Origin: Pycnococcus provasolii
Lineage: Eukaryota > Chlorophyta > Pseudoscourfieldiophyceae > Pseudoscourfieldiales > Pycnococcaceae
Reading direction: 5' to 3'
NCBI GenBank assembly: GCA_938743325.2
Contig: OW568861.1
Coordinates: 682,001-746,000, forward strand
DNA: 64,000 nt
A model generated the notes under the pieces. It worked only from the letters and a program-made list of their open reading frames with translations. It made no database searches and had not been told where the DNA came from. Position 1 is the first letter of the stretch; each line of letters begins with the position of its first letter. A program made the position numbers and the translations under genes. This document shows, piece by piece, positions 1 to 64,000 of this stretch.

Positions 1-1030
1 TGCCAGCGGAGGCTCTGGTCTCGCGAACTGGCGCTCCTTCCGCAGCGTTTTCGTTGGCGGCGGCAGGAGCACCAGCATCAGCTTCTTCGTAGTCGTTCGC
101 TGCCGCGGGAGCACCAGCCGCGTCGCCGTCGCCAGCTTCGTCGAAGTAGAAGCGGTACGGATTTTCCACCTTCCTTCCGGCTCGTATCACCTCCTCAGGT
201 CCACCGAACGTGACAATATCTCGGTCGCGCAAGGCGATGCGCGCATACCTGGGAATGGGCTCGCCGTTGACGTACGTTCCGTTCATCGAGCCGTTGTCCT
301 CGACGAAGAAGCGCGACCGCAGTCCGCTGTTGCTATTCGCGGCTGTTGCTGCTGCATGTGCTGCCGCTGCCGCCGCCGCCGCCGCTGCCACGGCTGCTGC
401 AGGCGTTCCCGCGCCTGGCGAGTTGGCTGTGTTTATGAGTGCTGCTTCGGCAGCAGCGGCAGCCGCCGCGGCCGCCGCGTGGGAGTCCTCAAGTTCATCT
501 TCGCGGTACAAAACAGCGTGCGTTCGTGAGATGAGCAGCGGTATGGTATCGTAGTTTTCCAGCACGACATCGTTGTCGTGGTTCCTTCCGACAGTCTGTG
601 GGTTGGTTTGAAATATGACTTCTCGCGGCACGAGTGGTTGGTTTTGCTGCTGCTGCTGCTGCTGCTGCTGGTTTACGTTTGTTGTTGTTGGGGGGTGTTG
701 AGGCCGTTGGTTTATGTCGAGAGCCCCAGATGGCGATGCACCATGATTCCCCGCCTCATTATTGTTATCTTGCCCGAGCACTTCTTGTCGGTGTTGTATT
801 ACGTCACGCAGCGTCCCTGCAGCAGTAAGGTGATTCCTCTGCTGCTGCTGCTGCTCGGCGTTGTTGTTGTTGTTATTGTTGTTGTTATTGTCCTGGAGAT
901 GAGCCTGAGCTCCCCCAAGGTTAACCAAACCAACCCGCGTTTCCCCAGGTTGGGAGCCAGGTTGAGCTGCTTCACCGCCAGCTGCTGCTGCTGCTGCTGC
1001 TGCTGTGACGGGTCCAAGGTAGCGCAGCAT
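1..1030 (-). CDS. FHA-domain protein (3' part runs off the window)
   Basis: Reading from an ATG at 1030 gives an uninterrupted frame of about 343 codons to the window edge. It opens MLRYLGPVT, followed by Ala, Asn and Gln runs. The FHA fold then starts near residue 150: GRNHDNDVVL, then ISRTHAVLY, and after an alanine-rich insert of about 45 residues the core resumes with RSRFFVEDNGSMNGTYVNG and GDxD-like strands (RDRDIVTFGG). The Gly-Arg, Ser-Arg-x-His and Asn-Gly-Thr residues are the ones that bind phosphothreonine in FHA domains, so a phospho-dependent adaptor role is likely. The tail after the domain is Ala/Glu rich. The rest of the protein, and so any catalytic partner domain, is outside the window. 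The poly-Ala and poly-Gln runs are encoded by pure triplet repeats. Confidence 0.85.
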   Translation of the reverse strand, partial: MLRYLGPVTAAAAAAAAGGEAAQPGSQPGETRVGLVNLGGAQAHLQDNNNNNNNNNNAEQQQQQRNHLTAAGTLRDVIQHRQEVLGQDNNNEAGNHGASPSGALDINQRPQHPPTTTNVNQQQQQQQQQNQPLVPREVIFQTNPQTVGRNHDNDVVLENYDTIPLLISRTHAVLYREDELEDSHAAAAAAAAAAEAALINTANSPGAGTPAAAVAAAAAAAAAAHAAATAANSNSGLRSRFFVEDNGSMNGTYVNGEPIPRYARIALRDRDIVTFGGPEEVIRAGRKVENPYRFYFDEAGDGDAAGAPAAANDYEEADAGAPAAANENAAEGAPVRETRASAG

Positions 1031-2029
1031 CCTCTCTTTAATACTAAGCTTACAAGAAACCCACCAAGAGATGACACTACTGAGAGTGAGAGTTTGTGCG
1101 ACTCTTCAAGATGCCCACGAATGGAGCGAGCAGATGGTGCTTCACGAAGGGGAGGGAGGGACCCAGGAGGGAGTGCGCGTAGGTAGGGGCAGAGAACAGG
1201 GGGAGGGAGGGAGCGGGGAAGACGAGAGAGAAAAGAGGGGAGAGGGAGACGAAGCGTGGACCAGAATAGTACTTAGACTACAATACAACCCCCAGGGGAC
1301 GGGACTGCTTTGCTTTGGTGAGTTTTCCGAGTCTCTTTCCGAGCCTGCTTTGCAGTGTTTTGCAGACCCTGAAAAAAAACTGGGGGAGGGAGGGACTGCT
1401 CTGGTCCCCAGAGTAAAAAGAGGGGAAATCCTTTGGAAGTTCGACCTATGGTTGCGTTGGTTGGTTGGGACTGGTCCTGGGGTTTCGCTGTTGCTTGGGT
1501 TTACTTTTGATGCCTCCTAGGGTTATTTATTGTTAGGGTTGTTCTGCTCTCTGCTCCGGTTTCCCTGCTCTTTTTTCTCCTCTGGTTGCCAGGTTGTTGA
1601 CTCTTTTCTTTGTGTTTATTGCGACTTTCTGTTCGTCTCCGCCGTTGCTGTTGCTTTGTGTTGTTTTCCTGATTTCTTCCTTTTTGTGTTTTCCTGATTT
1701 CTTCCTTTTTGTGTTTTTGTTTTTTTGTTTTTTTTGTGTTTTTGTGTTTCACGCGCATTTCTCCGCTCCGACGCGTGATTCGACGGCGTTTCCTACCGGT
1801 ACAGGTTTACGGTGTTTCTCTCTGCTTGTGTGGTCGCATCAGACTGACTGTTCAGACGCAGTGAGCACTGAGCAGACACCTTACAGGTCTATCGTAATAA
1901 ACCTTTCTTAACTATCAAAACCTGTAGATGTCGAAAGTGACGTCACGTACTGTGCGCAATCTGTTCCTCTGATATCTCTGGTCTGAACCACGACTGGACC
2001 CATGACGTTGAGCCAAGAAGAACAAAATG
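1031..2029. other. Intergenic region with purine-rich then T-rich tracts
   Basis: No gene is supported here. 1140-1260 is a GGGAG/GAGA-rich purine tract on the + strand just upstream of the FHA gene start. 1590-1750 is a T-rich stretch with repeats of a CTGATTTCTTCCTTTTTGTGTTTT unit shortened in places. Both look like low-complexity spacer sequence. Confidence 0.5.
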
Positions 2030-2533
2030 TTACACGTTCGTCGTCGTCGACTTGTCGCTGCTGCTGTCGTCGTCGTCGTTGTCGGCGTCGTCGTCGTCGT
2101 CGTCGCTGAAGCGATACTCAACCACAAGGCCGAGGTTGTCCACGAGCTGGTGCCACGCCTCGCAGTTGCCACATTGCACGTACACGAGTCCCTTGGCAAG
2201 TGCGTGCGGATTCACGTTTCTCTTCGTGCGCGCTTCGCACTTGTCACACGTAAACTCCACGCACGCCGTGCGTCGCCCTCGTCCGTCCACCTCTCCTTCG
2301 CCGATGCGCCCGATGGGAGTTGCCCGTATCCTCGACGCGAACGACGGCCATCTGCCTCTACCTCTTTCTCCGCCGTCGTCGTTTCGTCCCCATCCGAGCA
2401 TTTGCGGTGAGCACCTTCGCGTCTGCTTACACGTTACGCGAGCACAGTGTCTTCCTGCTCCGCGTACCGCCAGGGAGCTCACGCGCCGAGGAGGACACAA
2501 GGGAGACGTTCGAGCGACACAGGTACTACTCAT
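2030..2533 (-). CDS. DNL-type zinc finger protein (Hep1/Zim17/Tim15 family)
   Basis: A 167-residue protein. Residues about 93-140 hold the family signature: FTCDKC, then a CxxC pair in VQCGNCEAWH, and the diagnostic DNL tripeptide in HQLVDNLG. Two CxxC pairs bind one zinc. Family members are co-chaperones that keep mitochondrial or plastid Hsp70 soluble and active in protein import. The first 60 residues are rich in Arg, Ser and Cys and acid-poor, compatible with an organelle transit peptide. The C terminus is an Asp/Ser run (coded by GTC/GAC triplets) that is not part of the usual family. The stop codon lies inside a TGTAA word on the coding strand, a likely poly(A) signal. Confidence 0.85.
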   Translation of the reverse strand: MSSTCVARTSPLCPPRRVSSLAVRGAGRHCARVTCKQTRRCSPQMLGWGRNDDGGERGRGRWPSFASRIRATPIGRIGEGEVDGRGRRTACVEFTCDKCEARTKRNVNPHALAKGLVYVQCGNCEAWHQLVDNLGLVVEYRFSDDDDDDADNDDDDSSSDKSTTTNV

Positions 2534-3006
2534 TTTCGCCGAATGTAAATGTCAGCTGATTGGAATTATTGTGATTCCGCACAACAATTGATTGCACAAA
2601 TCGTGGGGAGCAAAAGCGGCGGAACCCCGACTGATTTTTTTCCCTTCTCTCCCCGAGGTCCGAGGACCGAGGAGTGAAATGTGAATCCGAGGAGGAGGAC
2701 GGTCATGCAAGGTCAAGGTGGTCAACAACAACAACAAGGCGTGGGAACAGGTCGTCGGAACACCAACTGTCCAACTCACTCCAACTGAGCCACCCACCTC
2801 CAGTGAGTGGTATTCTTATGTCGCCGTCCTCACGGTTCACGGTGATGATGGTGATGGTGATGATGATGACCAACCTACATAAAGGGATGGTAGCACTAAA
2901 CTTTACGATAGTAGGATAGTCGATAGGAACCAACCACGTCAACCTTGCCAACGTTTTGCCTGAACCGGCCATGTTCTGCGACGTGATTGACTAATTTCTC
3001 TGAAAG
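2534..3006. other. Intergenic spacer
   Basis: No gene found. It holds AACCCCG-like sequence at 2622-2630 about 90 bp upstream of the DNL gene and a short TGATGG/TGATGA microsatellite at 2843-2870. A minus-strand open frame at 2703-2972 has no recognisable protein character. Confidence 0.5.
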
Positions 3007-4584
3007 TTATACTTCATTTACTCTGGGTGGCGGCGGTTCGAAGCGCCGAACCACCCCAGGCGTTGCCAAAATCGCAGTTGCAACGAGCTGTAGCGCGCCT
3101 GCTGCATAGTACCAGATTTCGTACTGTTTCGCATTTGCATCTGCGGGAGCAACGTAGGCAACCCAGGCTGTCACGGGGCCCACGGCCGCGGCAGTACATA
3201 GTGCCAGGTTCGTCATCCCGAGGACGAGGTCGTAAGCGGGAATTGGGTCGTAGTGCTTGTACGCCCGATCGCCGTCCATCCAGCACCAGAGGCCTTGGAC
3301 AGACGTGGGCATAAGGCCCTTGAAGCCACCGAGGAAGAAGCCCTGCGTCGCAACGAGGATGCAAAAAAGCAGCGGCGACGGCCACTGCCGAGACGGGAGA
3401 CCGTTAATCGTCGCAGGCGAGACGAGGAGCAGGCACGCGCTCGCAAGCGAGTACGCCATGTAGATCTTCCGCGCCCGCTCGTACTTCCCGCGACTCATGA
3501 TTGGGGTGCACAGCCGCCCCACTCCATAGCAGGCGAGGTAGAAGCACGTGAAGGCGTTCGAGCCGGCGGCGGAGAAGCCGTACGTGAAGTAGACGACTGG
3601 TGACGACATTAGCTTAAGCCCGAAGCCGGGCGTGAGCGTCAAGAAGAACACGGTGAAGAAGCTCCAAAACGTCCGTGTGCGAGCGACGTCAATGGCCGTA
3701 AGCGACACCCTCGCCTTTGGTGCCTCGCGAGATGGTTCGGATGAAAGCGATGACGGCGTTCGACTTACCGTGTTGGGACGCGCAGCAGCTGGTTCCGAAG
3801 CCGACGGCAGTCTCCACATGTGCGCCGCTCCGAGCAACGACCCGCCGACGATCGCGGCGGCGACGAAGAAAAAGACGTCTAATCGCCCCTCATCGCACGG
3901 CGGCTCGCACAGGTCGCCGCGGCCGAGTCTATTGTTGAATCCGAAAGACATCCAAACAAGAACGGCCGTCTCGACGGCGAGGGACGGTCCGATCAACCCG
4001 CTCCCAAGACCTGGCAATGTCGGGCAGAGCTTGCTGAACCAAGCGAGCGACGCGAAGATAGCCAGAAGAAATGTAGAACCGCACACAGGACCAAAGAATG
4101 CCACCTGCCCGACGTAGTATATGGCAATAGCCGCCGTGCGGTGGTCCTGCGCGAGGTCCATCGCCGCGCCCTGAAGCGCGAGGCCCAGCGCGCCGGCGAC
4201 CGCACTGATGATGAGCGTCGCCTTCGGGTGCAATCGAATGCACCCTGCTAAGAAGTAGAGCGCAGCGCCGCTCATCAATAGACTTCCTGCTAAAGCCCAG
4301 ACGGCGTGCGACTCACTCAACGCGTACGGTTCAGACGGAGTGAAGATGCTCTGAATGGGAATCACTAGAACGGAGTACCCATACATCAGCCCGAACGGCA
4401 TCGTGCACAGCGAGACGAGCAGGAACGCTGAGCATGTTAACGCCATGGAGCACGACGAGGTGACACCACCAAGAGACGACGACGACAGAGAATTCGCACG
4501 TGATGATGACTCTTTACCAACCACCGAGGTGTCAACAGTGCCACCACCATCATCACCGCCAGTGCCAGTGCTGCGCGCCATCAT
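3007..4584 (-). CDS. Major facilitator superfamily transporter
   Basis: A 525-residue protein with about 12 hydrophobic segments split 6+6 by a Ser/Pro/Ala-rich loop at about 258-298. The first 45 residues are soluble and Gly/Ser rich. The first half begins LTCSAFLLVSLCTMPFGLMYGYSV, and the sixth helix ends before the loop; the second half begins TFWSFFTVFFLTLTPGFGLK. The arrangement fits MFS carriers of the OFA/monocarboxylate or nodulin-like type, but I see no substrate-defining motif and no plastid targeting signal. The ATG at 4584 is preferred; an in-frame GTG lies one codon upstream. It shares a 576-bp promoter region with the divergent peptidase gene. Confidence 0.8.
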   Translation of the reverse strand: MMARSTGTGGDDGGGTVDTSVVGKESSSRANSLSSSSLGGVTSSCSMALTCSAFLLVSLCTMPFGLMYGYSVLVIPIQSIFTPSEPYALSESHAVWALAGSLLMSGAALYFLAGCIRLHPKATLIISAVAGALGLALQGAAMDLAQDHRTAAIAIYYVGQVAFFGPVCGSTFLLAIFASLAWFSKLCPTLPGLGSGLIGPSLAVETAVLVWMSFGFNNRLGRGDLCEPPCDEGRLDVFFFVAAAIVGGSLLGAAHMWRLPSASEPAAARPNTVSRTPSSLSSEPSREAPKARVSLTAIDVARTRTFWSFFTVFFLTLTPGFGLKLMSSPVVYFTYGFSAAGSNAFTCFYLACYGVGRLCTPIMSRGKYERARKIYMAYSLASACLLLVSPATINGLPSRQWPSPLLFCILVATQGFFLGGFKGLMPTSVQGLWCWMDGDRAYKHYDPIPAYDLVLGMTNLALCTAAAVGPVTAWVAYVAPADANAKQYEIWYYAAGALQLVATAILATPGVVRRFEPPPPRVNEV

Positions 4585-5005
4585 CACTGATGATCACGTC
4601 GTCAGGGACAGGAAGGGACTGCTGCCCATTCAAAATAATAATAAAGGTATCGTTTTTCGAACGTCTTTTTATTACGGTAGTGTGTTGTGACTTGTGACAG
4701 ACCTGTGTGCGTGCGTGACTGCGGATCTCACCTAAAAAGTAAAAAGTAGGTGGGAAAGAGCTCTAGAGTGTCGTCACAAAAGGAGGGACGTGTCGACACA
4801 AACAAGTGCCTGCCGTCATGCGTGAGAATTGAGGGAGAAGACAACCCAAACCCCTCCCCTCCCCTCCCCTCCTCTCCACGGCGGCGGTGGCGGCTTTGAT
4901 AGTTAGTTCGCCCTTCTCTCGCCGCACAGCCCGTGTTCACGCGTGGTTGGTTGCTTCACTTGCTTGCTTGGTGCATGCTCTCGCTGTGCACTCGTCCGTC
5001 GTGTC

Positions 5006-5037
<32 letters not shown>

Positions 5038-5160
5038 CGTGTTGGTGCTCGTGCTCGTGCTCGTGTTTGTGTTGGTGCTCGAAGTCCCTCACGCTCGAAT
5101 ATCAATAATAGCACGTGCTGCGCTATAGCGAAAGATATAGCACTCGGGGAATCTGTCACC
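4585..5160. promoter_or_regulatory. Divergent promoter region between MFS gene and nardilysin-like gene
   Basis: Holds a CCCCT pyrimidine tract at 4853-4877 and a (TCTGCG)n / (TGCTCG)n repeat at 5003-5087, which is probably in the 5' leader of the + gene. No telomere-like tract is present here, unlike most other divergent spacers of the window. Confidence 0.45.
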
Positions 5161-8100
5161 ATGGGGGCACCGCTCACGCCGTCCCGTTCTGTCGTGCCCG
5201 AGTCGTCCATTGAAGACGAACGCGAATATGTCAGGTACACGCTGCCCAATGGAATGGAAATACTGCTCGTGCATGACCCGAACATGGGTGTGGACGATAA
5301 CGCACTGTCAGAAGCGGAGCAGAGGGCGGAGCGTGCCGCCAAGGAGGACGACGACGAGGATCAGCAAGATGGCGGTGATGAAGGCGAGGACATGATGGAT
5401 GGGGATGAGGACGAAGAATTCGACGAAGAGTTCGACGAAGACGGCGAGGGAGACGAAGAAGAGGATGACGAGGAAATGATGGCGCAGCAGAGTGCACATG
5501 CAGCTGCCGGTGCGGCAGCACCGAAGAAGCGTGCTGCGGCAGCACTCTGCGTATCTGCTGGCTCATTCGCCGATCCGCTCAAAGCGCAGGGTATCTCGCA
5601 CTTCCTCGAACACATGGTATTCATGGGTTCGACCGAATTTCCGTGCGAAAGCGAGTACGATGCTTACCTGAGCCGACACGGGGGCGCATCCAACGCGTGG
5701 ACTGACATGGAGCAGACCACCTTTCACTTTGACGTTGATCCCAACTCGCTCTACGGCGGCCTGTGCCGTTTCGCAGGCTTCTTCACCGGCCCTCTGTGCA
5801 AGGCAGACAGCGTCAGCAGAGAGGTGAATGCTGTGCACTCCGAATTTCAGCAAACGCTGCAGAGCGACTACTCCCGCGTTGAGCAGATGCAGTGCTACAC
5901 TTGCAAACCTGGCCACCCATTCACGAAATTTTCATGGGGCAACAAGGCGTCGCTACTTGGCAAGTATGCGCCTTCAGACGTGTCGCCGTCGGAATGGGAT
6001 TCGCATCCACCGACACTGGCACAGTTGCGTGACGAGCTCATGGCGCATCACAATAGGCACTACTTTGCCAAGAACATGTCGCTCGTCGTGGTTGGCGGTC
6101 AGCCCATCGATACGCTTTCGCGGTGGGTGAACGAGCTTTTCTCAAGTGTTCCCGCGGACGCGACGGAAGCTGCAATCGCCACAGGGCCTACGTTATCGCC
6201 CCTTCCTCCGCCACTTGACGGCGCGAATCCCCCGCCGTACACGTCATTCAGCCCTTTCGAAGGTGGTATCCTGACGTACACGAAGGGAGTCAAGCAGCGC
6301 CACGAGCTTAGCATCACGTGGGCACTTCCCCCCGGGCTCAAGACAATGTACCGATTCAAGGTGGAAGATTACCTGAGCCACATGCTGGGTCACGAGGGTG
6401 CCGGGTCTCTGCTCCAGTATTTGAAAATGCAGGGTCTCGCGTCAGATCTCAGCGCGGGCGTTGGCCTCGGGGGGCTTGAGCGAAACAACGACTGCCTGCT
6501 TTGCACAGTTTCCATTGGCCTGACAGATGCCGGCTTCCGGGCGCGTGCGCGCGAAGAGAAATCTGCCGACGGCACGGCAGCCTTTATTGGGCTCGGCCTC
6601 GCCGCGGCCGAAGCCGTTCACGCGTACATGCGCATGCTGCGAGATCGGCACGCCGCGGAAGGATTCCTCTCCTACGCATACGATGAGCTGCACCGTCAGC
6701 ATCGCGCCTCGTTTCTCTACGCAGACGAGGAGCCGAGCGATGAGTACGCGGCGCGTCTTGCAAGCACGCTTCGCCTCTATGCGCCGAATGATGCCCTGGT
6801 TGGCGATAATGTACTGCTCGCCGCTGTGGACGAGAATGGCAGCAGCTCCTCGCAAGGATCAGCCTCCGCGACGAAGGAGGAAGTGGCGCAGCTGCACGAA
6901 GCGGCGCGGGCGCTTCTAGCGTACATGACGCCAGAAAATGCGCGCTACGACGTCGTCTCCACGGAGGTGAACGTGCCTCGATCATCGAAAGACCTGTCTG
7001 GAAATTCTGCGTCAGCATGTCTGCCGGAGGCGACAGACGCAAGCCTGCAGGTGGAGCCACATTTCGATACGCCTTTCATTAAGGCGCGCATCGCGGATGA
7101 CCTGCTGGCTAGCTGGGCTTCCGTGGCGGTACCTGACAAGCTGCACCCACCCGCGCCAAATCCATTCGTACCCGCAGACTTTGAGCTTTTGTGCGATTCC
7201 CCAGAAGCTGGCGACGAAATCATATCGACTCTCGAATCTTGCGGCGCACCGCAGCTCGTGGCCGAGGTGCGCTCATTCTACAAACCGTCGGCTGATAGTG
7301 GGGCTCGTCATGCACGCAAACTCGGCATGAAAGTGCGCGACACGCTGACGCGTGTCGCGCCCGTCGTGGTCATGGACGAACCTGGCGTACGAGCATGGCA
7401 TAAACCTGATCGCAACTGCCATCGATCGCCGCGTGCGCGCATCTACGTTCACATTCACATGCCAGCTCTTGCTGAGAGCGCCGATACTTCGGCGCACACA
7501 ACGCTTTTTATACGAACTTTGTTTGATGCCGCATCTGAGCTCACCTACGTCGCCGAAACCGCGGGCATTTATACCGATTTTATTGCGGATGGACCGCGGG
7601 TGGAAGTGAAATTCGAGGGATTCAGCGACAAACTCGCGGAGTATGTCGGCCGCTTCATGGCATGCCTAGCCTTCTTTGACCCTGCGGCGGACGGCGGTGG
7701 CATGGCTAAGGTTGAGCGCACGGCGGATAGCCTACCAAGCCTAACTGCGGAGATGGGCGATGCTGGATCAAGCACACGTCGCTTTGAGCGCGTTCGTGAA
7801 AACGTTCTGAAGGACCTCCGCAGCGCGAACATCAAACCGTCGCGACACGTGAGTTATCTACGCCTCCTCACACTGAAAAGCGGAGCTCGTCCGCTCGAAG
7901 CGCGCATCGCAGCGATGGAGCGAGCATCAGCCTCGGACGTGGCGGCGACATGGCGCGCGGCGCGCGCGCAGTGCCATGTGGACGTGCTTGTCATCGGCAA
8001 TGCGGACTCTGAGCGAGCGGCAAACATCGCGCGGGACGCGCGCAGCAGTATCGACGCCGCTGCCGCGAGCGAGGCGACTTCCCCGCTTGCGGTCTCCGCA

Positions 8101-8925
8101 CGGCAATTTTCCCGCTGCGCGTGCATTCCAGCGGCTGATATCTCCACGGCTCTGCCGGGCAAGGTTCTCTTCTGCATGGCTGAGAATCCCGACGAGACGA
8201 ACACGGCTGTGGAACTCTACGTGCAGTTCGGCAAGACGGTTCCACACACCACCGAGGGCGACAAGCTGCGTGCGCTCGCCGGGCTACTGGAGCAGGTAAT
8301 GGAGGAGCCCTTCTACGACACGCTGCGCACGAAGGAGCAACTCGGGTACACGGCGCACGCTTCGATGCGCAATTCCTTTGGATGTGTCGGCTTCATGTTC
8401 TCCGTTGTTAGCTCACGTTTCCATGCTGCGCACGTTACATCGCGAATTTACAAATTTCTCGAATCGTTCGATATCGCGAAGCAAATTGATGACGCGGCGT
8501 TTGCAAATCACAAGGAGTCCCTGATCAGCCGTAAGCGCGAGCCATTCGCCAACCTTGCGGATGAGGCGGAGAGCCTCTGGCACGGAGTGTACGACGACGA
8601 GCGTGACTTTGGTGCGCGGCACCGCACCGCGGATGTTGTGGCAAAGCTTACACGCGATGACCTTGTGCGTTTCTACGACGCTCATGTGCGCCCGTGCGCG
8701 CGTCGGTGCGTCTTTCTCGATTCCAATGATGGTAAGGTCGCTGCGGCGAATGGAGACCGCCGCGAACTTCTCGTGATAGTCTCGCCGCATCAGGGTGACG
8801 CTTCGCTCGATGCTGAGGCGCTGCGTGCGAAGATGGTCGAATCTTGCTCGGAGGGTGTGGCGCTGACGCCCGACCATATTGTCAGCGACCCGTACGATTA
8901 TGGCGTCTCGCTTCCTCGTTGGTAA
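5161..8925 (+). CDS. Nardilysin-like M16 metallopeptidase
   Basis: A 1254-residue zinc peptidase of the insulysin/nardilysin (M16A) family. The inverted zinc motif HFLEH is at residues 147-151, followed by the conserved EFPCESEYDAYLSRHGG stretch and a third-ligand region (REVNAVHSEFQ). A long Asp/Glu tract at about 62-105 sits just before the active site; that placement is the hallmark of nardilysin rather than plain insulin-degrading enzyme. The C-terminal half carries the second M16 pair, including the EEPFYDTLRTKEQLGY motif near residue 1045, so the full clamshell of four domains is present. Family members cut peptides at dibasic sites in cytosol or at the cell surface. The ATG at 5161 is chosen over upstream in-frame codons because it sits in a CACCATGGG context and the upstream frame translates a triplet repeat. 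A TGTAA word follows the stop by 21 nt. Confidence 0.9.
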   Translation: MGAPLTPSRSVVPESSIEDEREYVRYTLPNGMEILLVHDPNMGVDDNALSEAEQRAERAAKEDDDEDQQDGGDEGEDMMDGDEDEEFDEEFDEDGEGDEEEDDEEMMAQQSAHAAAGAAAPKKRAAAALCVSAGSFADPLKAQGISHFLEHMVFMGSTEFPCESEYDAYLSRHGGASNAWTDMEQTTFHFDVDPNSLYGGLCRFAGFFTGPLCKADSVSREVNAVHSEFQQTLQSDYSRVEQMQCYTCKPGHPFTKFSWGNKASLLGKYAPSDVSPSEWDSHPPTLAQLRDELMAHHNRHYFAKNMSLVVVGGQPIDTLSRWVNELFSSVPADATEAAIATGPTLSPLPPPLDGANPPPYTSFSPFEGGILTYTKGVKQRHELSITWALPPGLKTMYRFKVEDYLSHMLGHEGAGSLLQYLKMQGLASDLSAGVGLGGLERNNDCLLCTVSIGLTDAGFRARAREEKSADGTAAFIGLGLAAAEAVHAYMRMLRDRHAAEGFLSYAYDELHRQHRASFLYADEEPSDEYAARLASTLRLYAPNDALVGDNVLLAAVDENGSSSSQGSASATKEEVAQLHEAARALLAYMTPENARYDVVSTEVNVPRSSKDLSGNSASACLPEATDASLQVEPHFDTPFIKARIADDLLASWASVAVPDKLHPPAPNPFVPADFELLCDSPEAGDEIISTLESCGAPQLVAEVRSFYKPSADSGARHARKLGMKVRDTLTRVAPVVVMDEPGVRAWHKPDRNCHRSPRARIYVHIHMPALAESADTSAHTTLFIRTLFDAASELTYVAETAGIYTDFIADGPRVEVKFEGFSDKLAEYVGRFMACLAFFDPAADGGGMAKVERTADSLPSLTAEMGDAGSSTRRFERVRENVLKDLRSANIKPSRHVSYLRLLTLKSGARPLEARIAAMERASASDVAATWRAARAQCHVDVLVIGNADSERAANIARDARSSIDAAAASEATSPLAVSARQFSRCACIPAADISTALPGKVLFCMAENPDETNTAVELYVQFGKTVPHTTEGDKLRALAGLLEQVMEEPFYDTLRTKEQLGYTAHASMRNSFGCVGFMFSVVSSRFHAAHVTSRIYKFLESFDIAKQIDDAAFANHKESLISRKREPFANLADEAESLWHGVYDDERDFGARHRTADVVAKLTRDDLVRFYDAHVRPCARRCVFLDSNDGKVAAANGDRRELLVIVSPHQGDASLDAEALRAKMVESCSEGVALTPDHIVSDPYDYGVSLPRW

Positions 8926-8945
8926 AAGTAACTTGGGATACTCTG

Positions 8946-8950
8946 TGTAA
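8946..8950 (+). terminator. Candidate TGTAA polyadenylation signal
   Basis: Lies 21 nt after the nardilysin-like stop codon within TGTAATATAAAC. It faces the signal of the convergent LRR gene 55 bp away. Confidence 0.45.
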
Positions 8951-9004
8951 TATAAACAGTGTTTCTTTTGTTGTGTTTCTTTTTGGTGGTGGTACAAGAG
9001 GAGG

Positions 9005-9009
9005 TTACA
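9005..9009 (-). terminator. Candidate TGTAA polyadenylation signal
   Basis: Read on the minus strand as TGTAA, 21 nt after the stop of the LRR gene. The two transcripts must end within or overlap across a 104-bp spacer. Confidence 0.45.
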
Positions 9010-9029
9010 GAAACAAAACACACTTCAAG

Positions 9030-10277
9030 TCACTCCGCAGCCGTCTGGTCGTCGTCTTGGAGAACAACGCGCTTTCGCACGACATGCCGGTCACCAAGCG
9101 CCGCCTCGTCGTGCGGTATGCTCTCGGCGAGCGAAACGGCGCGCTCAAAAGCCTCCACCGCGTCGCCGGGGTCATTTCCGACGAAGCTTAGAAATGCAAG
9201 GTCAACGCGCGGTGCGTCTTGCGCGTTGCGAGGCGAGGCACCTGGATGCAGGTGAAGAGGGTGTACTCCCACGGGCCTTGCGAAAGCTGCAGCCATAGCT
9301 CTCGCGCCAGACGGGCCAGCTCCAACGTAGTCCATGTGAAGCGCCTCGAACGTGCTCATCGGAGCATCCGTGCACATGAGCGCGGTTGCAACGTCGTGCG
9401 TTCCGCCGTCTCCTAGTGGGTTGTGCGACAGGTCCAGCGACCGCACCGTGGACGTTCGCAGCGCGGCGGTAACGAGCGCGGCGGCGCCTTCACCTCCGAT
9501 GCTGTTGAACCCCACGAAGAGGTGCTGCAGACTTCTGGCGTTGCCGACGCCTTCTGCAAGCATCTTTGCACCGTCGTCGGTGAGCTTCACGCTCGTCAAG
9601 TCGAGCGTTTTAATTGTTTTTGAGTGTTCGGCGAGGTAGCTGAGGCAGTCCGGCGCGACTCCCACGCCCGTGTCTGCAAAGTTCGCCGTAATGAGGCTTT
9701 TCGCCGACGAGAAGGCATAGCATATGGCGCGCGTGTCTCTCGGTCTCAGTTCGGAGGGTGGCATGGTGAATTCGCGAGCTCCACGCACGAGTGCGAGTAT
9801 GGGTTCCGCTGCCGCGCCGAAGTGCACGTCGTCGAGCATTTTGATGATATCTTGCTCGAGTTCCTCCTTGACGTTGTGTGCGTTCGCTGTTTGTGGCGGG
9901 CTGAACGCCGTCTGGTATAGCTTTTTGCCTTTTGTTGCGCCGAGTGTTTTTGCTCCATGTCTCATGGGTGTGATGGGCGAGTGCAGGAGTGACTCGCTCG
10001 TGCTGTCCGCCCCTTCCGCGGCCATGTCGAGCGCGGCCATTTTGAACGCGGACTTCTGTTGGATGGACGCGGCGCGCGCCTGCCATATGGTGCGTCGGTT
10101 GAATCCATCATCATTGTCATTGTCGGAGTGATTGTCAGACCCCAAAGTAGAGGAAAGGGAAGATGGAAAATTCACCGACTTCACCACAGGCTTCGAAGGA
10201 GAAGTTGTTTCCGCCACAACTCCATCGAAAACGATGACTCCACCACCACGAAAACCGCCCGAAGGAGAGGACGCCAT
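9030..10277 (-). CDS. Leucine-rich-repeat protein (ribonuclease-inhibitor type)
   Basis: A 415-residue protein. After a Ser/Asn-rich N terminus of about 140 residues, repeats of about 28 residues appear from residue 185 to 310: KTLDLTSVKLTDDGAKMLAEGV, LQHLFVGFNSIGGEGAAALV, VRSLDLSHNPLGDGG. The xxLxLxxNxLxxxGaxxLa spacing is that of the RI-like or tropomodulin-like class, which form protein-binding surfaces. The region at 130-180 (EELEQDIIKMLDDVHF) may be an adaptor helix. No signal peptide, kinase or NB-ARC domain is seen, so a cytosolic scaffold is the most that can be said. Its promoter is next to a repeat-rich spacer. Confidence 0.7.
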   Translation of the reverse strand: MASSPSGGFRGGGVIVFDGVVAETTSPSKPVVKSVNFPSSLSSTLGSDNHSDNDNDDGFNRRTIWQARAASIQQKSAFKMAALDMAAEGADSTSESLLHSPITPMRHGAKTLGATKGKKLYQTAFSPPQTANAHNVKEELEQDIIKMLDDVHFGAAAEPILALVRGAREFTMPPSELRPRDTRAICYAFSSAKSLITANFADTGVGVAPDCLSYLAEHSKTIKTLDLTSVKLTDDGAKMLAEGVGNARSLQHLFVGFNSIGGEGAAALVTAALRTSTVRSLDLSHNPLGDGGTHDVATALMCTDAPMSTFEALHMDYVGAGPSGARAMAAAFARPVGVHPLHLHPGASPRNAQDAPRVDLAFLSFVGNDPGDAVEAFERAVSLAESIPHDEAALGDRHVVRKRVVLQDDDQTAAE

Positions 10278-10865
10278 GTATGTTGTTTTTTAAATAAAGC
10301 TATAGGTAGCTAGCCGGCCGGCCCTTAAGGGAAGGGAAGGAAGGGAACGCGGCGCGGCGGCCACGGATGAATGAATGAATGAAACAATGAAAGGGAAAGG
10401 TTCGGAACGGCCGGCCTCTCACCAACTTGCCAACTTGCTGGCCCGGGGCCCAGGCAGAGGCCCGGGGCCCCGCGGGCGGGCCCCGGAGAATTGACCGGCC
10501 TTTGCAACGGCTCCTTTGCATTGCGGGTGTCGGAACTCGGAAGCCAGAAGGGAGGTGGTGCGCACCGGAGGCGCGGAGGCGCGGAGCTCCTTTGCGCACG
10601 CGCACGTATAGCCTGGCCTTCTTGCTTTGGTACGACGTCGAGGACAAACTGAAGCACGGCTTCGCGCCGGCATGCGCGCGTTTCTTCGCGGGGCGTGAGC
10701 GCGGGGACCGTATGTCGAACCTGCACTGGCAATGCACGTGCGAGGCGCGCGTGATCATGCGTAGGCAGTTTAATTGACATAAGCTCTTGCAGTGCTGATA
10801 TACTGTTGCTTATCGTTGGTGTTCCCCAGCGCTTGAAAAAGAAACGAAACACAAGAATTCCGTTC
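10278..10865. other. GC-rich spacer with GGCCGGCC palindromes
   Basis: 10310-10320 and 10408-10415 carry GGCCGGCC-type palindromes. Two overlapping copies of the word GCAAGTTGG (minus strand) lie at 10422-10438, and a run of GGCCCGGGGCCC-like sequence lies at 10440-10495. Minus-strand open frames across the area have Arg/Pro-rich translations typical of high-GC noncoding DNA. Confidence 0.4.
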
Positions 10866-11450
10866 TTATCTTGTCACGTTGGGGGAAATGTATCGCTTCG
10901 CCATCTCCGTGGTGTTTGGGTCTGATAGGTTGTGGTAGTACCACCTATTCTTGTCATGCACGTAGTACAAGTAGAAGTGCACGGTTTTGCAAGCTTGGCA
11001 CACTTTCCTTGAAGTCCCCACCGGCGCCGCCAAAGAACTTATGGCGTCGTTGCCCGCGCCGCGCTTCAGGCGGTGCACCCAATAGACGTACGCCCGCTGA
11101 TGGATGGTTCATGGACCAAGAGTTGCGAAACCGTTATCCTCACCTGAACCATGGATCATGTACTGCTCCGCGCCCACCTCCACCTCGTCGTCGCTGACGT
11201 TCTTGCGGAAGCTGTGGTAGTGCGGCATCCCGGAGTCTTTCGTGCAGTAACCCAGCATGCCCGCCCACGTGTGGAGTCCAGTAGCACTCTTCACCTCCTT
11301 CGTTTTCACGTACATGCGTGTTCCGGGCAGGGTGATAGACTTGGCCTCCAGACACAAGACGGATCCCGGACACAACAAGGGCAACAATATTGAGTTCACG
11401 AACACAGTCGACGGACTTCTTCTCCATGGAGGAAACGGCCCGGGGTTGAT
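10866..11450 (-). mobile_element. Fossil of a HUH-type Rep gene (replitron-like or CRESS-Rep-like)
   Basis: The minus strand encodes a recognisable piece of a rolling-circle replication initiator: a segment with HTWAGMLGYCTKDSGMPHY (about 11220-11275), in which YxxK is the catalytic motif III of HUH endonucleases, followed by an acidic stretch and a downstream segment rich in Tyr and Trp (VHFYLYYVHDKNRWYY). Only the C-terminal part of the endonuclease region and some following sequence are seen; the N-terminal HUH motif is not. It is broken into at least two pieces and looks like an old, inactive copy. Replitrons are known HUH transposons of green algae, which is the best family guess; a virus-derived Rep is the alternative. 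No clear terminal repeats were found. Confidence 0.45.
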
Positions 11451-11656
11451 TGGGCCCCACGTTGGGGATAGTCAGTCTACCTTATGAGATCGGAATTCAT
11501 ATCTCTTTCTCACTTCTCAGCCCCTCCCCTCCCTCCCTCCTCCTCCTCCACCTGCGCCTGCGCCAGCCCATGATCGGATTCCCATCACGCCCCATCACAT
11601 CACTCCCTGCTCACTCCTCCGCTTTTACTTTTTGGTAGCCTCCCGTCATTGTCACA

Positions 11657-12898
11657 ATGTCGTTCTTATCATGGCGTGCTCTTGCAACCGTTTTGCGTGG
11701 TGGTGGGTTAGGGTTAGGGTGTGGTGCTGCCTCTGGTGCTGCATTGGGATCCACGACCCTCGGTGCTAGTGGCCTTGGTGCTGCCTCCACCATCCAAATG
11801 GTGGTGCGCCGCTACGAGGACTATTTGGCGAACGTGCGACCGCCGGCTCCTCCTCCAGCCGACGCAGGTGCCGGATTTCACGCGTACCGACTCGCGGAAT
11901 ACGGATACACGCTACCGCCGGCATTCGCAGCTGTGGGAAGGCCCGCGCCGGACTTCAACGCAGGGGCTGTGATGCCGAACGGCGAAATCGATAAACTCAA
12001 ACTTAGCGACTACAAGGGAAAGTGGGTTCTGCTCTTCTTTTACCCAAAAGACTTTACGTTCGTCTGCCCGACGGAAATCATCGCATTCTCAGAAGCTGCC
12101 GACAAGTTCAGAGAGCACAACGCCGAAATTATTGGGTGCTCCACGGATACCGAGGAGACGCACCTCGCGTGGATACGCACGAGCCGCAAACGTGGTGGAC
12201 TCGGCGAGATGAACATCCCACTTGTCGCTGACGTCACGAAGGACATTGCCGCACAGTACGGAACGCTGTCGAATGAGATTGGGATCGCTTTCCGCGGCAC
12301 GTTCATCATCAACCCTGAGGGCGTCATCGAAAGCACGAGCGTGCTGAACTTTCCCGTCGGCAGATCGGTGGAGGAGCAGCTGCGTCTCATCCAGGCGCTG
12401 CAATTTGTGGCGGAGCATGGCGAAGTTTGCCCAGTGGGATGGAAACCAGGCGACAAAACCATGATTCCAACAACAGACGGCAGTGTGGAGTACTTCGCGA
12501 GCGGCGCGACAGAGCAGCTCGGAACATCTGCCGAGAAGGAGGATGACGACGAAGATTTCGCGTCTTTCATGCCATCCATGTCGTCTCCGTCGGAGCTTGA
12601 GGCGACGATTTCAGGTAATCCTAAGGTGGTGGTTGAGTACATGGCTTCGTGGTGTGGAAAGTGTCGTCAAATTGCCGGTTTCGTCAAAGGACTCAAGGAA
12701 AAGTACGAGCGCGACGTGAAATTCGTCAAGGTGGATACCTCAGACCCAGAGTGGGACGCGTATGCCAAGGAGCGAGGCGTTCATGCGCTCCCGGCATTCC
12801 GCTTCTACGCGGGAGGTAAGGAATCTGGAAGTGAAGTCAGCGGCTACAAGAAGAAGAGTCTCGGCGAGGCTGTTGAACGCTTGGTGCACGAAGAATGA
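11657..12898 (+). CDS. 2-Cys peroxiredoxin fused to a C-terminal thioredoxin domain
   Basis: A 413-residue protein. Residues about 95-275 are a typical 2-Cys peroxiredoxin: peroxidatic Cys137 in FTFVCPTE, the GCSTDTEETHLAW segment, and resolving Cys258 in GEVCPVGWKPG. After an acidic linker (EDDDEDF) residues about 310-413 form a thioredoxin fold with WCGKC (Cys333 and Cys336) and the cis-proline site LPAFRFY. The peroxiredoxin reduces H2O2 and alkyl peroxides; the fused domain could serve as its own reductant. The N-terminal 90 residues are Gly/Ala/Ser rich and acid-poor, consistent with a plastid transit peptide, and the peroxiredoxin is of the plant plastid type. The active site has Lys where thioredoxins normally have Pro. 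Confidence 0.92.
   Translation: MSFLSWRALATVLRGGGLGLGCGAASGAALGSTTLGASGLGAASTIQMVVRRYEDYLANVRPPAPPPADAGAGFHAYRLAEYGYTLPPAFAAVGRPAPDFNAGAVMPNGEIDKLKLSDYKGKWVLLFFYPKDFTFVCPTEIIAFSEAADKFREHNAEIIGCSTDTEETHLAWIRTSRKRGGLGEMNIPLVADVTKDIAAQYGTLSNEIGIAFRGTFIINPEGVIESTSVLNFPVGRSVEEQLRLIQALQFVAEHGEVCPVGWKPGDKTMIPTTDGSVEYFASGATEQLGTSAEKEDDDEDFASFMPSMSSPSELEATISGNPKVVVEYMASWCGKCRQIAGFVKGLKEKYERDVKFVKVDTSDPEWDAYAKERGVHALPAFRFYAGGKESGSEVSGYKKKSLGEAVERLVHEE
11705..11719 (+). repeat. Telomere-like TTAGGG repeat inside the presequence of the Prx-Trx gene
   Basis: Two and a half TTAGGG units in frame, translated as Gly/Leu residues of the predicted transit peptide. Confidence 0.7.
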
Positions 12899-13082
12899 AG
12901 ATCCGATCGCTCATTCAGTAATTGAACGTACTTTACTCGTCCATTCATAACATTCACATTCAGCCCATCCAGCCCATAAGTGAGAGTAATTTTTGGATTT
13001 ATCTTACAAACTTTGGTTTACAAATATTGTGTGCTTGGTAAAGTGAATATCCATACCTGTACTCCGAGTAGGTGTTTGGAAT

Positions 13083-16000
13083 TCACCCGCATTCGCTTGA
13101 CGAAACGCTCGGTGGCGTTTCGATGAGCGGCGCGTCAAGCCGATCCGTCTCAAACGCGTGCTTGTACATTGGATTCTTTGTCATGCGGCGATTGCCAGAT
13201 GAATCTACGTGTAACTGGTCCTGCAGCTGCTTGATATTATTGCTCGACAGGTAGTGCACCTGTCGAGCGGGCAGTCCAGCGAACATCTCGCCGCAAAGCA
13301 CCACCTCGCCCTTTAGTACCTGAGCCTGCTCGAGCAGATCGCCGCCAGCCTCGAGGATTGCGCCAGGCATCACCACGCTTCCAGATCGCATCGTCGCCGA
13401 TGCACCGATGCTAATGGGCCGTAGCTTAATGACCATGCTTTCAACCGTGTGAGCACTGATATCGCAGTCGTCACCGACGCTCGCGTAATCGTCAATCCTT
13501 AGCAAGTCAAACTCCGTCGTGCCAAACTCACCAAGCCAAACACCACGACCAACATTCGCGCCCATCGCACGAGCAAACCACACGAGGAAGGGAGTTCCGG
13601 CGGCGGCAGCGATGAAACCGTCTATCGAGTTCATAAGAGCAATCATGAAGCTCCATTTGAAGTGGTACGATGAGTAGAAGGGGTGGTCACCTGTTTTGTA
13701 CCGGCCAATCACGATGTATTTCAGCAGTACGACGAGCAGAAGCTCGATAATCAAAACGAGGAGATTCACCAGTGGAAGGAGGAGGAAGAAGTACACCCCG
13801 AAGACGAAGAGATTATCCGTTTTCACGTCAATATACCGGTCGATGATGTAGTAGTTGAAGAAAAGTGATCCAACTTCCGCTGCCTCCGACATTGGCGTGA
13901 CAAAGATTGCGACGAAAGCGCACCACACGTTGAAGCTAAGCCAAAGCCAAGGGTTCTTGTGATTCAGATGCGCCCGCCGCTCCAAGCCGCTCAGATTCTG
14001 CAAAATGTTTCCTCCGTTCTGCGCATGTGGTTTGGTGCGCAGTCGTACGCAGTGACCCCCTTCATTTCCGGTGTTGATCGTGAAATCGTCAATGACTGAA
14101 CGCTTCTTTGCGAGTGTTGATGTTCCTAGCACTGACCCGCGCTTGCACAGCACGCCCTCGAGCACCACCGAGTGATCCAAAACGTTGGCATGTTCTTCCA
14201 CCACAATCGGCAATCGCACGCCGTCACTACGCGAGCTCGGTAGCAGCGTAGTCGCGCTGCCGAATGTGACGTCCGCATCAACGCTGATGAGCTCGTAGAG
14301 TCCATTGCAGTGAAAATAGTCAATCTGCACGCCTGGAACGATGCGGGCACCGAGAAGTCGATACTTCAAGGACAGAACCTCTGTCGAGATCCATGGCTCT
14401 AGAGCGTCGTTGAAATATTCGCTATTCACGATGCCGTTCCACAGCCAGAAGCGGAAGTGATCCCACCATGAACGCACGAGAATATCCTCCCCATCTTGGT
14501 GCTTGATAGAGTGCACCTTAACATTGCTTTTGTATGTCGTGCCGTCGCTATTGCAATCAGACGTGAAGTCACCGATGATTAGCTTCTTCACGACGACTGC
14601 GGCAACGAAGTAGCATTCGTGCATGACATGACCCAGGAGTGGTATGCATGACATGAGCACAAGATATGGGAGCGCTTCGTCAACCTCTCTTAGGTTCGTT
14701 TTCTGAAGTGCGTCGTTGAGGACGATGAGGATCTCCACGAGTGGCATGTATTGGATAGAAGAGAGCAAGAGCAGAAATGGTATTCCAACGCATATCCTCA
14801 ACCAGGCCTGTACGCTGTCACCGCTGCCGCCGGCAAGTCCCTCGAAGTCGTCGAGGCGATGCGAATTGTCCTTGATATCGTGATTCTTTCCGAGCGGCGA
14901 GGTGCTAGAAAGCGCGCCAACCGCGCTCCCATCTCGTACCGTTGATCCAGGCGTGACAATCGCACGCGTTCCAACGTGGCACCGCCTCCCAATCCGAACG
15001 CGCTTCACGTGATACTCCCCTTGACTCACGTGCGACGTGAAGACGTTGCTTCCGTAAGCAAGAGTGGCATCGCTGCCAATATCCACCAGCCATGGATTCG
15101 AGATGGTTACGTCGTGCTCAATTGTCACGCCCTTGCCAATGCGAGCGCCAAAGAGCCGATAGTACATAGGCAGAATCGGCGTGCCAGCCGCATAGTGAGC
15201 TACCGTCGCCTCGGTTTGGTGAAACAGTGAGCCGGAGAACCAGTGCCAAAAATATTGGCGACCCCAAAGCGGATACTTCGCCTCTAGTACTGATGCGTTG
15301 CGCGGCCTTGAGAACGTGTACATCAGAAATGCGACAAAGACCTCCAGCAGTACACCAAACAGCTCAAGAAGTGGAAGGCTCGCATAGAGCCACCATTTCC
15401 CGTGCGTGGAATAAATGTGCCAACCGATAACATAGCCTGGCAAACTCGAAAATTCATCTACGCTCATTTCGACAATGAAAGCGAATAGCTGTGCAAACAT
15501 GCAAGTGTAGCTGCACTCTCTACCGCCGGTAGCTTCGCCTTTCATCGAGTTTGGCAACGTATAAGCAGTACCATTTTCTGAATCTTCGATCGCGTCGCTC
15601 TCCTCATATATGCCAAAGATCGGATTGACGTTCCGTGTGCTGCTCCCCAATCCCTTTCGCGTGTGACGAATCATCGCCTCGTGCATAGCTCGCCCAAGTG
15701 AGCCGTTGTGGTCACCAATGGATGCGGCGCGGAGGCGTGGGTTCGGCTCGCGTTCTTCCGTCGAGTCATTGTCATTGCTATTTGCAAGTTCAGCCAGTCT
15801 GGTAGCTAGTGCCTTAGCCATTGCTGTCGGGGTGCTATTCTGGTAAATCGTCGTTCCCGGAATATTCACCTGCGGGTACAGCTGACGAAGGCGATTGGTC
15901 ACCTTTCCCGCAAGTAGGGAATTTCCTCCCAGCGCCTCGAAATCGTCATCCTCCAATGGCAAGTCGCCAAGCTGAAGCACGTCCTGGAAAATCTTTGCTA

Positions 16001-18902
16001 CGTTTTGTACAATTTCATCTAGCGGGAAATCCCCGTCACTGCTGCTTGCCGTAATGTCATCTCCAACAGCGCCAGCCGCAGCCTTCTGGCGGCGACGACC
16101 TTTCTCTGCCAGGTATTCTGAGGGTGAGATGAATTGCTTGCGATCAATTTTCCCATTCACGTTGAACGGCATCTTCGCAAGTGGAACGAACATCGATGGT
16201 ACCATGTATGGAGGTAGCTTCTTCTCCACACCTGCTTTGACCGCCTTGGCGAAAGTATCTGCCATCGGGCCAAACATGTCTTCGTCCACACCATCGGCAT
16301 TTGCAGCGTCCGCCTGGTCGAGGTAAGATGATATGTACGCAACAAGTCGCTTGCTCGAGCTGTCCGGTCCACTGCCGTCGACGATCACAGCTGCATGCTG
16401 AACCGCATCAAGTGCGACGAGCGCGCTCTCCACATCGCCAATTTCGATGCGAAATCCTCGAATCTTCACCTGATGATCTCTCCTTCCAAGACAACGCAGA
16501 TATCCGTCGGCGTTCCACTGCCCGAGGTCGCCGCTGCGATATAGCATGCCAGAACCATACGGGTTGGGCTGGAATGCTTCCGCCGTTTTCGCGTCATTAT
16601 TAACATAGCCAAGCGCCAGTCCCGTTCCAGCAAAGCAGATTTCTCCCACTGCGCCAATTGGAACAAAGCGATTGTGCTTGTCGAGTACGTATACCGCATG
16701 ACCACATGGTTTCCCGACGAGCATGGTGTGCAGGTTGCCTTGAGATGGCACGGCGTAGTGTGTGATGTCCCCCTCGGTCGGGCCGTACACGTTGTGGATA
16801 ATGCCCCGTGGCGCAACGCGGCTCCGATAAACGGCGGCGCATACGGCGGGTGAGAGAGCTTCGCCACAGAGAAGCAAGTGGCGCATGAAAGGGAGATGTG
16901 ACTTTGTCCCTTGCGCGTCCCCTTGGCTGCGATCGATCCGATGAAGGGGTGTATTCTCCGCGAAGTCCACAATCATGTTCAGCTGACTTGGCACGAACCA
17001 GCATGCGCCGCACTTGTAGTGATACAGCAAGCTGAATACAGTGGACGTGTCCTTGTGCACCTCTGGCTTAGGCACCACCAGCGTGGCACCGCAGGCGAAA
17101 GGCCAGAAGAGCTCCCACTCGCTCACGCCAAATACGTACGGAGTTTTCTGCAGGATCGTGTCGCCTGGCTCTGCGCCAAGATCGAAGGCTTGGCACAGCC
17201 ACTTGACACGACGCACGAGACCTCTATGCGGCACCATGCACCCCTTCGGCCTTCCTGTTGTGCCGGATGTAAACAGCACGTACACCATCGAGCGATCAAT
17301 CTCGTGTGGCGCGTATGGAATGTCCTTCCGCCGCGAAGTTCCTGGAGATCTCGCATTCCCCAGCACAGCCTGCATGGAACTCGAGCGTCGCTGTTGCGAG
17401 GTGGGACTGCCGGCGATATCTTCAGAACGAGGCAATGCCGATGGCGTGCTGCCATCGAAAGGAAGAAGCGTCATGTCACCTTCAATTCCCCATGAGTCGC
17501 GCTGGTCAATGTAAAGCACGTCGCCGGGGAAGGTGTTACCTGGCCCGAGAATGTTGGCAAAGTCAGACTGTGTGATGAGAAGGTGCGCGCCACCGACATA
17601 CGCCGAATCCTCGAGCATTGCCTGGATGCGCTCTGCGGGATAGCTCGGGTCAATTGGAATGTATGCGCCGCCGGCGCGAAGCACCGCGTGCACAGCCAGC
17701 AGTAGGTCGTATCCTCTGTCAAGTATCAGTGGCACGCCCATGTCGACGGTGATTCCCACCACACAGAGTTGCGCGGCCACGTAAGCAACCTCCTCGAGGA
17801 ACGAGGCGTACGAGACGTGCCTTGCTCCGACAGTGTGTATGGTCGCATCATACTCCCGTCCTTCCGCCCCGGGCGTGTATGGATCGAGCGACATCGCCGC
17901 CCTCGCGAGACATCCGCTCGCCGCGGCGTTCTGCGCAATCAGCCCGTGCATGGTGATGCCCTCCTCGTTTGCAATACCGGGCGTGCCTCTCACAATGAGG
18001 CGCTGCGCCTGTTCGTCGGTGATAAGAGGCAGCGCCTCGGGCGACGTTGCCCCGGCGACTGCACAGTACCCTACCCACGCTCGCCGCAGTGCAGCGGCGT
18101 ACAGCATCGCCGTCTCCTGTCTCCACACATCGAGCCGATACGCAAGCTGTCCCTCAAAGCCTGCGCCCGAGGCTGCCTTCCACACGTCCAGCCGAACGTC
18201 GAGGTGTCCGCCCGCAAGCGCCCTGGGCACATACTGGCGTGCCGCCGCTTCGCTCTCGCCGCCTTCGTCGTCCGTGTCGTCGCCTCTTAAGCCTCGCGAT
18301 GGCGCCTCTGCGTGCAGTGCGAAGGCTGCTTGAAACAGTGGGTGACGGAACGGGTCAGGTTCCATTCCAGCTTTCGTGGCAACATCGGCCCACGTCCACG
18401 ACGACGACGACGATGTCGACGACGTGCTGGGAGCGCAAGCACCATCCTCGTGCGCCGCTCTGGCGACGTCAGCAAGTGCAACCCCAGTCCGTTCCCAGGC
18501 GACGACATCCGCGACGAAGACGGACGTCGCGACGTCGTCGTCGTCCGGAGTGAGCACACCGACGACCACCTTATCCTGTGCACACCACCTCGCGAGGGTG
18601 GTGCCGAACACGGCGAGGAGCGCTTCTGGCGACGCTGCGTTGCCCAAAAGCGTCGCGACTGGAACTGTAGCGACGTTGATTGCGTCCGACAACGGCCTTC
18701 TCGTCCCTTCTTCTGTCGGTGCGAGCTTGCATTCGAGCGTGTTTGCGTCCGAGCACGCGTTTGCCCAAGCTTGCACGTTTTCTGAGCTTGAGTTTGATTG
18801 TTGTGGCCGCACGACGCACCGCCTTAACACGTCAGAAGCTGAAACGTGGTGGTTCCCATCATCGTTAGAGTTGGCGTCATGTGAGGAGTCGGGTAACACC
18901 AT
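13083..18902 (-). CDS. NRPS-like synthetase of Pls/PosA architecture (C-remnant, A, PCP, membrane and beta-helix modules)
   Basis: A 1939-residue intronless protein. Order, numbered from the ATG at 18902: a condensation-domain-like C-terminal half (about 95-290, ending in the usual linker LPLITDEQAQRL); an adenylation domain (about 320-925) with core motif A3 FTSGTTGRPKG at 544, A5 NVYGPTEGD, A7 YRSGDLGQW, A8 GRRDHQVKIRGFRIEIGD and A10 NVNGKIDRKQ; a carrier domain with LGGNSLLAG, Ser995 being the phosphopantetheine site; then about 850 residues with six to eight membrane helices and three left-handed beta-helix (hexapeptide) modules (GARIGKGVTIEHD; GARIVPGVQID; GANVGRGVWLGE). The A-T-membrane-three-tandem-domain layout is that of bacterial poly-lysine synthetase and relatives (NRPS terminal domain family). 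It should activate a carboxylic substrate and condense it at a membrane. At the position of the amino-group-binding Asp235 of GrsA there is Gly592. Upstream in-frame codons lack an ATG, so this start is preferred. Confidence 0.88.
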   Translation of the reverse strand: MVLPDSSHDANSNDDGNHHVSASDVLRRCVVRPQQSNSSSENVQAWANACSDANTLECKLAPTEEGTRRPLSDAINVATVPVATLLGNAASPEALLAVFGTTLARWCAQDKVVVGVLTPDDDDVATSVFVADVVAWERTGVALADVARAAHEDGACAPSTSSTSSSSSWTWADVATKAGMEPDPFRHPLFQAAFALHAEAPSRGLRGDDTDDEGGESEAAARQYVPRALAGGHLDVRLDVWKAASGAGFEGQLAYRLDVWRQETAMLYAAALRRAWVGYCAVAGATSPEALPLITDEQAQRLIVRGTPGIANEEGITMHGLIAQNAAASGCLARAAMSLDPYTPGAEGREYDATIHTVGARHVSYASFLEEVAYVAAQLCVVGITVDMGVPLILDRGYDLLLAVHAVLRAGGAYIPIDPSYPAERIQAMLEDSAYVGGAHLLITQSDFANILGPGNTFPGDVLYIDQRDSWGIEGDMTLLPFDGSTPSALPRSEDIAGSPTSQQRRSSSMQAVLGNARSPGTSRRKDIPYAPHEIDRSMVYVLFTSGTTGRPKGCMVPHRGLVRRVKWLCQAFDLGAEPGDTILQKTPYVFGVSEWELFWPFACGATLVVPKPEVHKDTSTVFSLLYHYKCGACWFVPSQLNMIVDFAENTPLHRIDRSQGDAQGTKSHLPFMRHLLLCGEALSPAVCAAVYRSRVAPRGIIHNVYGPTEGDITHYAVPSQGNLHTMLVGKPCGHAVYVLDKHNRFVPIGAVGEICFAGTGLALGYVNNDAKTAEAFQPNPYGSGMLYRSGDLGQWNADGYLRCLGRRDHQVKIRGFRIEIGDVESALVALDAVQHAAVIVDGSGPDSSSKRLVAYISSYLDQADAANADGVDEDMFGPMADTFAKAVKAGVEKKLPPYMVPSMFVPLAKMPFNVNGKIDRKQFISPSEYLAEKGRRRQKAAAGAVGDDITASSSDGDFPLDEIVQNVAKIFQDVLQLGDLPLEDDDFEALGGNSLLAGKVTNRLRQLYPQVNIPGTTIYQNSTPTAMAKALATRLAELANSNDNDSTEEREPNPRLRAASIGDHNGSLGRAMHEAMIRHTRKGLGSSTRNVNPIFGIYEESDAIEDSENGTAYTLPNSMKGEATGGRECSYTCMFAQLFAFIVEMSVDEFSSLPGYVIGWHIYSTHGKWWLYASLPLLELFGVLLEVFVAFLMYTFSRPRNASVLEAKYPLWGRQYFWHWFSGSLFHQTEATVAHYAAGTPILPMYYRLFGARIGKGVTIEHDVTISNPWLVDIGSDATLAYGSNVFTSHVSQGEYHVKRVRIGRRCHVGTRAIVTPGSTVRDGSAVGALSSTSPLGKNHDIKDNSHRLDDFEGLAGGSGDSVQAWLRICVGIPFLLLLSSIQYMPLVEILIVLNDALQKTNLREVDEALPYLVLMSCIPLLGHVMHECYFVAAVVVKKLIIGDFTSDCNSDGTTYKSNVKVHSIKHQDGEDILVRSWWDHFRFWLWNGIVNSEYFNDALEPWISTEVLSLKYRLLGARIVPGVQIDYFHCNGLYELISVDADVTFGSATTLLPSSRSDGVRLPIVVEEHANVLDHSVVLEGVLCKRGSVLGTSTLAKKRSVIDDFTINTGNEGGHCVRLRTKPHAQNGGNILQNLSGLERRAHLNHKNPWLWLSFNVWCAFVAIFVTPMSEAAEVGSLFFNYYIIDRYIDVKTDNLFVFGVYFFLLLPLVNLLVLIIELLLVVLLKYIVIGRYKTGDHPFYSSYHFKWSFMIALMNSIDGFIAAAAGTPFLVWFARAMGANVGRGVWLGEFGTTEFDLLRIDDYASVGDDCDISAHTVESMVIKLRPISIGASATMRSGSVVMPGAILEAGGDLLEQAQVLKGEVVLCGEMFAGLPARQVHYLSSNNIKQLQDQLHVDSSGNRRMTKNPMYKHAFETDRLDAPLIETPPSVSSSECG

Positions 18903-19477
18903 CGTATATGTATGCACACGGTGGCCGAAGATTGCGTGAGCCTGCCTCTCGGAAGGTTGCGAAGTTGAGACAAGCTGATGAATCTGAGTGCCTAGATTTC
19001 GGCCTGTCCAAGAAAACAAAACGCGCAAGTTTCCTGTACCCTACGTCGTTCGGTTCCGGTCCGTTGAATCCTCGACCTGTGATGATGGGATGATGGGATG
19101 ATGATGGCCACCTAAAACTTTACCAAACTCTCCCTCCCAATGTTGGTATGAGCCTTGCATCATCCACATCCCAAGAAACAGCATCAACGCAACGCAACGC
19201 AAGACAAGAAACAGCGTGGTCAATTGGGTTGCAGCCTGTTACCAACCCCGAATCAAATCCATGTACCCGGTAGTAGGAGTACGGTAACTTTAGTATGTAA
19301 GGCCGGCCGCAAAGTTGGGCAGTTGGCAAAGGCAAGTCTTGCGGCCGAGGCCTCTTGCGGCCCCTCTTGCGGCCGGTTCTCCGGGTGATTAGGGGTTCGC
19401 CCTTACCACCTTTTTGGGGTACATTTCTTTTTGCCACCTAGGATACATCACAACATCTCCTTGACTTGACTTGCCGC
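18903..19477. promoter_or_regulatory. Divergent promoter region between the NRPS-like and beta-helix genes
   Basis: Contains AACCCCGAAT at 19246-19255, a GGCCGGCC palindrome at 19301-19308, and four TTGCGGCC words at 19338-19376. A short TGATGGGA repeat lies at 19080-19110. Confidence 0.4.
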
Positions 19478-22212
19478 ATGATGAGCGCACCATGTTCCTG
19501 CTCATGGCGTTCCTGCTTTCCATGTCTTTCTCTTTCTCTTTCGATGTGCCTCCTTGCCTTGTCTCCCCTTCTTGCCTCATCTTCGGCGGCTTCAAGGTCA
19601 ACCATCTCAGGAGATTTTGGAGGTTTGGGGAGGGGGAAGAGTTTTGGGAGGGATCATGGGCTTGCACCTTCCGCTTGGGATGCGTTCGTCAACTCAGGCA
19701 CGCCCGATGGCGTCCCGCCGTCGTTCGACTGCGAGGCGCGGAAACTCGTGTACGAATATGGACGAAAACGACTCCCGCAAGTTGACCGAAACAGCAAATT
19801 CGTCACCTTATTTGACGCCATGCAACTGCAGGCGTGCGGCGAAACAAGGCCGCAGGTGCGTGACTTGCCAGACAGTGTCGAGTGGACGCCGCCGATGCAA
19901 CAAACCGAGCAAAGCCAAGAAACGACCTCGCCGATCTTTGTTGACGCCGACAACGGCAACGACCACGCAAGCGGTGACGTTGTGCGAACGCTGCAGGAGG
20001 CTGTGCGTCGCACGCTCGCCAAGCCAAAGGATGCGCGAATGGTCGTGATGCATGGTGGCGTGCACCGTGTGAATGAAACGATAAAGCTGGGACCGGAGCA
20101 CAGCGGACTACGCGTCGTCAACGCACCCGGCGAAACAGCGATCATTTCCGGCGCCGTGCCGCTGACACTTGCGTGGGAACCGCTGCAGGGCGAAAACAAC
20201 GTGTTCTATGCAACCGGCGTGCGTTCTCAGCTTCCCTCCGGCGTCGCGCTCGAGGCGCTGCGAGTGAGCGAGAAAGCAAACGAACGCATTCCACTACTTA
20301 CGAAACGTGCGACACGCGCACGCTACCCCAACGGTGACCCGGAGACGATGATGCGCGTCAACTCGCTGGACGGCTTCGTAACGGTGAGCACGACGTGGTC
20401 GCCACCCAAGGATGCGCCAGACGCCGAAACGGTCGTGGTTGAGCCGTCCGACTGGCCTAGCGTCGAGTGGCCAACAAGCCAAGGTGCGCGTCAGCCGTGG
20501 ACTGGGATGGGTGCCGCGGGACAATTTCACATTGGCGTGGGCGGAACGTGCGTGGATGTGACGCCTCCCGCGGGCTACTGGTGCGCCTCCGACGCACCGC
20601 GCAACATCACACGACACTCCGCTCCGAGTGGTGTGCACGTCACGAGCGAAAATCTGCTCAACTTTCCCTACAAGAATGCCACGGGTGCAGTCGTCTTTGC
20701 GTGGCGACCTTATCACTGGTACACGAACATGTGGCGCGTTGGAGGTACGCGCTCGTCGAACCAGGACGACGAGTCCACCGAGCTGTGGTTCTCGCATGGC
20801 GGGTACCAGGGTGGAGAGGGCGAAACGACGGGAGCGGAGTGGTTTATCGAGAACGTGCGCGAGGAGCTTGATGCGCCGAACGAGTGGTTCTACGACGAGA
20901 CAAGTGACACGCTTTTCTACGTCGTGAATGGAACGGCAACCATGGATAGCCTCGTATTTGAGGCGGTGGTGGTCAAGTCATTCGTGGACGTTCGCGGCAC
21001 CAGCAGCAATCCGGTGACGGATGTGTCGGTGTCTGGCATCGTGTTCCGCGACACGGCGCCCACCTACCTCGATGTACACGGCCTGCCAAGCGGTGGGGAC
21101 TGGGCGCTGCACAAGGGTGGTGCCATCACTGCCGTGGGCGTGCGAGGTCTTCGCATCGAAAGCAGCCTCTTCGCGCGCATTGACGGCAATGCCATCTACC
21201 TGGGTGGCTACGCCCGCGACGTTGTTGTCGATGGCAACGAGTTTGTTTGGATCGGAGGCACGGCCATCGCAAGCTGGGGTGACACGTCCACCGCACTCGA
21301 CGAAAGTGGACGGCGAAAGCCTCTCGCGGATCCCATTGGCCCGGATGGGCGTTCAGGCGAGCAGCCACGCGGAACGGTGATCGCGAACAATCTGGCTCAT
21401 GAGGTTGGCATCTATCAGAAGCAGTCCTCCTTCTACTTTCAAGCGATCAGTGCGCTCACGCAAATTTCCGGAAATGTCGTCTTCAACGGCCCTCGTGCGC
21501 ATATCAACTTCAATGACGGCTTTGGCGGAGGCGACGTCATTGCGGACAATCTTCTTGCGAACTCGTGCCGCGAGAGCGGCGACCACGGCCCATTTAATTC
21601 GTGGGATCGCGTTCCGTACATTCACAACCTCCGCGGCAAGAGCAGCGTGATTCCGGTTTTTCGCAACGTGCACAATAATCTCGTGCTTGCCACCTACCAG
21701 TCTCAGGAGGCGTTCGACACGGACGACGGTAGCTCGTACTACTATTTCCATGATAATGTGGAGCTGTTCGCGGACACGGGCTTCAAGAGTGACTTTGGTG
21801 GACGTAAGTCTACCTCTATCCATCTATACCAAATTAAAGAGCAATCACTAAACACCCTAACACACTAAATAAAACAGGAGAGAACAAGCAGTGGGGCAAC
21901 ATCTACGCGTACGTGAACGCGTGCTGGCACCTGTGCTGTGGCACGGACTGGATCTACGCGAACGCGTTTCGATCGAACGTTTGCGTGTTCAAGAATCCGG
22001 ACGGGTACGCAAGCACGTGCGACAGCAAAATCGCGCCAAACACGTGGGATGTGGGTAACAACCGTCTTTTCACGAAGAGTGGCGATCTGAATGTGTGCAA
22101 CATGACGCTGCAGCAGTGGGTTGCGGGCGGCCACGACGTCGGCACGACGGTGAGCGCGTGGCCGACGGATGCGGATCTGATTGCGTGGAGCCGCGAGTTG
22201 TTGGGCATGTGA
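19478..22212 (+). CDS. Secreted right-handed beta-helix protein, probable glycoside hydrolase (two exons)
   Basis: Exon 1 is 19478-21803 and exon 2 is 21878-22212. The 74-nt intron starts GTAAGT, ends AACAG and carries CTAAC/CTAAA branch-like sequence; splicing restores the frame (Arg at the joint) and adds a Cys-rich end (ACWHLCCGTDWIY). The product is 886 residues. A hydrophobic segment at about 15-40 (LSLSLSMCLLALSPLLASSSA) looks like a signal peptide. From about 155, IFVDADNGND and the VVNAPGETAIISGAVPLTLAWEP block match the start of the GH141-like/DUF1565 type of parallel beta-helix proteins. Later coils end in NGNAIYLGG, DGNEFVWIGGTAI and GPRAHINFNDGFGGG. A role on extracellular or cell-wall polysaccharide is likely; the substrate cannot be told. 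Two adjacent Met codons (19478 and 19481) are possible starts. Confidence 0.8.
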
Positions 22213-22464
22213 GAGAGGTGTGAATTAAGTAGCAAATTCCATAGACTATTATTATTTCATCACATTGACTGCAGAATATATAGCCATGGACTGGGATGTC
22301 GCAACTTCTCTCGTATGATATCAGAATGGGCTAAACGGTGAATGTGAATGGTGGAAATGAATGGACGACCGTTGGACGGAAGTGAACTCTATCACGTTAC
22401 TGAATGATGAGCGATTTTAGGCCATGGAGGCCAGACCGTCAAGCCTCAGATGTCACGTCACGCC

Positions 22465-23715
22465 TCAAGCCAGAAACTTCTGCAGACGCTCAACTTCACC
22501 CTTCGACCCCACGAACATCGGATGCTTTTGATGAACCTTCTTAGGAACGACGTCAAGCACGCGCTTCTCAGCCTTGTCGCCGAACGTTGCCATGCCACCA
22601 GCCTGCTCGGCAATCATACCGATGGGTGCAACCTCGTAGAGAAGACGAGCTTTTCCCTCCGGCGCTTTACTGTCCGGCGGATACAGCCAGATGCCTCCGT
22701 AAAGTAACGTGCGATGAAAATCGCCGACAAGCGCCCCGATGTACCGGTAGCTGTATGGCTTGTCTTTGTTGTGCTTCAAGTCAAGACCAGCCGCGGCGGC
22801 GCCTTCGGCACTGTATAGCGTGTCGACGTATTTTGCGAGCTTTGGATCCCAGAGAGGCGTATTTCCAAGATTGCAGCTGACAATTGCCTGTCCACCTTGT
22901 CCCATCTCGGGTATTTTCAGCTTCTCGTGCGTCAAAATGAATTCGCCACAAGTTTCATCCAGCGTAAAGCCGTACACGCCGTTGCCGACGGTGATCATGA
23001 AGACTGCGCTTGCACTGAACATACAGTATCCCGAAGCTGCTAGCGCTTCCCCAGACTGCTGCACCGCAGTTAGGCACTGCTCGAGCACATCGTCCATCGA
23101 GGCGTCCACCTTGCACTGCTCGTTGGGGTGATAAACTCCAAAAATGGCGCCACTCGTCACCGCGGCATCAAGGTTTGACGAACCATCGATAGGATCGAAG
23201 GTTGCGATGTAGTCGCCGCCAGAGACGACGTCAATAGCCACAGGTTGTTCTTCCTCCTCCGTGACGATGATTCCTGTTCTCCCAGTACTCCGCAAGGTGT
23301 TGACGAATACTTCGTTCGCGAGCACGTCCAGCTTCTTCACCTCGTCTCCGCTCGCGTTTTCCGTCCCAGCGGCCCCCGTGTTGCCCTGCAACGGCGCTAG
23401 CTTCACGAGCGACGAAATCTGCTTGCATGCGCTTGCGATGGATGACAAAAGTATGGCAAGGTCTGTGTCGATGACGTCGTCGCGTTCGTTCTCGAGGAGC
23501 CAGATGGATAAAGTTTTGGCATACGAGTCATTGGAAGATGACGCAGATGACGCAGATGACGCAGAGAATGACGCGGATGAACGCGAAGAATGACGGTGAG
23601 ATCGAGACGACGAGCAAGCACGACGACAAGCACGACGAGCACGAGCCCCACACCTTATTAAGCTATTGTGACTAGTACTCGTAGTATTCTTCAAAAGAGG
23701 GGAAGCGTTGAGCAT
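22465..23715 (-). CDS. Plastid fructose-1,6-bisphosphatase, redox-loop type
   Basis: A 416-residue protein that hydrolyses fructose-1,6-bisphosphate in the Calvin cycle. The first 65 residues are Ser/Arg rich, a plastid transit peptide. The metal site is EEEE near 153-156 and DPIDGSSNLDAAV at 174-186; the sugar-phosphate site is YRYIGALVGDFHRTLLYGG and the end is KGEVERLQKFLA. In the region of the plant thioredoxin loop, Cys201 (NEQC) and Cys214 (EQC) are present at the places of the pea Cys153 and Cys173, but the spacing is 13 rather than about 20 and the third loop cysteine is replaced (TAVQ). Light regulation by thioredoxin f through a single disulfide is therefore plausible. Confidence 0.93.
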   Translation of the reverse strand: MLNASPLLKNTTSTSHNSLIRCGARARRACRRACSSSRSHRHSSRSSASFSASSASSASSSNDSYAKTLSIWLLENERDDVIDTDLAILLSSIASACKQISSLVKLAPLQGNTGAAGTENASGDEVKKLDVLANEVFVNTLRSTGRTGIIVTEEEEQPVAIDVVSGGDYIATFDPIDGSSNLDAAVTSGAIFGVYHPNEQCKVDASMDDVLEQCLTAVQQSGEALAASGYCMFSASAVFMITVGNGVYGFTLDETCGEFILTHEKLKIPEMGQGGQAIVSCNLGNTPLWDPKLAKYVDTLYSAEGAAAAGLDLKHNKDKPYSYRYIGALVGDFHRTLLYGGIWLYPPDSKAPEGKARLLYEVAPIGMIAEQAGGMATFGDKAEKRVLDVVPKKVHQKHPMFVGSKGEVERLQKFLA

Positions 23716-23872
23716 GTTTTAAAAAAAAGAACGAGGTATGTCGTCCGAGTGTGACCAGGATGGGATAAGATTTTTTTTGGCGTGGGAAAATCTTCGCCAT
23801 CCCATTCGGGGTGCATAAGGGGAATCTAAGAGTACAGTATTTATTCGGGGATGGAAAAAATCAACCACCTCA

Positions 23873-23975
23873 ACCAACCCCGAATACCAACCCCGAATAA
23901 TAAACCTCCCCGAATACCAACCCCGAATAAACCTCCCCGAATAAACCTCCCCGAATAAACCTCCCCGAAGAATCA
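23873..23975. repeat. Tandem CCCCGAATAAACCT-type repeat upstream of the FBPase gene
   Basis: At least seven CCCCGAA units separated by 7-9 variable bases (mostly TAAACCTC or TACCAA). It starts about 160 bp upstream of the FBPase ATG. The same CCCCGAA word recurs singly in other promoters of the window. Confidence 0.75.
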
Positions 23976-23984
23976 AGAATCTGG

Positions 23985-24014
23985 CGGTATTGTCGCCTTT
24001 AGGCGATAATACCG
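23985..24014. other. Inverted repeat able to form a 13-bp hairpin
   Basis: CGGTATTGTCGCC, a TTTA loop, and GGCGATAATACCG; 12 of 13 positions pair canonically and the remaining one is G-T. Function unknown. Confidence 0.6.
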
Positions 24015-24107
24015 AGGCTTTGTAGTCCAGTATCAGGAGCGCGGGGGCGCCGAGGCCGAGCAGGATCGGCCGAGCGCGACCAAGCGCGGTACCCCGGGGA
24101 GTAGACG

Positions 24108-24178
24108 AGGGGAGGCACAAGCTTCGAACTCACGCGGTAGGAGATCCGGACCTCCTACCGATTCACTTAGAGCTCCCC
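24108..24178 (-). other. tRNA-like or hairpin-forming segment
   Basis: The core is a 9-bp perfect stem CGGTAGGAG / CTCCTACCG with an 8-nt loop (24138-24163). On the minus strand it is flanked by GGGGAGC and GCCTCCCC ends, an A-box-like TGAATCGGTAGG and a GAGTTCGAAGC segment like a B box. The D stem does not pair and the T stem is mostly wobble, so this is at best a decayed tRNA or a tRNA-derived SINE head. Confidence 0.2.
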
Positions 24179-24195
24179 ACAAGCCCCGAGTCGTA

Positions 24196-24213
24196 TGCTA
24201 ACGCCTGATTAGG
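24196..24213 (+). repeat. 18-bp direct repeat, left copy
   Basis: TGCTAACGCCTGATTAGG, identical to the copy at 24775-24792. The pair brackets the tyrosine-recombinase fossil. Confidence 0.85.
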
Positions 24214-24530
24214 AGGGGAAGTCAAGTGCCATGTTATCGGCGAGCGGTAAGATCAGCCAGTCGAAGAAAAAGCGGCCTGCGAAAGTAGGCGGCGTGGCTC
24301 GGCTGATGTAGTGCTGCGATAAGCGTTTCGAGTCCACGGCCCATCCGCCGAGGAACTCGATTTTGCTGCGCGGAAGAAGGGGAACCATTTCCGCAGCAGA
24401 CGCGCCACCAGAGCGAAGAGAGCGCGCCGTGTACACGCGCCCCTCTGGCGGCTGCATCGAGGTACGACAACAAGCTCAGCAAAATGCGAAACACCGTCGA
24501 GTCGTGCTTCTTGCCCTTCTCCACCGAGTG
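24209..24530 (-). mobile_element. Fossil fragment of a tyrosine recombinase (Crypton- or DIRS-like element)
   Basis: The minus strand carries a C-terminal piece of the catalytic domain: a box II-like TARSLRSGGAS segment followed by GGWAVDSKRLSQHYI, whose Tyr lies where the nucleophile stands in eukaryotic Crypton and DIRS recombinases. Only about 80 recognisable residues remain and no other part of an element is evident, so it is a broken, inactive remnant. Family assignment between Crypton (DNA transposon) and DIRS-like retroelement is open. Confidence 0.5.
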
Positions 24531-24774
24531 ATACCTCGAAATTGGAGTCAGAGATCAACCGATAACAGTATTGCAATGCTACGTTGCATAGGAAGTTATT
24601 TTGTTTGCCTTACATGGTCGTTCGCGTCTTATTGCCCTGCGGGGAGACGTACCTAGACTTCATGTAAAGGTGTGATCATTCTTCCCTCCGCATTCATGGC
24701 GGAGTAGGATAGAAAACACACTTCTTTCTACTACCGTTGTTCTGAAACCGTAACAAAGGGAAAGAACCCAACCC

Positions 24775-24792
24775 TGCTAACGCCTGATTAGG
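24775..24792 (+). repeat. 18-bp direct repeat, right copy
   Basis: Perfect match to 24196-24213. It runs directly into the TTAGGG tract that follows. Confidence 0.85.
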
Positions 24793-24850
24793 GTTAGGGT
24801 TAAAAAAGGTTAGGGTTTTTCGTTCGTTCGTAAAGTTTGTTAGGGTTCGT
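24788..24850 (+). repeat. Interstitial telomere-like TTAGGG tract in the SEC13 promoter
   Basis: Four TTAGGG units, some separated by A- or T-rich spacers, end about 93 bp before the SEC13 ATG. Confidence 0.75.
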
Positions 24851-24942
24851 CCCCGGGGTTCGTCTCCGAGTGCGTTTCCGAGCTGGTGAGGTTCCGATCT
24901 CCATTTCTTTCGTCGAGTAACCTTCGGAGCAACCTTCGAAGC

Positions 24943-25908
24943 ATGGCGGCGTCCGTCGGAAGCGTGGCGGCGTTCGATACCGCCCACGCCGACATGGTCC
25001 ACGACACCGCCTTCGACTACTACGGAACGCGACTCGCAACAGCCTCCTCGGACCGCATGGTCAAAGTCTTCGACGTCGCGCGCGACGAAACGCAAACGAC
25101 GACGCACGTCGCTGACCTCGCAGGACACGACGGACCCGTCTGGCAAGTGGCGTGGGCACACCCCAAGTTTGGACAAATCGTCGCGTCGTGTTCGTTCGAC
25201 AGGCGCGTGCTCGTCTGGAAGGAAAGCGAACAGCAGCGAGGGGCGTTCACGCAGGTGTTCTCGCACACGCACCACGGCTCTGTGAATGCCGTCGCATTCG
25301 CACCGCACGAGTTTGGACTCGTTCTCGCCTGCGGCTCCAGCGACGGAAGCGTCTCCGTGCTCACGTACAAGCCGGCGGAGAACGTGTGGGATGTCGCGAG
25401 CATACCGGACGCGCACTCCATCGGTTGCACGAGCGTTTCGTTCGCGCCCGCTGTTCCCGCCGGCGCGGTGATGCCGTCCAGCGCCGGCGATCCGCCCGCA
25501 CCTCAGCCGCGCCTCACGCTCGCTACCGGCGGTTGCGATAACACGGCGAAGATCTGGCACCGCGACGACTCAACGGGCACCTGGAAGTGCGATGAGACGC
25601 TCAACATGCACAGCGACTGGGTGCGCGACGTGGCGTTCTGCCCGAACGGAACGCTACCCGTGAAGCAGCTCGCCACCGCGGGTCAGGATGGGCAGGTGAT
25701 TCTTTGGACGCAAGCGGGATCGGGCGCCGACGGGGATGGTTGGAAGGGAACGGTGCTTCACAACTTCGCGCCGCAGCCCGTTTGGCGCGTCAGCTGGAGT
25801 TTGAGTGGCAACGTGCTCGCGGCGACGGACGGCACGGGATCCGTCTCGCTGTGGAAGGAGGAGGCGGACGGCGCGTGGGTTCGTGCGGCTGACGTCGCCG
25901 GCGCGTGA
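24943..25908 (+). CDS. SEC13: SEC13, COPII coat and nuclear-pore WD40 protein
   Basis: A 321-residue protein of the usual SEC13 length. It starts with the typical DTAHADMVHDTAFDYYGTRLATASSDRMVKVFDV, followed by LAGHDGPVWQVAWAHPKFGQIVASCSFDRRVLVW, then blades ending KIW, ILW and SLW, giving the six blades of an open propeller completed by SEC31 or NUP145C. It forms the COPII outer cage on ER exit sites and part of the nuclear-pore Y complex. A short loop insert (PSSAGDPPAPQPR) lies between blades 3 and 4. The ATG at 24943 is chosen because family proteins begin close to this point; an upstream in-frame codon exists at 24886. Confidence 0.93.
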   Translation: MAASVGSVAAFDTAHADMVHDTAFDYYGTRLATASSDRMVKVFDVARDETQTTTHVADLAGHDGPVWQVAWAHPKFGQIVASCSFDRRVLVWKESEQQRGAFTQVFSHTHHGSVNAVAFAPHEFGLVLACGSSDGSVSVLTYKPAENVWDVASIPDAHSIGCTSVSFAPAVPAGAVMPSSAGDPPAPQPRLTLATGGCDNTAKIWHRDDSTGTWKCDETLNMHSDWVRDVAFCPNGTLPVKQLATAGQDGQVILWTQAGSGADGDGWKGTVLHNFAPQPVWRVSWSLSGNVLAATDGTGSVSLWKEEADGAWVRAADVAGA

Positions 25909-26247
25909 CGCTGACGACGCGTCAGCCTGCCTTTGCACAGCAGCGTGTAACGCGCGCCCGTTCTTCTCCAGTAGTCTGAACCCCGAAATTTTTCCCAGAA
26001 ATGAGAGATTTCCGAGGTAACCCTACTTGGCACCTGCTGAGCCCGAACTTCATTCAGATTCCCACTTCCCACGGTGGACCAATGAAGCGATTTCCAAACC
26101 CTAACTCGTTCGCGCTCAATTCTGTCGTTCTTTCAGGAGAGGTTTTTTTTCTTTCAGGTGTGGGAATCATTCTCATTCTCAGTTTCCAATTTCCTTCTCC
26201 GCCGCCTTTCCCCAGTGACGACATAGCGCGATTTAGCAAGAAGGGTG
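25909..26247. other. Spacer between two + strand genes
   Basis: Contains a TGTAA word at 25946-25950, 38 nt after the SEC13 stop, and AACCCCGAAA at 25979-25988 upstream of the next gene. CTTTCAG occurs twice (26135 region and 26152 region), but no coding exon is evident. Confidence 0.4.
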
Positions 26248-28302
26248 ATGCGACCTCGAACGAGCAGCCCTCGTCGTTCCGAGGAATCCGAGCCTGATAA
26301 AGAAGACAAGATGGCGGCGGCGGCGTCGGGAGATGGCTGCGTGCCCCGCGGGCGTCGTGCAGCGCCGCGGTTGCTATCCGTCGCTGGGCAACTCTTTACG
26401 CGGACGGTCAGTGGCCGTATTTCCTACGACTCGGATGACAAGGATCGATCCGTGTCGAAGGGACTTCGACGTATCAATACTCATCGTGTGGGGCGCAGCT
26501 TTGTCAGGCGTCGGCTTGCTGTGATAGCAACAGCTGCTTTCCTCATCGTGTTTTCTTTATCGCTGTTCTACGGCGAGTTCAAACGCACGATGCGTTTCTA
26601 CCGTGATGATGATGACGCGGTCGTTGATGATGGAGCATCAGCTTTTGATGAGGACGTTCGACTTCCTCCCTCGGGCTCTAGGGTGATGATGCAAGCTTCG
26701 GAGGTGTCTGCACTCATCGATCGTCGCGATGCACTGATTCGTGGAGATCAGAACAAGAGCATGAGTAAGTTTGGGAGTGGAATTGACTTGCCTCCGTACG
26801 ACCTCCTCGCGTGTGTCTACAACTGCGATACCTATGAGATGAGGCTGCGGAGAGGGTACCGGCGCATGGAGCGACACGTCAAACTCATCATCGCGGGCAT
26901 GGTCAAAAACAATAAACTGGGCGCCGCGCGCATGATTCGCATGGCGAAAAAGACTTGTGTATTCTTTGCCGATTGCCATGTGGTCATCTACGAAAACGAT
27001 TCGACCGATGGGACTACCGAGTTTCTACGCGATACGGCGAACTTGCACAGCGAGGAGTTGAAGAGGTTGGCGGATCAGCGAATTACGCTGCTCATGGATC
27101 GCGATCCAGATGACGACATCAGCGACACTGCTGATGGGCGCAACTGGCGCTATATGATGAAGGCAACGCCGCCAATCACGCTCATCCAGGAGACGAATGT
27201 GAGTGGCCAGCTCGTAGCCTTCGGTGCCGGCGAAAAGCTCGCCAGCAAGCGGTACGTCACCATGGCGAATCTGCGAAACAAGGTGCTTGCTGCCGTGTTA
27301 GACGACACATCGCTCGCGGGATTCACGCACGTTGCTATGATTGATTTTGACTTGCAGTCTTGGGCGATTGACGGCGTTGCCAACTCATTTGGGTGGGAGG
27401 CAGCCGCACGACATGAGCTTGAGGAGGGGTACATGGTTGATCCGCTCTGGGGCGTTCCCACCGCACAAATGTCGGACTTGGATGCCAACAGCGCTGCAAA
27501 ATTGGGGTTGGAAAAAACCGTCAAAGTAACGAAGTCGCAGGAGTCCGCATTCGAGGCAAAGCTTGAGGAATCTTTACGTGTGGATGGCGAGGCAGGCAAC
27601 AAAGCAGCAGAACAAGATGCAGATGATAAGTCAACACAGAAAAGTCTTCGACCCAGACGAAGACTTAGACAGACCCAGACGAATCAAATACTATCGCTGG
27701 ATCGCCAAGAGATCCTCGGAGGTTACAATTCAAAGCCAGACAAGACATCTGGCAACTGGCTCGTCAGCTTTGCATCCTCTGGTCGGATCTCGAATGGTTT
27801 GCAAAATTTGCCAACCAGAAACTGGGACGCAATTGCGGCGAACGGGCTTAAGCCACGTATCGGCAACTGGATGAACTACTACGACACTCTCGCTTTTGTC
27901 GACTCCAGGGGTCTCACGCCGCGCGTTGCTCCGACATTCTTGTCTCAGATCACTCAGCATCGCATACGACCACGGCCCGTCATGCAGATTGGGGAGCCAC
28001 TCGTGCCAGTCAAGTCCGCGTTCGGGGGACTAGCCATATACAAGCGTGACAGTCTTGCGAAAGTTGCTAAAAGCGCGAATGTGGAGAAACCAGGGCTGGG
28101 GGGACCGTACTCTGGCGATCACAGCGAACACGTGAATCTGCACACTCGTATGGATCGTCAAAACATGCAGCTGTACGTGAACCCTTCACTTATCGTTCTC
28201 GCGGGAGATAATTGCAACTCGGCTAATCGCGTTTCTCTGCTTGAGCGTGCAATCTACTACACATTCTGTGATACTCTGCATTCAAGTGTTATTGGCATAT
28301 GA
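26248..28302 (+). CDS. CAP59/CMT1-like glycosyltransferase (GT69-like), type II membrane protein
   Basis: A 684-residue protein. A basic N terminus leads into one membrane helix at about 90-109 (LAVIATAAFLIVFSLSLFYG), so the rest faces the Golgi lumen. The catalytic region runs from about 185: LLACVYNCDTYEMRL, LIIAGMVKNNK, VVIYENDSTDGTTEFLRD, RYVTMANLRNKVLAAV and the DxD-like MIDFDLQSW, ending in HVNLHTRM...YVNPSLIVL. This order is that of fungal capsule mannosyltransferases CMT1/CAP59. A Gln/Lys/Arg-rich, poorly conserved insert of about 90 residues lies before the last block. Sugar donor and acceptor cannot be read from sequence; a cell-coat or N-glycan-like mannose transfer is an inference. 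Confidence 0.8.
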   Translation: MRPRTSSPRRSEESEPDKEDKMAAAASGDGCVPRGRRAAPRLLSVAGQLFTRTVSGRISYDSDDKDRSVSKGLRRINTHRVGRSFVRRRLAVIATAAFLIVFSLSLFYGEFKRTMRFYRDDDDAVVDDGASAFDEDVRLPPSGSRVMMQASEVSALIDRRDALIRGDQNKSMSKFGSGIDLPPYDLLACVYNCDTYEMRLRRGYRRMERHVKLIIAGMVKNNKLGAARMIRMAKKTCVFFADCHVVIYENDSTDGTTEFLRDTANLHSEELKRLADQRITLLMDRDPDDDISDTADGRNWRYMMKATPPITLIQETNVSGQLVAFGAGEKLASKRYVTMANLRNKVLAAVLDDTSLAGFTHVAMIDFDLQSWAIDGVANSFGWEAAARHELEEGYMVDPLWGVPTAQMSDLDANSAAKLGLEKTVKVTKSQESAFEAKLEESLRVDGEAGNKAAEQDADDKSTQKSLRPRRRLRQTQTNQILSLDRQEILGGYNSKPDKTSGNWLVSFASSGRISNGLQNLPTRNWDAIAANGLKPRIGNWMNYYDTLAFVDSRGLTPRVAPTFLSQITQHRIRPRPVMQIGEPLVPVKSAFGGLAIYKRDSLAKVAKSANVEKPGLGGPYSGDHSEHVNLHTRMDRQNMQLYVNPSLIVLAGDNCNSANRVSLLERAIYYTFCDTLHSSVIGI

Positions 28303-28473
28303 TGACGATGATGTGAAGGTATCATCATCACAACAGCGAGTTCAATGAGAGAGTATTTGTGTTTGTGTTTTTGTTTTAGGAATCGTGTATCAAAGGACTA
28401 TAATCGTCTCTTTTGAATCAAATGTCTGCGAATACTAGTAGGTACTTACTCAAATAAGGATATTGTTATTTTT

Positions 28474-29703
28474 TTACGACAGTCTTGCCCACGCAGCGTG
28501 CTCGTCTTCGTCAGCTGGCACGTCAAAACGCTCAATTTCCTCGTCCGAAATCTCATCCACAGGTTCGTCAAGCTCCGGAACCTCATCCGGCTCCGAGTCC
28601 GAGTCTTCGTCGACAAGTCCGCCCAATGTGCCGGACATGGCTCGGGAGACGTCTGTCTTGACGCGATCCTGAGGTTGATCGTCCTCTTCGGTGTGCGACG
28701 CAAAGGTGGCAGGTGGCGACGCACGGTCGTCTTGTGAACTCTGCCGAGGCATGACGACGTCCATACGCTCCTCCGGACGCAGAGGCGTAGGAGCAGGCAG
28801 CGAGGTCACGTCGAAGCCGGTTCTTGGCTCTGACGCCGCTGTCACCTTTGACTCTTTCTGCTGCATGAGCGGATTGTCTCCGTCATCCTCGTACGTCACA
28901 CGCCTATGCCCAGCGAGCGCGACGCCGAATCCCGTTCCCGCGTCTTCGTCAGCCGCGCTGTCTCGCTGTTTCGAAGCCTCCACCAGCGCCTGCGCTCTTT
29001 TTTCGCCTCTCGGCGGATGGAAGGCGTGCACAACCACAACGTGAAACCCATGCGAAGTTTGCACAGGTCCGAGCGGCACACCCAACTTCACCGTAGGTGC
29101 AAATACCGCCTTCTCGAACTGCGGCGCCGTCTCGCCCGCGCCGAACCAGCCGATATTGCCGCCATTCGCCTTACCAGACGGACAAGTCGAGCGGTCGTAC
29201 GCCTCCTCCGCCAGAAGCACTTTCAAGTCTTTCGCGCCTTGCAGGCGTTGCAGCAGCTCTTCCGCCTCGTTTCTGGTAGCGATCAGCACGTGGCTTGCAA
29301 TGGCACGTTCCACATCTGCTACGTTGGCGGCACGGCCTATTTGTTGTCTCTGTTGCGTAGACACCGACGGAGGAGGTGCCTTGAGTGCGTCGTTGTCCGT
29401 GTCAACGATGTCTTCGTCGAGACCTTCGTCGACAACCACGTCTCCTGCTGCCCCTCCACTTGCAAGACTTTGACGTTGCTGCATCATGAATGTGTTGAAC
29501 GACGACGCCGATGATGCGGGTTTCTTCGTTGCACCTCCTTGGCGGCCGCCGCCAGCGTTGAACCCTCCCAAGGAAGGAGCTCCAAGCAAAGAAGAAGAAG
29601 GAGAAGAAACTCCATCAAGGCCACCAACACCAGGGAGTGCATTATTAATATGATTCCCTCCACCACGTCCCGCGCGCCGGCCGTGCAGGACGTGCGACGA
29701 CAT
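28474..29703 (-). CDS. Parvulin-type peptidyl-prolyl isomerase with acidic tail
   Basis: A 409-residue protein starting at MSSHVLHGRR. Residues about 130-235 are a PpiC/parvulin rotamase: ASHVLIATRNEAEELLQRL, LAEEAYDRSTCPSGKANGGNIGWFGAGE, QFEKAVFAP and TSHGFHVVVVHAF. These contain the conserved His/Cys/Gly-Trp-Phe positions of the fold. The N-terminal 115 residues are Gly/Ser rich; the C-terminal 170 residues are disordered and end in a strongly acidic segment (DEDSDSEPDEVPELDEPVDE). No Pin1-type WW domain or phosphate-binding Arg cluster is obvious. Nuclear or cytosolic location is likely because no targeting signal is seen. Confidence 0.85.
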   Translation of the reverse strand: MSSHVLHGRRAGRGGGNHINNALPGVGGLDGVSSPSSSLLGAPSLGGFNAGGGRQGGATKKPASSASSFNTFMMQQRQSLASGGAAGDVVVDEGLDEDIVDTDNDALKAPPPSVSTQQRQQIGRAANVADVERAIASHVLIATRNEAEELLQRLQGAKDLKVLLAEEAYDRSTCPSGKANGGNIGWFGAGETAPQFEKAVFAPTVKLGVPLGPVQTSHGFHVVVVHAFHPPRGEKRAQALVEASKQRDSAADEDAGTGFGVALAGHRRVTYEDDGDNPLMQQKESKVTAASEPRTGFDVTSLPAPTPLRPEERMDVVMPRQSSQDDRASPPATFASHTEEDDQPQDRVKTDVSRAMSGTLGGLVDEDSDSEPDEVPELDEPVDEISDEEIERFDVPADEDEHAAWARLS

Positions 29704-30258
29704 GTCAGTTTGCCGAACGTTGTGTAAAGGTTTACTGTAGTATGGCCAGTGGAGTAAACTTATTACGAGAGTCAACGGGAGATTTGACCACGTAACTTTA
29801 TGGTTCCGTTTTCAGCTGGGATGGGGATGGAAGGTGGGTGTGTAAAGCTCGCCAACTTGCTCATCTTGACCACCTTTTGCGCGGCGATGCAACACCATCC
29901 ATGGTGGATGCGCCTTGCGAGGTGCGATAGAATGCAACGTCATTGGCCTGACCTCCATGAACCATTCATCCAGGTGCGCACCTGTTTGATGAAATACCTC
30001 CCTACGATAGTACTAACTCGCTTTTAGATTGCTGCACAGTATCTTAGTGCGGCCTGCCGGTGGATGTACCGTACATATGTGTGTGTGTGTGTGTGTGTGT
30101 GCGTGCCGACATGCTGGTCAAGTCGCCTGTCAAGTCAACGGTGATGGAAGGTGCCGGAGATGCGGGATCGGCTGGTGAAACAAGTCTGGAGGATCGAACG
30201 CGGTGGACCGTGCACTTTAACGTTACACCACTTACCAAAAAAGTCTTTTAATAACAAT
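29704..30258. other. Spacer with a (TG)n microsatellite
   Basis: No gene seen. A pure TG tract occupies about 30079-30102, and a minus-strand GCAAGTTGGCG word lies at 29850-29860. Confidence 0.5.
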
Positions 30259-30831
30259 TTACTTGCTCTGGTTCGCAACCGTGTTGGCAAGAAGCTCCTC
30301 GTAGTAGCTCGTCTTCTGCTTGTATTGGTCCTCCCTGTACGGTTTCGTTGGGTGTCGTGTCGTGAGGGTTAGCATCGTCAGAGTGAAAAGGTGTGCGCGA
30401 CGACATCACGCAGCGAGTCTACGGGAAAGTCGGGAATGAAACGCACCAGTCGTTCGGGTGTGCCCAGATCTTGTTGACGCTTCCGTTCAAGTTGGACGAC
30501 TTGAAGCCTTCCGTCTCCTTCATCTGGTACTGCGCACCATCCTTGTTGGTCTTCGGGGGTCGCGCCGCGAAAGCGGGCGCGGCGGCGAGCATGGGCACGG
30601 CCGCGAGCAGGCTGCGTCGGGTGACCGGTCGCACTGGAACACGTGATTTGAGTATTGTTTTTGTAAAGGGGGTGGATCATCAAGTCAGCAAAACTCAAAA
30701 CCCACAAGCAGCAAACCACAAGCCAAACAACAAGCCAAACCACAAGCCAACGTACCCGACACAGCCTTAACGGATGACGAGGAGGATGACGAGGACGACG
30801 ACGAGACGACACGGTTCATGTGAGCGCGCAT
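30259..30831 (-). CDS. Small predicted thylakoid-lumen protein, three exons
   Basis: Assembled from exons 30756-30831, 30447-30633 and 30259-30334 on the minus strand; introns are 122 nt (GTACGT...TTCCAG) and 112 nt (GTGCGT...TACAG, with TGCTAAC branch sequence). The frame is open through all joints and gives 112 residues. The N terminus (MRAHMNRVV, then 11 Ser) looks like a plastid transit peptide; it is followed by RPVTRRSLLAAVPMLAAAPAFAA, a twin-arginine lumen-targeting signal with an AxA cleavage site. The mature part is about 60 residues, ends YYEELLANTVANQSK and has no Cys or membrane helix. I do not recognise the family; a photosystem-associated lumen subunit is a guess from targeting and size only. 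No single open frame covers this gene. Confidence 0.7.
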
Positions 30832-31161
30832 GTTACTCGGGTGTGATGGAAGAGAATGAAGCAACAGGGAGGGGGGGGAACGAGGAGAGGCGGGCGGAAA
30901 GGGGATCAGGGGGAACCATTCAGAGCCACGAATTCTCCCTCCACCAAGGGGTCCGTTCCACCGATCATTCAAGGGGAGTTCGGGGTTCGCGTTTTATCTT
31001 TAATATTGTGCGAATCTTGTCACACACAGCAGATGAGATTCTGTGAAAGAGATTTTGTAAAGTACACTCCGTTACGTTATGGCGGTTTTAAGGATGTTTC
31101 AGGTACTGCTTTTAAGTATGTACTGGTCTTGGTATTAATACAAAAACATTAGTCCCGAAGA
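30832..31161. other. Spacer upstream of the lumen-protein gene
   Basis: Purine-rich at 30855-30915. GGGGTTCGCG (CGCGAACCCC on the minus strand) at about 30977-30986 lies some 150 bp before the lumen-protein ATG. No coding signal. Confidence 0.4.
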
Positions 31162-32102
31162 TTAGTCTCCAATGCCGTGGATGCTACAAGCTAAAGTGCG
31201 ATTCCTAGGCCCATCGAGCTCCACCTGGATGGTTTGCAGGCACGTGTGTGTTCATGTAAGGTGAGCTTTGACGCGTCGTAAAAAATATTGTAGTCCAAGG
31301 CAAAAAGGGAAACAGGCGTACCATGAGCACGCTCTGCCACTGGCCGATGGCAAGCTCGCCGTCAATCACCGGAATGCTAAGGCTCGAACCTATCATATAT
31401 GTGTTGTGAATTCCATTGGAGCGTGTGGCGTGTTTGGAAAAGGTGAGCAAGATGCTTCGCGCCGTGGTGCATAAACGTCGCAAACGCCTTACCCAGCAAC
31501 GAGGCGAGTAGGTGGGCGTGCGCGTTGATGGGTTCAAGTGCCATAAACTCTTCGACAGTTCCGAGACCCTTATTCACCCAGTTGCGTTGAATCGCTTCTA
31601 AATCAGATGGGCGTTCCGGTCGCTTGTCAAGGTCGTTGTGCTCGTAGCGGTTCGGCTCGTTGGGCGCAAGGCCTAGCAACCATTTCTCGTAGTCGCGCTC
31701 AAGTCTCGCCTCCGACTCGTTGAGCGTCAGTCCCACCGTCGTGTGCTTGGCCAGTAGATGACACGAGCCGTCTCTCACACCACTGGCGATGACTGCGTCG
31801 CGCACCGCTTGCGTAACGTCGTGCACACTGACCTCCTGCTTAGGCGTCAGCGTCGTACCATCCCCCGTATGAGTTGCGTCGTGCTTGCTTGTGCACACCT
31901 GTAGCGTCGTGCTTGCTGCCCGGTACTCCCCTGTCGTGGTTGCCATGGGCCCCATCATCATCCCCGCAGCACGCGGGCAGGTGAAACGACGAGACTGTGA
32001 TGATGGAGGCTGGTGGAGGCTCCGAACAAGCGGACAATTCTTACGACCCGTGACCTTACCAAGCGTAACCTTATTAACAACTGCAGCCCGAGACGTGAGC
32101 AT
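31162..32102 (-). CDS. YjbQ/UPF0047 family protein, three exons
   Basis: Exons on the minus strand are 31493-32102, 31322-31389 and 31162-31224; introns are 103 nt (GTAAGG...ATAG) and 97 nt (GTACGC...CCAG). The joined product is 246 residues. After an Arg/Ser-rich, transit-like N terminus of about 55 residues the family blocks follow: HDVTQAVRDAVIASGV, CHLLAKHTTVGLTLNE, EPINAHAHLLASLLG, and across the first intron SIPVIDGELAIGQWQSVLM, then VELDGPRNRTL. The His residues of KHTT and NAHAHL and the Gln-Trp pair are the conserved site of the family. Bacterial YjbQ has been linked to weak thiamine-phosphate synthase activity, but the role in algae is unknown. It is divergent from the CRTISO-like gene. 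Confidence 0.88.
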
Positions 32103-32224
32103 CACGTGACAAGACACACGCGGTACAGGTACAGGTACTGTACCCGTCTTTCAAAGTAGGTGGTATGGCGTATTCCAATAATCCGGATAAACAAAATCCA
32201 ATCCAAGCGCACAACCAAACCCGG

Positions 32225-32252
32225 TAACCCGAACCCGAACCCGAACCCGAAC
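32225..32252 (+). repeat. (AACCCG)n tract in the YjbQ / CRTISO-like divergent promoter
   Basis: About four and a half AACCCG units, a telomere-repeat variant with G for T. It lies 100-125 bp from each of the two flanking ATG codons. Confidence 0.7.
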
Positions 32253-32350
32253 GGTTTTGCAAAGGGATTCCCGTACAAAAAAAAGAGTTTTTTCAGATTT
32301 TCCCCCAGAGCACCTCCACCACAAACCTTCCCTTCCCTCTGCGTGATCTG

Positions 32351-34321
32351 ATGCTCGGCACACGCGCAACGTCAACGTCAGCGTCAGCGTCGGCCATGTC
32401 ACGTGTCAATAGCGTGTCAGCGTCACCCCGTGGGATGAGCAGGCCTAACCGTCGTATCTCAGCATCATCTTCCTCTTCATCTTCCGTAACCACGTTACCC
32501 GCCTCACCAAACACCAAGCAGCAGCAAATACCGTCATCTGCCGAGGTTGTGATCGTTGGCGCGGGATTTGGAGGACTCGCGGCTGCCGCCGTGCTCGCGC
32601 ACGAAGGAATACAGGTCGAGGTGTTCGAAGCGCACGATACCGTAGGCGGAGCGGCACATAGCTTCCAGAGGCGGACGCCGGACGGAAACTCGTACACGTT
32701 TGACAGTGGCCCAAGCTACTTCATGGGCTTGAGCGAAAGCGGGGACGCGCGCTCGACAAACGCGCTCGCGCAGCTGCTGCGACTCCTCGACGAACCTGTG
32801 CCACAGTACACGTACCTGTCATGTGACTACCACCTTCCCGAAGGTGTGCTGAGAGCGCGCGCAGGAGGAGGGGGTGTTCCGTACGACAACGCAGTGCGTG
32901 AAATGGGCGGAGAAAGTGCCTATCAGCAACTAAAAGCGCTGCGACGTGCGATGGAGCCGCTCGCACGCGTCGCGGAAGTGACGCCATTTGCGGCGCTCCG
33001 ATCAGACGCTGCTGCTGCACTTACCATTGGACGATCTGTCCCGCGCATGTCGGCAGCCATCGCTCGTGCGCTAGCCGCCGACCCGTCGCAGGCTGCTGCG
33101 CTGCCAGAGCTGGCAGAAGGCTTCGATGCGACCATGCGACGTGCGGGCGTCACGGATCCGTTCCTCACACGGCTGATGAATCTCGAATGCTTCGTGATTA
33201 GCGGATGCCTGGCAGATCAGACCGCTGCCGCTGCTATGGCATACTTGTTCGCGGAGCGAAGCCGCGAAGATGCCGTTTACGACTACCCACAGGGTGGCGC
33301 GATGGCACTCTGCGAAGCTCTGAAAAATGCCGCCGAGCGTCGGGGAGCAAAGATCCACCTGAAATCTCCCGTGGCTCGAATCAAGCACGTGGACGGCGTG
33401 GCATCGGGCGTCGAGCTTACCGACGGCCGGGAAGTAGAGGCGAAGCGCGCGGTGATAACGGGTGTGAGCGCGTGGGATACGCTAAAGCTTCTTGGCGGAC
33501 AATTAGATAACAGCAGCAGCGGCGACAGCAATTTGTCGACGGAAGTAGACGCTCTCGCCGCGGCTGCCGGTGCGGTACCACCTCTCGACTCTTTTCTGCA
33601 CCTACACGCCGTCATTCCTGCCGACGCCCTTCCGCCTGCAAATCACGAGCTCGCGGAGGCATGCCTCGATTCGCCTCATCGTGCATTCGACGCACCCGGT
33701 GCCGGGCCAAATGGCACCGATGCGCTCAACATACACTACCTGCACGTCCGAGATTGGTCGGACGGCGTTGTTGATTCGCCGCTGAACGTGGTCAACGTTT
33801 CCATACCAACAGCGCTCGATCCATCGGCAAGCACGGATCGCAACATGCACGTGCTTCACGCGTACGGCGCGGCAAACGAAAGCTTCAGCCTCTACGAGTC
33901 GGAGCTTCCGGCTGACGGCAGCGCAAAATATGCGTCGTCGTCGTCATACCAAGAGCTCAAAGCGCAACGCAAGGCATACCTCTACGACAGTCTGCGCGCC
34001 ATCTTTGGCCCAGATATCGAGCAGCGTGTTGCGCACGAATGGGTGGGCACGCCACTGACGCAGCGCCGATTCGTAAATCGATTTCGCGGAGCATACGCTG
34101 CAGGACGCGACGTCACCCGCGTCAACATGTTCGATGCGAGCAAGGCGCCCGGTGCAGATACGAGCCTGCAGAACTTGTTTGCGTGCGGCGACTGCGTGAG
34201 TCCCGGCGTAGGTGTACCTGCCGCCGTTGCCTCTGGCATTGCCGCCGCGAACCGCGTTAGTGGCGTGGGCAAGCACCTCTCGCTTCTGAACGAGTTGAGT
34301 GAAATGGGTTACTCTGTGTAA
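32351..34321 (+). CDS. CRTISO-like FAD-dependent oxidoreductase (carotenoid isomerase/desaturase superfamily)
   Basis: A 656-residue protein. A Ser/Thr/Arg-rich transit-like N terminus of about 60 residues precedes the dinucleotide-binding motif VVIVGAGFGGLAAAAVLAHEG and FEAHDTVGGAAHSF. Later blocks are TFDSGPSYFMG, DYPQGGAMALCEAL, the C-terminal FAD contact NLFACGDCVSPGVGVPAAVASG, and AANRV. This order belongs to plastid CRTISO and CRTISO-like proteins. Whether it isomerises lycopene or acts on another polyene is not decidable here; the sequence looks more like the plant CRTISO-like oxidoreductases of unknown substrate. The GTG-TAA end overlaps a TGTAA word, which probably also directs polyadenylation. 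Confidence 0.82.
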   Translation: MLGTRATSTSASASAMSRVNSVSASPRGMSRPNRRISASSSSSSSVTTLPASPNTKQQQIPSSAEVVIVGAGFGGLAAAAVLAHEGIQVEVFEAHDTVGGAAHSFQRRTPDGNSYTFDSGPSYFMGLSESGDARSTNALAQLLRLLDEPVPQYTYLSCDYHLPEGVLRARAGGGGVPYDNAVREMGGESAYQQLKALRRAMEPLARVAEVTPFAALRSDAAAALTIGRSVPRMSAAIARALAADPSQAAALPELAEGFDATMRRAGVTDPFLTRLMNLECFVISGCLADQTAAAAMAYLFAERSREDAVYDYPQGGAMALCEALKNAAERRGAKIHLKSPVARIKHVDGVASGVELTDGREVEAKRAVITGVSAWDTLKLLGGQLDNSSSGDSNLSTEVDALAAAAGAVPPLDSFLHLHAVIPADALPPANHELAEACLDSPHRAFDAPGAGPNGTDALNIHYLHVRDWSDGVVDSPLNVVNVSIPTALDPSASTDRNMHVLHAYGAANESFSLYESELPADGSAKYASSSSYQELKAQRKAYLYDSLRAIFGPDIEQRVAHEWVGTPLTQRRFVNRFRGAYAAGRDVTRVNMFDASKAPGADTSLQNLFACGDCVSPGVGVPAAVASGIAAANRVSGVGKHLSLLNELSEMGYSV

Positions 34322-34335
34322 TATCGAAGTTACTT

Positions 34336-35568
34336 TTACTTTTTCGTTTTAGACAGAAACGTGGGTGGTACGCGGGAGGGACGCGAGGAGCGTGGTGGAT
34401 ATGCCAAGTAGAGCGCAACGCCAGTGATTGCAGTTAGCAGCGCGAGCGTACGGAAAGCGCCGTAAAAGCCGCCGCCACTTTGAGACGCTGACGAGTCGCC
34501 CTTTCTCCCGCCGTCCTTTCCCTTTTTTTTGCAATCTGCAGGGCTAAGGTGGCGTAGTGACTCCTTGGCTGCCGAAAAGTCCGGCTGGATTCTTATCGCC
34601 GTCTCAAACTCCTGGCATGCGAGGTCGCGATTACCCAACGCGACGTTAGCGTTCCCGAGCGAGAAGCGAAGCAGCACGTGCCTTGGATCAAGCCTGAGCC
34701 CAACTTTGAAGATGCTGACCGCCTCTTGCAGTTCCCCAACAATGAAGTGCACGCCTCCGAGATTCAGGTAGAAGTCAGCGTGCGTTCTAATCTCAAGAGC
34801 AGCGTTGAAGCAGTGAACTGCGCGCGACGTGTCCCCTTTGACGCGGAATGCGTTCCCAAGGTCGCTCCAAAGGCTGGCATCTCCTCTATTATTCCCCTCA
34901 TTCAACTTATTCAAGAGCTGGTCGATTGCCTCATCCACGCCGCCAAAGCGCTCGAAGAGTACGGCGAGAGCGGGCTCAGGATAGAGCTTTACGCTACCCT
35001 TTGGCTGCGGCTCGTCCCAGAAGTACTTATTTTCATTCGTACTATCTTTGACAGCAGCCGGCAGACTATCTTTGCACCCGAACATGCTTTGTGGGCTCGC
35101 CTTGCCAACTCCCAAGCCGTGTCGTATTGCCGCGCTCCCAATCTGCTTGAGCTTTTGGCGTGCAAGATCGGCCGGCGAGCCTGTCGGAGGCGTGTCTTCA
35201 TGTTTTGCTGAACCTGTCGTTTCGAGAAACGTGCCATCGGACTGACGTTCCAACGTACGTGGTACGCTTATATCGCCGAACGCGTACTTGGGATCCTCGA
35301 CGACAACTTCTCTTCCCGACGGCGCTGCGACTGATGCTTTTACTGCTGCAGCTGATGGTGGCGGCGGTGTGCGTGGCGGCTGCGGCGGCGTCTTGATGGG
35401 TATGATCACCTTCGAGCCGTCGAGTGCGAGTTCTTCAATCAAACCTGAGTCTTGATTGAGGCGCAGACGAGTAGCGGCCTCAATTACATTAAGAGGAAGA
35501 CAAAAAAAGAAGAAAACGAGACTACAGAGTCGCCAACAGCAACAAGAGGAGGAGGATGAAGACGCCAT
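34336..35568 (-). CDS. TPR-containing membrane protein with signal peptide
   Basis: A 410-residue protein. Residues 1-31 (run of Ser and Cys, then LCSLVFFFFCLPLNVIEA) are a signal peptide. A Pro/Ala-rich linker follows. Tetratricopeptide repeats occupy about 225-345: ASLWSDLGNAFRVKGDTSRAVHCFNAALEI, ADFYLNLGGVHFIVGELQEAVSIFKVGLRL, VLLRFSLGNANVALGNRDLACQEFETAI. A single membrane helix lies near the C terminus (AFRTLALLTAITGVALYLAYP) with a short basic tail. It is probably a secretory-pathway membrane protein whose repeats bind a partner in the lumen. The stop is only 14 bp from the convergent CRTISO-like stop. Confidence 0.75.
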   Translation of the reverse strand: MASSSSSSCCCWRLCSLVFFFFCLPLNVIEAATRLRLNQDSGLIEELALDGSKVIIPIKTPPQPPRTPPPPSAAAVKASVAAPSGREVVVEDPKYAFGDISVPRTLERQSDGTFLETTGSAKHEDTPPTGSPADLARQKLKQIGSAAIRHGLGVGKASPQSMFGCKDSLPAAVKDSTNENKYFWDEPQPKGSVKLYPEPALAVLFERFGGVDEAIDQLLNKLNEGNNRGDASLWSDLGNAFRVKGDTSRAVHCFNAALEIRTHADFYLNLGGVHFIVGELQEAVSIFKVGLRLDPRHVLLRFSLGNANVALGNRDLACQEFETAIRIQPDFSAAKESLRHLSPADCKKKGKDGGRKGDSSASQSGGGFYGAFRTLALLTAITGVALYLAYPPRSSRPSRVPPTFLSKTKK

Positions 35569-35813
35569 AAGATCACAATATCATAAAGACGCCTCAAAGC
35601 CCCGAGCCAAGACGCCAAACAATAAGGCCAATGAATAAGGCCAACAAGAAAGTGAGCCAGAAAAGACTCTTGACGAAGGTGAAAATGAAGATGCAAGGGA
35701 AGATGAAGGGAAGATGAGGAGGGTTCCGGAGGGAGAAATATTTGCGCGTGCACTTTGCAAACCTGCCAGCCAGGAGGTCAACCAACCGGCGCCGTCGTAT
35801 CGTAGTACTTATC

Positions 35814-35934
35814 GTAACCCTACCACCACAGGGTTAGGGTTTCACCACCACAGGGTTAGGGTTAGGTGTTAGGGTTTCGGTTAACGTCACCCTAACCCTA
35901 GTAGCCCTGACCCTAGCCGTAACCCTAACCCTAA
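35814..35934. repeat. Interstitial telomere-like tracts in both orientations
   Basis: GTTAGGG units on the + strand (35831-35876) are followed by CCCTAA units (35888-35934), so the two tracts face each other. They fill the middle of the 528-bp divergent spacer between the TPR and galactose-binding-like genes. Confidence 0.8.
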
Positions 35935-36096
35935 TGTGATGTGTGGGGATTCCTTGTCGCGTTTTTTTCCTTCGAAGGCTCTGGCTCCTCCCCACTTGAG
36001 TCCCCAGCGTCCAGTACTACTGTAATAAGATAACCCCAACATCGTTCGTTCTTCGGTGTGACAGACGTCCGGGACTTGTGATCTTGATTGATCACG

Positions 36097-37098
36097 ATGA
36101 CGTCACCTTCCCCCCCTATGGTGGTCATGAACAATCCACAAGGTGGCGGCGGTTTTCTTTTAACCGTCGTGTTCCACTCCTTGTCTTCCAATGTTTCGTA
36201 CTCGCACAGACTGGGATACGTGCTCGTACCTCCCTCTGTCATGAGACAGTGCGATTGCATACCAGAGTCAGCGACTACAGAGGCTTCAGCTTTCCCTTCG
36301 CCAGCGCCAGAGGACGTTCTCGCCGTGCTTAGCGCGCAAGGGAAAAGGCGCATCGCCGTGCACACGCCGGAACACGCGCCTGTGGCTGTGCGTGTCGCAA
36401 ACGTCATCCCTGCGCCGTTTGGCGGGCCGGACAGCATGTTCGACGACTTGTCGACGCAACAGCGAGCGGAGTGCGCCAATAGGACAAAACTTCCGATGGT
36501 GACAGCACCGCCAAGCCTTCTGAAGGGAAACATCGCGCGCAACGGCGTCGAAACGGCTCTCGAGGAGCTGGACTACCCGAGACTCGTTGCTGCACGCATC
36601 GCCGACAAACTCTCCGTCCCGCCTGTCACCATGGAGGAGGTGACCGTCGTGCGGTGGAGCAGCATGGCGGAAGACAATGTGCGGTACAACTTTCATCCAA
36701 AGTCAACGCTGGAAAAGGGCGACGCGTCTTGCTGGATCAGTGCAAACGGGACCGCCATGAACGGTATTTCGAACGAGTTCTTGGAGTACCAGCTCGCTCG
36801 GGACGGGTCGCCTCGGCGCATCCAGTACGTCGGAATGAGATGCCCCATGCCCCCAGCTGGCCCGCTCGCGGTGAAGCAATTTCACCTCGAGTGGGACGAC
36901 GACGACGATGGCAGCAAGCGTTCTCCGACATTCACGATGCTGCAGCTTGCGCCGAGCACGAGCGTCATGCAATGGTTCATGCTCACGGAGCCGCCGCTGG
37001 AGGCGAGTGTTGTAAGACTGCGATGTACCAAGAACTTTCAAGGCTATGACGTGCCGTACGCCAACTCGATCGGATTTTGGGAGATTGCGTTCCGGTAA
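36097..37098 (+). CDS. Galactose-binding-like (F5/8C, discoidin-type) domain protein
   Basis: A 333-residue protein. The C-terminal 160 residues look like a discoidin/F5-8C jelly-roll: a first strand with DASCWISANG, then FLEYQLARDGSPRRIQYVGMRCPMPPAGPL, the VKQFHLEWDDDDDG hairpin, a MQWFMLTEPPLEASVVRLRC strand, and the closing NSIGFWEIAF. Such domains bind glycans or proteins. The N-terminal 120 residues have no recognised domain, and the exact start is uncertain because several Met codons and a TTG lie close together. No enzyme domain is attached. Confidence in the gene is high, in the fold moderate. TGTAACAT follows the stop by 18 nt. Confidence 0.6.
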   Translation: MTSPSPPMVVMNNPQGGGGFLLTVVFHSLSSNVSYSHRLGYVLVPPSVMRQCDCIPESATTEASAFPSPAPEDVLAVLSAQGKRRIAVHTPEHAPVAVRVANVIPAPFGGPDSMFDDLSTQQRAECANRTKLPMVTAPPSLLKGNIARNGVETALEELDYPRLVAARIADKLSVPPVTMEEVTVVRWSSMAEDNVRYNFHPKSTLEKGDASCWISANGTAMNGISNEFLEYQLARDGSPRRIQYVGMRCPMPPAGPLAVKQFHLEWDDDDDGSKRSPTFTMLQLAPSTSVMQWFMLTEPPLEASVVRLRCTKNFQGYDVPYANSIGFWEIAFR

Positions 37099-37115
37099 GA
37101 GACGGTGTTTGTACA

Positions 37116-37120
37116 TGTAA
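37116..37120 (+). terminator. Candidate TGTAA polyadenylation signal
   Basis: Within GTACATGTAACATATTC downstream of the galactose-binding-like gene. Confidence 0.45.
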
Positions 37121-37235
37121 CATATTCAACGTCTATAAAAAAGTAAGACTCCTTTCGAGACTCTACTCTGGTGTGAATGAAACCGACCGTTGGACAAAGT
37201 GACTTGACAAAAGTGACTCACGTTCCATTACTGAG

Positions 37236-38435
37236 TCACGTGGAGCGCATGTTGTGCTTGCACACAGGGCAGGTAGGCGCCTTCGCGAGCCACTGATCCA
37301 CGCAGTCTTTGCAGAAGAAGTGCAGACAGTGGAGTCGGCGAACGACGGTTTTGCCAGGCACGAACTCGTCCATGCAGATGGTACAACTCGGGATCGGCGA
37401 ACCGTCGCGCGGTGCCTCGTAAATGTTCGTTGGCATGGAATCGATATCGGAGCGCGAAAGACCTTTTGTTTTGGCCGCGCTATCGTCGAGACCAAGCAGC
37501 ATCTCGTAGTCATCCTCGGTAAAGTCGCGCATGCCAGCCATCATAGCCTGTATGGCTGCCATGCTTCTCGGATAGGCATTATTGACGTTGCGGCCTCGAC
37601 CTCGATTCCCACCTCCTCTTCGCGCTCCTCCTCGTGTTCCACTTTGTGGAGGCGGTGGCGGGGGAGCTGGCGGCGGCATGTATGCCGCAGCAGAGGGCGA
37701 GCGCCACATGCTCGACGCGGAACCTCCCACGGGCCCGCCAAGAAAGCTGTTGTAAGCTGCGGCGGGTGCGCCTCCAATGTATTCCGTGGCAATCTGAAAT
37801 AGGCTCGCTGCGAAGCTTATTCCGCCTGCGTTTGCTGGCTGCTGGTGGTTTCGGTGGTGCGTATTTGTCTGCGCGCGGGACCTTCGAGGTGGCGGCGCCG
37901 TCCGTCGTGGCGACGTTCTCGCCACCGCCGTCGTGTCCGCGCACAGGTCGACGATTTCGACGCAGTCGGGCGCTGCGCTGCTTCCGAGGTCGAGCGCGTC
38001 CACGTCAATTGGCTCGCTTGCGGATCCCTGCAGGTGCGGCGACTTCCTCTGTCGTTTCGCCGCGGCGTTGTTGTTCGCGTTCGCGTTTGCGTTTGCGTTT
38101 GCATTGGTTGTGCAGTCTTCGAGGCACCTTTCCCTTCTTTTGTTGGTGTCGCGTGCCCCTCTCTCTCGTCTCGCGCTGCTTCTTCGCCTTCGCGTATTAT
38201 TGTGAGGAACTTCCTGCGAGGACAAGAGTCGGCACTCGACATTGTCGTTGTCTTGTGCGAAAGGAGCCGCCGTTGGTTGTGCACCTTCTGCGTTCTCAGG
38301 GCCAGCAGAGGAGTGAGGAGGGGTAGGAAGAGGCAGGTGAGATCTCTGTCTATGGGTAGGAAGAGGCTGGCTCGCTGGGGAGGTGGAGAGATCGATGATA
38401 CCAACACTATCACTATTACGACGAGGAGACGCCAT
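37236..38435 (-). CDS. RING-finger protein, probable E3 ubiquitin ligase
   Basis: A 399-residue protein with its only recognised domain at the C terminus (about 350-396): CTICMDEFVPGK, then LHCLHFFCKDCVDQWLAKAPTCPVC. The spacing CxxC, CxH, CxxC, CxxC is a C3HC4 (RING-HC) finger, and the Trp before the last pair is the usual E2 contact. About 340 residues before it are disordered, with runs of Asn/Ala, Gly/Arg/Asn and Pro. A DLGSS...VEIVDLCAD block recurs twice in variant form (IDVDALDL and VEIVDLCAD), which resembles SUMO-interacting motifs and hints at a SUMO-targeted ligase; that is inference. The N-terminal half carries basic clusters that could be nuclear signals. Confidence 0.85.
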   Translation of the reverse strand: MASPRRNSDSVGIIDLSTSPASQPLPTHRQRSHLPLPTPPHSSAGPENAEGAQPTAAPFAQDNDNVECRLLSSQEVPHNNTRRRRSSARRERGARDTNKRRERCLEDCTTNANANANANANNNAAAKRQRKSPHLQGSASEPIDVDALDLGSSAAPDCVEIVDLCADTTAVARTSPRRTAPPPRRSRAQTNTHHRNHQQPANAGGISFAASLFQIATEYIGGAPAAAYNSFLGGPVGGSASSMWRSPSAAAYMPPPAPPPPPPQSGTRGGARRGGGNRGRGRNVNNAYPRSMAAIQAMMAGMRDFTEDDYEMLLGLDDSAAKTKGLSRSDIDSMPTNIYEAPRDGSPIPSCTICMDEFVPGKTVVRRLHCLHFFCKDCVDQWLAKAPTCPVCKHNMRST

Positions 38436-39227
38436 TATAAGGTTACTATGGGACTATATGGCGAAATGACACCCGAAATTAGCGTTGTCCCTGGACGGAG
38501 GGGGGAGGGAGGGGGTGGCACCGCGGCGGAGGTTGTTGTTGAAACAAAAAACCCAAAACCAAAACCCAAATCCCAAAACCCAAAACACAAACCAAAAAAC
38601 AAAAAAAACACAATAAAAAAAAAACACAAAAACCAAACAGAAAAACCAACGAGAGGTGACGTCTCTGGTGACGTCTGCTTTCCATACCCGGTAGGAAGCT
38701 GGGGAGAGGTGCGTGCATTGTGCGTGCTTTGGCATAGGCAAAGCAGGCTATGGTAGTACTTACCTATGATAGAGGCTCGCCGTTGTGCTCTCTCTCCTTA
38801 TTTTCCGTTTGCCTCTCCAAGTTTGCTGGTGAAGTTCCGTTTGTTTGCTGTTGCTGGGGAAGAAACTTTTACCACCTTCCTCTCCCCGTTCCTCTCCACG
38901 TTCCTCTCCACCCTCATCTCCACGTTCCACCAGTCCACCTTCCTCTCCTTTACCACCTGATGAAGGACTTGTCCTGTTGTCCACTCCTTCCCCTTGTCCT
39001 GTTGTCCCTTCCGATTTCGCATGGAAGCCCTCACCGGCGGCAATTGGCAAACCCCTCGCCAGTACCGGGTACCTTTAGTCGCCGACCTCACCCCCCCATT
39101 CTTTGGGCTTTGGCCAGAGCCTTTGGCCCTCGTCCAGGTCCCTCGTCCTCGTCCTCGGCAAACTCGCGGCTCCCTTGCCCTTTCCCGACGCCCTCCAGGC
39201 TCCAGACAGCCAGAGACTGAGAGAGAC
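38436..39227. other. Low-complexity spacer
   Basis: No gene supported. AACCCAAAAC-rich sequence lies at 38545-38640 and CCTCTCC / CCACGTTCC short repeats at 38878-38950. Confidence 0.5.
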
Positions 39228-39288
39228 GTTGGCTGGTTGGCTGGTTGGCTGGTTGGCTGGTTGGCTGGTTGGCTGGTTGGCTGGTTGG
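39228..39288 (+). repeat. Tandem GGTTGGCT octamer array
   Basis: About seven and a half exact copies of the 8-mer. Confidence 0.9.
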
Positions 39289-39703
39289 GTCGTTTCGTTG
39301 GGTGAAAGGCGGCTCTGCAGTCCGCTGTTGTGAGAGCAGGGAATGGGGGGAGAGGTCTGTGGTTGGTTGGAGGCTTGGAGCAGGTTGGTTGGAGCAGGTG
39401 TGTTTTGTTTTGGAGCCCAATCAATCAATCAATCAGCCATCTTTCTCAGTTTCTCAGCTTGGCCTTGCCGCCTTGGCTCAAGCTTGCTTGCACCCCCACT
39501 CCGCCACTCCGGGGAGGAAAGTCCAAGAGCTCACAACGGCAGAAAGGAACGATCGCTGCTGCGGCGCCTGTTTGCCTGTTTTTGCCCACGGGTGACGTGA
39601 CCTCACGCACGAACTGAGGCCACTATTAGGGCTATTGAGCCAGCCATTCTCAATTCTCCCCCGCCTGCCCGCCTCTTTGCAGAATGGAAAGAGGAATGCC
39701 CGG

Positions 39704-40222
39704 AGCTTGCACCGCGTGCAAGTTGGCGGCCGGTGCAGCAGCGTGACGGCGCCAAATAAATATGGGCTGCATGGTGGGTTAGTTGTGATTGGTGAGAATG
39801 GACGTGTCATAAAAAACAACACTACATCAAGTTACTGGAGGCGTATAGACAATCGGTTATTGTTTGTGCAAAACTCAGCTTGCACCGCGTGCAAGTTGGC
39901 GGCCGGTGCAGCAGCGTGACGGCGCCAAATAAATATGGGCTGCATGGTGAGTTAGTTGTGATTGGTGAGAATGGACGTGTCATAAAAAACAACACTACAT
40001 CAAGTTACTGGAGGCGTATAGACAATCGGTTATTGTTTGTGCAAAACTCAGCTTGCACCGCGTGCAAGTTGGCGGCCGGTGCAGCAGCGTGACGGCGCCA
40101 AATAAATATGGGCTGCATGGTGAGTTAGTTGTGATTGGTGGGAATGGACGTGTCATAAAAAACAACACTACATCAAGTTACTGGAGGCGTATAGACAATC
40201 GGTTATTGTTTGTGCAAACTCC
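39704..40222. repeat. Three tandem copies of a 173-bp unit
   Basis: Units start at 39704, 39877 and 40050 and are nearly identical; I see only scattered single-base differences. Each opens with CTTGCAC-CGC-GTGCAAG, a 7-bp hairpin, then GTTGGCGGCCGGTGCAGCAGCGTGACGG, AATAAATATG, and an AT-richer second half ending TTATTGTTTGTGCAAAACTC. The period is not a multiple of three, so it is not a protein repeat. It ends about 20 bp from the stop of the gene on the minus strand and so lies in that gene's 3' flank. Confidence 0.9.
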
Positions 40223-40240
40223 CAAGTCCTCGGCTTGAAG

Positions 40241-41461
40241 TTATCGATCATGGGCATGATCACGGAACTGCTTGCTGTGCTCCGTGTCGAGCGTATCTTC
40301 GGCGGTGTTCATGGAGCCATTCTCGGATGTGATGATTCGGCGGCGCTTGCGAGGCACCACCATCTTCGAGTTCAGGCCTATGCGGCTCTTCCCTCCGAGA
40401 ATTTGGCACTTGCCGCCCGAATGAACAGAAAGCGCAGTGCGGTAGCGCACGTTGCAGAATCCAACAGGCTCACTCTCCCACGGCACTTTGTGCAGGTAGT
40501 CGCAGCGAAAGCGGGTCTTTTTGCTGCTTCCCGGCTTGTACACGTTGTACTGCGAAATAGCTTGCTCCCTTGTGACCAGCTCGCGGGTGCAAAGGTCCGT
40601 GTAGAAGTGTGCTTGCTGAAGAGGGCCCGTCGCGTCAACACCCTTCGAGTTCAAAAACTGCACGGCGCCAGTCTCCTCCAAGTCCATTTTTGTCGCGAGG
40701 GGCCGGAGGGGGCGTGGTAGGGCCGAACTCGATGGCGGTGGTGGAGGCGGGGGAAGTGGTGGAGGCGGAGGGGGCGGAGGCACTCCAGCGACTAGCGGTG
40801 AGACCAGTGCTTGTTTGCTCGCTGGTAGAGAGTCAGCAACCGTCTTCGCCGGCGCGAGCGACAGGATGAGCTCTGCCAAGTCCTTCTCCGTCATCTTCGC
40901 AGGGAGAGGTTCAGGAGCCGGGAGGGAAGGTTGAGGAGGAGGCATGGTCCCGTAGCTGCTGTTGTTCGCCGAAGCGAGCATGTTGAGAAGCTGCAACACC
41001 GTGGGTGAGAGCACGTTGAGCAGCTGTTGAGCAACTACAGCGTTAGCGTTAGCGTCAGCAGTAGGTTTTGAGTTGAACTGCTGGTTAGAAAGGCCGGACA
41101 GCATAGCTAGGAGTTGCTCCGGTGGTAACTGGCCTAGTGTGGGCACACCTTGCATCGGTGACGTCCCATACATCATGGGGTAGGCCGACGGGTTTGCGTA
41201 CGAAGGTGTTCCCATTTGGTTCGTCGTTGACAGGTCAAAGCCAGCGCCACCGGCGAACTGCCGGGCTGCCAAAAGAGACGCAACTTGCTGTTGCAAGGAA
41301 GGTTGCATGGAAGGCAGTGCGGGAAGCTGGGCGGCGGACATGGGTGGCAAGTAAGGGACTCCCGTAGACATGGGAAACCCGTGGGAACTCAAACCAGAGT
41401 TAGCGCCAACAGGCTGCTGCCCTTGGGCTGCTGCGGCTGCGAGGAGACGGTTTAGGTCCAT
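40241..41461 (-). CDS. Uncharacterised Gln/Pro/Leu-rich protein with a basic C-terminal domain
   Basis: A 406-residue protein that I do not recognise. Residues 1-185 are low-complexity Leu/Gln/Ala/Pro with amphipathic leucine stretches. Residues about 228-252 are a poly-proline tract. From about 262 to 395 the sequence becomes ordered: DLEETGAVQFLNSKGVDATG, HFYTDLCTRELVTREQAISQYNVY, TRFRCDYLHKVPWESEPVGFCNVRYRTAL, and a basic cluster VVPRKRRRI that could be a nuclear signal. The Cys and His residues in the last domain do not form a standard zinc finger. A nuclear regulatory protein is a reasonable guess. The 3' flank holds the 173-bp tandem array. Confidence 0.6.
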   Translation of the reverse strand: MDLNRLLAAAAAQGQQPVGANSGLSSHGFPMSTGVPYLPPMSAAQLPALPSMQPSLQQQVASLLAARQFAGGAGFDLSTTNQMGTPSYANPSAYPMMYGTSPMQGVPTLGQLPPEQLLAMLSGLSNQQFNSKPTADANANAVVAQQLLNVLSPTVLQLLNMLASANNSSYGTMPPPQPSLPAPEPLPAKMTEKDLAELILSLAPAKTVADSLPASKQALVSPLVAGVPPPPPPPPLPPPPPPPSSSALPRPLRPLATKMDLEETGAVQFLNSKGVDATGPLQQAHFYTDLCTRELVTREQAISQYNVYKPGSSKKTRFRCDYLHKVPWESEPVGFCNVRYRTALSVHSGGKCQILGGKSRIGLNSKMVVPRKRRRIITSENGSMNTAEDTLDTEHSKQFRDHAHDR

Positions 41462-42991
41462 CTATCTGTGAAATGTTCGCCGCGTTTGCACTTTGCCTCC
41501 CTGCTTCCGTGCAAAGAGAGGGTGCGGGAGTGCACTGCACTGCGGGGCGCGCGCCCGTCAGAGTGTCAGAGTGAGTTGAGGAGGCGAAGGGGCGGGGGAG
41601 GGACAGGACAGGGCCGGGAGGGGAGGGGAGGGGAGGGGTCTCGAGACCGATTCCCTGAGACACCCTCTGTTTCTGGCTTGCTTGATGATGCTTACTGGAT
41701 GATTTGAGAACTGATGGATGATTGAGACCTTCGACGGAGGTCTCTAGAATGATCGACGATCCCTCGATGACGATCCCTCGATGACGATCCCTCATCTGTC
41801 GAGGGTGGGTGGTGTCGACATGCAAGTTGGGTGTGTGTACACGTTGTGGTCTTGCACCTGTGGTCTCACACCATTGCAAGTTGGGCTCTCGAATGGTCGG
41901 CGGTCGAATGGACGATCCGATGGATGACGAATGGACAGCGCATATCCCTCATCCCATGGGGAATGGACTTCGTTTGGTAACGAAGACCATGCCCCATCAC
42001 AGTTTACACTCATTTGCTGATTGCCAGGGTTGCAAGTTGCAACCCTCACATCATGTGATGCCTGACCTACAGTCACGTGATGCCCCACTGCCCATATCGT
42101 GAGATCGTTGACGCAGACAGAGGGCCGCCCTATTTTTCCGCACAAAATCCAAGTACTTACACTACTAAACTTTAATGGAGTGCAGTGCATGGTGCGAATG
42201 CGAATCGAGAGCTGAATTGAGTCCAAATGAAATGAGAGGGGGGAAGTGAAGTGGCTTTCCCCCGGCCAAAATCGTCGGAGGGGCAAGTCGGAGGGGCTCA
42301 ATAATTGGAAGGAAATCACGGTGCAAAAACGGCCTACCATTCTACCAACCGAGTTGACAGGTTTTTTTCGGTGCTTTTCTACCTCGAGAAATGGCGAGAA
42401 AACCCTTTAGAAAACAATGTTTTCCCACTTTTTCGTAGTCATCTACCCTACCAACTTGATCGAGATCTAGTCTTGAGAAAAGAATAGTTGAAAAGAGGAA
42501 GAGAAGATGGATGGGAGAATGATTGAGATTTGTGACAATGACTATGACTGTAGTTGCTTTTCACAGTGCATGCGGTTGAACTCGAGCGGCATAACGTGAT
42601 GTGTCATGGCGTGCACACACGAATATTCCATTAGCAAAGGCATTAGCAATCACACGCCTGCAGAATTCTGTCCAAATCTCCTTGGAAACAAAAAGTTCCC
42701 TTCCTGTAAGGTTTAGGTGCTTCCTGCCCGGCCCGACCCGCATCAAGCTTGCATGCTGCAAGAATGCAAGTTGGCGGTGTTGCATCACGTTGATTAAGGT
42801 GGTCAAGAGCCCGGCCGCGGGTCCAGGGAGGTGGAGGTGGTCAGGTGGGGACCCGAGATCCAAAAATGAAACCCCTATTTTCTTCTTTGGGGGTTTGGAC
42901 TTTGGTGAGGGCCAGGAAGGCGAGAGTTTTTTCTCCATGCCTTTGAGTGAAAAAACAGAACGCTGTTTACATTGTACACAACACACGCAAA
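41462..42991. other. Large spacer with short repeats, no gene
   Basis: GGGGA pentamers at 41613-41637, GATCCCTCGATGAC repeats at 41757-41790, and three GCAAGTTGG words at 41822, 41876 and 42766. Open frames on either strand give translations without domain character. Confidence 0.45.
42967..42971 (-). terminator. Candidate TGTAA polyadenylation signal
   Basis: 21 nt past the stop of the TFIIIC-like gene on the minus strand. Confidence 0.4.
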
Positions 42992-43453
42992 TTAAGACGA
43001 CGCAGAGAAGACGATGCGGTGTTGGCAGCACGCCACCGCCGGTGCCTCGTGCCTTCCCTGCGCTGCTTCGCCAGGAACGACGAGCATTGAGCCCAACGGC
43101 GCATCCCACACGCCATGGAACGTGTGTGTGCTCCCCGTCGCCGTCGAGAGCACGAGCGTGGGACTTGGCGTGTCGAGGTTGTAGATTTTGTACGAGCACG
43201 CGCCGATGTTGCGTTGCGCGGCGAGCAGGTTTGCTATCGTGTCGTCGAGGTGCAGCAGCACGAGTTCGTCATCATCCACGTGCCTCCCTTCTTCCGCGTG
43301 CCCCGAGCAACTGGTTGCCCCACCACGTACCGCCTGATTCTGCACGTCCACGTGCATGTTGTCTTCTTCTTCTAACACAGACGAGGGGGGTGCACCTCCA
43401 CCACCACCACCACCACCGCCACCGCTGTGTGCTAAATCTGCAAGCGTGGTCAT
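42992..43453 (-). CDS. TFIIIC subunit 6-like (tau55/GTF3C6 triple-barrel) protein
   Basis: A 153-residue protein. Residues about 62-128 resemble the small triple-barrel domain of TFIIIC subunit tau55/GTF3C6: an ELVLLHLDD strand, SYKIYNLDTPSPTLVL (matching the GLDTxxPVLQ block), then HTFHGVWDAPLGSMLVV (matching the F-x-G-x-(Y/W)-x2-x-LG-(T/S)-x-L-V-F block). TFIIIC recruits RNA polymerase III to tRNA and 5S genes. The N terminus holds a poly-Gly run. An in-frame GTG lies two codons upstream of the chosen ATG. The match is short, so family assignment is moderate. It shares a 134-bp promoter with the divergent INTS9-like gene. Confidence 0.55.
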   Translation of the reverse strand: MTTLADLAHSGGGGGGGGGGAPPSSVLEEEDNMHVDVQNQAVRGGATSCSGHAEEGRHVDDDELVLLHLDDTIANLLAAQRNIGACSYKIYNLDTPSPTLVLSTATGSTHTFHGVWDAPLGSMLVVPGEAAQGRHEAPAVACCQHRIVFSASS

Positions 43454-43587
43454 GCACACGCACCAACGAGGAGGCGACGAGCAGACAGCGAAAATGGCGG
43501 GGGAAAACTAGCGGGGGGCGAATAATGGGGTTCGGGGGAAGACGGTCCCGTTGATTCGGGTTTCAGAGGCTCCTCAAAAGTCAAAAG
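43454..43587. promoter_or_regulatory. Compact bidirectional promoter, TFIIIC-like / INTS9-like genes
   Basis: Only 134 bp between ATG codons. It contains GGGGTTCGGGGG at about 43528-43539 and ATTCGGGTTT at 43555-43564. Confidence 0.5.
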
Positions 43588-45534
43588 ATGGCGTGCGTGC
43601 ACTACTCGCGCGCCGCCGTGACCGCGAACGACACAAGCTGCACGCAACCACACCCGCACGCAACGCAAGCGGGTGCAGGTAGCCTCTACGTGACGTTCGA
43701 CGGCGTGCGCCTATTGGTCGACCCACATCCACGCTCTCGCCTCAATCATGTCGACGCTGTGCTCGCGACGTGCACGCGAGGGTGCGTACACACAATACAC
43801 GCAATCGCAAACGACACCACCCTCCCTGAGGACGAGAGCTCGCAGGTGTTCCGATCAGCTGTCGCACTTGCTGGAGGAGACGCGACGAAGGGCAAGTGGA
43901 TGCGCACGCCTAAGCTTTATGCAGTGGAGCCGAGCGTGGGATTTGCGAATGCGGCGGCTGCATTTGCAGCAGCAGCAGACGACGACGACAAAGATGGAGA
44001 CGAAGCGGCAGCAGAAGAAGACGAAGACGACACCATTTTAGTTCAGTCGAACCAGGTGCCGCTGCGATACCACCAGTGGCAGAGGCTCGACGGTCACGGA
44101 CACGTTGAGGTGTGTGCCATCGCGTCCGGGCGTGGCGTCGGCTGCGCGCACTTCCTTCTTCGCAGCCGACGGCACACGCTGCTGCTCATATCGCAGTGTC
44201 CGCTCGAGGGTGCAAGCATAGCAGCCGAGCCTGACATAGACGCCGTGCGGCTCGCACGCGTCGACGGCGCACTGATTTTGCCACCGTGGGAGGTGGAAGA
44301 CCACGGCGCGGCGACCATGGGATCCATCGCGCAGAGGTGCACGTGGATTGCTCGCCTGCCTCCGCGGCTCCTCCCGACGGCACCCACGGTTGCACGGCTG
44401 ACATGTTCACTCGACGGCGATGTTCTCGAGGTGCTTGAAGTGGTGCATCGACAGCAGCACAATATGGCGCTGGTCGTTCCCGTCGAGGGAGGTGCTCGCG
44501 CGGTACGCCTTGTACGCCGTATCTGCCATCTCGGCGCGACACTTGCAGAATTTCTTGACGCAAGGCTTGCAAGTGCAACTGCATCGAGAGCAACGCCGCC
44601 GCTTGCCGCCGCCACGATGGCAGACGCTCTGACAACACATAGTGCTGCCTCCAAGAATGTTTGTGGGTTCATCATCTCGCCAATGATCAGCGCGCCACAC
44701 GCACCGTCTCCCCCCACGCCGCCGCCGCCCACAAGCACCAGTACCAGCAATGACAACAACATGAGCAGGTTTGACGACGTTGCTGATGTGCTGACAGCCA
44801 TCTGGCGAAGTGCTTCCTTCATCGTCGCCCCCGTGGAAAGTTCTGAGCTGCTCGAGGCGCTGCGCAAACGGCTGCTGAACGACGATCGATTTGGCGTCGT
44901 GGCTGAGCCTGGAGAGCTTTCGACGTACGAGACGGGAAGAGAATACACTGCAATTCTGGGCATCGCGGCAGACGAAGAACCGGTGGCATCACTTGCTGCC
45001 GAGGTGGCGTTAGGCGCCTCGATGGAACCGCTGACGGTGCGCATCGACGAGCCGCCTCCGCCAATCCACGAGCCGGGTGGATGGGCGGCGCCGGTGCGCG
45101 TACGCCTTTCGGCTCGCCCCATGGATGGCCGACTTGAACTTCACGGCGTGTCGAACGCATCAACTGCCGTAGACAACTACGACGGCACACTTCTGCGCGA
45201 ACCTCGTGCTGCTTGGGGCGTCGCGAATGCCACCGCGGTGGTGGGCTCTCTTCGTGCTCGTGGATTTGTTGATGTGGTGGAGGAGAAGAGGGAGCGTGCG
45301 ACCAAGGAAGAAGCGCCACCAAATAAGCGCGCGCGAACGTCATTAGCACCAGAGGTGACTACGGCATCAATGATCGTCGCGCGGAGTGCGAATGGTGATG
45401 TCGTGCGCGTGACGCCTGGTGCGTCGTGCTCTCACATAGCCGGAGACTGTGCACAGGCTGTATCGGATGCTGCCGATGCGGTGATGGCAAGCTTGCCTCG
45501 AGAATTCGGGTGCAAGGCAACGAAGCGAATTTAA
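43588..45534 (+). CDS. Degenerate metallo-beta-lactamase/beta-CASP protein, INTS9-like
   Basis: A 648-residue protein. The N-terminal part has the strands of the beta-lactamase fold (SLYVTFDGVRLLVDPHP, NHVDAVLATC, KLYAVEPSVGFANA) without the HxHxDH zinc motif, then the block HVEVCAIASGRGVGCAHFLLRSRRHTLLLISQC, which matches the GxxLGSxNWxIxS segment of INTS9 and CPSF100. Missing zinc ligands are normal in those non-catalytic partners of INTS11 and CPSF73. The middle is interrupted by acidic and Ser/Pro/Thr linkers. The C-terminal 100 residues could be the heterodimerisation domain. INTS9 is preferred over CPSF100 because of length, but the choice is not firm. It would act in 3'-end processing of snRNAs or other short transcripts. 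Confidence 0.5.
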   Translation: MACVHYSRAAVTANDTSCTQPHPHATQAGAGSLYVTFDGVRLLVDPHPRSRLNHVDAVLATCTRGCVHTIHAIANDTTLPEDESSQVFRSAVALAGGDATKGKWMRTPKLYAVEPSVGFANAAAAFAAAADDDDKDGDEAAAEEDEDDTILVQSNQVPLRYHQWQRLDGHGHVEVCAIASGRGVGCAHFLLRSRRHTLLLISQCPLEGASIAAEPDIDAVRLARVDGALILPPWEVEDHGAATMGSIAQRCTWIARLPPRLLPTAPTVARLTCSLDGDVLEVLEVVHRQQHNMALVVPVEGGARAVRLVRRICHLGATLAEFLDARLASATASRATPPLAAATMADALTTHSAASKNVCGFIISPMISAPHAPSPPTPPPPTSTSTSNDNNMSRFDDVADVLTAIWRSASFIVAPVESSELLEALRKRLLNDDRFGVVAEPGELSTYETGREYTAILGIAADEEPVASLAAEVALGASMEPLTVRIDEPPPPIHEPGGWAAPVRVRLSARPMDGRLELHGVSNASTAVDNYDGTLLREPRAAWGVANATAVVGSLRARGFVDVVEEKRERATKEEAPPNKRARTSLAPEVTTASMIVARSANGDVVRVTPGASCSHIAGDCAQAVSDAADAVMASLPREFGCKATKRI

Positions 45535-45602
45535 ATTGTATGTATGACTGTCTTACTTATTACTTTATTTAAAATTTGGTGGTGGTTGTGGTGATGGTAG
45601 GG

Positions 45603-47390
45603 CTAATCGACGACGCGCTCGCCTGTCGACCACGAGAGCCAGATGGCTGTTCCAACCATATACAAGATCACCGCAACGGACCACACTTCAGCCCAGTCAC
45701 CGCCGCTCGCCTCAAGGAGAGCGCCGGTTGCGCCAGTGCCCAGCACGCCCGCGAGCACGCCCGCTGAATTAGAGAGGCCGAGCAGCACGCCTGCGTAGCG
45801 TGGTGCGATGTCCTGGTGATTGGAGTAGAGGCCACTGTGGCTAAACGCGTCAAGGCCCTGGCTTGCACACAGCAGGGCGATTGCTAGCGTTGGCTCGTTT
45901 ACCTCAGGTAGCAGCGTAAGGCAGACTGCGGGTCCCAAGAATCCGATCGACTGCATCACCTTGCGAGTTTTCGTCGCGCCGTAGTTTGGAAGAAGTCTCG
46001 TATCCGCGACCGTCGCGGCAATATTCGCCATGATTGTTTGCGAAACCCATGGAAGTACCGCAGCGTAAGAGCTCGAGTAGATGTCGAAGCCGAGAACGTC
46101 GTGGTAGTACGTGGGCGTCCACGTGAGGAGGATGAATGTCCCCCAGTTATGGCAAAAGTGGCACAGGATAATAGCCCACACTGCCCTCTTGGACAGCAGC
46201 GCTCTCCACGGGATGTTTACGGGTTTGGCGTTGTCGTCAGCCACCGCGACGTTAGCTGCCAGCATCGCTCGCTCTTCGGCAGATATAACAGTGTCCTTCG
46301 TCGGAGTAGATGCCGGCCCGATGCCTGGCGCGAACCACAAGGCGATCCACACGACGCCGAGGCTTCCAAATAGGTGGAACACGGTTGGCCAGTCGTACCG
46401 TTCGATGAGCGGGGGTGAGGCGAGCAGGCCAAGAATGGACCCGCAGAACATGCCACTGTAGACGCGGGCGAGGCTTCTGCTTCGCTCCTGGGCGGGCACC
46501 CACCGGCTGACCAGATTGTTCATCGCAGGCATCGCGACGCCCTCTCCTACGCCCATCATAGCTCGCGCGGCTAGAAGCGGCCCGAGACCTAAGCTCGCGG
46601 CGTAGGGAGTGATCGCGGTGAACAGGCTCCACCAGGCGACGCCGAAACCGAGCACGACCTTGCCTCCCGCTCTGTCGCTGAGCACACCGCCGAGCACCTG
46701 TGTGAGCAGGTATCCCCAGAAGAAGGAGCTCTGCACGAGTCCTTTGGTGCCGTCGCTCCACCCGTACTGCTCAGCCATGGGCAAGATGCTGACACTCATG
46801 TTGACGCGGTCCATATTGCAGAGCAGGAACGCGACGAAGCAGAATGAGACGACCGTGGCGCGTCGTGTCCAGCCTTCACTGTCAGTGGCAGCTGCAACGC
46901 TTCCAGACTGCTGCTGCGTGAGCGACGATGACGACGTCTGCGTCTGCGTCGGTGGTAAAGTCTCCTCATCAGCCTCCTGATCCACAGTCGGCGGGACACA
47001 GTCACAGTGTATTCTTCTTCGCTGCTTTTGCTGGTTCTGGTTTCGCCTATGTCGTGTTGTAACGAGCGAGCGCGCCGTACCCATCCTCCCCGTCGCCACG
47101 TTGGCGTGAGATGACTCTGCTGAAGAAGAGGAAGGTCTGGAAGAAGACAAAGACAAAGACAAGGCGGTACATGACAGACGGCATGTACGTAACCCATGTG
47201 TATGCCCTGTATGACCACCCCTGTAATCCGTGTACCTGTACCACGATAATCCCTGTAATAATCTTCTTCTTCGAGGAGGTAAAGGTAGAGTGAGGGACGA
47301 CACCAAAGACGAAGACAGTGACGAAGAAGATGACAACGGCAGTGACCTTGACGCACGCATTGTCATTGTCATTGTCGTCGTCACCGCCAT
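45603..47390 (-). CDS. PHT4/SLC17-type anion transporter, predicted plastid envelope
   Basis: A 595-residue MFS carrier. The first 150 residues are Ser/Arg/His rich, suited to a plastid transit peptide. The membrane domain begins RRATVVSFCFVAFLLCNMDRVNMSVSILPMA, with the NMDRVNMSVSI signature of the SLC17/PHT4 family, then GLVQSSFFWGYLLTQVLGG, ARAMMGVGEGVAMPAMNNLVSRWVP and ERSRSLARVYSGMFCGSILGLL. The second half ends AEVWSVAVILYMVGTAIWLSW. Plant members carry phosphate, ascorbate or other anions across plastid membranes. An upstream in-frame GTG is not used because the ATG at 47390 lies in a GCCATGAAA/ATGGCGG setting and gives a better transit peptide. Confidence 0.88.
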   Translation of the reverse strand: MAVTTTMTMTMRASRSLPLSSSSSLSSSLVSSLTLPLPPRRRRLLQGLSWYRYTDYRGGHTGHTHGLRTCRLSCTALSLSLSSSRPSSSSAESSHANVATGRMGTARSLVTTRHRRNQNQQKQRRRIHCDCVPPTVDQEADEETLPPTQTQTSSSSLTQQQSGSVAAATDSEGWTRRATVVSFCFVAFLLCNMDRVNMSVSILPMAEQYGWSDGTKGLVQSSFFWGYLLTQVLGGVLSDRAGGKVVLGFGVAWWSLFTAITPYAASLGLGPLLAARAMMGVGEGVAMPAMNNLVSRWVPAQERSRSLARVYSGMFCGSILGLLASPPLIERYDWPTVFHLFGSLGVVWIALWFAPGIGPASTPTKDTVISAEERAMLAANVAVADDNAKPVNIPWRALLSKRAVWAIILCHFCHNWGTFILLTWTPTYYHDVLGFDIYSSSYAAVLPWVSQTIMANIAATVADTRLLPNYGATKTRKVMQSIGFLGPAVCLTLLPEVNEPTLAIALLCASQGLDAFSHSGLYSNHQDIAPRYAGVLLGLSNSAGVLAGVLGTGATGALLEASGGDWAEVWSVAVILYMVGTAIWLSWSTGERVVD

Positions 47391-47574
47391 GAAATGAAAG
47401 ACGGAAAAGCCAGGGCAGGGACGAGACTCAGCTAAGGCCACGAGGCCACTCAGAAGAACCCCTGTGCCTGGCCCCAGGGGTTTCGAGGAGACCTGTTCAG
47501 GACTGCCTGCGATTGCGATTTTTTTTTTTTAAAGAGGAGGTTCCGGATGCCGTCAACGTCAGAGAAAGGAACGA

Positions 47575-47802
47575 GGGGTTAGGGGTTAGGGGTTGGTTTA
47601 GGGGTTAGGGGTTAGGGGTTAGGGGTTGGGGGTTAGGGGTTAGGGGTTGGGGGTTAGGGTTTAGGGTTTAGGGGTTAGGGGTTAGGGTTAGGGGTTGGGG
47701 AATTGGGTTAGGGGTTGGGGGTTAGGGGTTGGGGGTTAGGGAATTGGGTTAGGGGTTAGGGAATTGGGTTAGGGGTTAGGGGTTAGGGAATTGGGGTTAG
47801 GG
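47575..47802 (+). repeat. Degenerate telomere-like array (TTAGGGG / TTGGGGG / GAATTGGG)
   Basis: About 30 G-rich heptamer-octamer units, mainly GGGGTTA, interspersed with GGGGTTG and GAATTGGGTTA. It fills the divergent spacer between the PHT4-like and RAB3GAP2-like genes and ends 166 bp before the latter's ATG. A run of ten T lies just before it (47520-47530). Confidence 0.85.
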
Positions 47803-47967
47803 GTTCCTTGAAGGGGTTTCGTTCCATGTCTTGCACGGGTTTCGTTCCCGCCCGGTTTCGTGTCCTGACATATATTAGGTGGGCCATTATTGATTTCCGC
47901 GTCCAGAATTCTTCGTGCCAAGTCAAGCTTTGGTTTTGCAGGAGCCGTGATCAGTGATCAGTGACCA

Positions 47968-49602
47968 ATGGCACTTCCCCCTTCTTCTCCAATTCAACTC
48001 CCGCCTCTGCCACGTGAAGTCTGTCGTCGTGGTGGTGGTGGTGGTTCTTCTCTCTTCTCTTGGATGCACTCTCATGGGGGTGGTGATCATGATGATGATG
48101 ATAATGTCGATAGGGATGACATTGTTAATGGCTCGCAACATGGTCGTCATGGAATGCACGTGGGAATTAGAAACCGTCTTGCCTTGTCAACTTCATGTGA
48201 AGAATTCGAATTAGAAGGCTTACGAGGTGTTGATGAAGGCGAGTCGTCAGCAGGCAGTGTGGTGGGGGAATGCAAATGGCGTCTCGCCATCGCCAACCTT
48301 GACTGGGTGCTCATCACGTCGGCCACTGCGACGTCATGGACTTGCGTGCCTCTCCACCTGCCGCCTGGACGAACGGCAAGAGCAATCACCTTCATAAGCG
48401 CACTCAACGCGCAGCTCATGGCGGTGGCGGATGACAAGGGAGGACTCGCAGTCATAACCGTCGGCGCGGTGCTGTGCTACGAGCCAGGACTACTGCCTCG
48501 AGGTGAGCCAGCGCTGCGCATCGCAGACGTGCCGCTGAACGCGGAGAACGACGGAGGCATCCTTGTCGTTGGCGCGTCCACAGTCGCGCTCGTGCCCGCG
48601 TTCGCTGTCGCCGCAGCGCACGCCGCCGCGAAGAATAAAAGTGCCATGCCAAGGCTGGCAAGATACTTGTGGCGCGTGCCTTCGGCGCTTCCCATTGCAG
48701 ACGCCGTGCTCGTGTGGCGTGGTGCAGCGCCAGACTCACCTGCAGACGTGCTGCGAAATCGATTTTACCGCGGAGCTGGAGCTGGAGCTGCTGCTGCCAC
48801 ATCCCATAGCGAAAGCGTGGACGACCTCGTCGCAGATGCCGAGCGATTCTTTACGGAGGAGGTAAACGAAGACCAGGGCAAGTCGACACTTGGAACCGCG
48901 GGCGTACTCGTTGCGGCGTGCGCGCAAAGCGCACCAGATGCCACGCTCGCGTGCTTCAGCCTGCCCGTGTACGCGGGTCAGCTTTCGGAGCCGGAGGAAC
49001 CAGATGGCGGTGGTGCGAACAACAGTGGCACACATACCAGCGATGGTAATGGGGGCGGAGGATTCTTCGCAATCAAGGCGGGAACGTCGTTGCTCAATGC
49101 AGGTGGCCGTGCAATTAATTTTCTCGCCGATCGCTCACGGACTGTCGCCACGGCTGTCAGCTTTGCCAAAGATGCCGCCGCTGCGATTCAAGAGAGCACC
49201 GACGCCTCGCCGGCGGCACGCGTCCTCTCAAGCTTTGCCGACGCGAGACGACGTGCCTGGTGCATAGCAGCATCCGCGTCTGGTCGTATCGCGGCCATGG
49301 CGGATAATCTCGGGCGTGTTTGCCTAATAGACACTGCCACTGCCGTCAGCATTGGCTTGCCCGCCATTTACCGCATATTCAAGGGTGCGAGAGACGCGCA
49401 GTGTGTGGTCGTCGGCGAAAAACGCGTTGCGATATTGCTGCCCAAGCTCAGGCAAGTGCAGGTGCACCTCGCCTCTGCTGATCAGTCGAAAGCCGCGGAA
49501 TTGACAGCCGACGGAGTATCCAGCGACGCAATTCTGCTCGCACATGGTGAGCATGTTTTCATTGTGGACACGCATGAGAGTCATGTGAAGCAGGTGATGT
49601 AA
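47968..49602 (+). CDS. RAB3GAP2 N-terminal-domain protein
   Basis: A 544-residue protein. The diagnostic block is near the C terminus: ARRRAWCIAASASGRIAAMADNLGRVCLIDTATAVSI, then RIFKGARDAQCVVV, matching the DxLGRVLLxD...RMWKGYRDAQ block of the non-catalytic subunit of the Rab3 GTPase-activating/Rab18 exchange complex. The N-terminal propeller-like strands (LDWVLITSA, LMAVADDKGGLAVI, GILVVGAST) fit the same domain. It is much shorter than animal RAB3GAP2, which has a large extra C-terminal half; algal and plant members with the N domain only are plausible. The role would be in membrane traffic at the ER. The stop codon overlaps TGTAATAT. Confidence 0.7.
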   Translation: MALPPSSPIQLPPLPREVCRRGGGGGSSLFSWMHSHGGGDHDDDDNVDRDDIVNGSQHGRHGMHVGIRNRLALSTSCEEFELEGLRGVDEGESSAGSVVGECKWRLAIANLDWVLITSATATSWTCVPLHLPPGRTARAITFISALNAQLMAVADDKGGLAVITVGAVLCYEPGLLPRGEPALRIADVPLNAENDGGILVVGASTVALVPAFAVAAAHAAAKNKSAMPRLARYLWRVPSALPIADAVLVWRGAAPDSPADVLRNRFYRGAGAGAAAATSHSESVDDLVADAERFFTEEVNEDQGKSTLGTAGVLVAACAQSAPDATLACFSLPVYAGQLSEPEEPDGGGANNSGTHTSDGNGGGGFFAIKAGTSLLNAGGRAINFLADRSRTVATAVSFAKDAAAAIQESTDASPAARVLSSFADARRRAWCIAASASGRIAAMADNLGRVCLIDTATAVSIGLPAIYRIFKGARDAQCVVVGEKRVAILLPKLRQVQVHLASADQSKAAELTADGVSSDAILLAHGEHVFIVDTHESHVKQVM

Positions 49603-50054
49603 TATATGTACCTTTTTTTGATTACATTGCCTTTGCGCGACGACATTGATGATCTATGCGCACATTTAGTGATCTGATGTGTCTATTGAGTTAAGGTTAC
49701 GTCCTACCCCTTCGTCCCAGTAGGGATCCCTCATAGAACTACAAACCGTTCAGGGAGGCCACTCGGATCCCGGTCTGGTCATGAGACTGACAAGGTTAGG
49801 TTGGTATACATTGGTTTATGTTGTTGTTTGTGTTGTCTACTTGTGTTGTCACCAGAATCATAGCATTTGATGTAGTAGTTGTTGAGGTTGCTGAAGTCGC
49901 GCCCACGGCGCGCGCGGCTCGGCCTCGTCGACGAGACGACGACAAACGCTGCGGTGGCGAGGGATACCGATTTGCTACAACCTCCTCAGTCCTCAAGGCA
50001 AGCTTGTTTGCAACCGTGGCGGAGGACAAGGTGCCTTAACAACAATTTACACAA
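49603..50054. other. Convergent spacer, no gene
   Basis: Nothing recognisable apart from a TTACA (minus-strand TGTAA) at 50047-50051 that probably ends the transcript of the next gene. Confidence 0.45.
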
Positions 50055-51449
50055 TCATACAAGGTTCCAATCTTCAAGAGAGAGCCAGCCGTCGTTCACA
50101 TCGCCCTCACGCCTAAGAATCACGCGTGAAACGACGCCGCGCATATGTCGCCGTAGAAGTTTCGTCTGGAGCTCGTTGCGCGGCTTGAGGTTTGGACTAG
50201 CATTCACCTCTACGAGGTGCGGATGCAAGGTTCGATTGAAAATAAAGTCGAAGCGAAGAAGCTCGAAAAAGTGGTCGTTCAAACCGCAAGGCCAGGCACG
50301 CAGCTGCAAAGCGACGGGAAGTATGGTGTGCCAACCGCACGCCGCTCTTGGCACTGCTGGGACCGGGGATCCGGCGCGACGTGCTCCCGAAAGCGCGGTG
50401 GAAATTGCATCGGTCACGCCGATGGTCCATTGACGTGCGTCAGAGCCAAGAAGTTCGACTAGCGCCTTGCGCGTTGACTGCGTGTGGGCATGAACAGAAC
50501 TGAGGGAAGGAAGCTGCGCCGCATCAAGGTAATCTTCCTCGATCACGACTGCACGTTGCTCGGGGACTCCGTGAACCACCACATCCTCCATCTCCTTCTC
50601 CCCCTCGTCGTCATCGTCGCCGTCGGCCTGTCTAAGCTTTGACGTGTATGGCACCGCCGCGCATCGGAGCAGCACGTCGTCAAAGGCATGCACGTTGTCC
50701 CCTTCGACGAGAACGTAGACACCGACGTCGCACGAGCGGCCGTCGACAAGCCACGGACGCACGACGCGGCGCTGAAATACGACGCCCTTGCTCAGCTCCG
50801 TGCGCCAGTCGTGTTCAGACGGCGGAATTTCGAGCAGTTTTACATGGCGGTGATGCGGATCCTTCGCGAGCCACATAAAGGCAGGTTGCGTTATTGTTGC
50901 AACGTCGTCCGTTGGCGCGAGGTCCTCAGCAAGCACGATTGTTTCAGGCACGAACGACCAGCCGAGTTCTCTGGCAAGGAAACCCATGCGCGGCTTGGCG
51001 ACGAGCCATTCCCACACAGGCGCGTGGTTGTACCTCTGTCCACGTGCCAGTGCGTGACATGGACGTTCGACTCCCGGAAATGCGATTCGGTGCTCCCACA
51101 CGACGTCTGTTGAGGTGGTCGTCGTTCCGAGCACCGGCGGCTTCGTGAACGGTGCGTCTGCGGCCACGTCGTCGTCGTCCGTCGCCGTCCGCACGTTGAC
51201 GTTAGCGTCGCGCAGTGCCTCCTCGAGCACCCAGAGTGCCGAGGGTGCGGACGCGGGCGCGACGACGTGCACGGTCGCTGTGGGGTGCGTTGCCGTGTCG
51301 CTGCACAGGTCGGTCCACAGGGTGAGTTGCGCGACGGCGGCGGACAGGACGGCGGTCGCGGCTGAGAGAAGAGCGGCGACTGCGCTTAAGGTTACGTACC
51401 GCCACCTCTGCCTCTGTCCACTGTCAGGACTTGTGGTGGTGGCCGTCAT
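50055..51449 (-). CDS. Tubulin-tyrosine-ligase family (TTLL) protein with N-terminal membrane anchor
   Basis: A 464-residue protein. A hydrophobic segment at about 15-45 (RYVTLSAVAALLSAATAVLSAAVAQLTLW) could anchor or target it. The ATP-grasp ligase region shows ELGWSFVPETIVL, AFMWLAKDPHH (nucleotide-binding Lys), GVVFQRRVVRPWLVDGRSCDVGVYVLV (matching the QxYIxxPLLIDGRKFDxRxYVLV block) and HPHLVEVNASPNL, the metal-binding EVNxSP motif. TTLL enzymes add Tyr, Glu or Gly to tubulin or other proteins. The type of amino acid cannot be inferred. The membrane segment is unusual for the family. Confidence 0.85.
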   Translation of the reverse strand: MTATTTSPDSGQRQRWRYVTLSAVAALLSAATAVLSAAVAQLTLWTDLCSDTATHPTATVHVVAPASAPSALWVLEEALRDANVNVRTATDDDDVAADAPFTKPPVLGTTTTSTDVVWEHRIAFPGVERPCHALARGQRYNHAPVWEWLVAKPRMGFLARELGWSFVPETIVLAEDLAPTDDVATITQPAFMWLAKDPHHRHVKLLEIPPSEHDWRTELSKGVVFQRRVVRPWLVDGRSCDVGVYVLVEGDNVHAFDDVLLRCAAVPYTSKLRQADGDDDDEGEKEMEDVVVHGVPEQRAVVIEEDYLDAAQLPSLSSVHAHTQSTRKALVELLGSDARQWTIGVTDAISTALSGARRAGSPVPAVPRAACGWHTILPVALQLRAWPCGLNDHFFELLRFDFIFNRTLHPHLVEVNASPNLKPRNELQTKLLRRHMRGVVSRVILRREGDVNDGWLSLEDWNLV

Positions 51450-52014
51450 ACTTTACTTGGAGGGACCTACCGTACCGTTTGTCACATCACCGCCATACAT
51501 GGGACTGAAGCTGCTGACGATGTCATCGCAAGCAGAAATCCAGAGAGACCATTCCCCGTCAAACAAACCAGGCCGCAAAATCAGGGCCGCAAACCCCAAA
51601 CCCGAACCGGCCTTACATAACCCCGAATCAGGAACAGGACAGGTACATACCAACTAGCCGTTAACCTTGTGTGAAATTTACAATCAAATATTTAGTAATT
51701 TACCATCACCGTTAACCATTCTATATGTAAGACTGTTCTCATTCTGTACCACTTAAAAAACTTTACCACTACCCGCGGGAGTACTTCCTACTGTAATCCT
51801 GTTTCGTTGTTCGTCGTCCAAATATTCCTCGGCCAATTCTAATTTTTTTAAGGTTAAGGTTAGTTGCCAATCAGTCACTCGACTCTGTTGTCTCTCCTGT
51901 CGTGGTAAAATTCATCCCTAAGAACTACTTCTTACTAACACGAGGTGGTCAGTGCGGGCTCTCTCTCGTCCCTCCCTCGTCCTTCCCGTGCTCCTAGTAG
52001 TTGTTCACTCCGCC
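51450..52014. promoter_or_regulatory. Divergent promoter region, TTLL / WD40-like genes
   Basis: Contains AACCCGAACCGG and AACCCCGAATCAGG at 51600-51625, again CCCGAA/CCCCGAA words. The right half is AT-rich with no coding signal. Confidence 0.4.
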
Positions 52015-54234
52015 ATGGCGACCGCGCTCTCCGGCCTCGTCGGACCCGCGTCCTTCCCGTACAAAAGGCCGCAGCCGTACCAGCTCGTGCACGAACTGCT
52101 CACGGACGTCGTCGAGGCGGCCGTGTCCGTCGCGGGCGCGGCGGAGACGGTGCGACTCGAAGAAGACCGACGACGGAGAGCTACTACGCACGCCTCGCGG
52201 CTCGACAAACGACTCGAAGCGCCGGCGGAGGCGACGTGCTTCGCCGTGGCGCCGGATGGAAGCCACACGTTCGCGGGCACGGCCAGTGGCGAGCTTATGG
52301 CGTGCGACACGGAGACGGGCGAGAAAGTCGCCTCCATCAGCGTGCACGCTTCGGCCGTGCACGCAATAGCAGTCACAACCGCTCGCATCGCACCCGAGGA
52401 CATGCGCGACCCGCAGGTGAGCGTCGACGGCACGCAGTCGCCGACTCAGACTCTCTCTCCACCCATGCCGATAGTAGTGACTCGTGTTGCGAGCGTGTCG
52501 GACGACCTCGTGTGCGTCTACCAGCTTGACGAAGCGAACAACGTTCTGGTTCAAGTGGCACAGGGAACGCCGCCGCCGCCGCCGGGCGACCTTGAGCAGG
52601 CGGGCAGCTGGTCTCTCGCCTTCAGCAGCGCGGCACGCGATGTCGTGCTCGCCACAGCTGCAGGCCACGTTGCTGTGTACCGGCTACCCAAGAATGCAAG
52701 CGACGCACCGGACAAGCCGCAAGCACCGCCGGAGAAGGGCGCCAAGGGAAAGAAGGCGGCGGAAGCGGCAGCAGAAAGCCTCCCCGCCCTGCGCTGTGTC
52801 GCGATGGCTTCCGCCGCCTCAGCGGCCCGTGGCGGCGCGGATGGGGCAGCTGCAGGCGCACCGACTGTGCATGCGATATCGCGGCCTTTGTCTGAAGACC
52901 GAACATTTGGCGGTGACACATTCGCTTTCTATGCATATTGGCCTGGCGCACGCTCGATCGCGTACTTCTCGGTCGACGCGTCTTACGCACGTCTCCCACC
53001 GGATGGCGAGACGACCGTAGATGAGACGCCTATGTTGACTTTTGCATTTCCCGCGCCCGTGGTATGCTCCGCGGTGCGCCCCGATGGCGCAGCACTGCTC
53101 TTTGGACTTACCGATGGGTCTGTTTACCTCGTCAACGAGTGCACGGGCGTCAGAAAGCTCATGCTGCGCCTCGAAAGCACCGTACCCGTCGCCGCTGCAT
53201 TTTTATCGGGCTCGGAGAAGTTGGACGACACAGTGGTGCTTGCGGATAACAGCGGAGGCGTCTACCTCGCGAAATCCAACGAGCGTGGGTTCAAGAAGTT
53301 TGATCAGCCACTAGGTGCTGCCGCCACGAGCATGCATGGCGTCCCAGGATTCCCGTATGCTATTATTGCGACGGCGAAGCGAGTCGCGGCTTACTGTGCG
53401 GACGAATTGGACACAATCATGGACTTTGCGCCTGCCGAGGGCACTTCGATTTTGGCGATGCCAGTATCTTTTAGCTCCGAGAGTGGCCATCTTGTCATGG
53501 CTACCGTGCCGATTGCAGCTGAGGCGCCTGAGACAACTGAGAGTGCGCCAGCGGAGGCTGCGGAATCGCAGGCGGCTGCAGAGGGCGGCGCTGAGGCGGC
53601 AGCAGAGGGCGCGGATGACAAGGCGCCCGAGGCGGCGGAGGAGACGGTTGACGCTGAGGCGACGGCGGCAGCTCCGTCACCAAGTGAGGTGTCACTGCAC
53701 ATCTTCCGAGTGCCGTGGCATCGTCCGAGTGCGGTGAGAGTGCCGGCGCTGTCTGGGTTGTCACGCGGCCAGAGTGGTCCGGGATCAGCCTTGAATACCC
53801 CGCGAAGTGTTCGTATGGGCATCAGCGGCACTCCTCGCAGTGCACGCAAGAGCGCCATCGGATCTGCGGCACGAAGGAGTATCGCAGGCAGTCTGCACAC
53901 GCCGAGCCGCTCTCCCGAGCGACAGTCGATGAGCGGACGCGCTTCCATGACCGGCATGAGCATAGGCCGCGGAAGTGTTGTAGATGGGACAGACACGCCT
54001 CGAAGCGGCGTGAGCATGGCAAGCATGGGTACGTCGGTCGGTACTCGCACGCGCAGCTTGATCACGTACTTGAGCGATCCATGTGCACCGAATGTGACGG
54101 AGCTTGGCTTGCCTGAGCCGCCGAAGAAGGATGTGTTTGAGCAAGTGCGGCACGCACTCTTCCAAGGCCGAAACAACCGTGCACGTCGTCTCGCCAAGCT
54201 GAAGGCTGAAAGCTTGCCTTCGGAGAGCGCATGA
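52015..54234 (+). CDS. WD40-like beta-propeller protein
   Basis: A 739-residue protein from the ATG in CGCCATGGCG. Blade-like units appear at about 75-105 (EATCFAVAPDGSHTFAGTASGELMACDTETGE), 200-215 (DVVLATAAGHVAVYRLP), 340-365 (VVCSAVRPDGAALLFGLTDGSVYLVNE) and 390-410 (DDTVVLADNSGGVYLAK). Acidic/Ala-rich (about 505-555) and Ser/Arg-rich disordered segments (about 580-685) follow, the latter with repeated TPRS and SARKS/GTPRSARK motifs that look like kinase sites. The conserved tail is FEQVRHALFQGRNNRARRLAKLKA. The order resembles WDR93-like or ciliary WD proteins, but the match is weak and I do not name a family. Confidence 0.6.
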   Translation: MATALSGLVGPASFPYKRPQPYQLVHELLTDVVEAAVSVAGAAETVRLEEDRRRRATTHASRLDKRLEAPAEATCFAVAPDGSHTFAGTASGELMACDTETGEKVASISVHASAVHAIAVTTARIAPEDMRDPQVSVDGTQSPTQTLSPPMPIVVTRVASVSDDLVCVYQLDEANNVLVQVAQGTPPPPPGDLEQAGSWSLAFSSAARDVVLATAAGHVAVYRLPKNASDAPDKPQAPPEKGAKGKKAAEAAAESLPALRCVAMASAASAARGGADGAAAGAPTVHAISRPLSEDRTFGGDTFAFYAYWPGARSIAYFSVDASYARLPPDGETTVDETPMLTFAFPAPVVCSAVRPDGAALLFGLTDGSVYLVNECTGVRKLMLRLESTVPVAAAFLSGSEKLDDTVVLADNSGGVYLAKSNERGFKKFDQPLGAAATSMHGVPGFPYAIIATAKRVAAYCADELDTIMDFAPAEGTSILAMPVSFSSESGHLVMATVPIAAEAPETTESAPAEAAESQAAAEGGAEAAAEGADDKAPEAAEETVDAEATAAAPSPSEVSLHIFRVPWHRPSAVRVPALSGLSRGQSGPGSALNTPRSVRMGISGTPRSARKSAIGSAARRSIAGSLHTPSRSPERQSMSGRASMTGMSIGRGSVVDGTDTPRSGVSMASMGTSVGTRTRSLITYLSDPCAPNVTELGLPEPPKKDVFEQVRHALFQGRNNRARRLAKLKAESLPSESA

Positions 54235-54278
54235 GGTGGCCATTCTTAACATACACAACAACTTTCTCACATATTTCT

Positions 54279-54992
54279 TTACAGAGGATAATCCCCTATT
54301 AGCTTGTTAATCTCGTTCGCGATCGTCGCCGGGTTTCCTGGCACGTACGGCTCAAGCGCGTCTAGGTCAACTGTTTTGAGTGCGTCGACGAGATTTTCCG
54401 GTCCATGCACGGTGACAATGTGTCGTCTTTTCGCAAGTTCGTCAGCGAGTTCCGCCTGGTGGTTTCCCATGAGTCCTGGGTTTGTGACGGCGATAACTTT
54501 TTTCCCGAAGGAGAGCGCCTCGAAGATGCTTCCAGCTCCTGCGTGCGTGATGACGATGTCGGAGTTAAAGAATATATCCTCAATGGAATCTGCGATTCCA
54601 AACGTCGAGTATGGGATTTTGTAAATGACGTTGTCGTTATCTTTTTCCAACATCACATGTTCGCCGTGGTATATGCCGTACCCGCGTCCTCTCTGAACGA
54701 CGAGGTGCGTCACTTTAAGTCGCATGAGTTGCTCAAGAAGCGGTTCGTAGATGGAGGAATCTTCGGGGTGAATGAACAAGCTTGTGAGTAGATCAAACGA
54801 CGTCGTTCCCACGGTGACGAAACAACAGTTCTTCGAAGTACCAGGGGTTAAATCCCAAAATGATGAGCCATTCTCATGAGACATTGATGGTGAGGATGAC
54901 GACCAAGAAGAAACTCTGGATTCACCACCATTACCATTACCACCACCACCACGCTGCTTCTTCTTCTTCTTCTGAGACGACGACGACGCCAT
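54279..54992 (-). CDS. ALG13: ALG13, UDP-GlcNAc transferase catalytic subunit
   Basis: A 237-residue protein. NCCFVTVGTTSFDLL opens the GT28-type fold; THLVVQRGRGYG and SIEDIFFNSDIVITHAGAGSIFEALSFGKKVIAVTNPGLMGNHQAELADEL hold the UDP-sugar site, including the HAGAGSxxE motif. With membrane partner ALG14 (not in this window) it adds the second GlcNAc to dolichol-PP-GlcNAc in N-glycan synthesis on the cytosolic ER face. It carries a Ser/Gly-rich N-terminal extension of about 55 residues not needed for the fold. The stop codon overlaps TGTAA. It diverges from SDHAF3 across a telomere-like tract. Confidence 0.93.
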   Translation of the reverse strand: MASSSSQKKKKKQRGGGGNGNGGESRVSSWSSSSPSMSHENGSSFWDLTPGTSKNCCFVTVGTTSFDLLTSLFIHPEDSSIYEPLLEQLMRLKVTHLVVQRGRGYGIYHGEHVMLEKDNDNVIYKIPYSTFGIADSIEDIFFNSDIVITHAGAGSIFEALSFGKKVIAVTNPGLMGNHQAELADELAKRRHIVTVHGPENLVDALKTVDLDALEPYVPGNPATIANEINKLIGDYPL

Positions 54993-55145
54993 AGCTTCGG
55001 TACCTTGAGCACTGTGAGGCGAGGCTCACACTGCTGAACCTTCTTGTCACTAATAACGTTTCCGGAATGGAATGCATGAAGTCCCATGGAGGGGACAAAG
55101 AAACGGCCTCGAGGCTTCTCAACCCCGAATGTTCGGGGTTCGGGG

Positions 55146-55187
55146 TTAGGGTTAGGGTTAGGGTTAGGGTTAGGGTTAGGGTTAGGG
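55146..55187 (+). repeat. Perfect (TTAGGG)7 tract in the ALG13/SDHAF3 divergent promoter
   Basis: Seven uninterrupted TTAGGG units, preceded by AACCCCGAAT-GTTCGGGGTT, an inverted repeat of the CCCCGAA word (about 55121-55140). The tract is roughly 145-155 bp from each ATG. Confidence 0.9.
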
Positions 55188-55330
55188 GCTTTCCTTTCCC
55201 CTTCATGGAAAGCGTTTTCTGTGGTGGGATCGGCACCCCACACCACACGCATTAAAGTCCGTTCATTCTTCATCATTGTTCAGTTGGAATTTGCCAAGCT
55301 CAGCATCAGTCGTTTCCATCGTTTGTTTGC

Positions 55331-55771
55331 ATGTCGTCACAAGGTGTGTTCGCTCACTCCGTCGTGCGCTGTTACCGTCAAGTACTCGCGACGCACCGTG
55401 CCTATCTACCGCTCGACATGCGACTCGTCGGGGACATGTACGCGCGCGACGAATTTCGAACCATTTACGAAAAAGCGTCGTCACTTAAGGAACAACAGCA
55501 AAGCGCGTTTCTATCCGAATGGTCGTCTTACTGTGAAACCTTAAAGGCGTCCTACGCACCGCAAGTTCAGGGGTTGAGAGATTCAAATAGAACAGCAGCT
55601 TCGGAAAATCAGACGTTGCCGTCAACCGAATCTGTTGCACACTTAGACGCATCCATGTTCACGGACGAACAGAAAGACACGCTGAGAAAACTTAGGAGGG
55701 AAACCAAAGAATACGTAGAGGCGATTAACGAACGCATGGATGGAAAGAAACCGCCTGTCGACAACCAATGA
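55331..55771 (+). CDS. Succinate dehydrogenase assembly factor 3 (ACN9/SDHAF3, LYR family)
   Basis: A 146-residue protein. CYRQVLATHRAYLPLDMRLVGDMYARDEFRTIYEKAS, then QQSAFLSEWSSYCETLKAS, match the SDHAF3/ACN9 core (LYRxxLxxHRxLPxxMRxLGDxYVRDEFRxH). The LYR tripeptide appears as CYR. The factor protects the iron-sulfur subunit of mitochondrial complex II during assembly. The C-terminal 60 residues (TLRKLRRETKEYVEAI) add a short helical tail. TGTAA lies 42 nt after the stop. Confidence 0.82.
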   Translation: MSSQGVFAHSVVRCYRQVLATHRAYLPLDMRLVGDMYARDEFRTIYEKASSLKEQQQSAFLSEWSSYCETLKASYAPQVQGLRDSNRTAASENQTLPSTESVAHLDASMFTDEQKDTLRKLRRETKEYVEAINERMDGKKPPVDNQ

Positions 55772-55922
55772 ATATGAGCACAACATCAGCGTAATCCCGC
55801 TTACTAGGCGTCTGTAAAGTTGAATTCTGGGTGTAAAACAATAAGTCACAAATCATATCTGTGGTCAAAAAGAAAATACAAAAAAACAATTTGGCACAGT
55901 CAACAAAGTCTTCCGTACGCAT

Positions 55923-57743
55923 TTAGCCATTCGCACCCTCCTCAGCAGCGTGCTTGCCACCCTCATAGCTGCTGCTCTTGTGCTTCGGCGTAAAACGAAA
56001 ACCTTCAGGAGGAGGCTTGCCAATGGCACGCGTCGCCAGCTCGATCCAATCTTCAGGTTTTTCGCTGGACATAAGCGTCTCGAGGTCGTCGCGGCCGCGG
56101 TACACGGGCGGGCGCCAGTTCAAACGCTGCGGCTGCACCTCGAGCAGGCCTACCGGAATGTAGCGATGCGTGTAGCTAAGCCACTCCAACAAGAATCGGC
56201 GGCACGTCTCGACGCCGCGTTCGTCTGCACCCCAATGTTCGAAACCAAACTTGACAAAATCCTTGACAAGGTTGAACCTCTCGCCGCTGCTAATGTCCCA
56301 ACGTCGCCTCTCCTTGATTTCCGTGAAGATCCAAGGCTTGACAAGGGCACCGCGCGCCACCATGACACTGCTGACTGGCGCATCGGCCAACGTGCCATCG
56401 CCGCCATCGCCGCCAGCTTGAACAGATGCTGAACCTGCGGTAGCGCTAACGTAGTCCTCGAAGTCGAAAACGTCGCCGTTGCCAACCAGCGGGACTGTTG
56501 ACACCGCGCTGCACCTTCGAATGTAATCCCAGTCCGCGCACCTAGAATATCGCTGTGCGCGCGAGCGTCCGTGCAGTGTGACGGCGGAAATGCCCCAAGC
56601 CTTGGCGAGAGGAACAATCTCGTGTGCCACGTTAGCATTGTCCTGGTATCCCATGCGCAGCTTGATCGTTATGGGGATTCGACCTGCGCTCACCTTCACC
56701 ATCGACGTCGCAATCTGCTCGAGCCTCTTCGGCCGCGTCAGAAGGCACGAACCCGCACCCTTGTTGACGATCAGGTCGATCGGACAGCCGCAGTTCACGT
56801 CGATGAAGTCGAGGCCGTCGCCCAGCTCCTCCACCAGCAAATCAGTGCATCGCGCGAGAGCGTCAGCATATCCTCCCGCAATCTGAGCACCGAACATATC
56901 CTCCTCCGGGTGGCGTCGAAGGAGCGCCCACTCCTGCTTCACGCCTTGCAAGATGTTCGTCGCCACCGCCATTTCTGAGCACGTGATGTCGACGCCGAGG
57001 CGTTTGCACAGTCTTCGGAACGGCAGATTTCCCACGGTTGTCAGCGGTGCGAGGTACGTCTTCCCGTGAAAGTCGATAGGTTGTTTTGGCGACGCGTCTG
57101 CAATGGCGCCAACCGCGACTGTGTTGTTGTCGTCTATCTTAGCGCGTTTGCTCGCCTGCGCCTCGTCGTCGTCGCCACCCTGCCCCTGTGCGTGTTCGCC
57201 CGTCGTAGTTTCTGCGGTTGGTTCCCGTGGCCGTTGTTTGGACGGCGGTTTATCCTTGTATCCAAACTTGGGCGATATGCCCATGCTCTGAAGAGTTTCG
57301 TCCGCCTTGTGGAACCTGTAGTAGTTCCCTCTTAGGTCCCACAGCAGCGTACCGTGCGGCCTGTTACGCTCCACCTTGAGTCCGACAGGTTTCTCGGCAT
57401 CCCCAGCCTCCTTTTGCCTTTGCCTTTCCCTCGCAGCTCGCTGCTTTTGTTTTCGCCTCGACTCTTTCTCGTGCACAACAGGTTGCTGATTATCACCGTC
57501 TGCTGCATTGTTTCCTGAGCCATCGTTATTATTGTCACCGTTACCACTTGTCTTTGCTTTGATAAGTTGTATTTCAGAAGGCGTCAAACAAAACGCAGGT
57601 TTGATGGGCGCAATACACCGAGCGACGAGTTCAGCCACAACAGATGATGCCGAGGAGGACGAAACACCCAAGACTGAGGACGATTGGTGTGTATGTGGAT
57701 GCGCCACTGATGGTGACGACTGAGGAGGAGCGTCTTCGGCCAT
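55923..57743 (-). CDS. tRNA-dihydrouridine(47) synthase DUS3
   Basis: A 606-residue protein that reduces U47 of tRNA to dihydrouridine with FMN and NADPH. The N-terminal block VARCIAPIKPAFCLTPSE and the VERNRPHGTLLWDLRGNYYRF block are typical of DUS3. The TIM barrel starts at about 229 (TYLAPLTTVGNLPFRRLCKRLGVDITCSEMA). Catalytic Cys320 lies in FIDVNCGCPIDLIVNKGAGSCLL; KLRMGYQD, AVTLHGRSRAQRYSRCADW and VPLVGNGDVF complete the FMN and tRNA sites. The C-terminal helical domain follows (ERRRWDISSGERFNLVKDFVKFGFEHWG). Animal DUS3L proteins have N-terminal CCCH zinc fingers; none is evident here. Confidence 0.92.
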   Translation of the reverse strand: MAEDAPPQSSPSVAHPHTHQSSSVLGVSSSSASSVVAELVARCIAPIKPAFCLTPSEIQLIKAKTSGNGDNNNDGSGNNAADGDNQQPVVHEKESRRKQKQRAARERQRQKEAGDAEKPVGLKVERNRPHGTLLWDLRGNYYRFHKADETLQSMGISPKFGYKDKPPSKQRPREPTAETTTGEHAQGQGGDDDEAQASKRAKIDDNNTVAVGAIADASPKQPIDFHGKTYLAPLTTVGNLPFRRLCKRLGVDITCSEMAVATNILQGVKQEWALLRRHPEEDMFGAQIAGGYADALARCTDLLVEELGDGLDFIDVNCGCPIDLIVNKGAGSCLLTRPKRLEQIATSMVKVSAGRIPITIKLRMGYQDNANVAHEIVPLAKAWGISAVTLHGRSRAQRYSRCADWDYIRRCSAVSTVPLVGNGDVFDFEDYVSATAGSASVQAGGDGGDGTLADAPVSSVMVARGALVKPWIFTEIKERRRWDISSGERFNLVKDFVKFGFEHWGADERGVETCRRFLLEWLSYTHRYIPVGLLEVQPQRLNWRPPVYRGRDDLETLMSSEKPEDWIELATRAIGKPPPEGFRFTPKHKSSSYEGGKHAAEEGANG

Positions 57744-57931
57744 GAATGAGGTCTACCGGGTATAGAAAAATAATAACGTGCTGACACGAATTCAATGAAA
57801 CACAGCTTATAACAACAAGAACAACTCGTGAGACATGCGACCTGAATGGCAGTGAATGGCGGCGGACCGTGCCCCTTGGGGGAGAACCTTGAGGGGTTAC
57901 GGGAGGGCACGCCGAGTTAGGGGTTAAGAAG

Positions 57932-58498
57932 CCTAGTGCTTTCTCGGACCGGTGGTAATATTACCATTTTGGTGGTAATTGTACCATGACTTCGGGCACG
58001 CTTGTGGACCACTAGCCGCCTCTGACTGTGCAAGTTCGCAGGCGAGAAAACTTGCCCTCGACGTCGTCTGAAGAGTGATTGGCACTATTTGCTAAGTATT
58101 CGTGGCATGAGAAATACAGGCGACAACGTGTATCAACCAGAATGTACGAGGAAATATGACCAAGAATCCCGAAACTAAAATTTTTGATCGGAACATTTGG
58201 TCGTAAAAATTGTCTCCTTGAGATTTCTGGAATACAACGTATCGTATTAACCACAAGTCCACTGAGATCAAATTATTTTGGAAATATGGGCCTTGTTGTT
58301 ATCGTTCGATTCATCGAGCCATTTTGGGAAAATTCGACCAAAACATATGGCGTTCGCTTGCCAGAGGCGTTCGTCATAACGCCATTGGAAATGGTCGGGA
58401 TTCGTTGAACCCCTCAAACCCCGATCAAAATTACCGTTTTGTGAAAACCCAATTACCATGGTAAAATTACCTTACCACCGGTCCGAGAAAGCACTAGG
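57932..58498. mobile_element. Non-autonomous inverted-repeat element (MITE-like), 567 bp
   Basis: Perfect 27-bp terminal inverted repeats: CCTAGTGCTTTCTCGGACCG at 57932, continuing GTGGTAA, and its reverse complement ending at 58498. Imperfect GGTAAT/ATTACC repeats continue the symmetry inward for about 40 bp. The interior has no open frame with domain character. No target-site duplication is obvious next to the ends, so superfamily is not assigned. It lies in the 1-kb divergent spacer between DUS3 and the next gene. Confidence 0.75.
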
Positions 58499-58765
58499 GG
58501 ACGTGGAGATTCATGTACCTTTAATTAGGGGTTACCTCGGGGTCCCTCGCTTTTCGTAGTCCTACTTGTAGTGGTAAACGTTTTGGTTTTCCTCGAGGGA
58601 CCCACTTAAACCTCCCACTTAAGGCCTTCCCATGAAACCTTGCGGCCCCTTTGCGGCCTTGCCCTTTTGCATTCCCGTGTCATTCACATTCATTTTTAAC
58701 GCGGCCGGCCACTTTTTCTTTCTCTCTCGTACCCGTACAGGTAAAACTTACAACCACCTTATATC

Positions 58766-60073
58766 ATGGCCTCTGATGAAGGACCCGCGATGGATCCATC
58801 AGATCCAGGGTCGGATCCTCCCACGCCTACGATAGGGGGTAATCAGGGTAAGGGTAATAAGGGTGGTGGTGGTGCACCTTTCCGTCCGCCACCGCCACCT
58901 GTGCCTGCGCCGTCACGCCAACAAGCTGGAGTTGGGGTCAGTGGGGTGCCTCCTGGGTCTCAGACGCAGCAGCAGGCCGCAGCAGCAGCAGCAGCAGCAC
59001 ATAATCAGCATGCAGCACCCCCACCACCAAATCAGGCCGCGCCAACTCCTGCGGCGTCAGAAATGACAATGGCGGAGACGTCGTCAGGTTCAGAAAATAA
59101 AAAGGCAAAGAGCAGGCCCGCGTCTCTCGCGGTGCCGCTCGAGAACCCGGAAGTGAAGGGAGGTACCGTCAGGCCTGTCGACTCTGTCGAGAAGTCTGCA
59201 GCTATCGCGCAGATGAAGGTGGAAGAGACCAAGGACACCGCAACCAGCAAGCCACGTTCGGCAAAGCAGCCAGCCACGCCGCGTGGACCGCCGCCTCTCA
59301 AGCCGCCGACAGCTGAAACGGGGCTCGCGATCGTTATGGCAGCCTTCGCGCTCCTCCTGCTCGTGCTTGCGACGGCGCACGACCACGGAGTGTTCTGGCA
59401 CGCGCTCGACTCGGCAGTTCTGACCGTCGTGCCCAACGAAAAAGCGCACGGAGTGATGATGGCGCTGCGCAACGCAAGCTTCGACATCTCGTTCTGGGCG
59501 TTCGCCGCCACGGCAGAAGTTGGGCTCGTGTGGTGCGCCTACCTCGCGCTCCTGGGAAATCCGGGCATGTGGGTTGGTGTGCCTCCGTCGCTTCTCGCCG
59601 CTGCGGCGGTGGCTGTGGGGGCCTTCCGCGAAAGGCCGTGGGCCGAGGGTACGTGGGTTGCCACAACACCGCAGGTGCCGCTCGTCACGTCCGTCGCAGC
59701 CGCTGCCATCGGAAGCTTTTTCCTAGGTCGTGCTGCACGGCGACGCGAGGAGCTCGCGTACTTCAAAAAGAGAACCTTGTGGGAGCGCGCAGGTGTTGCC
59801 GTGAGTGACAAGGAAGGTGAAAGTGGCGGCCGCACGACGCCAACCGCGAACCTTATCGCAGTTGCTAGAACACCGAGTCCAGAGCGCAAGAGACGTGCCA
59901 GGGAAGCGAAAGAGGCGAAGGTGGCGGAGGCGAAGGCGAAGAAGCGTGGAAGCAAGGAACCGGGTGATTTTGAATTCACCGCACCATCACCTCCCACGAA
60001 GCAGCAAAATTTTGCAACCGCGAGCGGCAGTGGCGGCGGAAGTGGCATCAAGCAACGCAAAAAGAAGGCATAA
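58766..60073 (+). CDS. Uncharacterised multi-pass membrane protein with disordered ends
   Basis: A 435-residue protein of unknown family. Residues 1-185 are disordered (Pro/Gln/Ala/Gly, including poly-Ala after QTQQQ). About 190-325 hold four hydrophobic helices: GLAIVMAAFALLLLVLATA, FWAFAATAEVGLVWCAYLALLG, VGVPPSLLAAAAVAVGAF and VTSVAAAAIGSFFLG. Between the first two, HDHGVFWHALDSAVLTVVPNEKAHGVMMALRNASFDISFW recalls the layout of small lipid-phosphate-phosphatase-like proteins, but the catalytic motifs are not seen. The basic C terminus (KRRAREAKEAKVAEAKAKKRG) faces cytosol or stroma. Kozak context ATCATGG. Confidence 0.6.
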   Translation: MASDEGPAMDPSDPGSDPPTPTIGGNQGKGNKGGGGAPFRPPPPPVPAPSRQQAGVGVSGVPPGSQTQQQAAAAAAAAHNQHAAPPPPNQAAPTPAASEMTMAETSSGSENKKAKSRPASLAVPLENPEVKGGTVRPVDSVEKSAAIAQMKVEETKDTATSKPRSAKQPATPRGPPPLKPPTAETGLAIVMAAFALLLLVLATAHDHGVFWHALDSAVLTVVPNEKAHGVMMALRNASFDISFWAFAATAEVGLVWCAYLALLGNPGMWVGVPPSLLAAAAVAVGAFRERPWAEGTWVATTPQVPLVTSVAAAAIGSFFLGRAARRREELAYFKKRTLWERAGVAVSDKEGESGGRTTPTANLIAVARTPSPERKRRAREAKEAKVAEAKAKKRGSKEPGDFEFTAPSPPTKQQNFATASGSGGGSGIKQRKKKA

Positions 60074-60136
60074 TACACGCACATATTGTCAACTTGTTTT
60101 AACAAAAAACTATACATATCATTAATAATTACGTAA

Positions 60137-63100
60137 TCAAGAACGTCCCATGCGACCGTCGTAGTTCGAAGAAAGAGGAAAGCCAGCCGCAGCAAGCGCG
60201 CGTATTGCCCTGCCCTCAAGATCGCGAGCTCGGCTTCTGCCCTCGGGCACACGGATGTATGCAAATTCAACCGGGCCTGACCGGCTTTTGCGATGCTGGG
60301 CAACACGTTGTGGGAAGTTATCCGTCTCGCCAACGTAGAAGAGAGCTGTGGATTGAGAGGGGTCAGTCTCGCGCAAGACGTAGAGGACGGAGTCGCCATC
60401 AAAATGTGCCGTGCTTGGCATCTGCTGAGGAGTTAGGAAGGCGAATACATCAGCCTCGTCGCTGGGCACAATGGCGTTGTCGTTCAGCACGCGAGTGGAT
60501 GCTGACAGGGTTAGCGACCCCATGTCGCGGTAATTCAACTCGAGTGACTCTTTGACGGCGGCGCCATCACGCAAAGTCGCCAGCGTTGCACGACTGTCCA
60601 TGGGTGCTGGCATTGGAGTGGAAGAGCCGAGCTCCGCCGCGCGCGACAGAACATCGATGGGCACTCCAGCGTCGCGTGCCACCTGCAGCGCGAGAGACTG
60701 CGTGCTCGGGCCATCGCGCAGGCGCCACGTCGGGCGAAGTTGCCCACCACCGCCCGTTGGGGCCACTTCCATATGCAAAAGCCTGGGGAAGGGGTCCATG
60801 TCGAGACTTAGTACACCGTGCAGGTGCGTGGCTGCGATGAGCGCGCCACCGTTGTTCGCGTACGTCTCCAACAGCGCGCCGACAAGCGAACACGCAGCGG
60901 TGTACTCCGTGGTGGAGAATGGTTCGTCGAGTAGAACCAAGGTGTCCTTTTGCTCCTCGCGGAGCAGCGAGGTGAGATCGTCCATCTCAACCGCGAATGC
61001 GCTTCGGCCTTCGCTGGGAGCATCCTTGCGAGGTAGGCGAAGAACGACGCTCTTGAGATTTGGCGAAACGGCGCAACGCTGAGCGGGAGCCATCAGGCCG
61101 CAGCTAGCAAGAAGCGCCGCCGAGGCGATGCTACGGGAAAGTGTGGACTTACCCGCCATGTTTGGTCCCGTGACGATCACGCCCTCACCCCGTCGTATTT
61201 CAACATCATTCGACACTGCCGAGGAATCGCGCGACATCCAGTGCGGAATCATACCCTCCACCTCAAGGAGCTTATCGCTGCTCGGCGTGGAGACGTGAGG
61301 AATGCACCAACCGCGTGATTTCGCTGCTGCGACATGCATCGCGAGACTCTGATAGACGACACAGAGCACGCATGCTGCCGCCACTTCCGAGCTCGCGGTA
61401 TTTGCGAGCTCTTTGCCGAGGTGGCGCAGCTCAAGGCGTATGGACTCGGTAGCCTGTCGCACCGCATCACGATACTGCCTTGCAGCCTCCTCAACTTCGT
61501 CCGTGGACCATCGGTCATTCACAAATTTTCCCAAGCGATCGCGTGGATGCTCGAGATTCTCCACTTTGTCGCCGAGCTGTTTCCTGGCCATGTCGCGAAT
61601 GTCACCAACCTTGGGAACCTTAACCTTGAGCCAAATTGCATTGTTGTAGATGTCGTGGACAAGACATGCTCGGATTGCCGCTACGCTTAGATTGGTTGTG
61701 CCAGCGGATGTGAGCGCCGCGGCGGCGACGGGTATCAGTCGCGATCGAATTCTCTCCTCATAGGCGCGTCGTGTCTCGTCCACGGCGTCGAACTCCTGAG
61801 CAAGCCGGTTGCGCTTCACCTTACCCTGTAGCCTCGCCTCATTAATTTCCCTGAATGCTCGAGGGAGGCCCGGAAACAGCTCGCAAGTTGCCACCCCTTC
61901 ATCGTCGCCCTCTTCGTCGCCGCCACCGAAGCTTCCGGATTCATCGTCGAGGTCAATGTCAACGACCTCATTGATCTTCCTTCGCGCCTCCTCCCAGGCA
62001 GCAACCAACCTTTCGTGCAGTCGATCAAAGTCTCTTTCTGCCTCAGCAGCAAGTGAACCTCCCTCGACCGCGAGCGCGGCACGTAGCAGGTCTCTGCCTG
62101 CGCCCATCCGCGCAACATCCACGGCGACCTCGCAAGCGCCGGCAATGTCTCGCAGCATCGACGGCGGCGCCTCGCCCTCGCGAAGAAGACGGACGACACG
62201 ACTTGATGCGAGCAGTGGTCCATAGTTTGGGAGTGCTTCTTCACCTTGCAGTAGTGCAGTGCAAGACGCTCTCAAGGCTTGTGCTGCAGACTGGGATGGC
62301 GGTCTAAGCAATATGCTGCTCATCCAGCCGAGGCACAGGGCTGGTGGCGCGACAGGAGAATTTTCCTTGCGCAACATGCTGCGTGCAAGACATGGGGACA
62401 CGCCAGCTCCACCCGAGCCGTCAGTGGTTTGGTCTCCAGGAACCCACAAATTACGCAGGAGGCCGAGAGCTTCTGCCGTGGAGACATGCAGCGGCTTTGG
62501 ACGTTTCGTGGTATCAACAGTTTCGGCGTATGGTATGATCTCCCACTCCTGTGCGGCGTCTGCCGTTGTCATGATCCGAGCACCGTCATCCTTGCCACCA
62601 ACTCCGCCGAGTGCGTGTTCCTTTTCAAGCTCGACTTTCAAAATCTTAGCCATTTGTTCAGCCTGCACTTCTGCGCCGCCAAACCATTCCCATGGGGTGG
62701 TATTATTGCGACTTTTTTTGATCATGCGCATTAGTGGACTGCTGTGATAATACCGCCTTGTGTCGTCCATGAACGAGCGATGTACGTAGAGCGGCGGCAC
62801 ATGTCCCAGTGTCTCGATAAGACTTGTCGCCGCCGTCTCCGTGAGTCGATCCGAGATGTTAATGCGGCGACATTCCACATCAGCCGATAAATAAACGTAC
62901 CCAGAGTGTGTTCTCCCGACAGCAACGAGCGGAGGCGCTTTCATGTCTAGCATTCCACTGTCAACGGCGTACTGATCCTCGTCCACAAGTCCGTGCGAGC
63001 GCAGTGGCTTCGCAGGCGTGACCACGTCCACGATAGCTCGCTCCTTACGGCTGCCTTTGTTTGAGTTCGGGAGCTCTTCGCATATCACCGCCTTGAATCC

Positions 63101-63769
63101 TTGCGAAGTCAGGTCACGGAGCGTACGGTGGAGGTTGGCGAGAGGGAAGCCAGCACGCGGCACGCCACGTCCCATAGGATTCAGGTTTGCCCACTCGACG
63201 AGACACACGGCATCTGTGCCCCACGTTTCGAAGAACTCTCCGACTTGAACGATGGCGATCTTGCGAGGATGTCGCCTCTTCACATTGCACGCGAATGTGT
63301 ACAGACTATTTTTCTCCGTGGAGATGCCCTTGGCGCTCGTATTCACGCCCATGATGTCCTCGTAGTTGATGTTTTGCATCATTTGGCGTGCAGATGGTTT
63401 CTGCACTTTTTCGAGCACCTTCGTCCAGTACTTGTGGCTATCTCTCTTTCCCCCGAGACCTGGAGGAGCGTTGTAATCCTCACTACTACTGTCTCTGCGT
63501 GTAGCCTGAGTGATTCCTTTTGCTAGCCGACTTTGTGCTTTCTCCGCCGCCTCCATCGCGGGCAGGCACGACCTCCATCGTCGGCACACCACAGTACTCG
63601 TACTAGTAGATACGCGATCGATGATACTCCACCCTGCGACCACACCACCACGAGACTTGGGAGGCACACAAGAGGACGACACGTGAATGTGAATGCGCCA
63701 CGGAGATGATGCTTTACCTCCAACTCCAACTGCTCCACCTCTGAGAGAGGCGGAGGAGAGAGGCGTCAT
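60137..63769 (-). CDS. MSH1: MSH1, plant-type organelle MutS homologue with GIY-YIG domain
   Basis: A 1210-residue protein. The Ser/Arg/Gly-rich first 70 residues fit organelle targeting. The mismatch-binding domain shows VGEFFETWG (about 177-185) and GVPRAGFPLANLHRTLRDLTSQGFKAVICEE. The MutS ATPase has Walker A GPNMAGKST (Lys874), the Walker B strand LVLLDEPFSTTEYTA and the HLH-containing end AATHLHG. From about 1127 a GIY-YIG nuclease follows: VLYVLRE, LFYVGETDN, RVAQHR, and the catalytic Glu in RDLEGRAI. The combination is unique to MSH1, which keeps plastid and mitochondrial DNA stable, probably by making double-strand breaks at mismatches. Upstream in-frame GTG at 63826 is not used. The promoter side carries CCCTAA repeats at 63936. 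Confidence 0.95.
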   Translation of the reverse strand: MTPLSSASLRGGAVGVGGKASSPWRIHIHVSSSCVPPKSRGGVVAGWSIIDRVSTSTSTVVCRRWRSCLPAMEAAEKAQSRLAKGITQATRRDSSSEDYNAPPGLGGKRDSHKYWTKVLEKVQKPSARQMMQNINYEDIMGVNTSAKGISTEKNSLYTFACNVKRRHPRKIAIVQVGEFFETWGTDAVCLVEWANLNPMGRGVPRAGFPLANLHRTLRDLTSQGFKAVICEELPNSNKGSRKERAIVDVVTPAKPLRSHGLVDEDQYAVDSGMLDMKAPPLVAVGRTHSGYVYLSADVECRRINISDRLTETAATSLIETLGHVPPLYVHRSFMDDTRRYYHSSPLMRMIKKSRNNTTPWEWFGGAEVQAEQMAKILKVELEKEHALGGVGGKDDGARIMTTADAAQEWEIIPYAETVDTTKRPKPLHVSTAEALGLLRNLWVPGDQTTDGSGGAGVSPCLARSMLRKENSPVAPPALCLGWMSSILLRPPSQSAAQALRASCTALLQGEEALPNYGPLLASSRVVRLLREGEAPPSMLRDIAGACEVAVDVARMGAGRDLLRAALAVEGGSLAAEAERDFDRLHERLVAAWEEARRKINEVVDIDLDDESGSFGGGDEEGDDEGVATCELFPGLPRAFREINEARLQGKVKRNRLAQEFDAVDETRRAYEERIRSRLIPVAAAALTSAGTTNLSVAAIRACLVHDIYNNAIWLKVKVPKVGDIRDMARKQLGDKVENLEHPRDRLGKFVNDRWSTDEVEEAARQYRDAVRQATESIRLELRHLGKELANTASSEVAAACVLCVVYQSLAMHVAAAKSRGWCIPHVSTPSSDKLLEVEGMIPHWMSRDSSAVSNDVEIRRGEGVIVTGPNMAGKSTLSRSIASAALLASCGLMAPAQRCAVSPNLKSVVLRLPRKDAPSEGRSAFAVEMDDLTSLLREEQKDTLVLLDEPFSTTEYTAACSLVGALLETYANNGGALIAATHLHGVLSLDMDPFPRLLHMEVAPTGGGGQLRPTWRLRDGPSTQSLALQVARDAGVPIDVLSRAAELGSSTPMPAPMDSRATLATLRDGAAVKESLELNYRDMGSLTLSASTRVLNDNAIVPSDEADVFAFLTPQQMPSTAHFDGDSVLYVLRETDPSQSTALFYVGETDNFPQRVAQHRKSRSGPVEFAYIRVPEGRSRARDLEGRAIRALAAAGFPLSSNYDGRMGRS

Positions 63770-63935
63770 CCGATACACAGGGAGTATGTATATACACGCA
63801 CGCACAGCCCTGGATCGCGCGAGCACCTATGGAGGGTAGGTTGGAAAATGACAAGCCACGAAAAGTGTAAACGCGTCCCCTGCCAGCGAGACAAAAACAA
63901 AGCGGAAAAAAGCGGCGAGGAGGAGGGGCACGTGT

Positions 63936-63950
63936 AACCCTAACCCTAAT
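63936..63950 (-). repeat. Short CCCTAA tract upstream of MSH1
   Basis: Two and a half telomere-like units about 170 bp upstream of the MSH1 ATG. Confidence 0.7.
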
Positions 63951-64000
63951 CCATCCCCCCGGGGACTCTTCCCCCCGCCCCCGGGAGATGTTCAGATTTG

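Follow-up and report, generated by a model that had tools for sequence, protein, structure and literature searches.

The green picoalga Pycnococcus provasolii carries a gene for a single 1939-residue fusion protein that may join small hydroxy acids into a polyester at a predicted membrane, a reading of the sequence that we prefer and rate at somewhat short of an even chance. The gene lies within a 64,000-nucleotide stretch of genomic DNA, referred to here as the window. An earlier note on this DNA had described an adenylation (A) domain, a carrier (thiolation, T) domain and a terminal domain in which membrane helices alternate with three beta-helices, all in one frame and in the order known from the Pls/PosA enzymes, and had suggested a homopolymer or short peptide as the product. 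Profile matches and a structural model bore out this architecture, including the Pls/PosA-like domain order and the homology of the terminal domain; the homopolymer did not prove to be the best reading, and membership of the Pls group was not supported.

A single-frame fusion gene in a green picoalga

The gene was read from the DNA as a single open frame on the minus strand (window positions 13083..18902), and a database protein search returned a protein, P0002, with the same length and start. The host, already thought to be an alga, is indeed P. provasolii (PMC11130579), an NCBI protein of this species sharing 99% identity with a neighbouring protein of the window (32351-34321); the published account of strain CCAP190/2 gives a genome of 32.2 Mb in 44 chromosomal pseudomolecules (PMC11130579), and the assembly analysed here has 46 contigs and 32.33 Mb. 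The GC3 of the fusion gene is 0.63, the same as that of the neighbouring genes. When the genome was searched with the TIGR02353 profile, the two strong stretches found were both inside the fusion gene, with six weak, short stretches outside it.

Clear Pfam matches were obtained for five of the seven neighbouring frames scanned (an M16 peptidase, a peroxiredoxin-thioredoxin fusion, an FBPase, a Dus enzyme and a MutS protein); of the other two, one had a match slightly under the cut-off and one had no match. The peroxiredoxin and thioredoxin domains are joined in a single frame (11657-12898). In the MutS protein (60137-63826) Pfam detects MutS domains only, and its C-terminal end is presumably GIY-YIG-like, as in MSH1. 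Adjoining the fusion gene, an 800-residue divergent frame (19466-21868) had no Pfam match at E 1e-5. An upstream exon is possible, but the DNA gave no sign of a multi-exon gene with an N-lobe there: the earliest possible start is a TTG at 19028, and the divergent frame begins at 19466.

Elsewhere in the genome, PF01648 (phosphopantetheinyl transferase) has two matches above cut-off, at C1:755811-756062 and C2:894091-894300, one of which shares a contig with the fusion gene, about 55 kb from it. Contigs C5, C22 and C30 contain open frames of 13,856, 23,586 and 17,190 residues in which AMP-binding or condensation domains are matched, and which are likely giant megasynthases. The sole match reported for the RuBisCO large subunit (C8:308973-309701) is partial, with 76 bits, above cut-off, and is perhaps a RuBisCO-like protein.

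Domain architecture of the fusion protein

The A domain occupies residues 352-927 (16122..17849; minus strand, as for all features given here), as judged by Pfam and profile matches and by structure comparison, and is followed by a carrier domain (residues 968-1032; 15807..16001) identified by Pfam and a motif scan, with its phosphopantetheine site at Ser995. The core motifs of both domains are intact. The Pls/PosA-like terminal domain covers residues 1136-1898 (13209..15497), as indicated by its TIGR02353 match, by alignment and by the model. The order of A domain, T domain and terminal domain is that of Pls/PosA.

Within this region the model places three left-handed beta-helices, alternating with three groups of helices that are predicted to lie in a membrane. 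Hydropathy covers helix group 1 (residues 1132-1198; 15309..15509) at residues 1171-1200 only, and helix groups 2 (residues 1361-1443; 14574..14822) and 3 (residues 1651-1732; 13707..13952) are seen by both model and hydropathy, at a hydropathy threshold that also flags three stretches in the soluble A domain. Beta-helix 1 (residues ~1251-1349; 14856..15152) has a sub-threshold Hexapep match in addition to the model, and beta-helix 2 (residues ~1519-1625; 14028..14348) comes from the model. The third beta-helix (residues ~1780-1885; 13248..13565) is predicted to have an O-acetyltransferase-like fold and, in a fold search with the model, superposes best on maltose and galactoside O-acetyltransferases.

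A clade of relatives in green algae and dinoflagellates

Searches with the whole protein (7,980 candidates scored, best 120 of 2,051 listed) and with the terminal domain of the relative P0012 (7,988 scored) revealed a separate clade of at least 35 proteins, including the window protein and P0002. Among the matches listed for the second search, 32 clade members reach down to E 2.6e-88, with the next protein at 1.2e-43. Named members come from Cymbomonas (P0004), Symbiodinium (P0114), Ostreopsis (P0129) and Effrenium (P0142), together with a Rhodospirillales MAG (P0007) and a Verrucomicrobiota MAG (P0127). The basis for bacterial members is the two MAG contigs (4,812 and 4,010 bases) and P0126, which sits on a 148-kb contig and pairs with P0007 in the terminal-domain tree (99). 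After P0002, the nearest relative in both the A-domain and the terminal-domain trees is from Cymbomonas, another green alga.

A scan of bacterial genome contigs from 84,980 species with two peptide patterns, a method that can miss members, yielded 36 loci, none of them in the clade. By A motif, 32 of the 36 are of the FD..E A4 type, two, both from Novosphingobium, are of the acyl-CoA-ligase type, and two without the A5 motif (L027 and L032) fall on the Pls side of the terminal-domain tree. None of 385 genomes from the class of the Rhodospirillales MAG (G001) matched at E <= 1e-40, a weak negative from a set without any genome known to match. Among viral contigs, 129 pattern matches included no relative; among plasmids, 67 records matched, all below 60% identity, with the ten listed at 24.9-29.5%. 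No algal version was apparent from the title or the start of the abstract among the literature matches listed, which include two papers on dinoflagellate genomes (PMC7557087, PMC11453091), and passages of PMC10522769 mention alveolate, amoebozoan and metazoan homologues without giving the species there.

Six clade members (P0020, P0039, P0074, P0122, P0123 and P0124) also have a carboxylesterase domain. By eye, the place of the nucleophile is Gly or Ala in all six, P0122 having a further GxSxG downstream, and these domains look inactive. The carboxylesterase fusion had been considered as a hint of ester chemistry and was dropped as such, since a domain with Gly or Ala in the place of the nucleophile gives that chemistry no support.

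An N-terminal half condensation domain

In front of the A domain the fusion probably retains the C-lobe half of a condensation domain (residues ~83-303; 17994..18656), placed by a profile of relatives, motif scans and a model that is of low confidence here. The window protein matched a profile built from the half-condensation regions of eight relatives with 28.8 bits, against 0.9 bits for the reversed control, and had no match to PF00668 up to E 1. In all five relatives scanned (P0010, P0012, P0037, P0065 and P0122) it is only the later part of PF00668 that is matched, from profile position 187 onwards, or, in P0065, from 318 and under the cut-off. The motif scan found no HHxxxDG in the window protein, so that this signature of NRPS condensation domains is missing, and found it in only two of 35 clade proteins, in each case a long way downstream of the His of the terminal domain. 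A model covering residues 1-1060 has a pLDDT of 66, residues 1-340 being mostly poor, and its best structure matches include the condensation-adenylation structures of EntF and Txo1/Txo2. It is because of the relatives' profile, the partial PF00668 matches in relatives, these structure matches and the missing HHxxxDG that we consider a condensation half without its catalytic motif to have probably been kept.

A serine-type adenylation domain with an altered pocket

The substrate pocket was compared in one alignment of 302 A domains, 27 from the clade and 275 others. In the window protein the motif FGVSEWE (residues 591-597; 17112..17132), found by motif scan and alignment, has Gly592 at position 235, followed by Val593, and Trp596 at position 239. 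Position 235 is Gly in 22 and Ala in five of the 27 clade domains, and Asp in 274 of the 275 others; position 239 is Trp in 26 clade domains and Phe in one. A motif scan found FG[IL]SEWE in five further clade proteins, and three more end before the motif site. The A domains of Pls-side proteins have Asp at 235 and Glu at 239 in 23 of 24 cases, a pair replaced by Gly592 and Trp596 here. These positions correspond to Asp217 and Glu221 of PosA, code positions 1 and 3, which are described as 'well conserved' and 'conserved in all CHPAs', respectively; Ala mutants of either had undetectable activity with L-Orn (PMC10522769).

The full code, GVWFLCVITK, otherwise resembles the serine code of the same alignment, DVWFxSLVDK. 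Among alpha-hydroxy-acid A domains, Gly at position 235 is reported for EnSynA1 and Ala for an engineered TycA (PMC11253843), and A domains for keto acids typically have another residue in place of Asp235 and otherwise match the code of the parent amino acid, with one exception described (PMC10949194). As the pocket lacks the residues that hold amino acids in known relatives, we favour a hydroxy acid, with the reservation that loss of Asp235 alone is no proof of one: McyG has Val at this position and yet accepts Phe (PMC11253843). A keto acid is less likely, since a structure with a keto acid has Met in place of a Pro conserved in amino-acid domains (PMC11253843), and, if that Pro maps to YGPTE as we place it, it is retained here. 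Malate was also set aside, the aligned pocket being without a basic residue.

The phylogeny of the A domain, proposed in the earlier note as a check, placed the clade (SH-aLRT 99) within a set (97) of 52 rows, serine-type domains and their kin, that is distant from the A domains of Pls; the forks linking it to particular serine rows had SH-aLRT values of 83-86. This tree, with SH-aLRT support only, sampled 25 of 27 clade, 12 of 25 serine, 14 of 23 other DVW/DLW, 12 of 13 Pls and 25 of 214 other domains. The serine-type NRPS proteins around the clade are bacterial where named, and a bacterial origin of the fusion gene, as once suggested, is possible from its sequence, though not established as recent; against it can be set Cymbomonas as the closest relative after P0002 and the presence of dinoflagellates in the clade.

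Kinship and conserved core of the terminal domain

The C-terminal half, for which a profile check had likewise been proposed, matched TIGR02353 with 183 bits, below the curated cut-off of 423 bits; a canonical member (P0155) scored 544 bits and five other clade members 231-270 bits. In an unrooted terminal-domain tree the clade formed a single group (98), apart both from Pls and from the fungal rows with two Novosphingobium rows (100). This tree had 17 Pls-side and seven fungal rows, omitted P0002 and P0135 from the clade, dropped L048 for length, and was rooted at its midpoint for drawing only. Since three unrooted groups cannot show which two are sisters, we rooted the tree by the domain's own three repeats. 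In a quick version (31 proteins, 93 modules) clade repeats 1, 2 and 3 all paired with the fungal group (90, 100 and 95). In a careful version (the same minus P0164, 90 modules) repeats 2 (100/100) and 3 (100/97) did so, and repeat 1 grouped with Pls repeat 2 (98/88). The deep branches are unstable in both and differ between them. Apart from that repeat 1, no tree united the clade with Pls to the exclusion of the other types. On balance the repeat-rooted trees bring the terminal domain of the clade closer to the fungal kind; against this, its mean identity is nearly equal, 22.4% to fungal and 21.3% to Pls representatives.

Four residues, R1515, R1778, E1797 and H1818, are invariant in 44 of 44 representatives (14 clade, 21 Pls and nine fungal or Novosphingobium), which makes it likely that the terminal domain is active. 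His1818 (13449..13451), which a second alignment shows in every one of 34 clade rows and 22 others, is the candidate catalytic residue. Glu1821, Lys1826 and Lys1864 are common to the clade and Pls and are not found in the fungal group.

The longest four fungal rows have 1672-1700 residues, and two rows of the group are named, from Elsinoe batatas and Vermiconidia calcicola, which we take to be close to Aureobasidium. Polymalate synthetase is described as the product of a 5049-bp gene, a transmembrane enzyme with adenylation, thiolation and condensation-like parts that makes a polyester (PMC9210645, PMC11905612). From length and layout, rather than from comparison with a characterised sequence, we infer that the fungal group is polymalate synthetase-like, a link weakened because a review puts six transmembrane segments in the N-terminal part (PMC9210645) and the TIGR02353 match of P0145 and P0148 is C-terminal. 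The two Novosphingobium loci (L017 and L019, ~10001-12100) combine an acyl-CoA-ligase-like front (YGMTECMPI, read in L017) with a terminal domain of this fungal polymalate-like group, and are possibly bacterial polymalate synthetases.

Comparison with known systems

With the Pls/PosA cationic homopoly-amino-acid synthetases the window protein has in common the A domain, the carrier, the terminal domain with its three beta-helices between helices predicted to be in the membrane, and the four invariant residues. Unlike them, it lacks Asp235 and Glu239, has an A domain of serine-NRPS lineage, adds a half condensation domain in front and misses the TIGR02353 cut-off. The fungal polymalate (PMA) synthetase-like group has the nearest terminal domain in the repeat-rooted trees (three of three and two of three repeats) and, if it is what it seems, would have hydroxy-acid chemistry in common; its A domain is acyl-CoA-ligase-like, with YGMTECMPI, whereas that of the window protein is of the NRPS kind, with YGPTE. 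Serine-type NRPS C-A-T modules such as EntF share the A-domain lineage and a condensation half joined to A and T, but the window protein is without the HHxxxDG half and Asp235 and has gained a membrane terminal domain. The profile of Lys2 (L-aminoadipate-semialdehyde dehydrogenase, TIGR03443) spans the half-condensation region through the A domain of P0012 (residues 54-798), but the window protein ends in a Pls-like terminal domain, without a reductase domain (Pfam to E 1). The Epichloe epsilon-poly-lysine synthetase (PMC7179176), set beside our protein by its description only, is eukaryotic too, but fungal and a maker of poly-lysine.

A model for the enzyme and its alternatives

In our preferred reading, a serine-type NRPS module without amine recognition and without a catalytic condensation part would feed a membrane polymerase, with a small-hydroxy-acid polyester as the simplest product. 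Judging from GVWFLCVITK, the substrate that the A domain turns into an acyl-AMP would be a hydroxy acid, small and uncharged (e.g. glycerate or lactate). The carrier, once primed by a phosphopantetheinyl transferase for which the genome holds the two candidate matches, would receive the acyl unit at Ser995, and the half condensation domain would be a scaffold only, because its catalytic motif is missing. At the membrane, the triple beta-helix would then transfer the acyl group to the next unit's hydroxyl, the likely base being His1818, and the product may be exported across the membrane. The domains, the lost pocket residues and the kinship of the clade are seen in the data; the substrate, the ester chemistry, the polymer and its chain length, the membrane and its side and the export of the product are all parts of what we infer.

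The pocket argument would hold equally if the enzyme moved single acyl units of a hydroxy acid, or of a similar small acid, to a membrane lipid or glycan without making a polymer, a possible but rather unlikely course that finds a parallel in the O-acetyltransferases matched by beta-helix 3. A fold match alone, however, shows no function, and the characterised enzymes with such a terminal domain are polymerases, making poly-lysine and poly-ornithine (PMC10522769) or, if the fungal link holds, polymalate (PMC9210645); the four invariant residues are common to all three groups. The same domain order and homologous terminal domain could suggest that the protein is an ordinary Pls/PosA enzyme whose product is a cationic homopolymer of amino acids, but both substrate-binding residues are gone in every aligned clade domain and the A domain lies outside the Pls lineage, and we regard this as highly improbable. 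Membership of the Pls/PosA group is not supported, because the TIGR02353 cut-off is missed, the equivalents of Asp217 and Glu221 have become Gly and Trp, and the terminal domain lies outside Pls in the trees, repeat 1 of the careful version excepted; an amino-acid homopolymer is therefore unlikely.

Two further alternatives concern the substrate. Algae contain osmolytes such as glycine betaine and dimethylsulfoniopropionate, and a small substrate whose amine is blocked or absent (one of these, or an N-methylated amino acid) might form an amide or ester at the membrane. Gly at position 235 opens the pocket, as in EntE D235G (PMC11253843), glycine betaine is the substrate of a known NRPS-like enzyme (PMC11050029), and in the alignment Trp lines the pocket with Phe, Tyr or His. 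Trp239 and Phe278 are no sign of a cation box, however, because the aligned serine-type codes have them as well, and we think such a substrate improbable. It is also unlikely, if a shade less so, that serine or another alpha-amino acid is still taken through a rearranged pocket: the serine-like code and ancestry would fit, and amino acids can be accepted without Asp235, as the case of McyG shows (PMC11253843), but all 27 aligned clade domains have at position 235 one of the two residues, Gly and Ala, that are known from hydroxy-acid domains.

Implications for the family

The same kind of membrane polymerase end piece stands behind three separate lineages of activating domain. In Pls/PosA these are diamino-acid A domains, and in Novosphingobium and the fungal group acyl-CoA-ligase-like ones; the third is the serine-type NRPS module described here, with a pocket suited to substrates other than amino acids. 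Extending the polyester reading from this protein to its relatives is more tentative still. Green algae, dinoflagellates and possibly a few bacteria may have a family of membrane polyester synthetases in which a serine module, having lost the Asp that binds the amine and the half of the condensation domain that carries catalysis, is joined to a polymalate-type polymerase and makes, and perhaps exports, an uncharged poly-hydroxy acid. We know of no case of poly-hydroxy acids such as poly-glycerate or poly-lactate in phytoplankton. If the reading is true, green algae and dinoflagellates would make a polyester by means of an NRPS-like enzyme.
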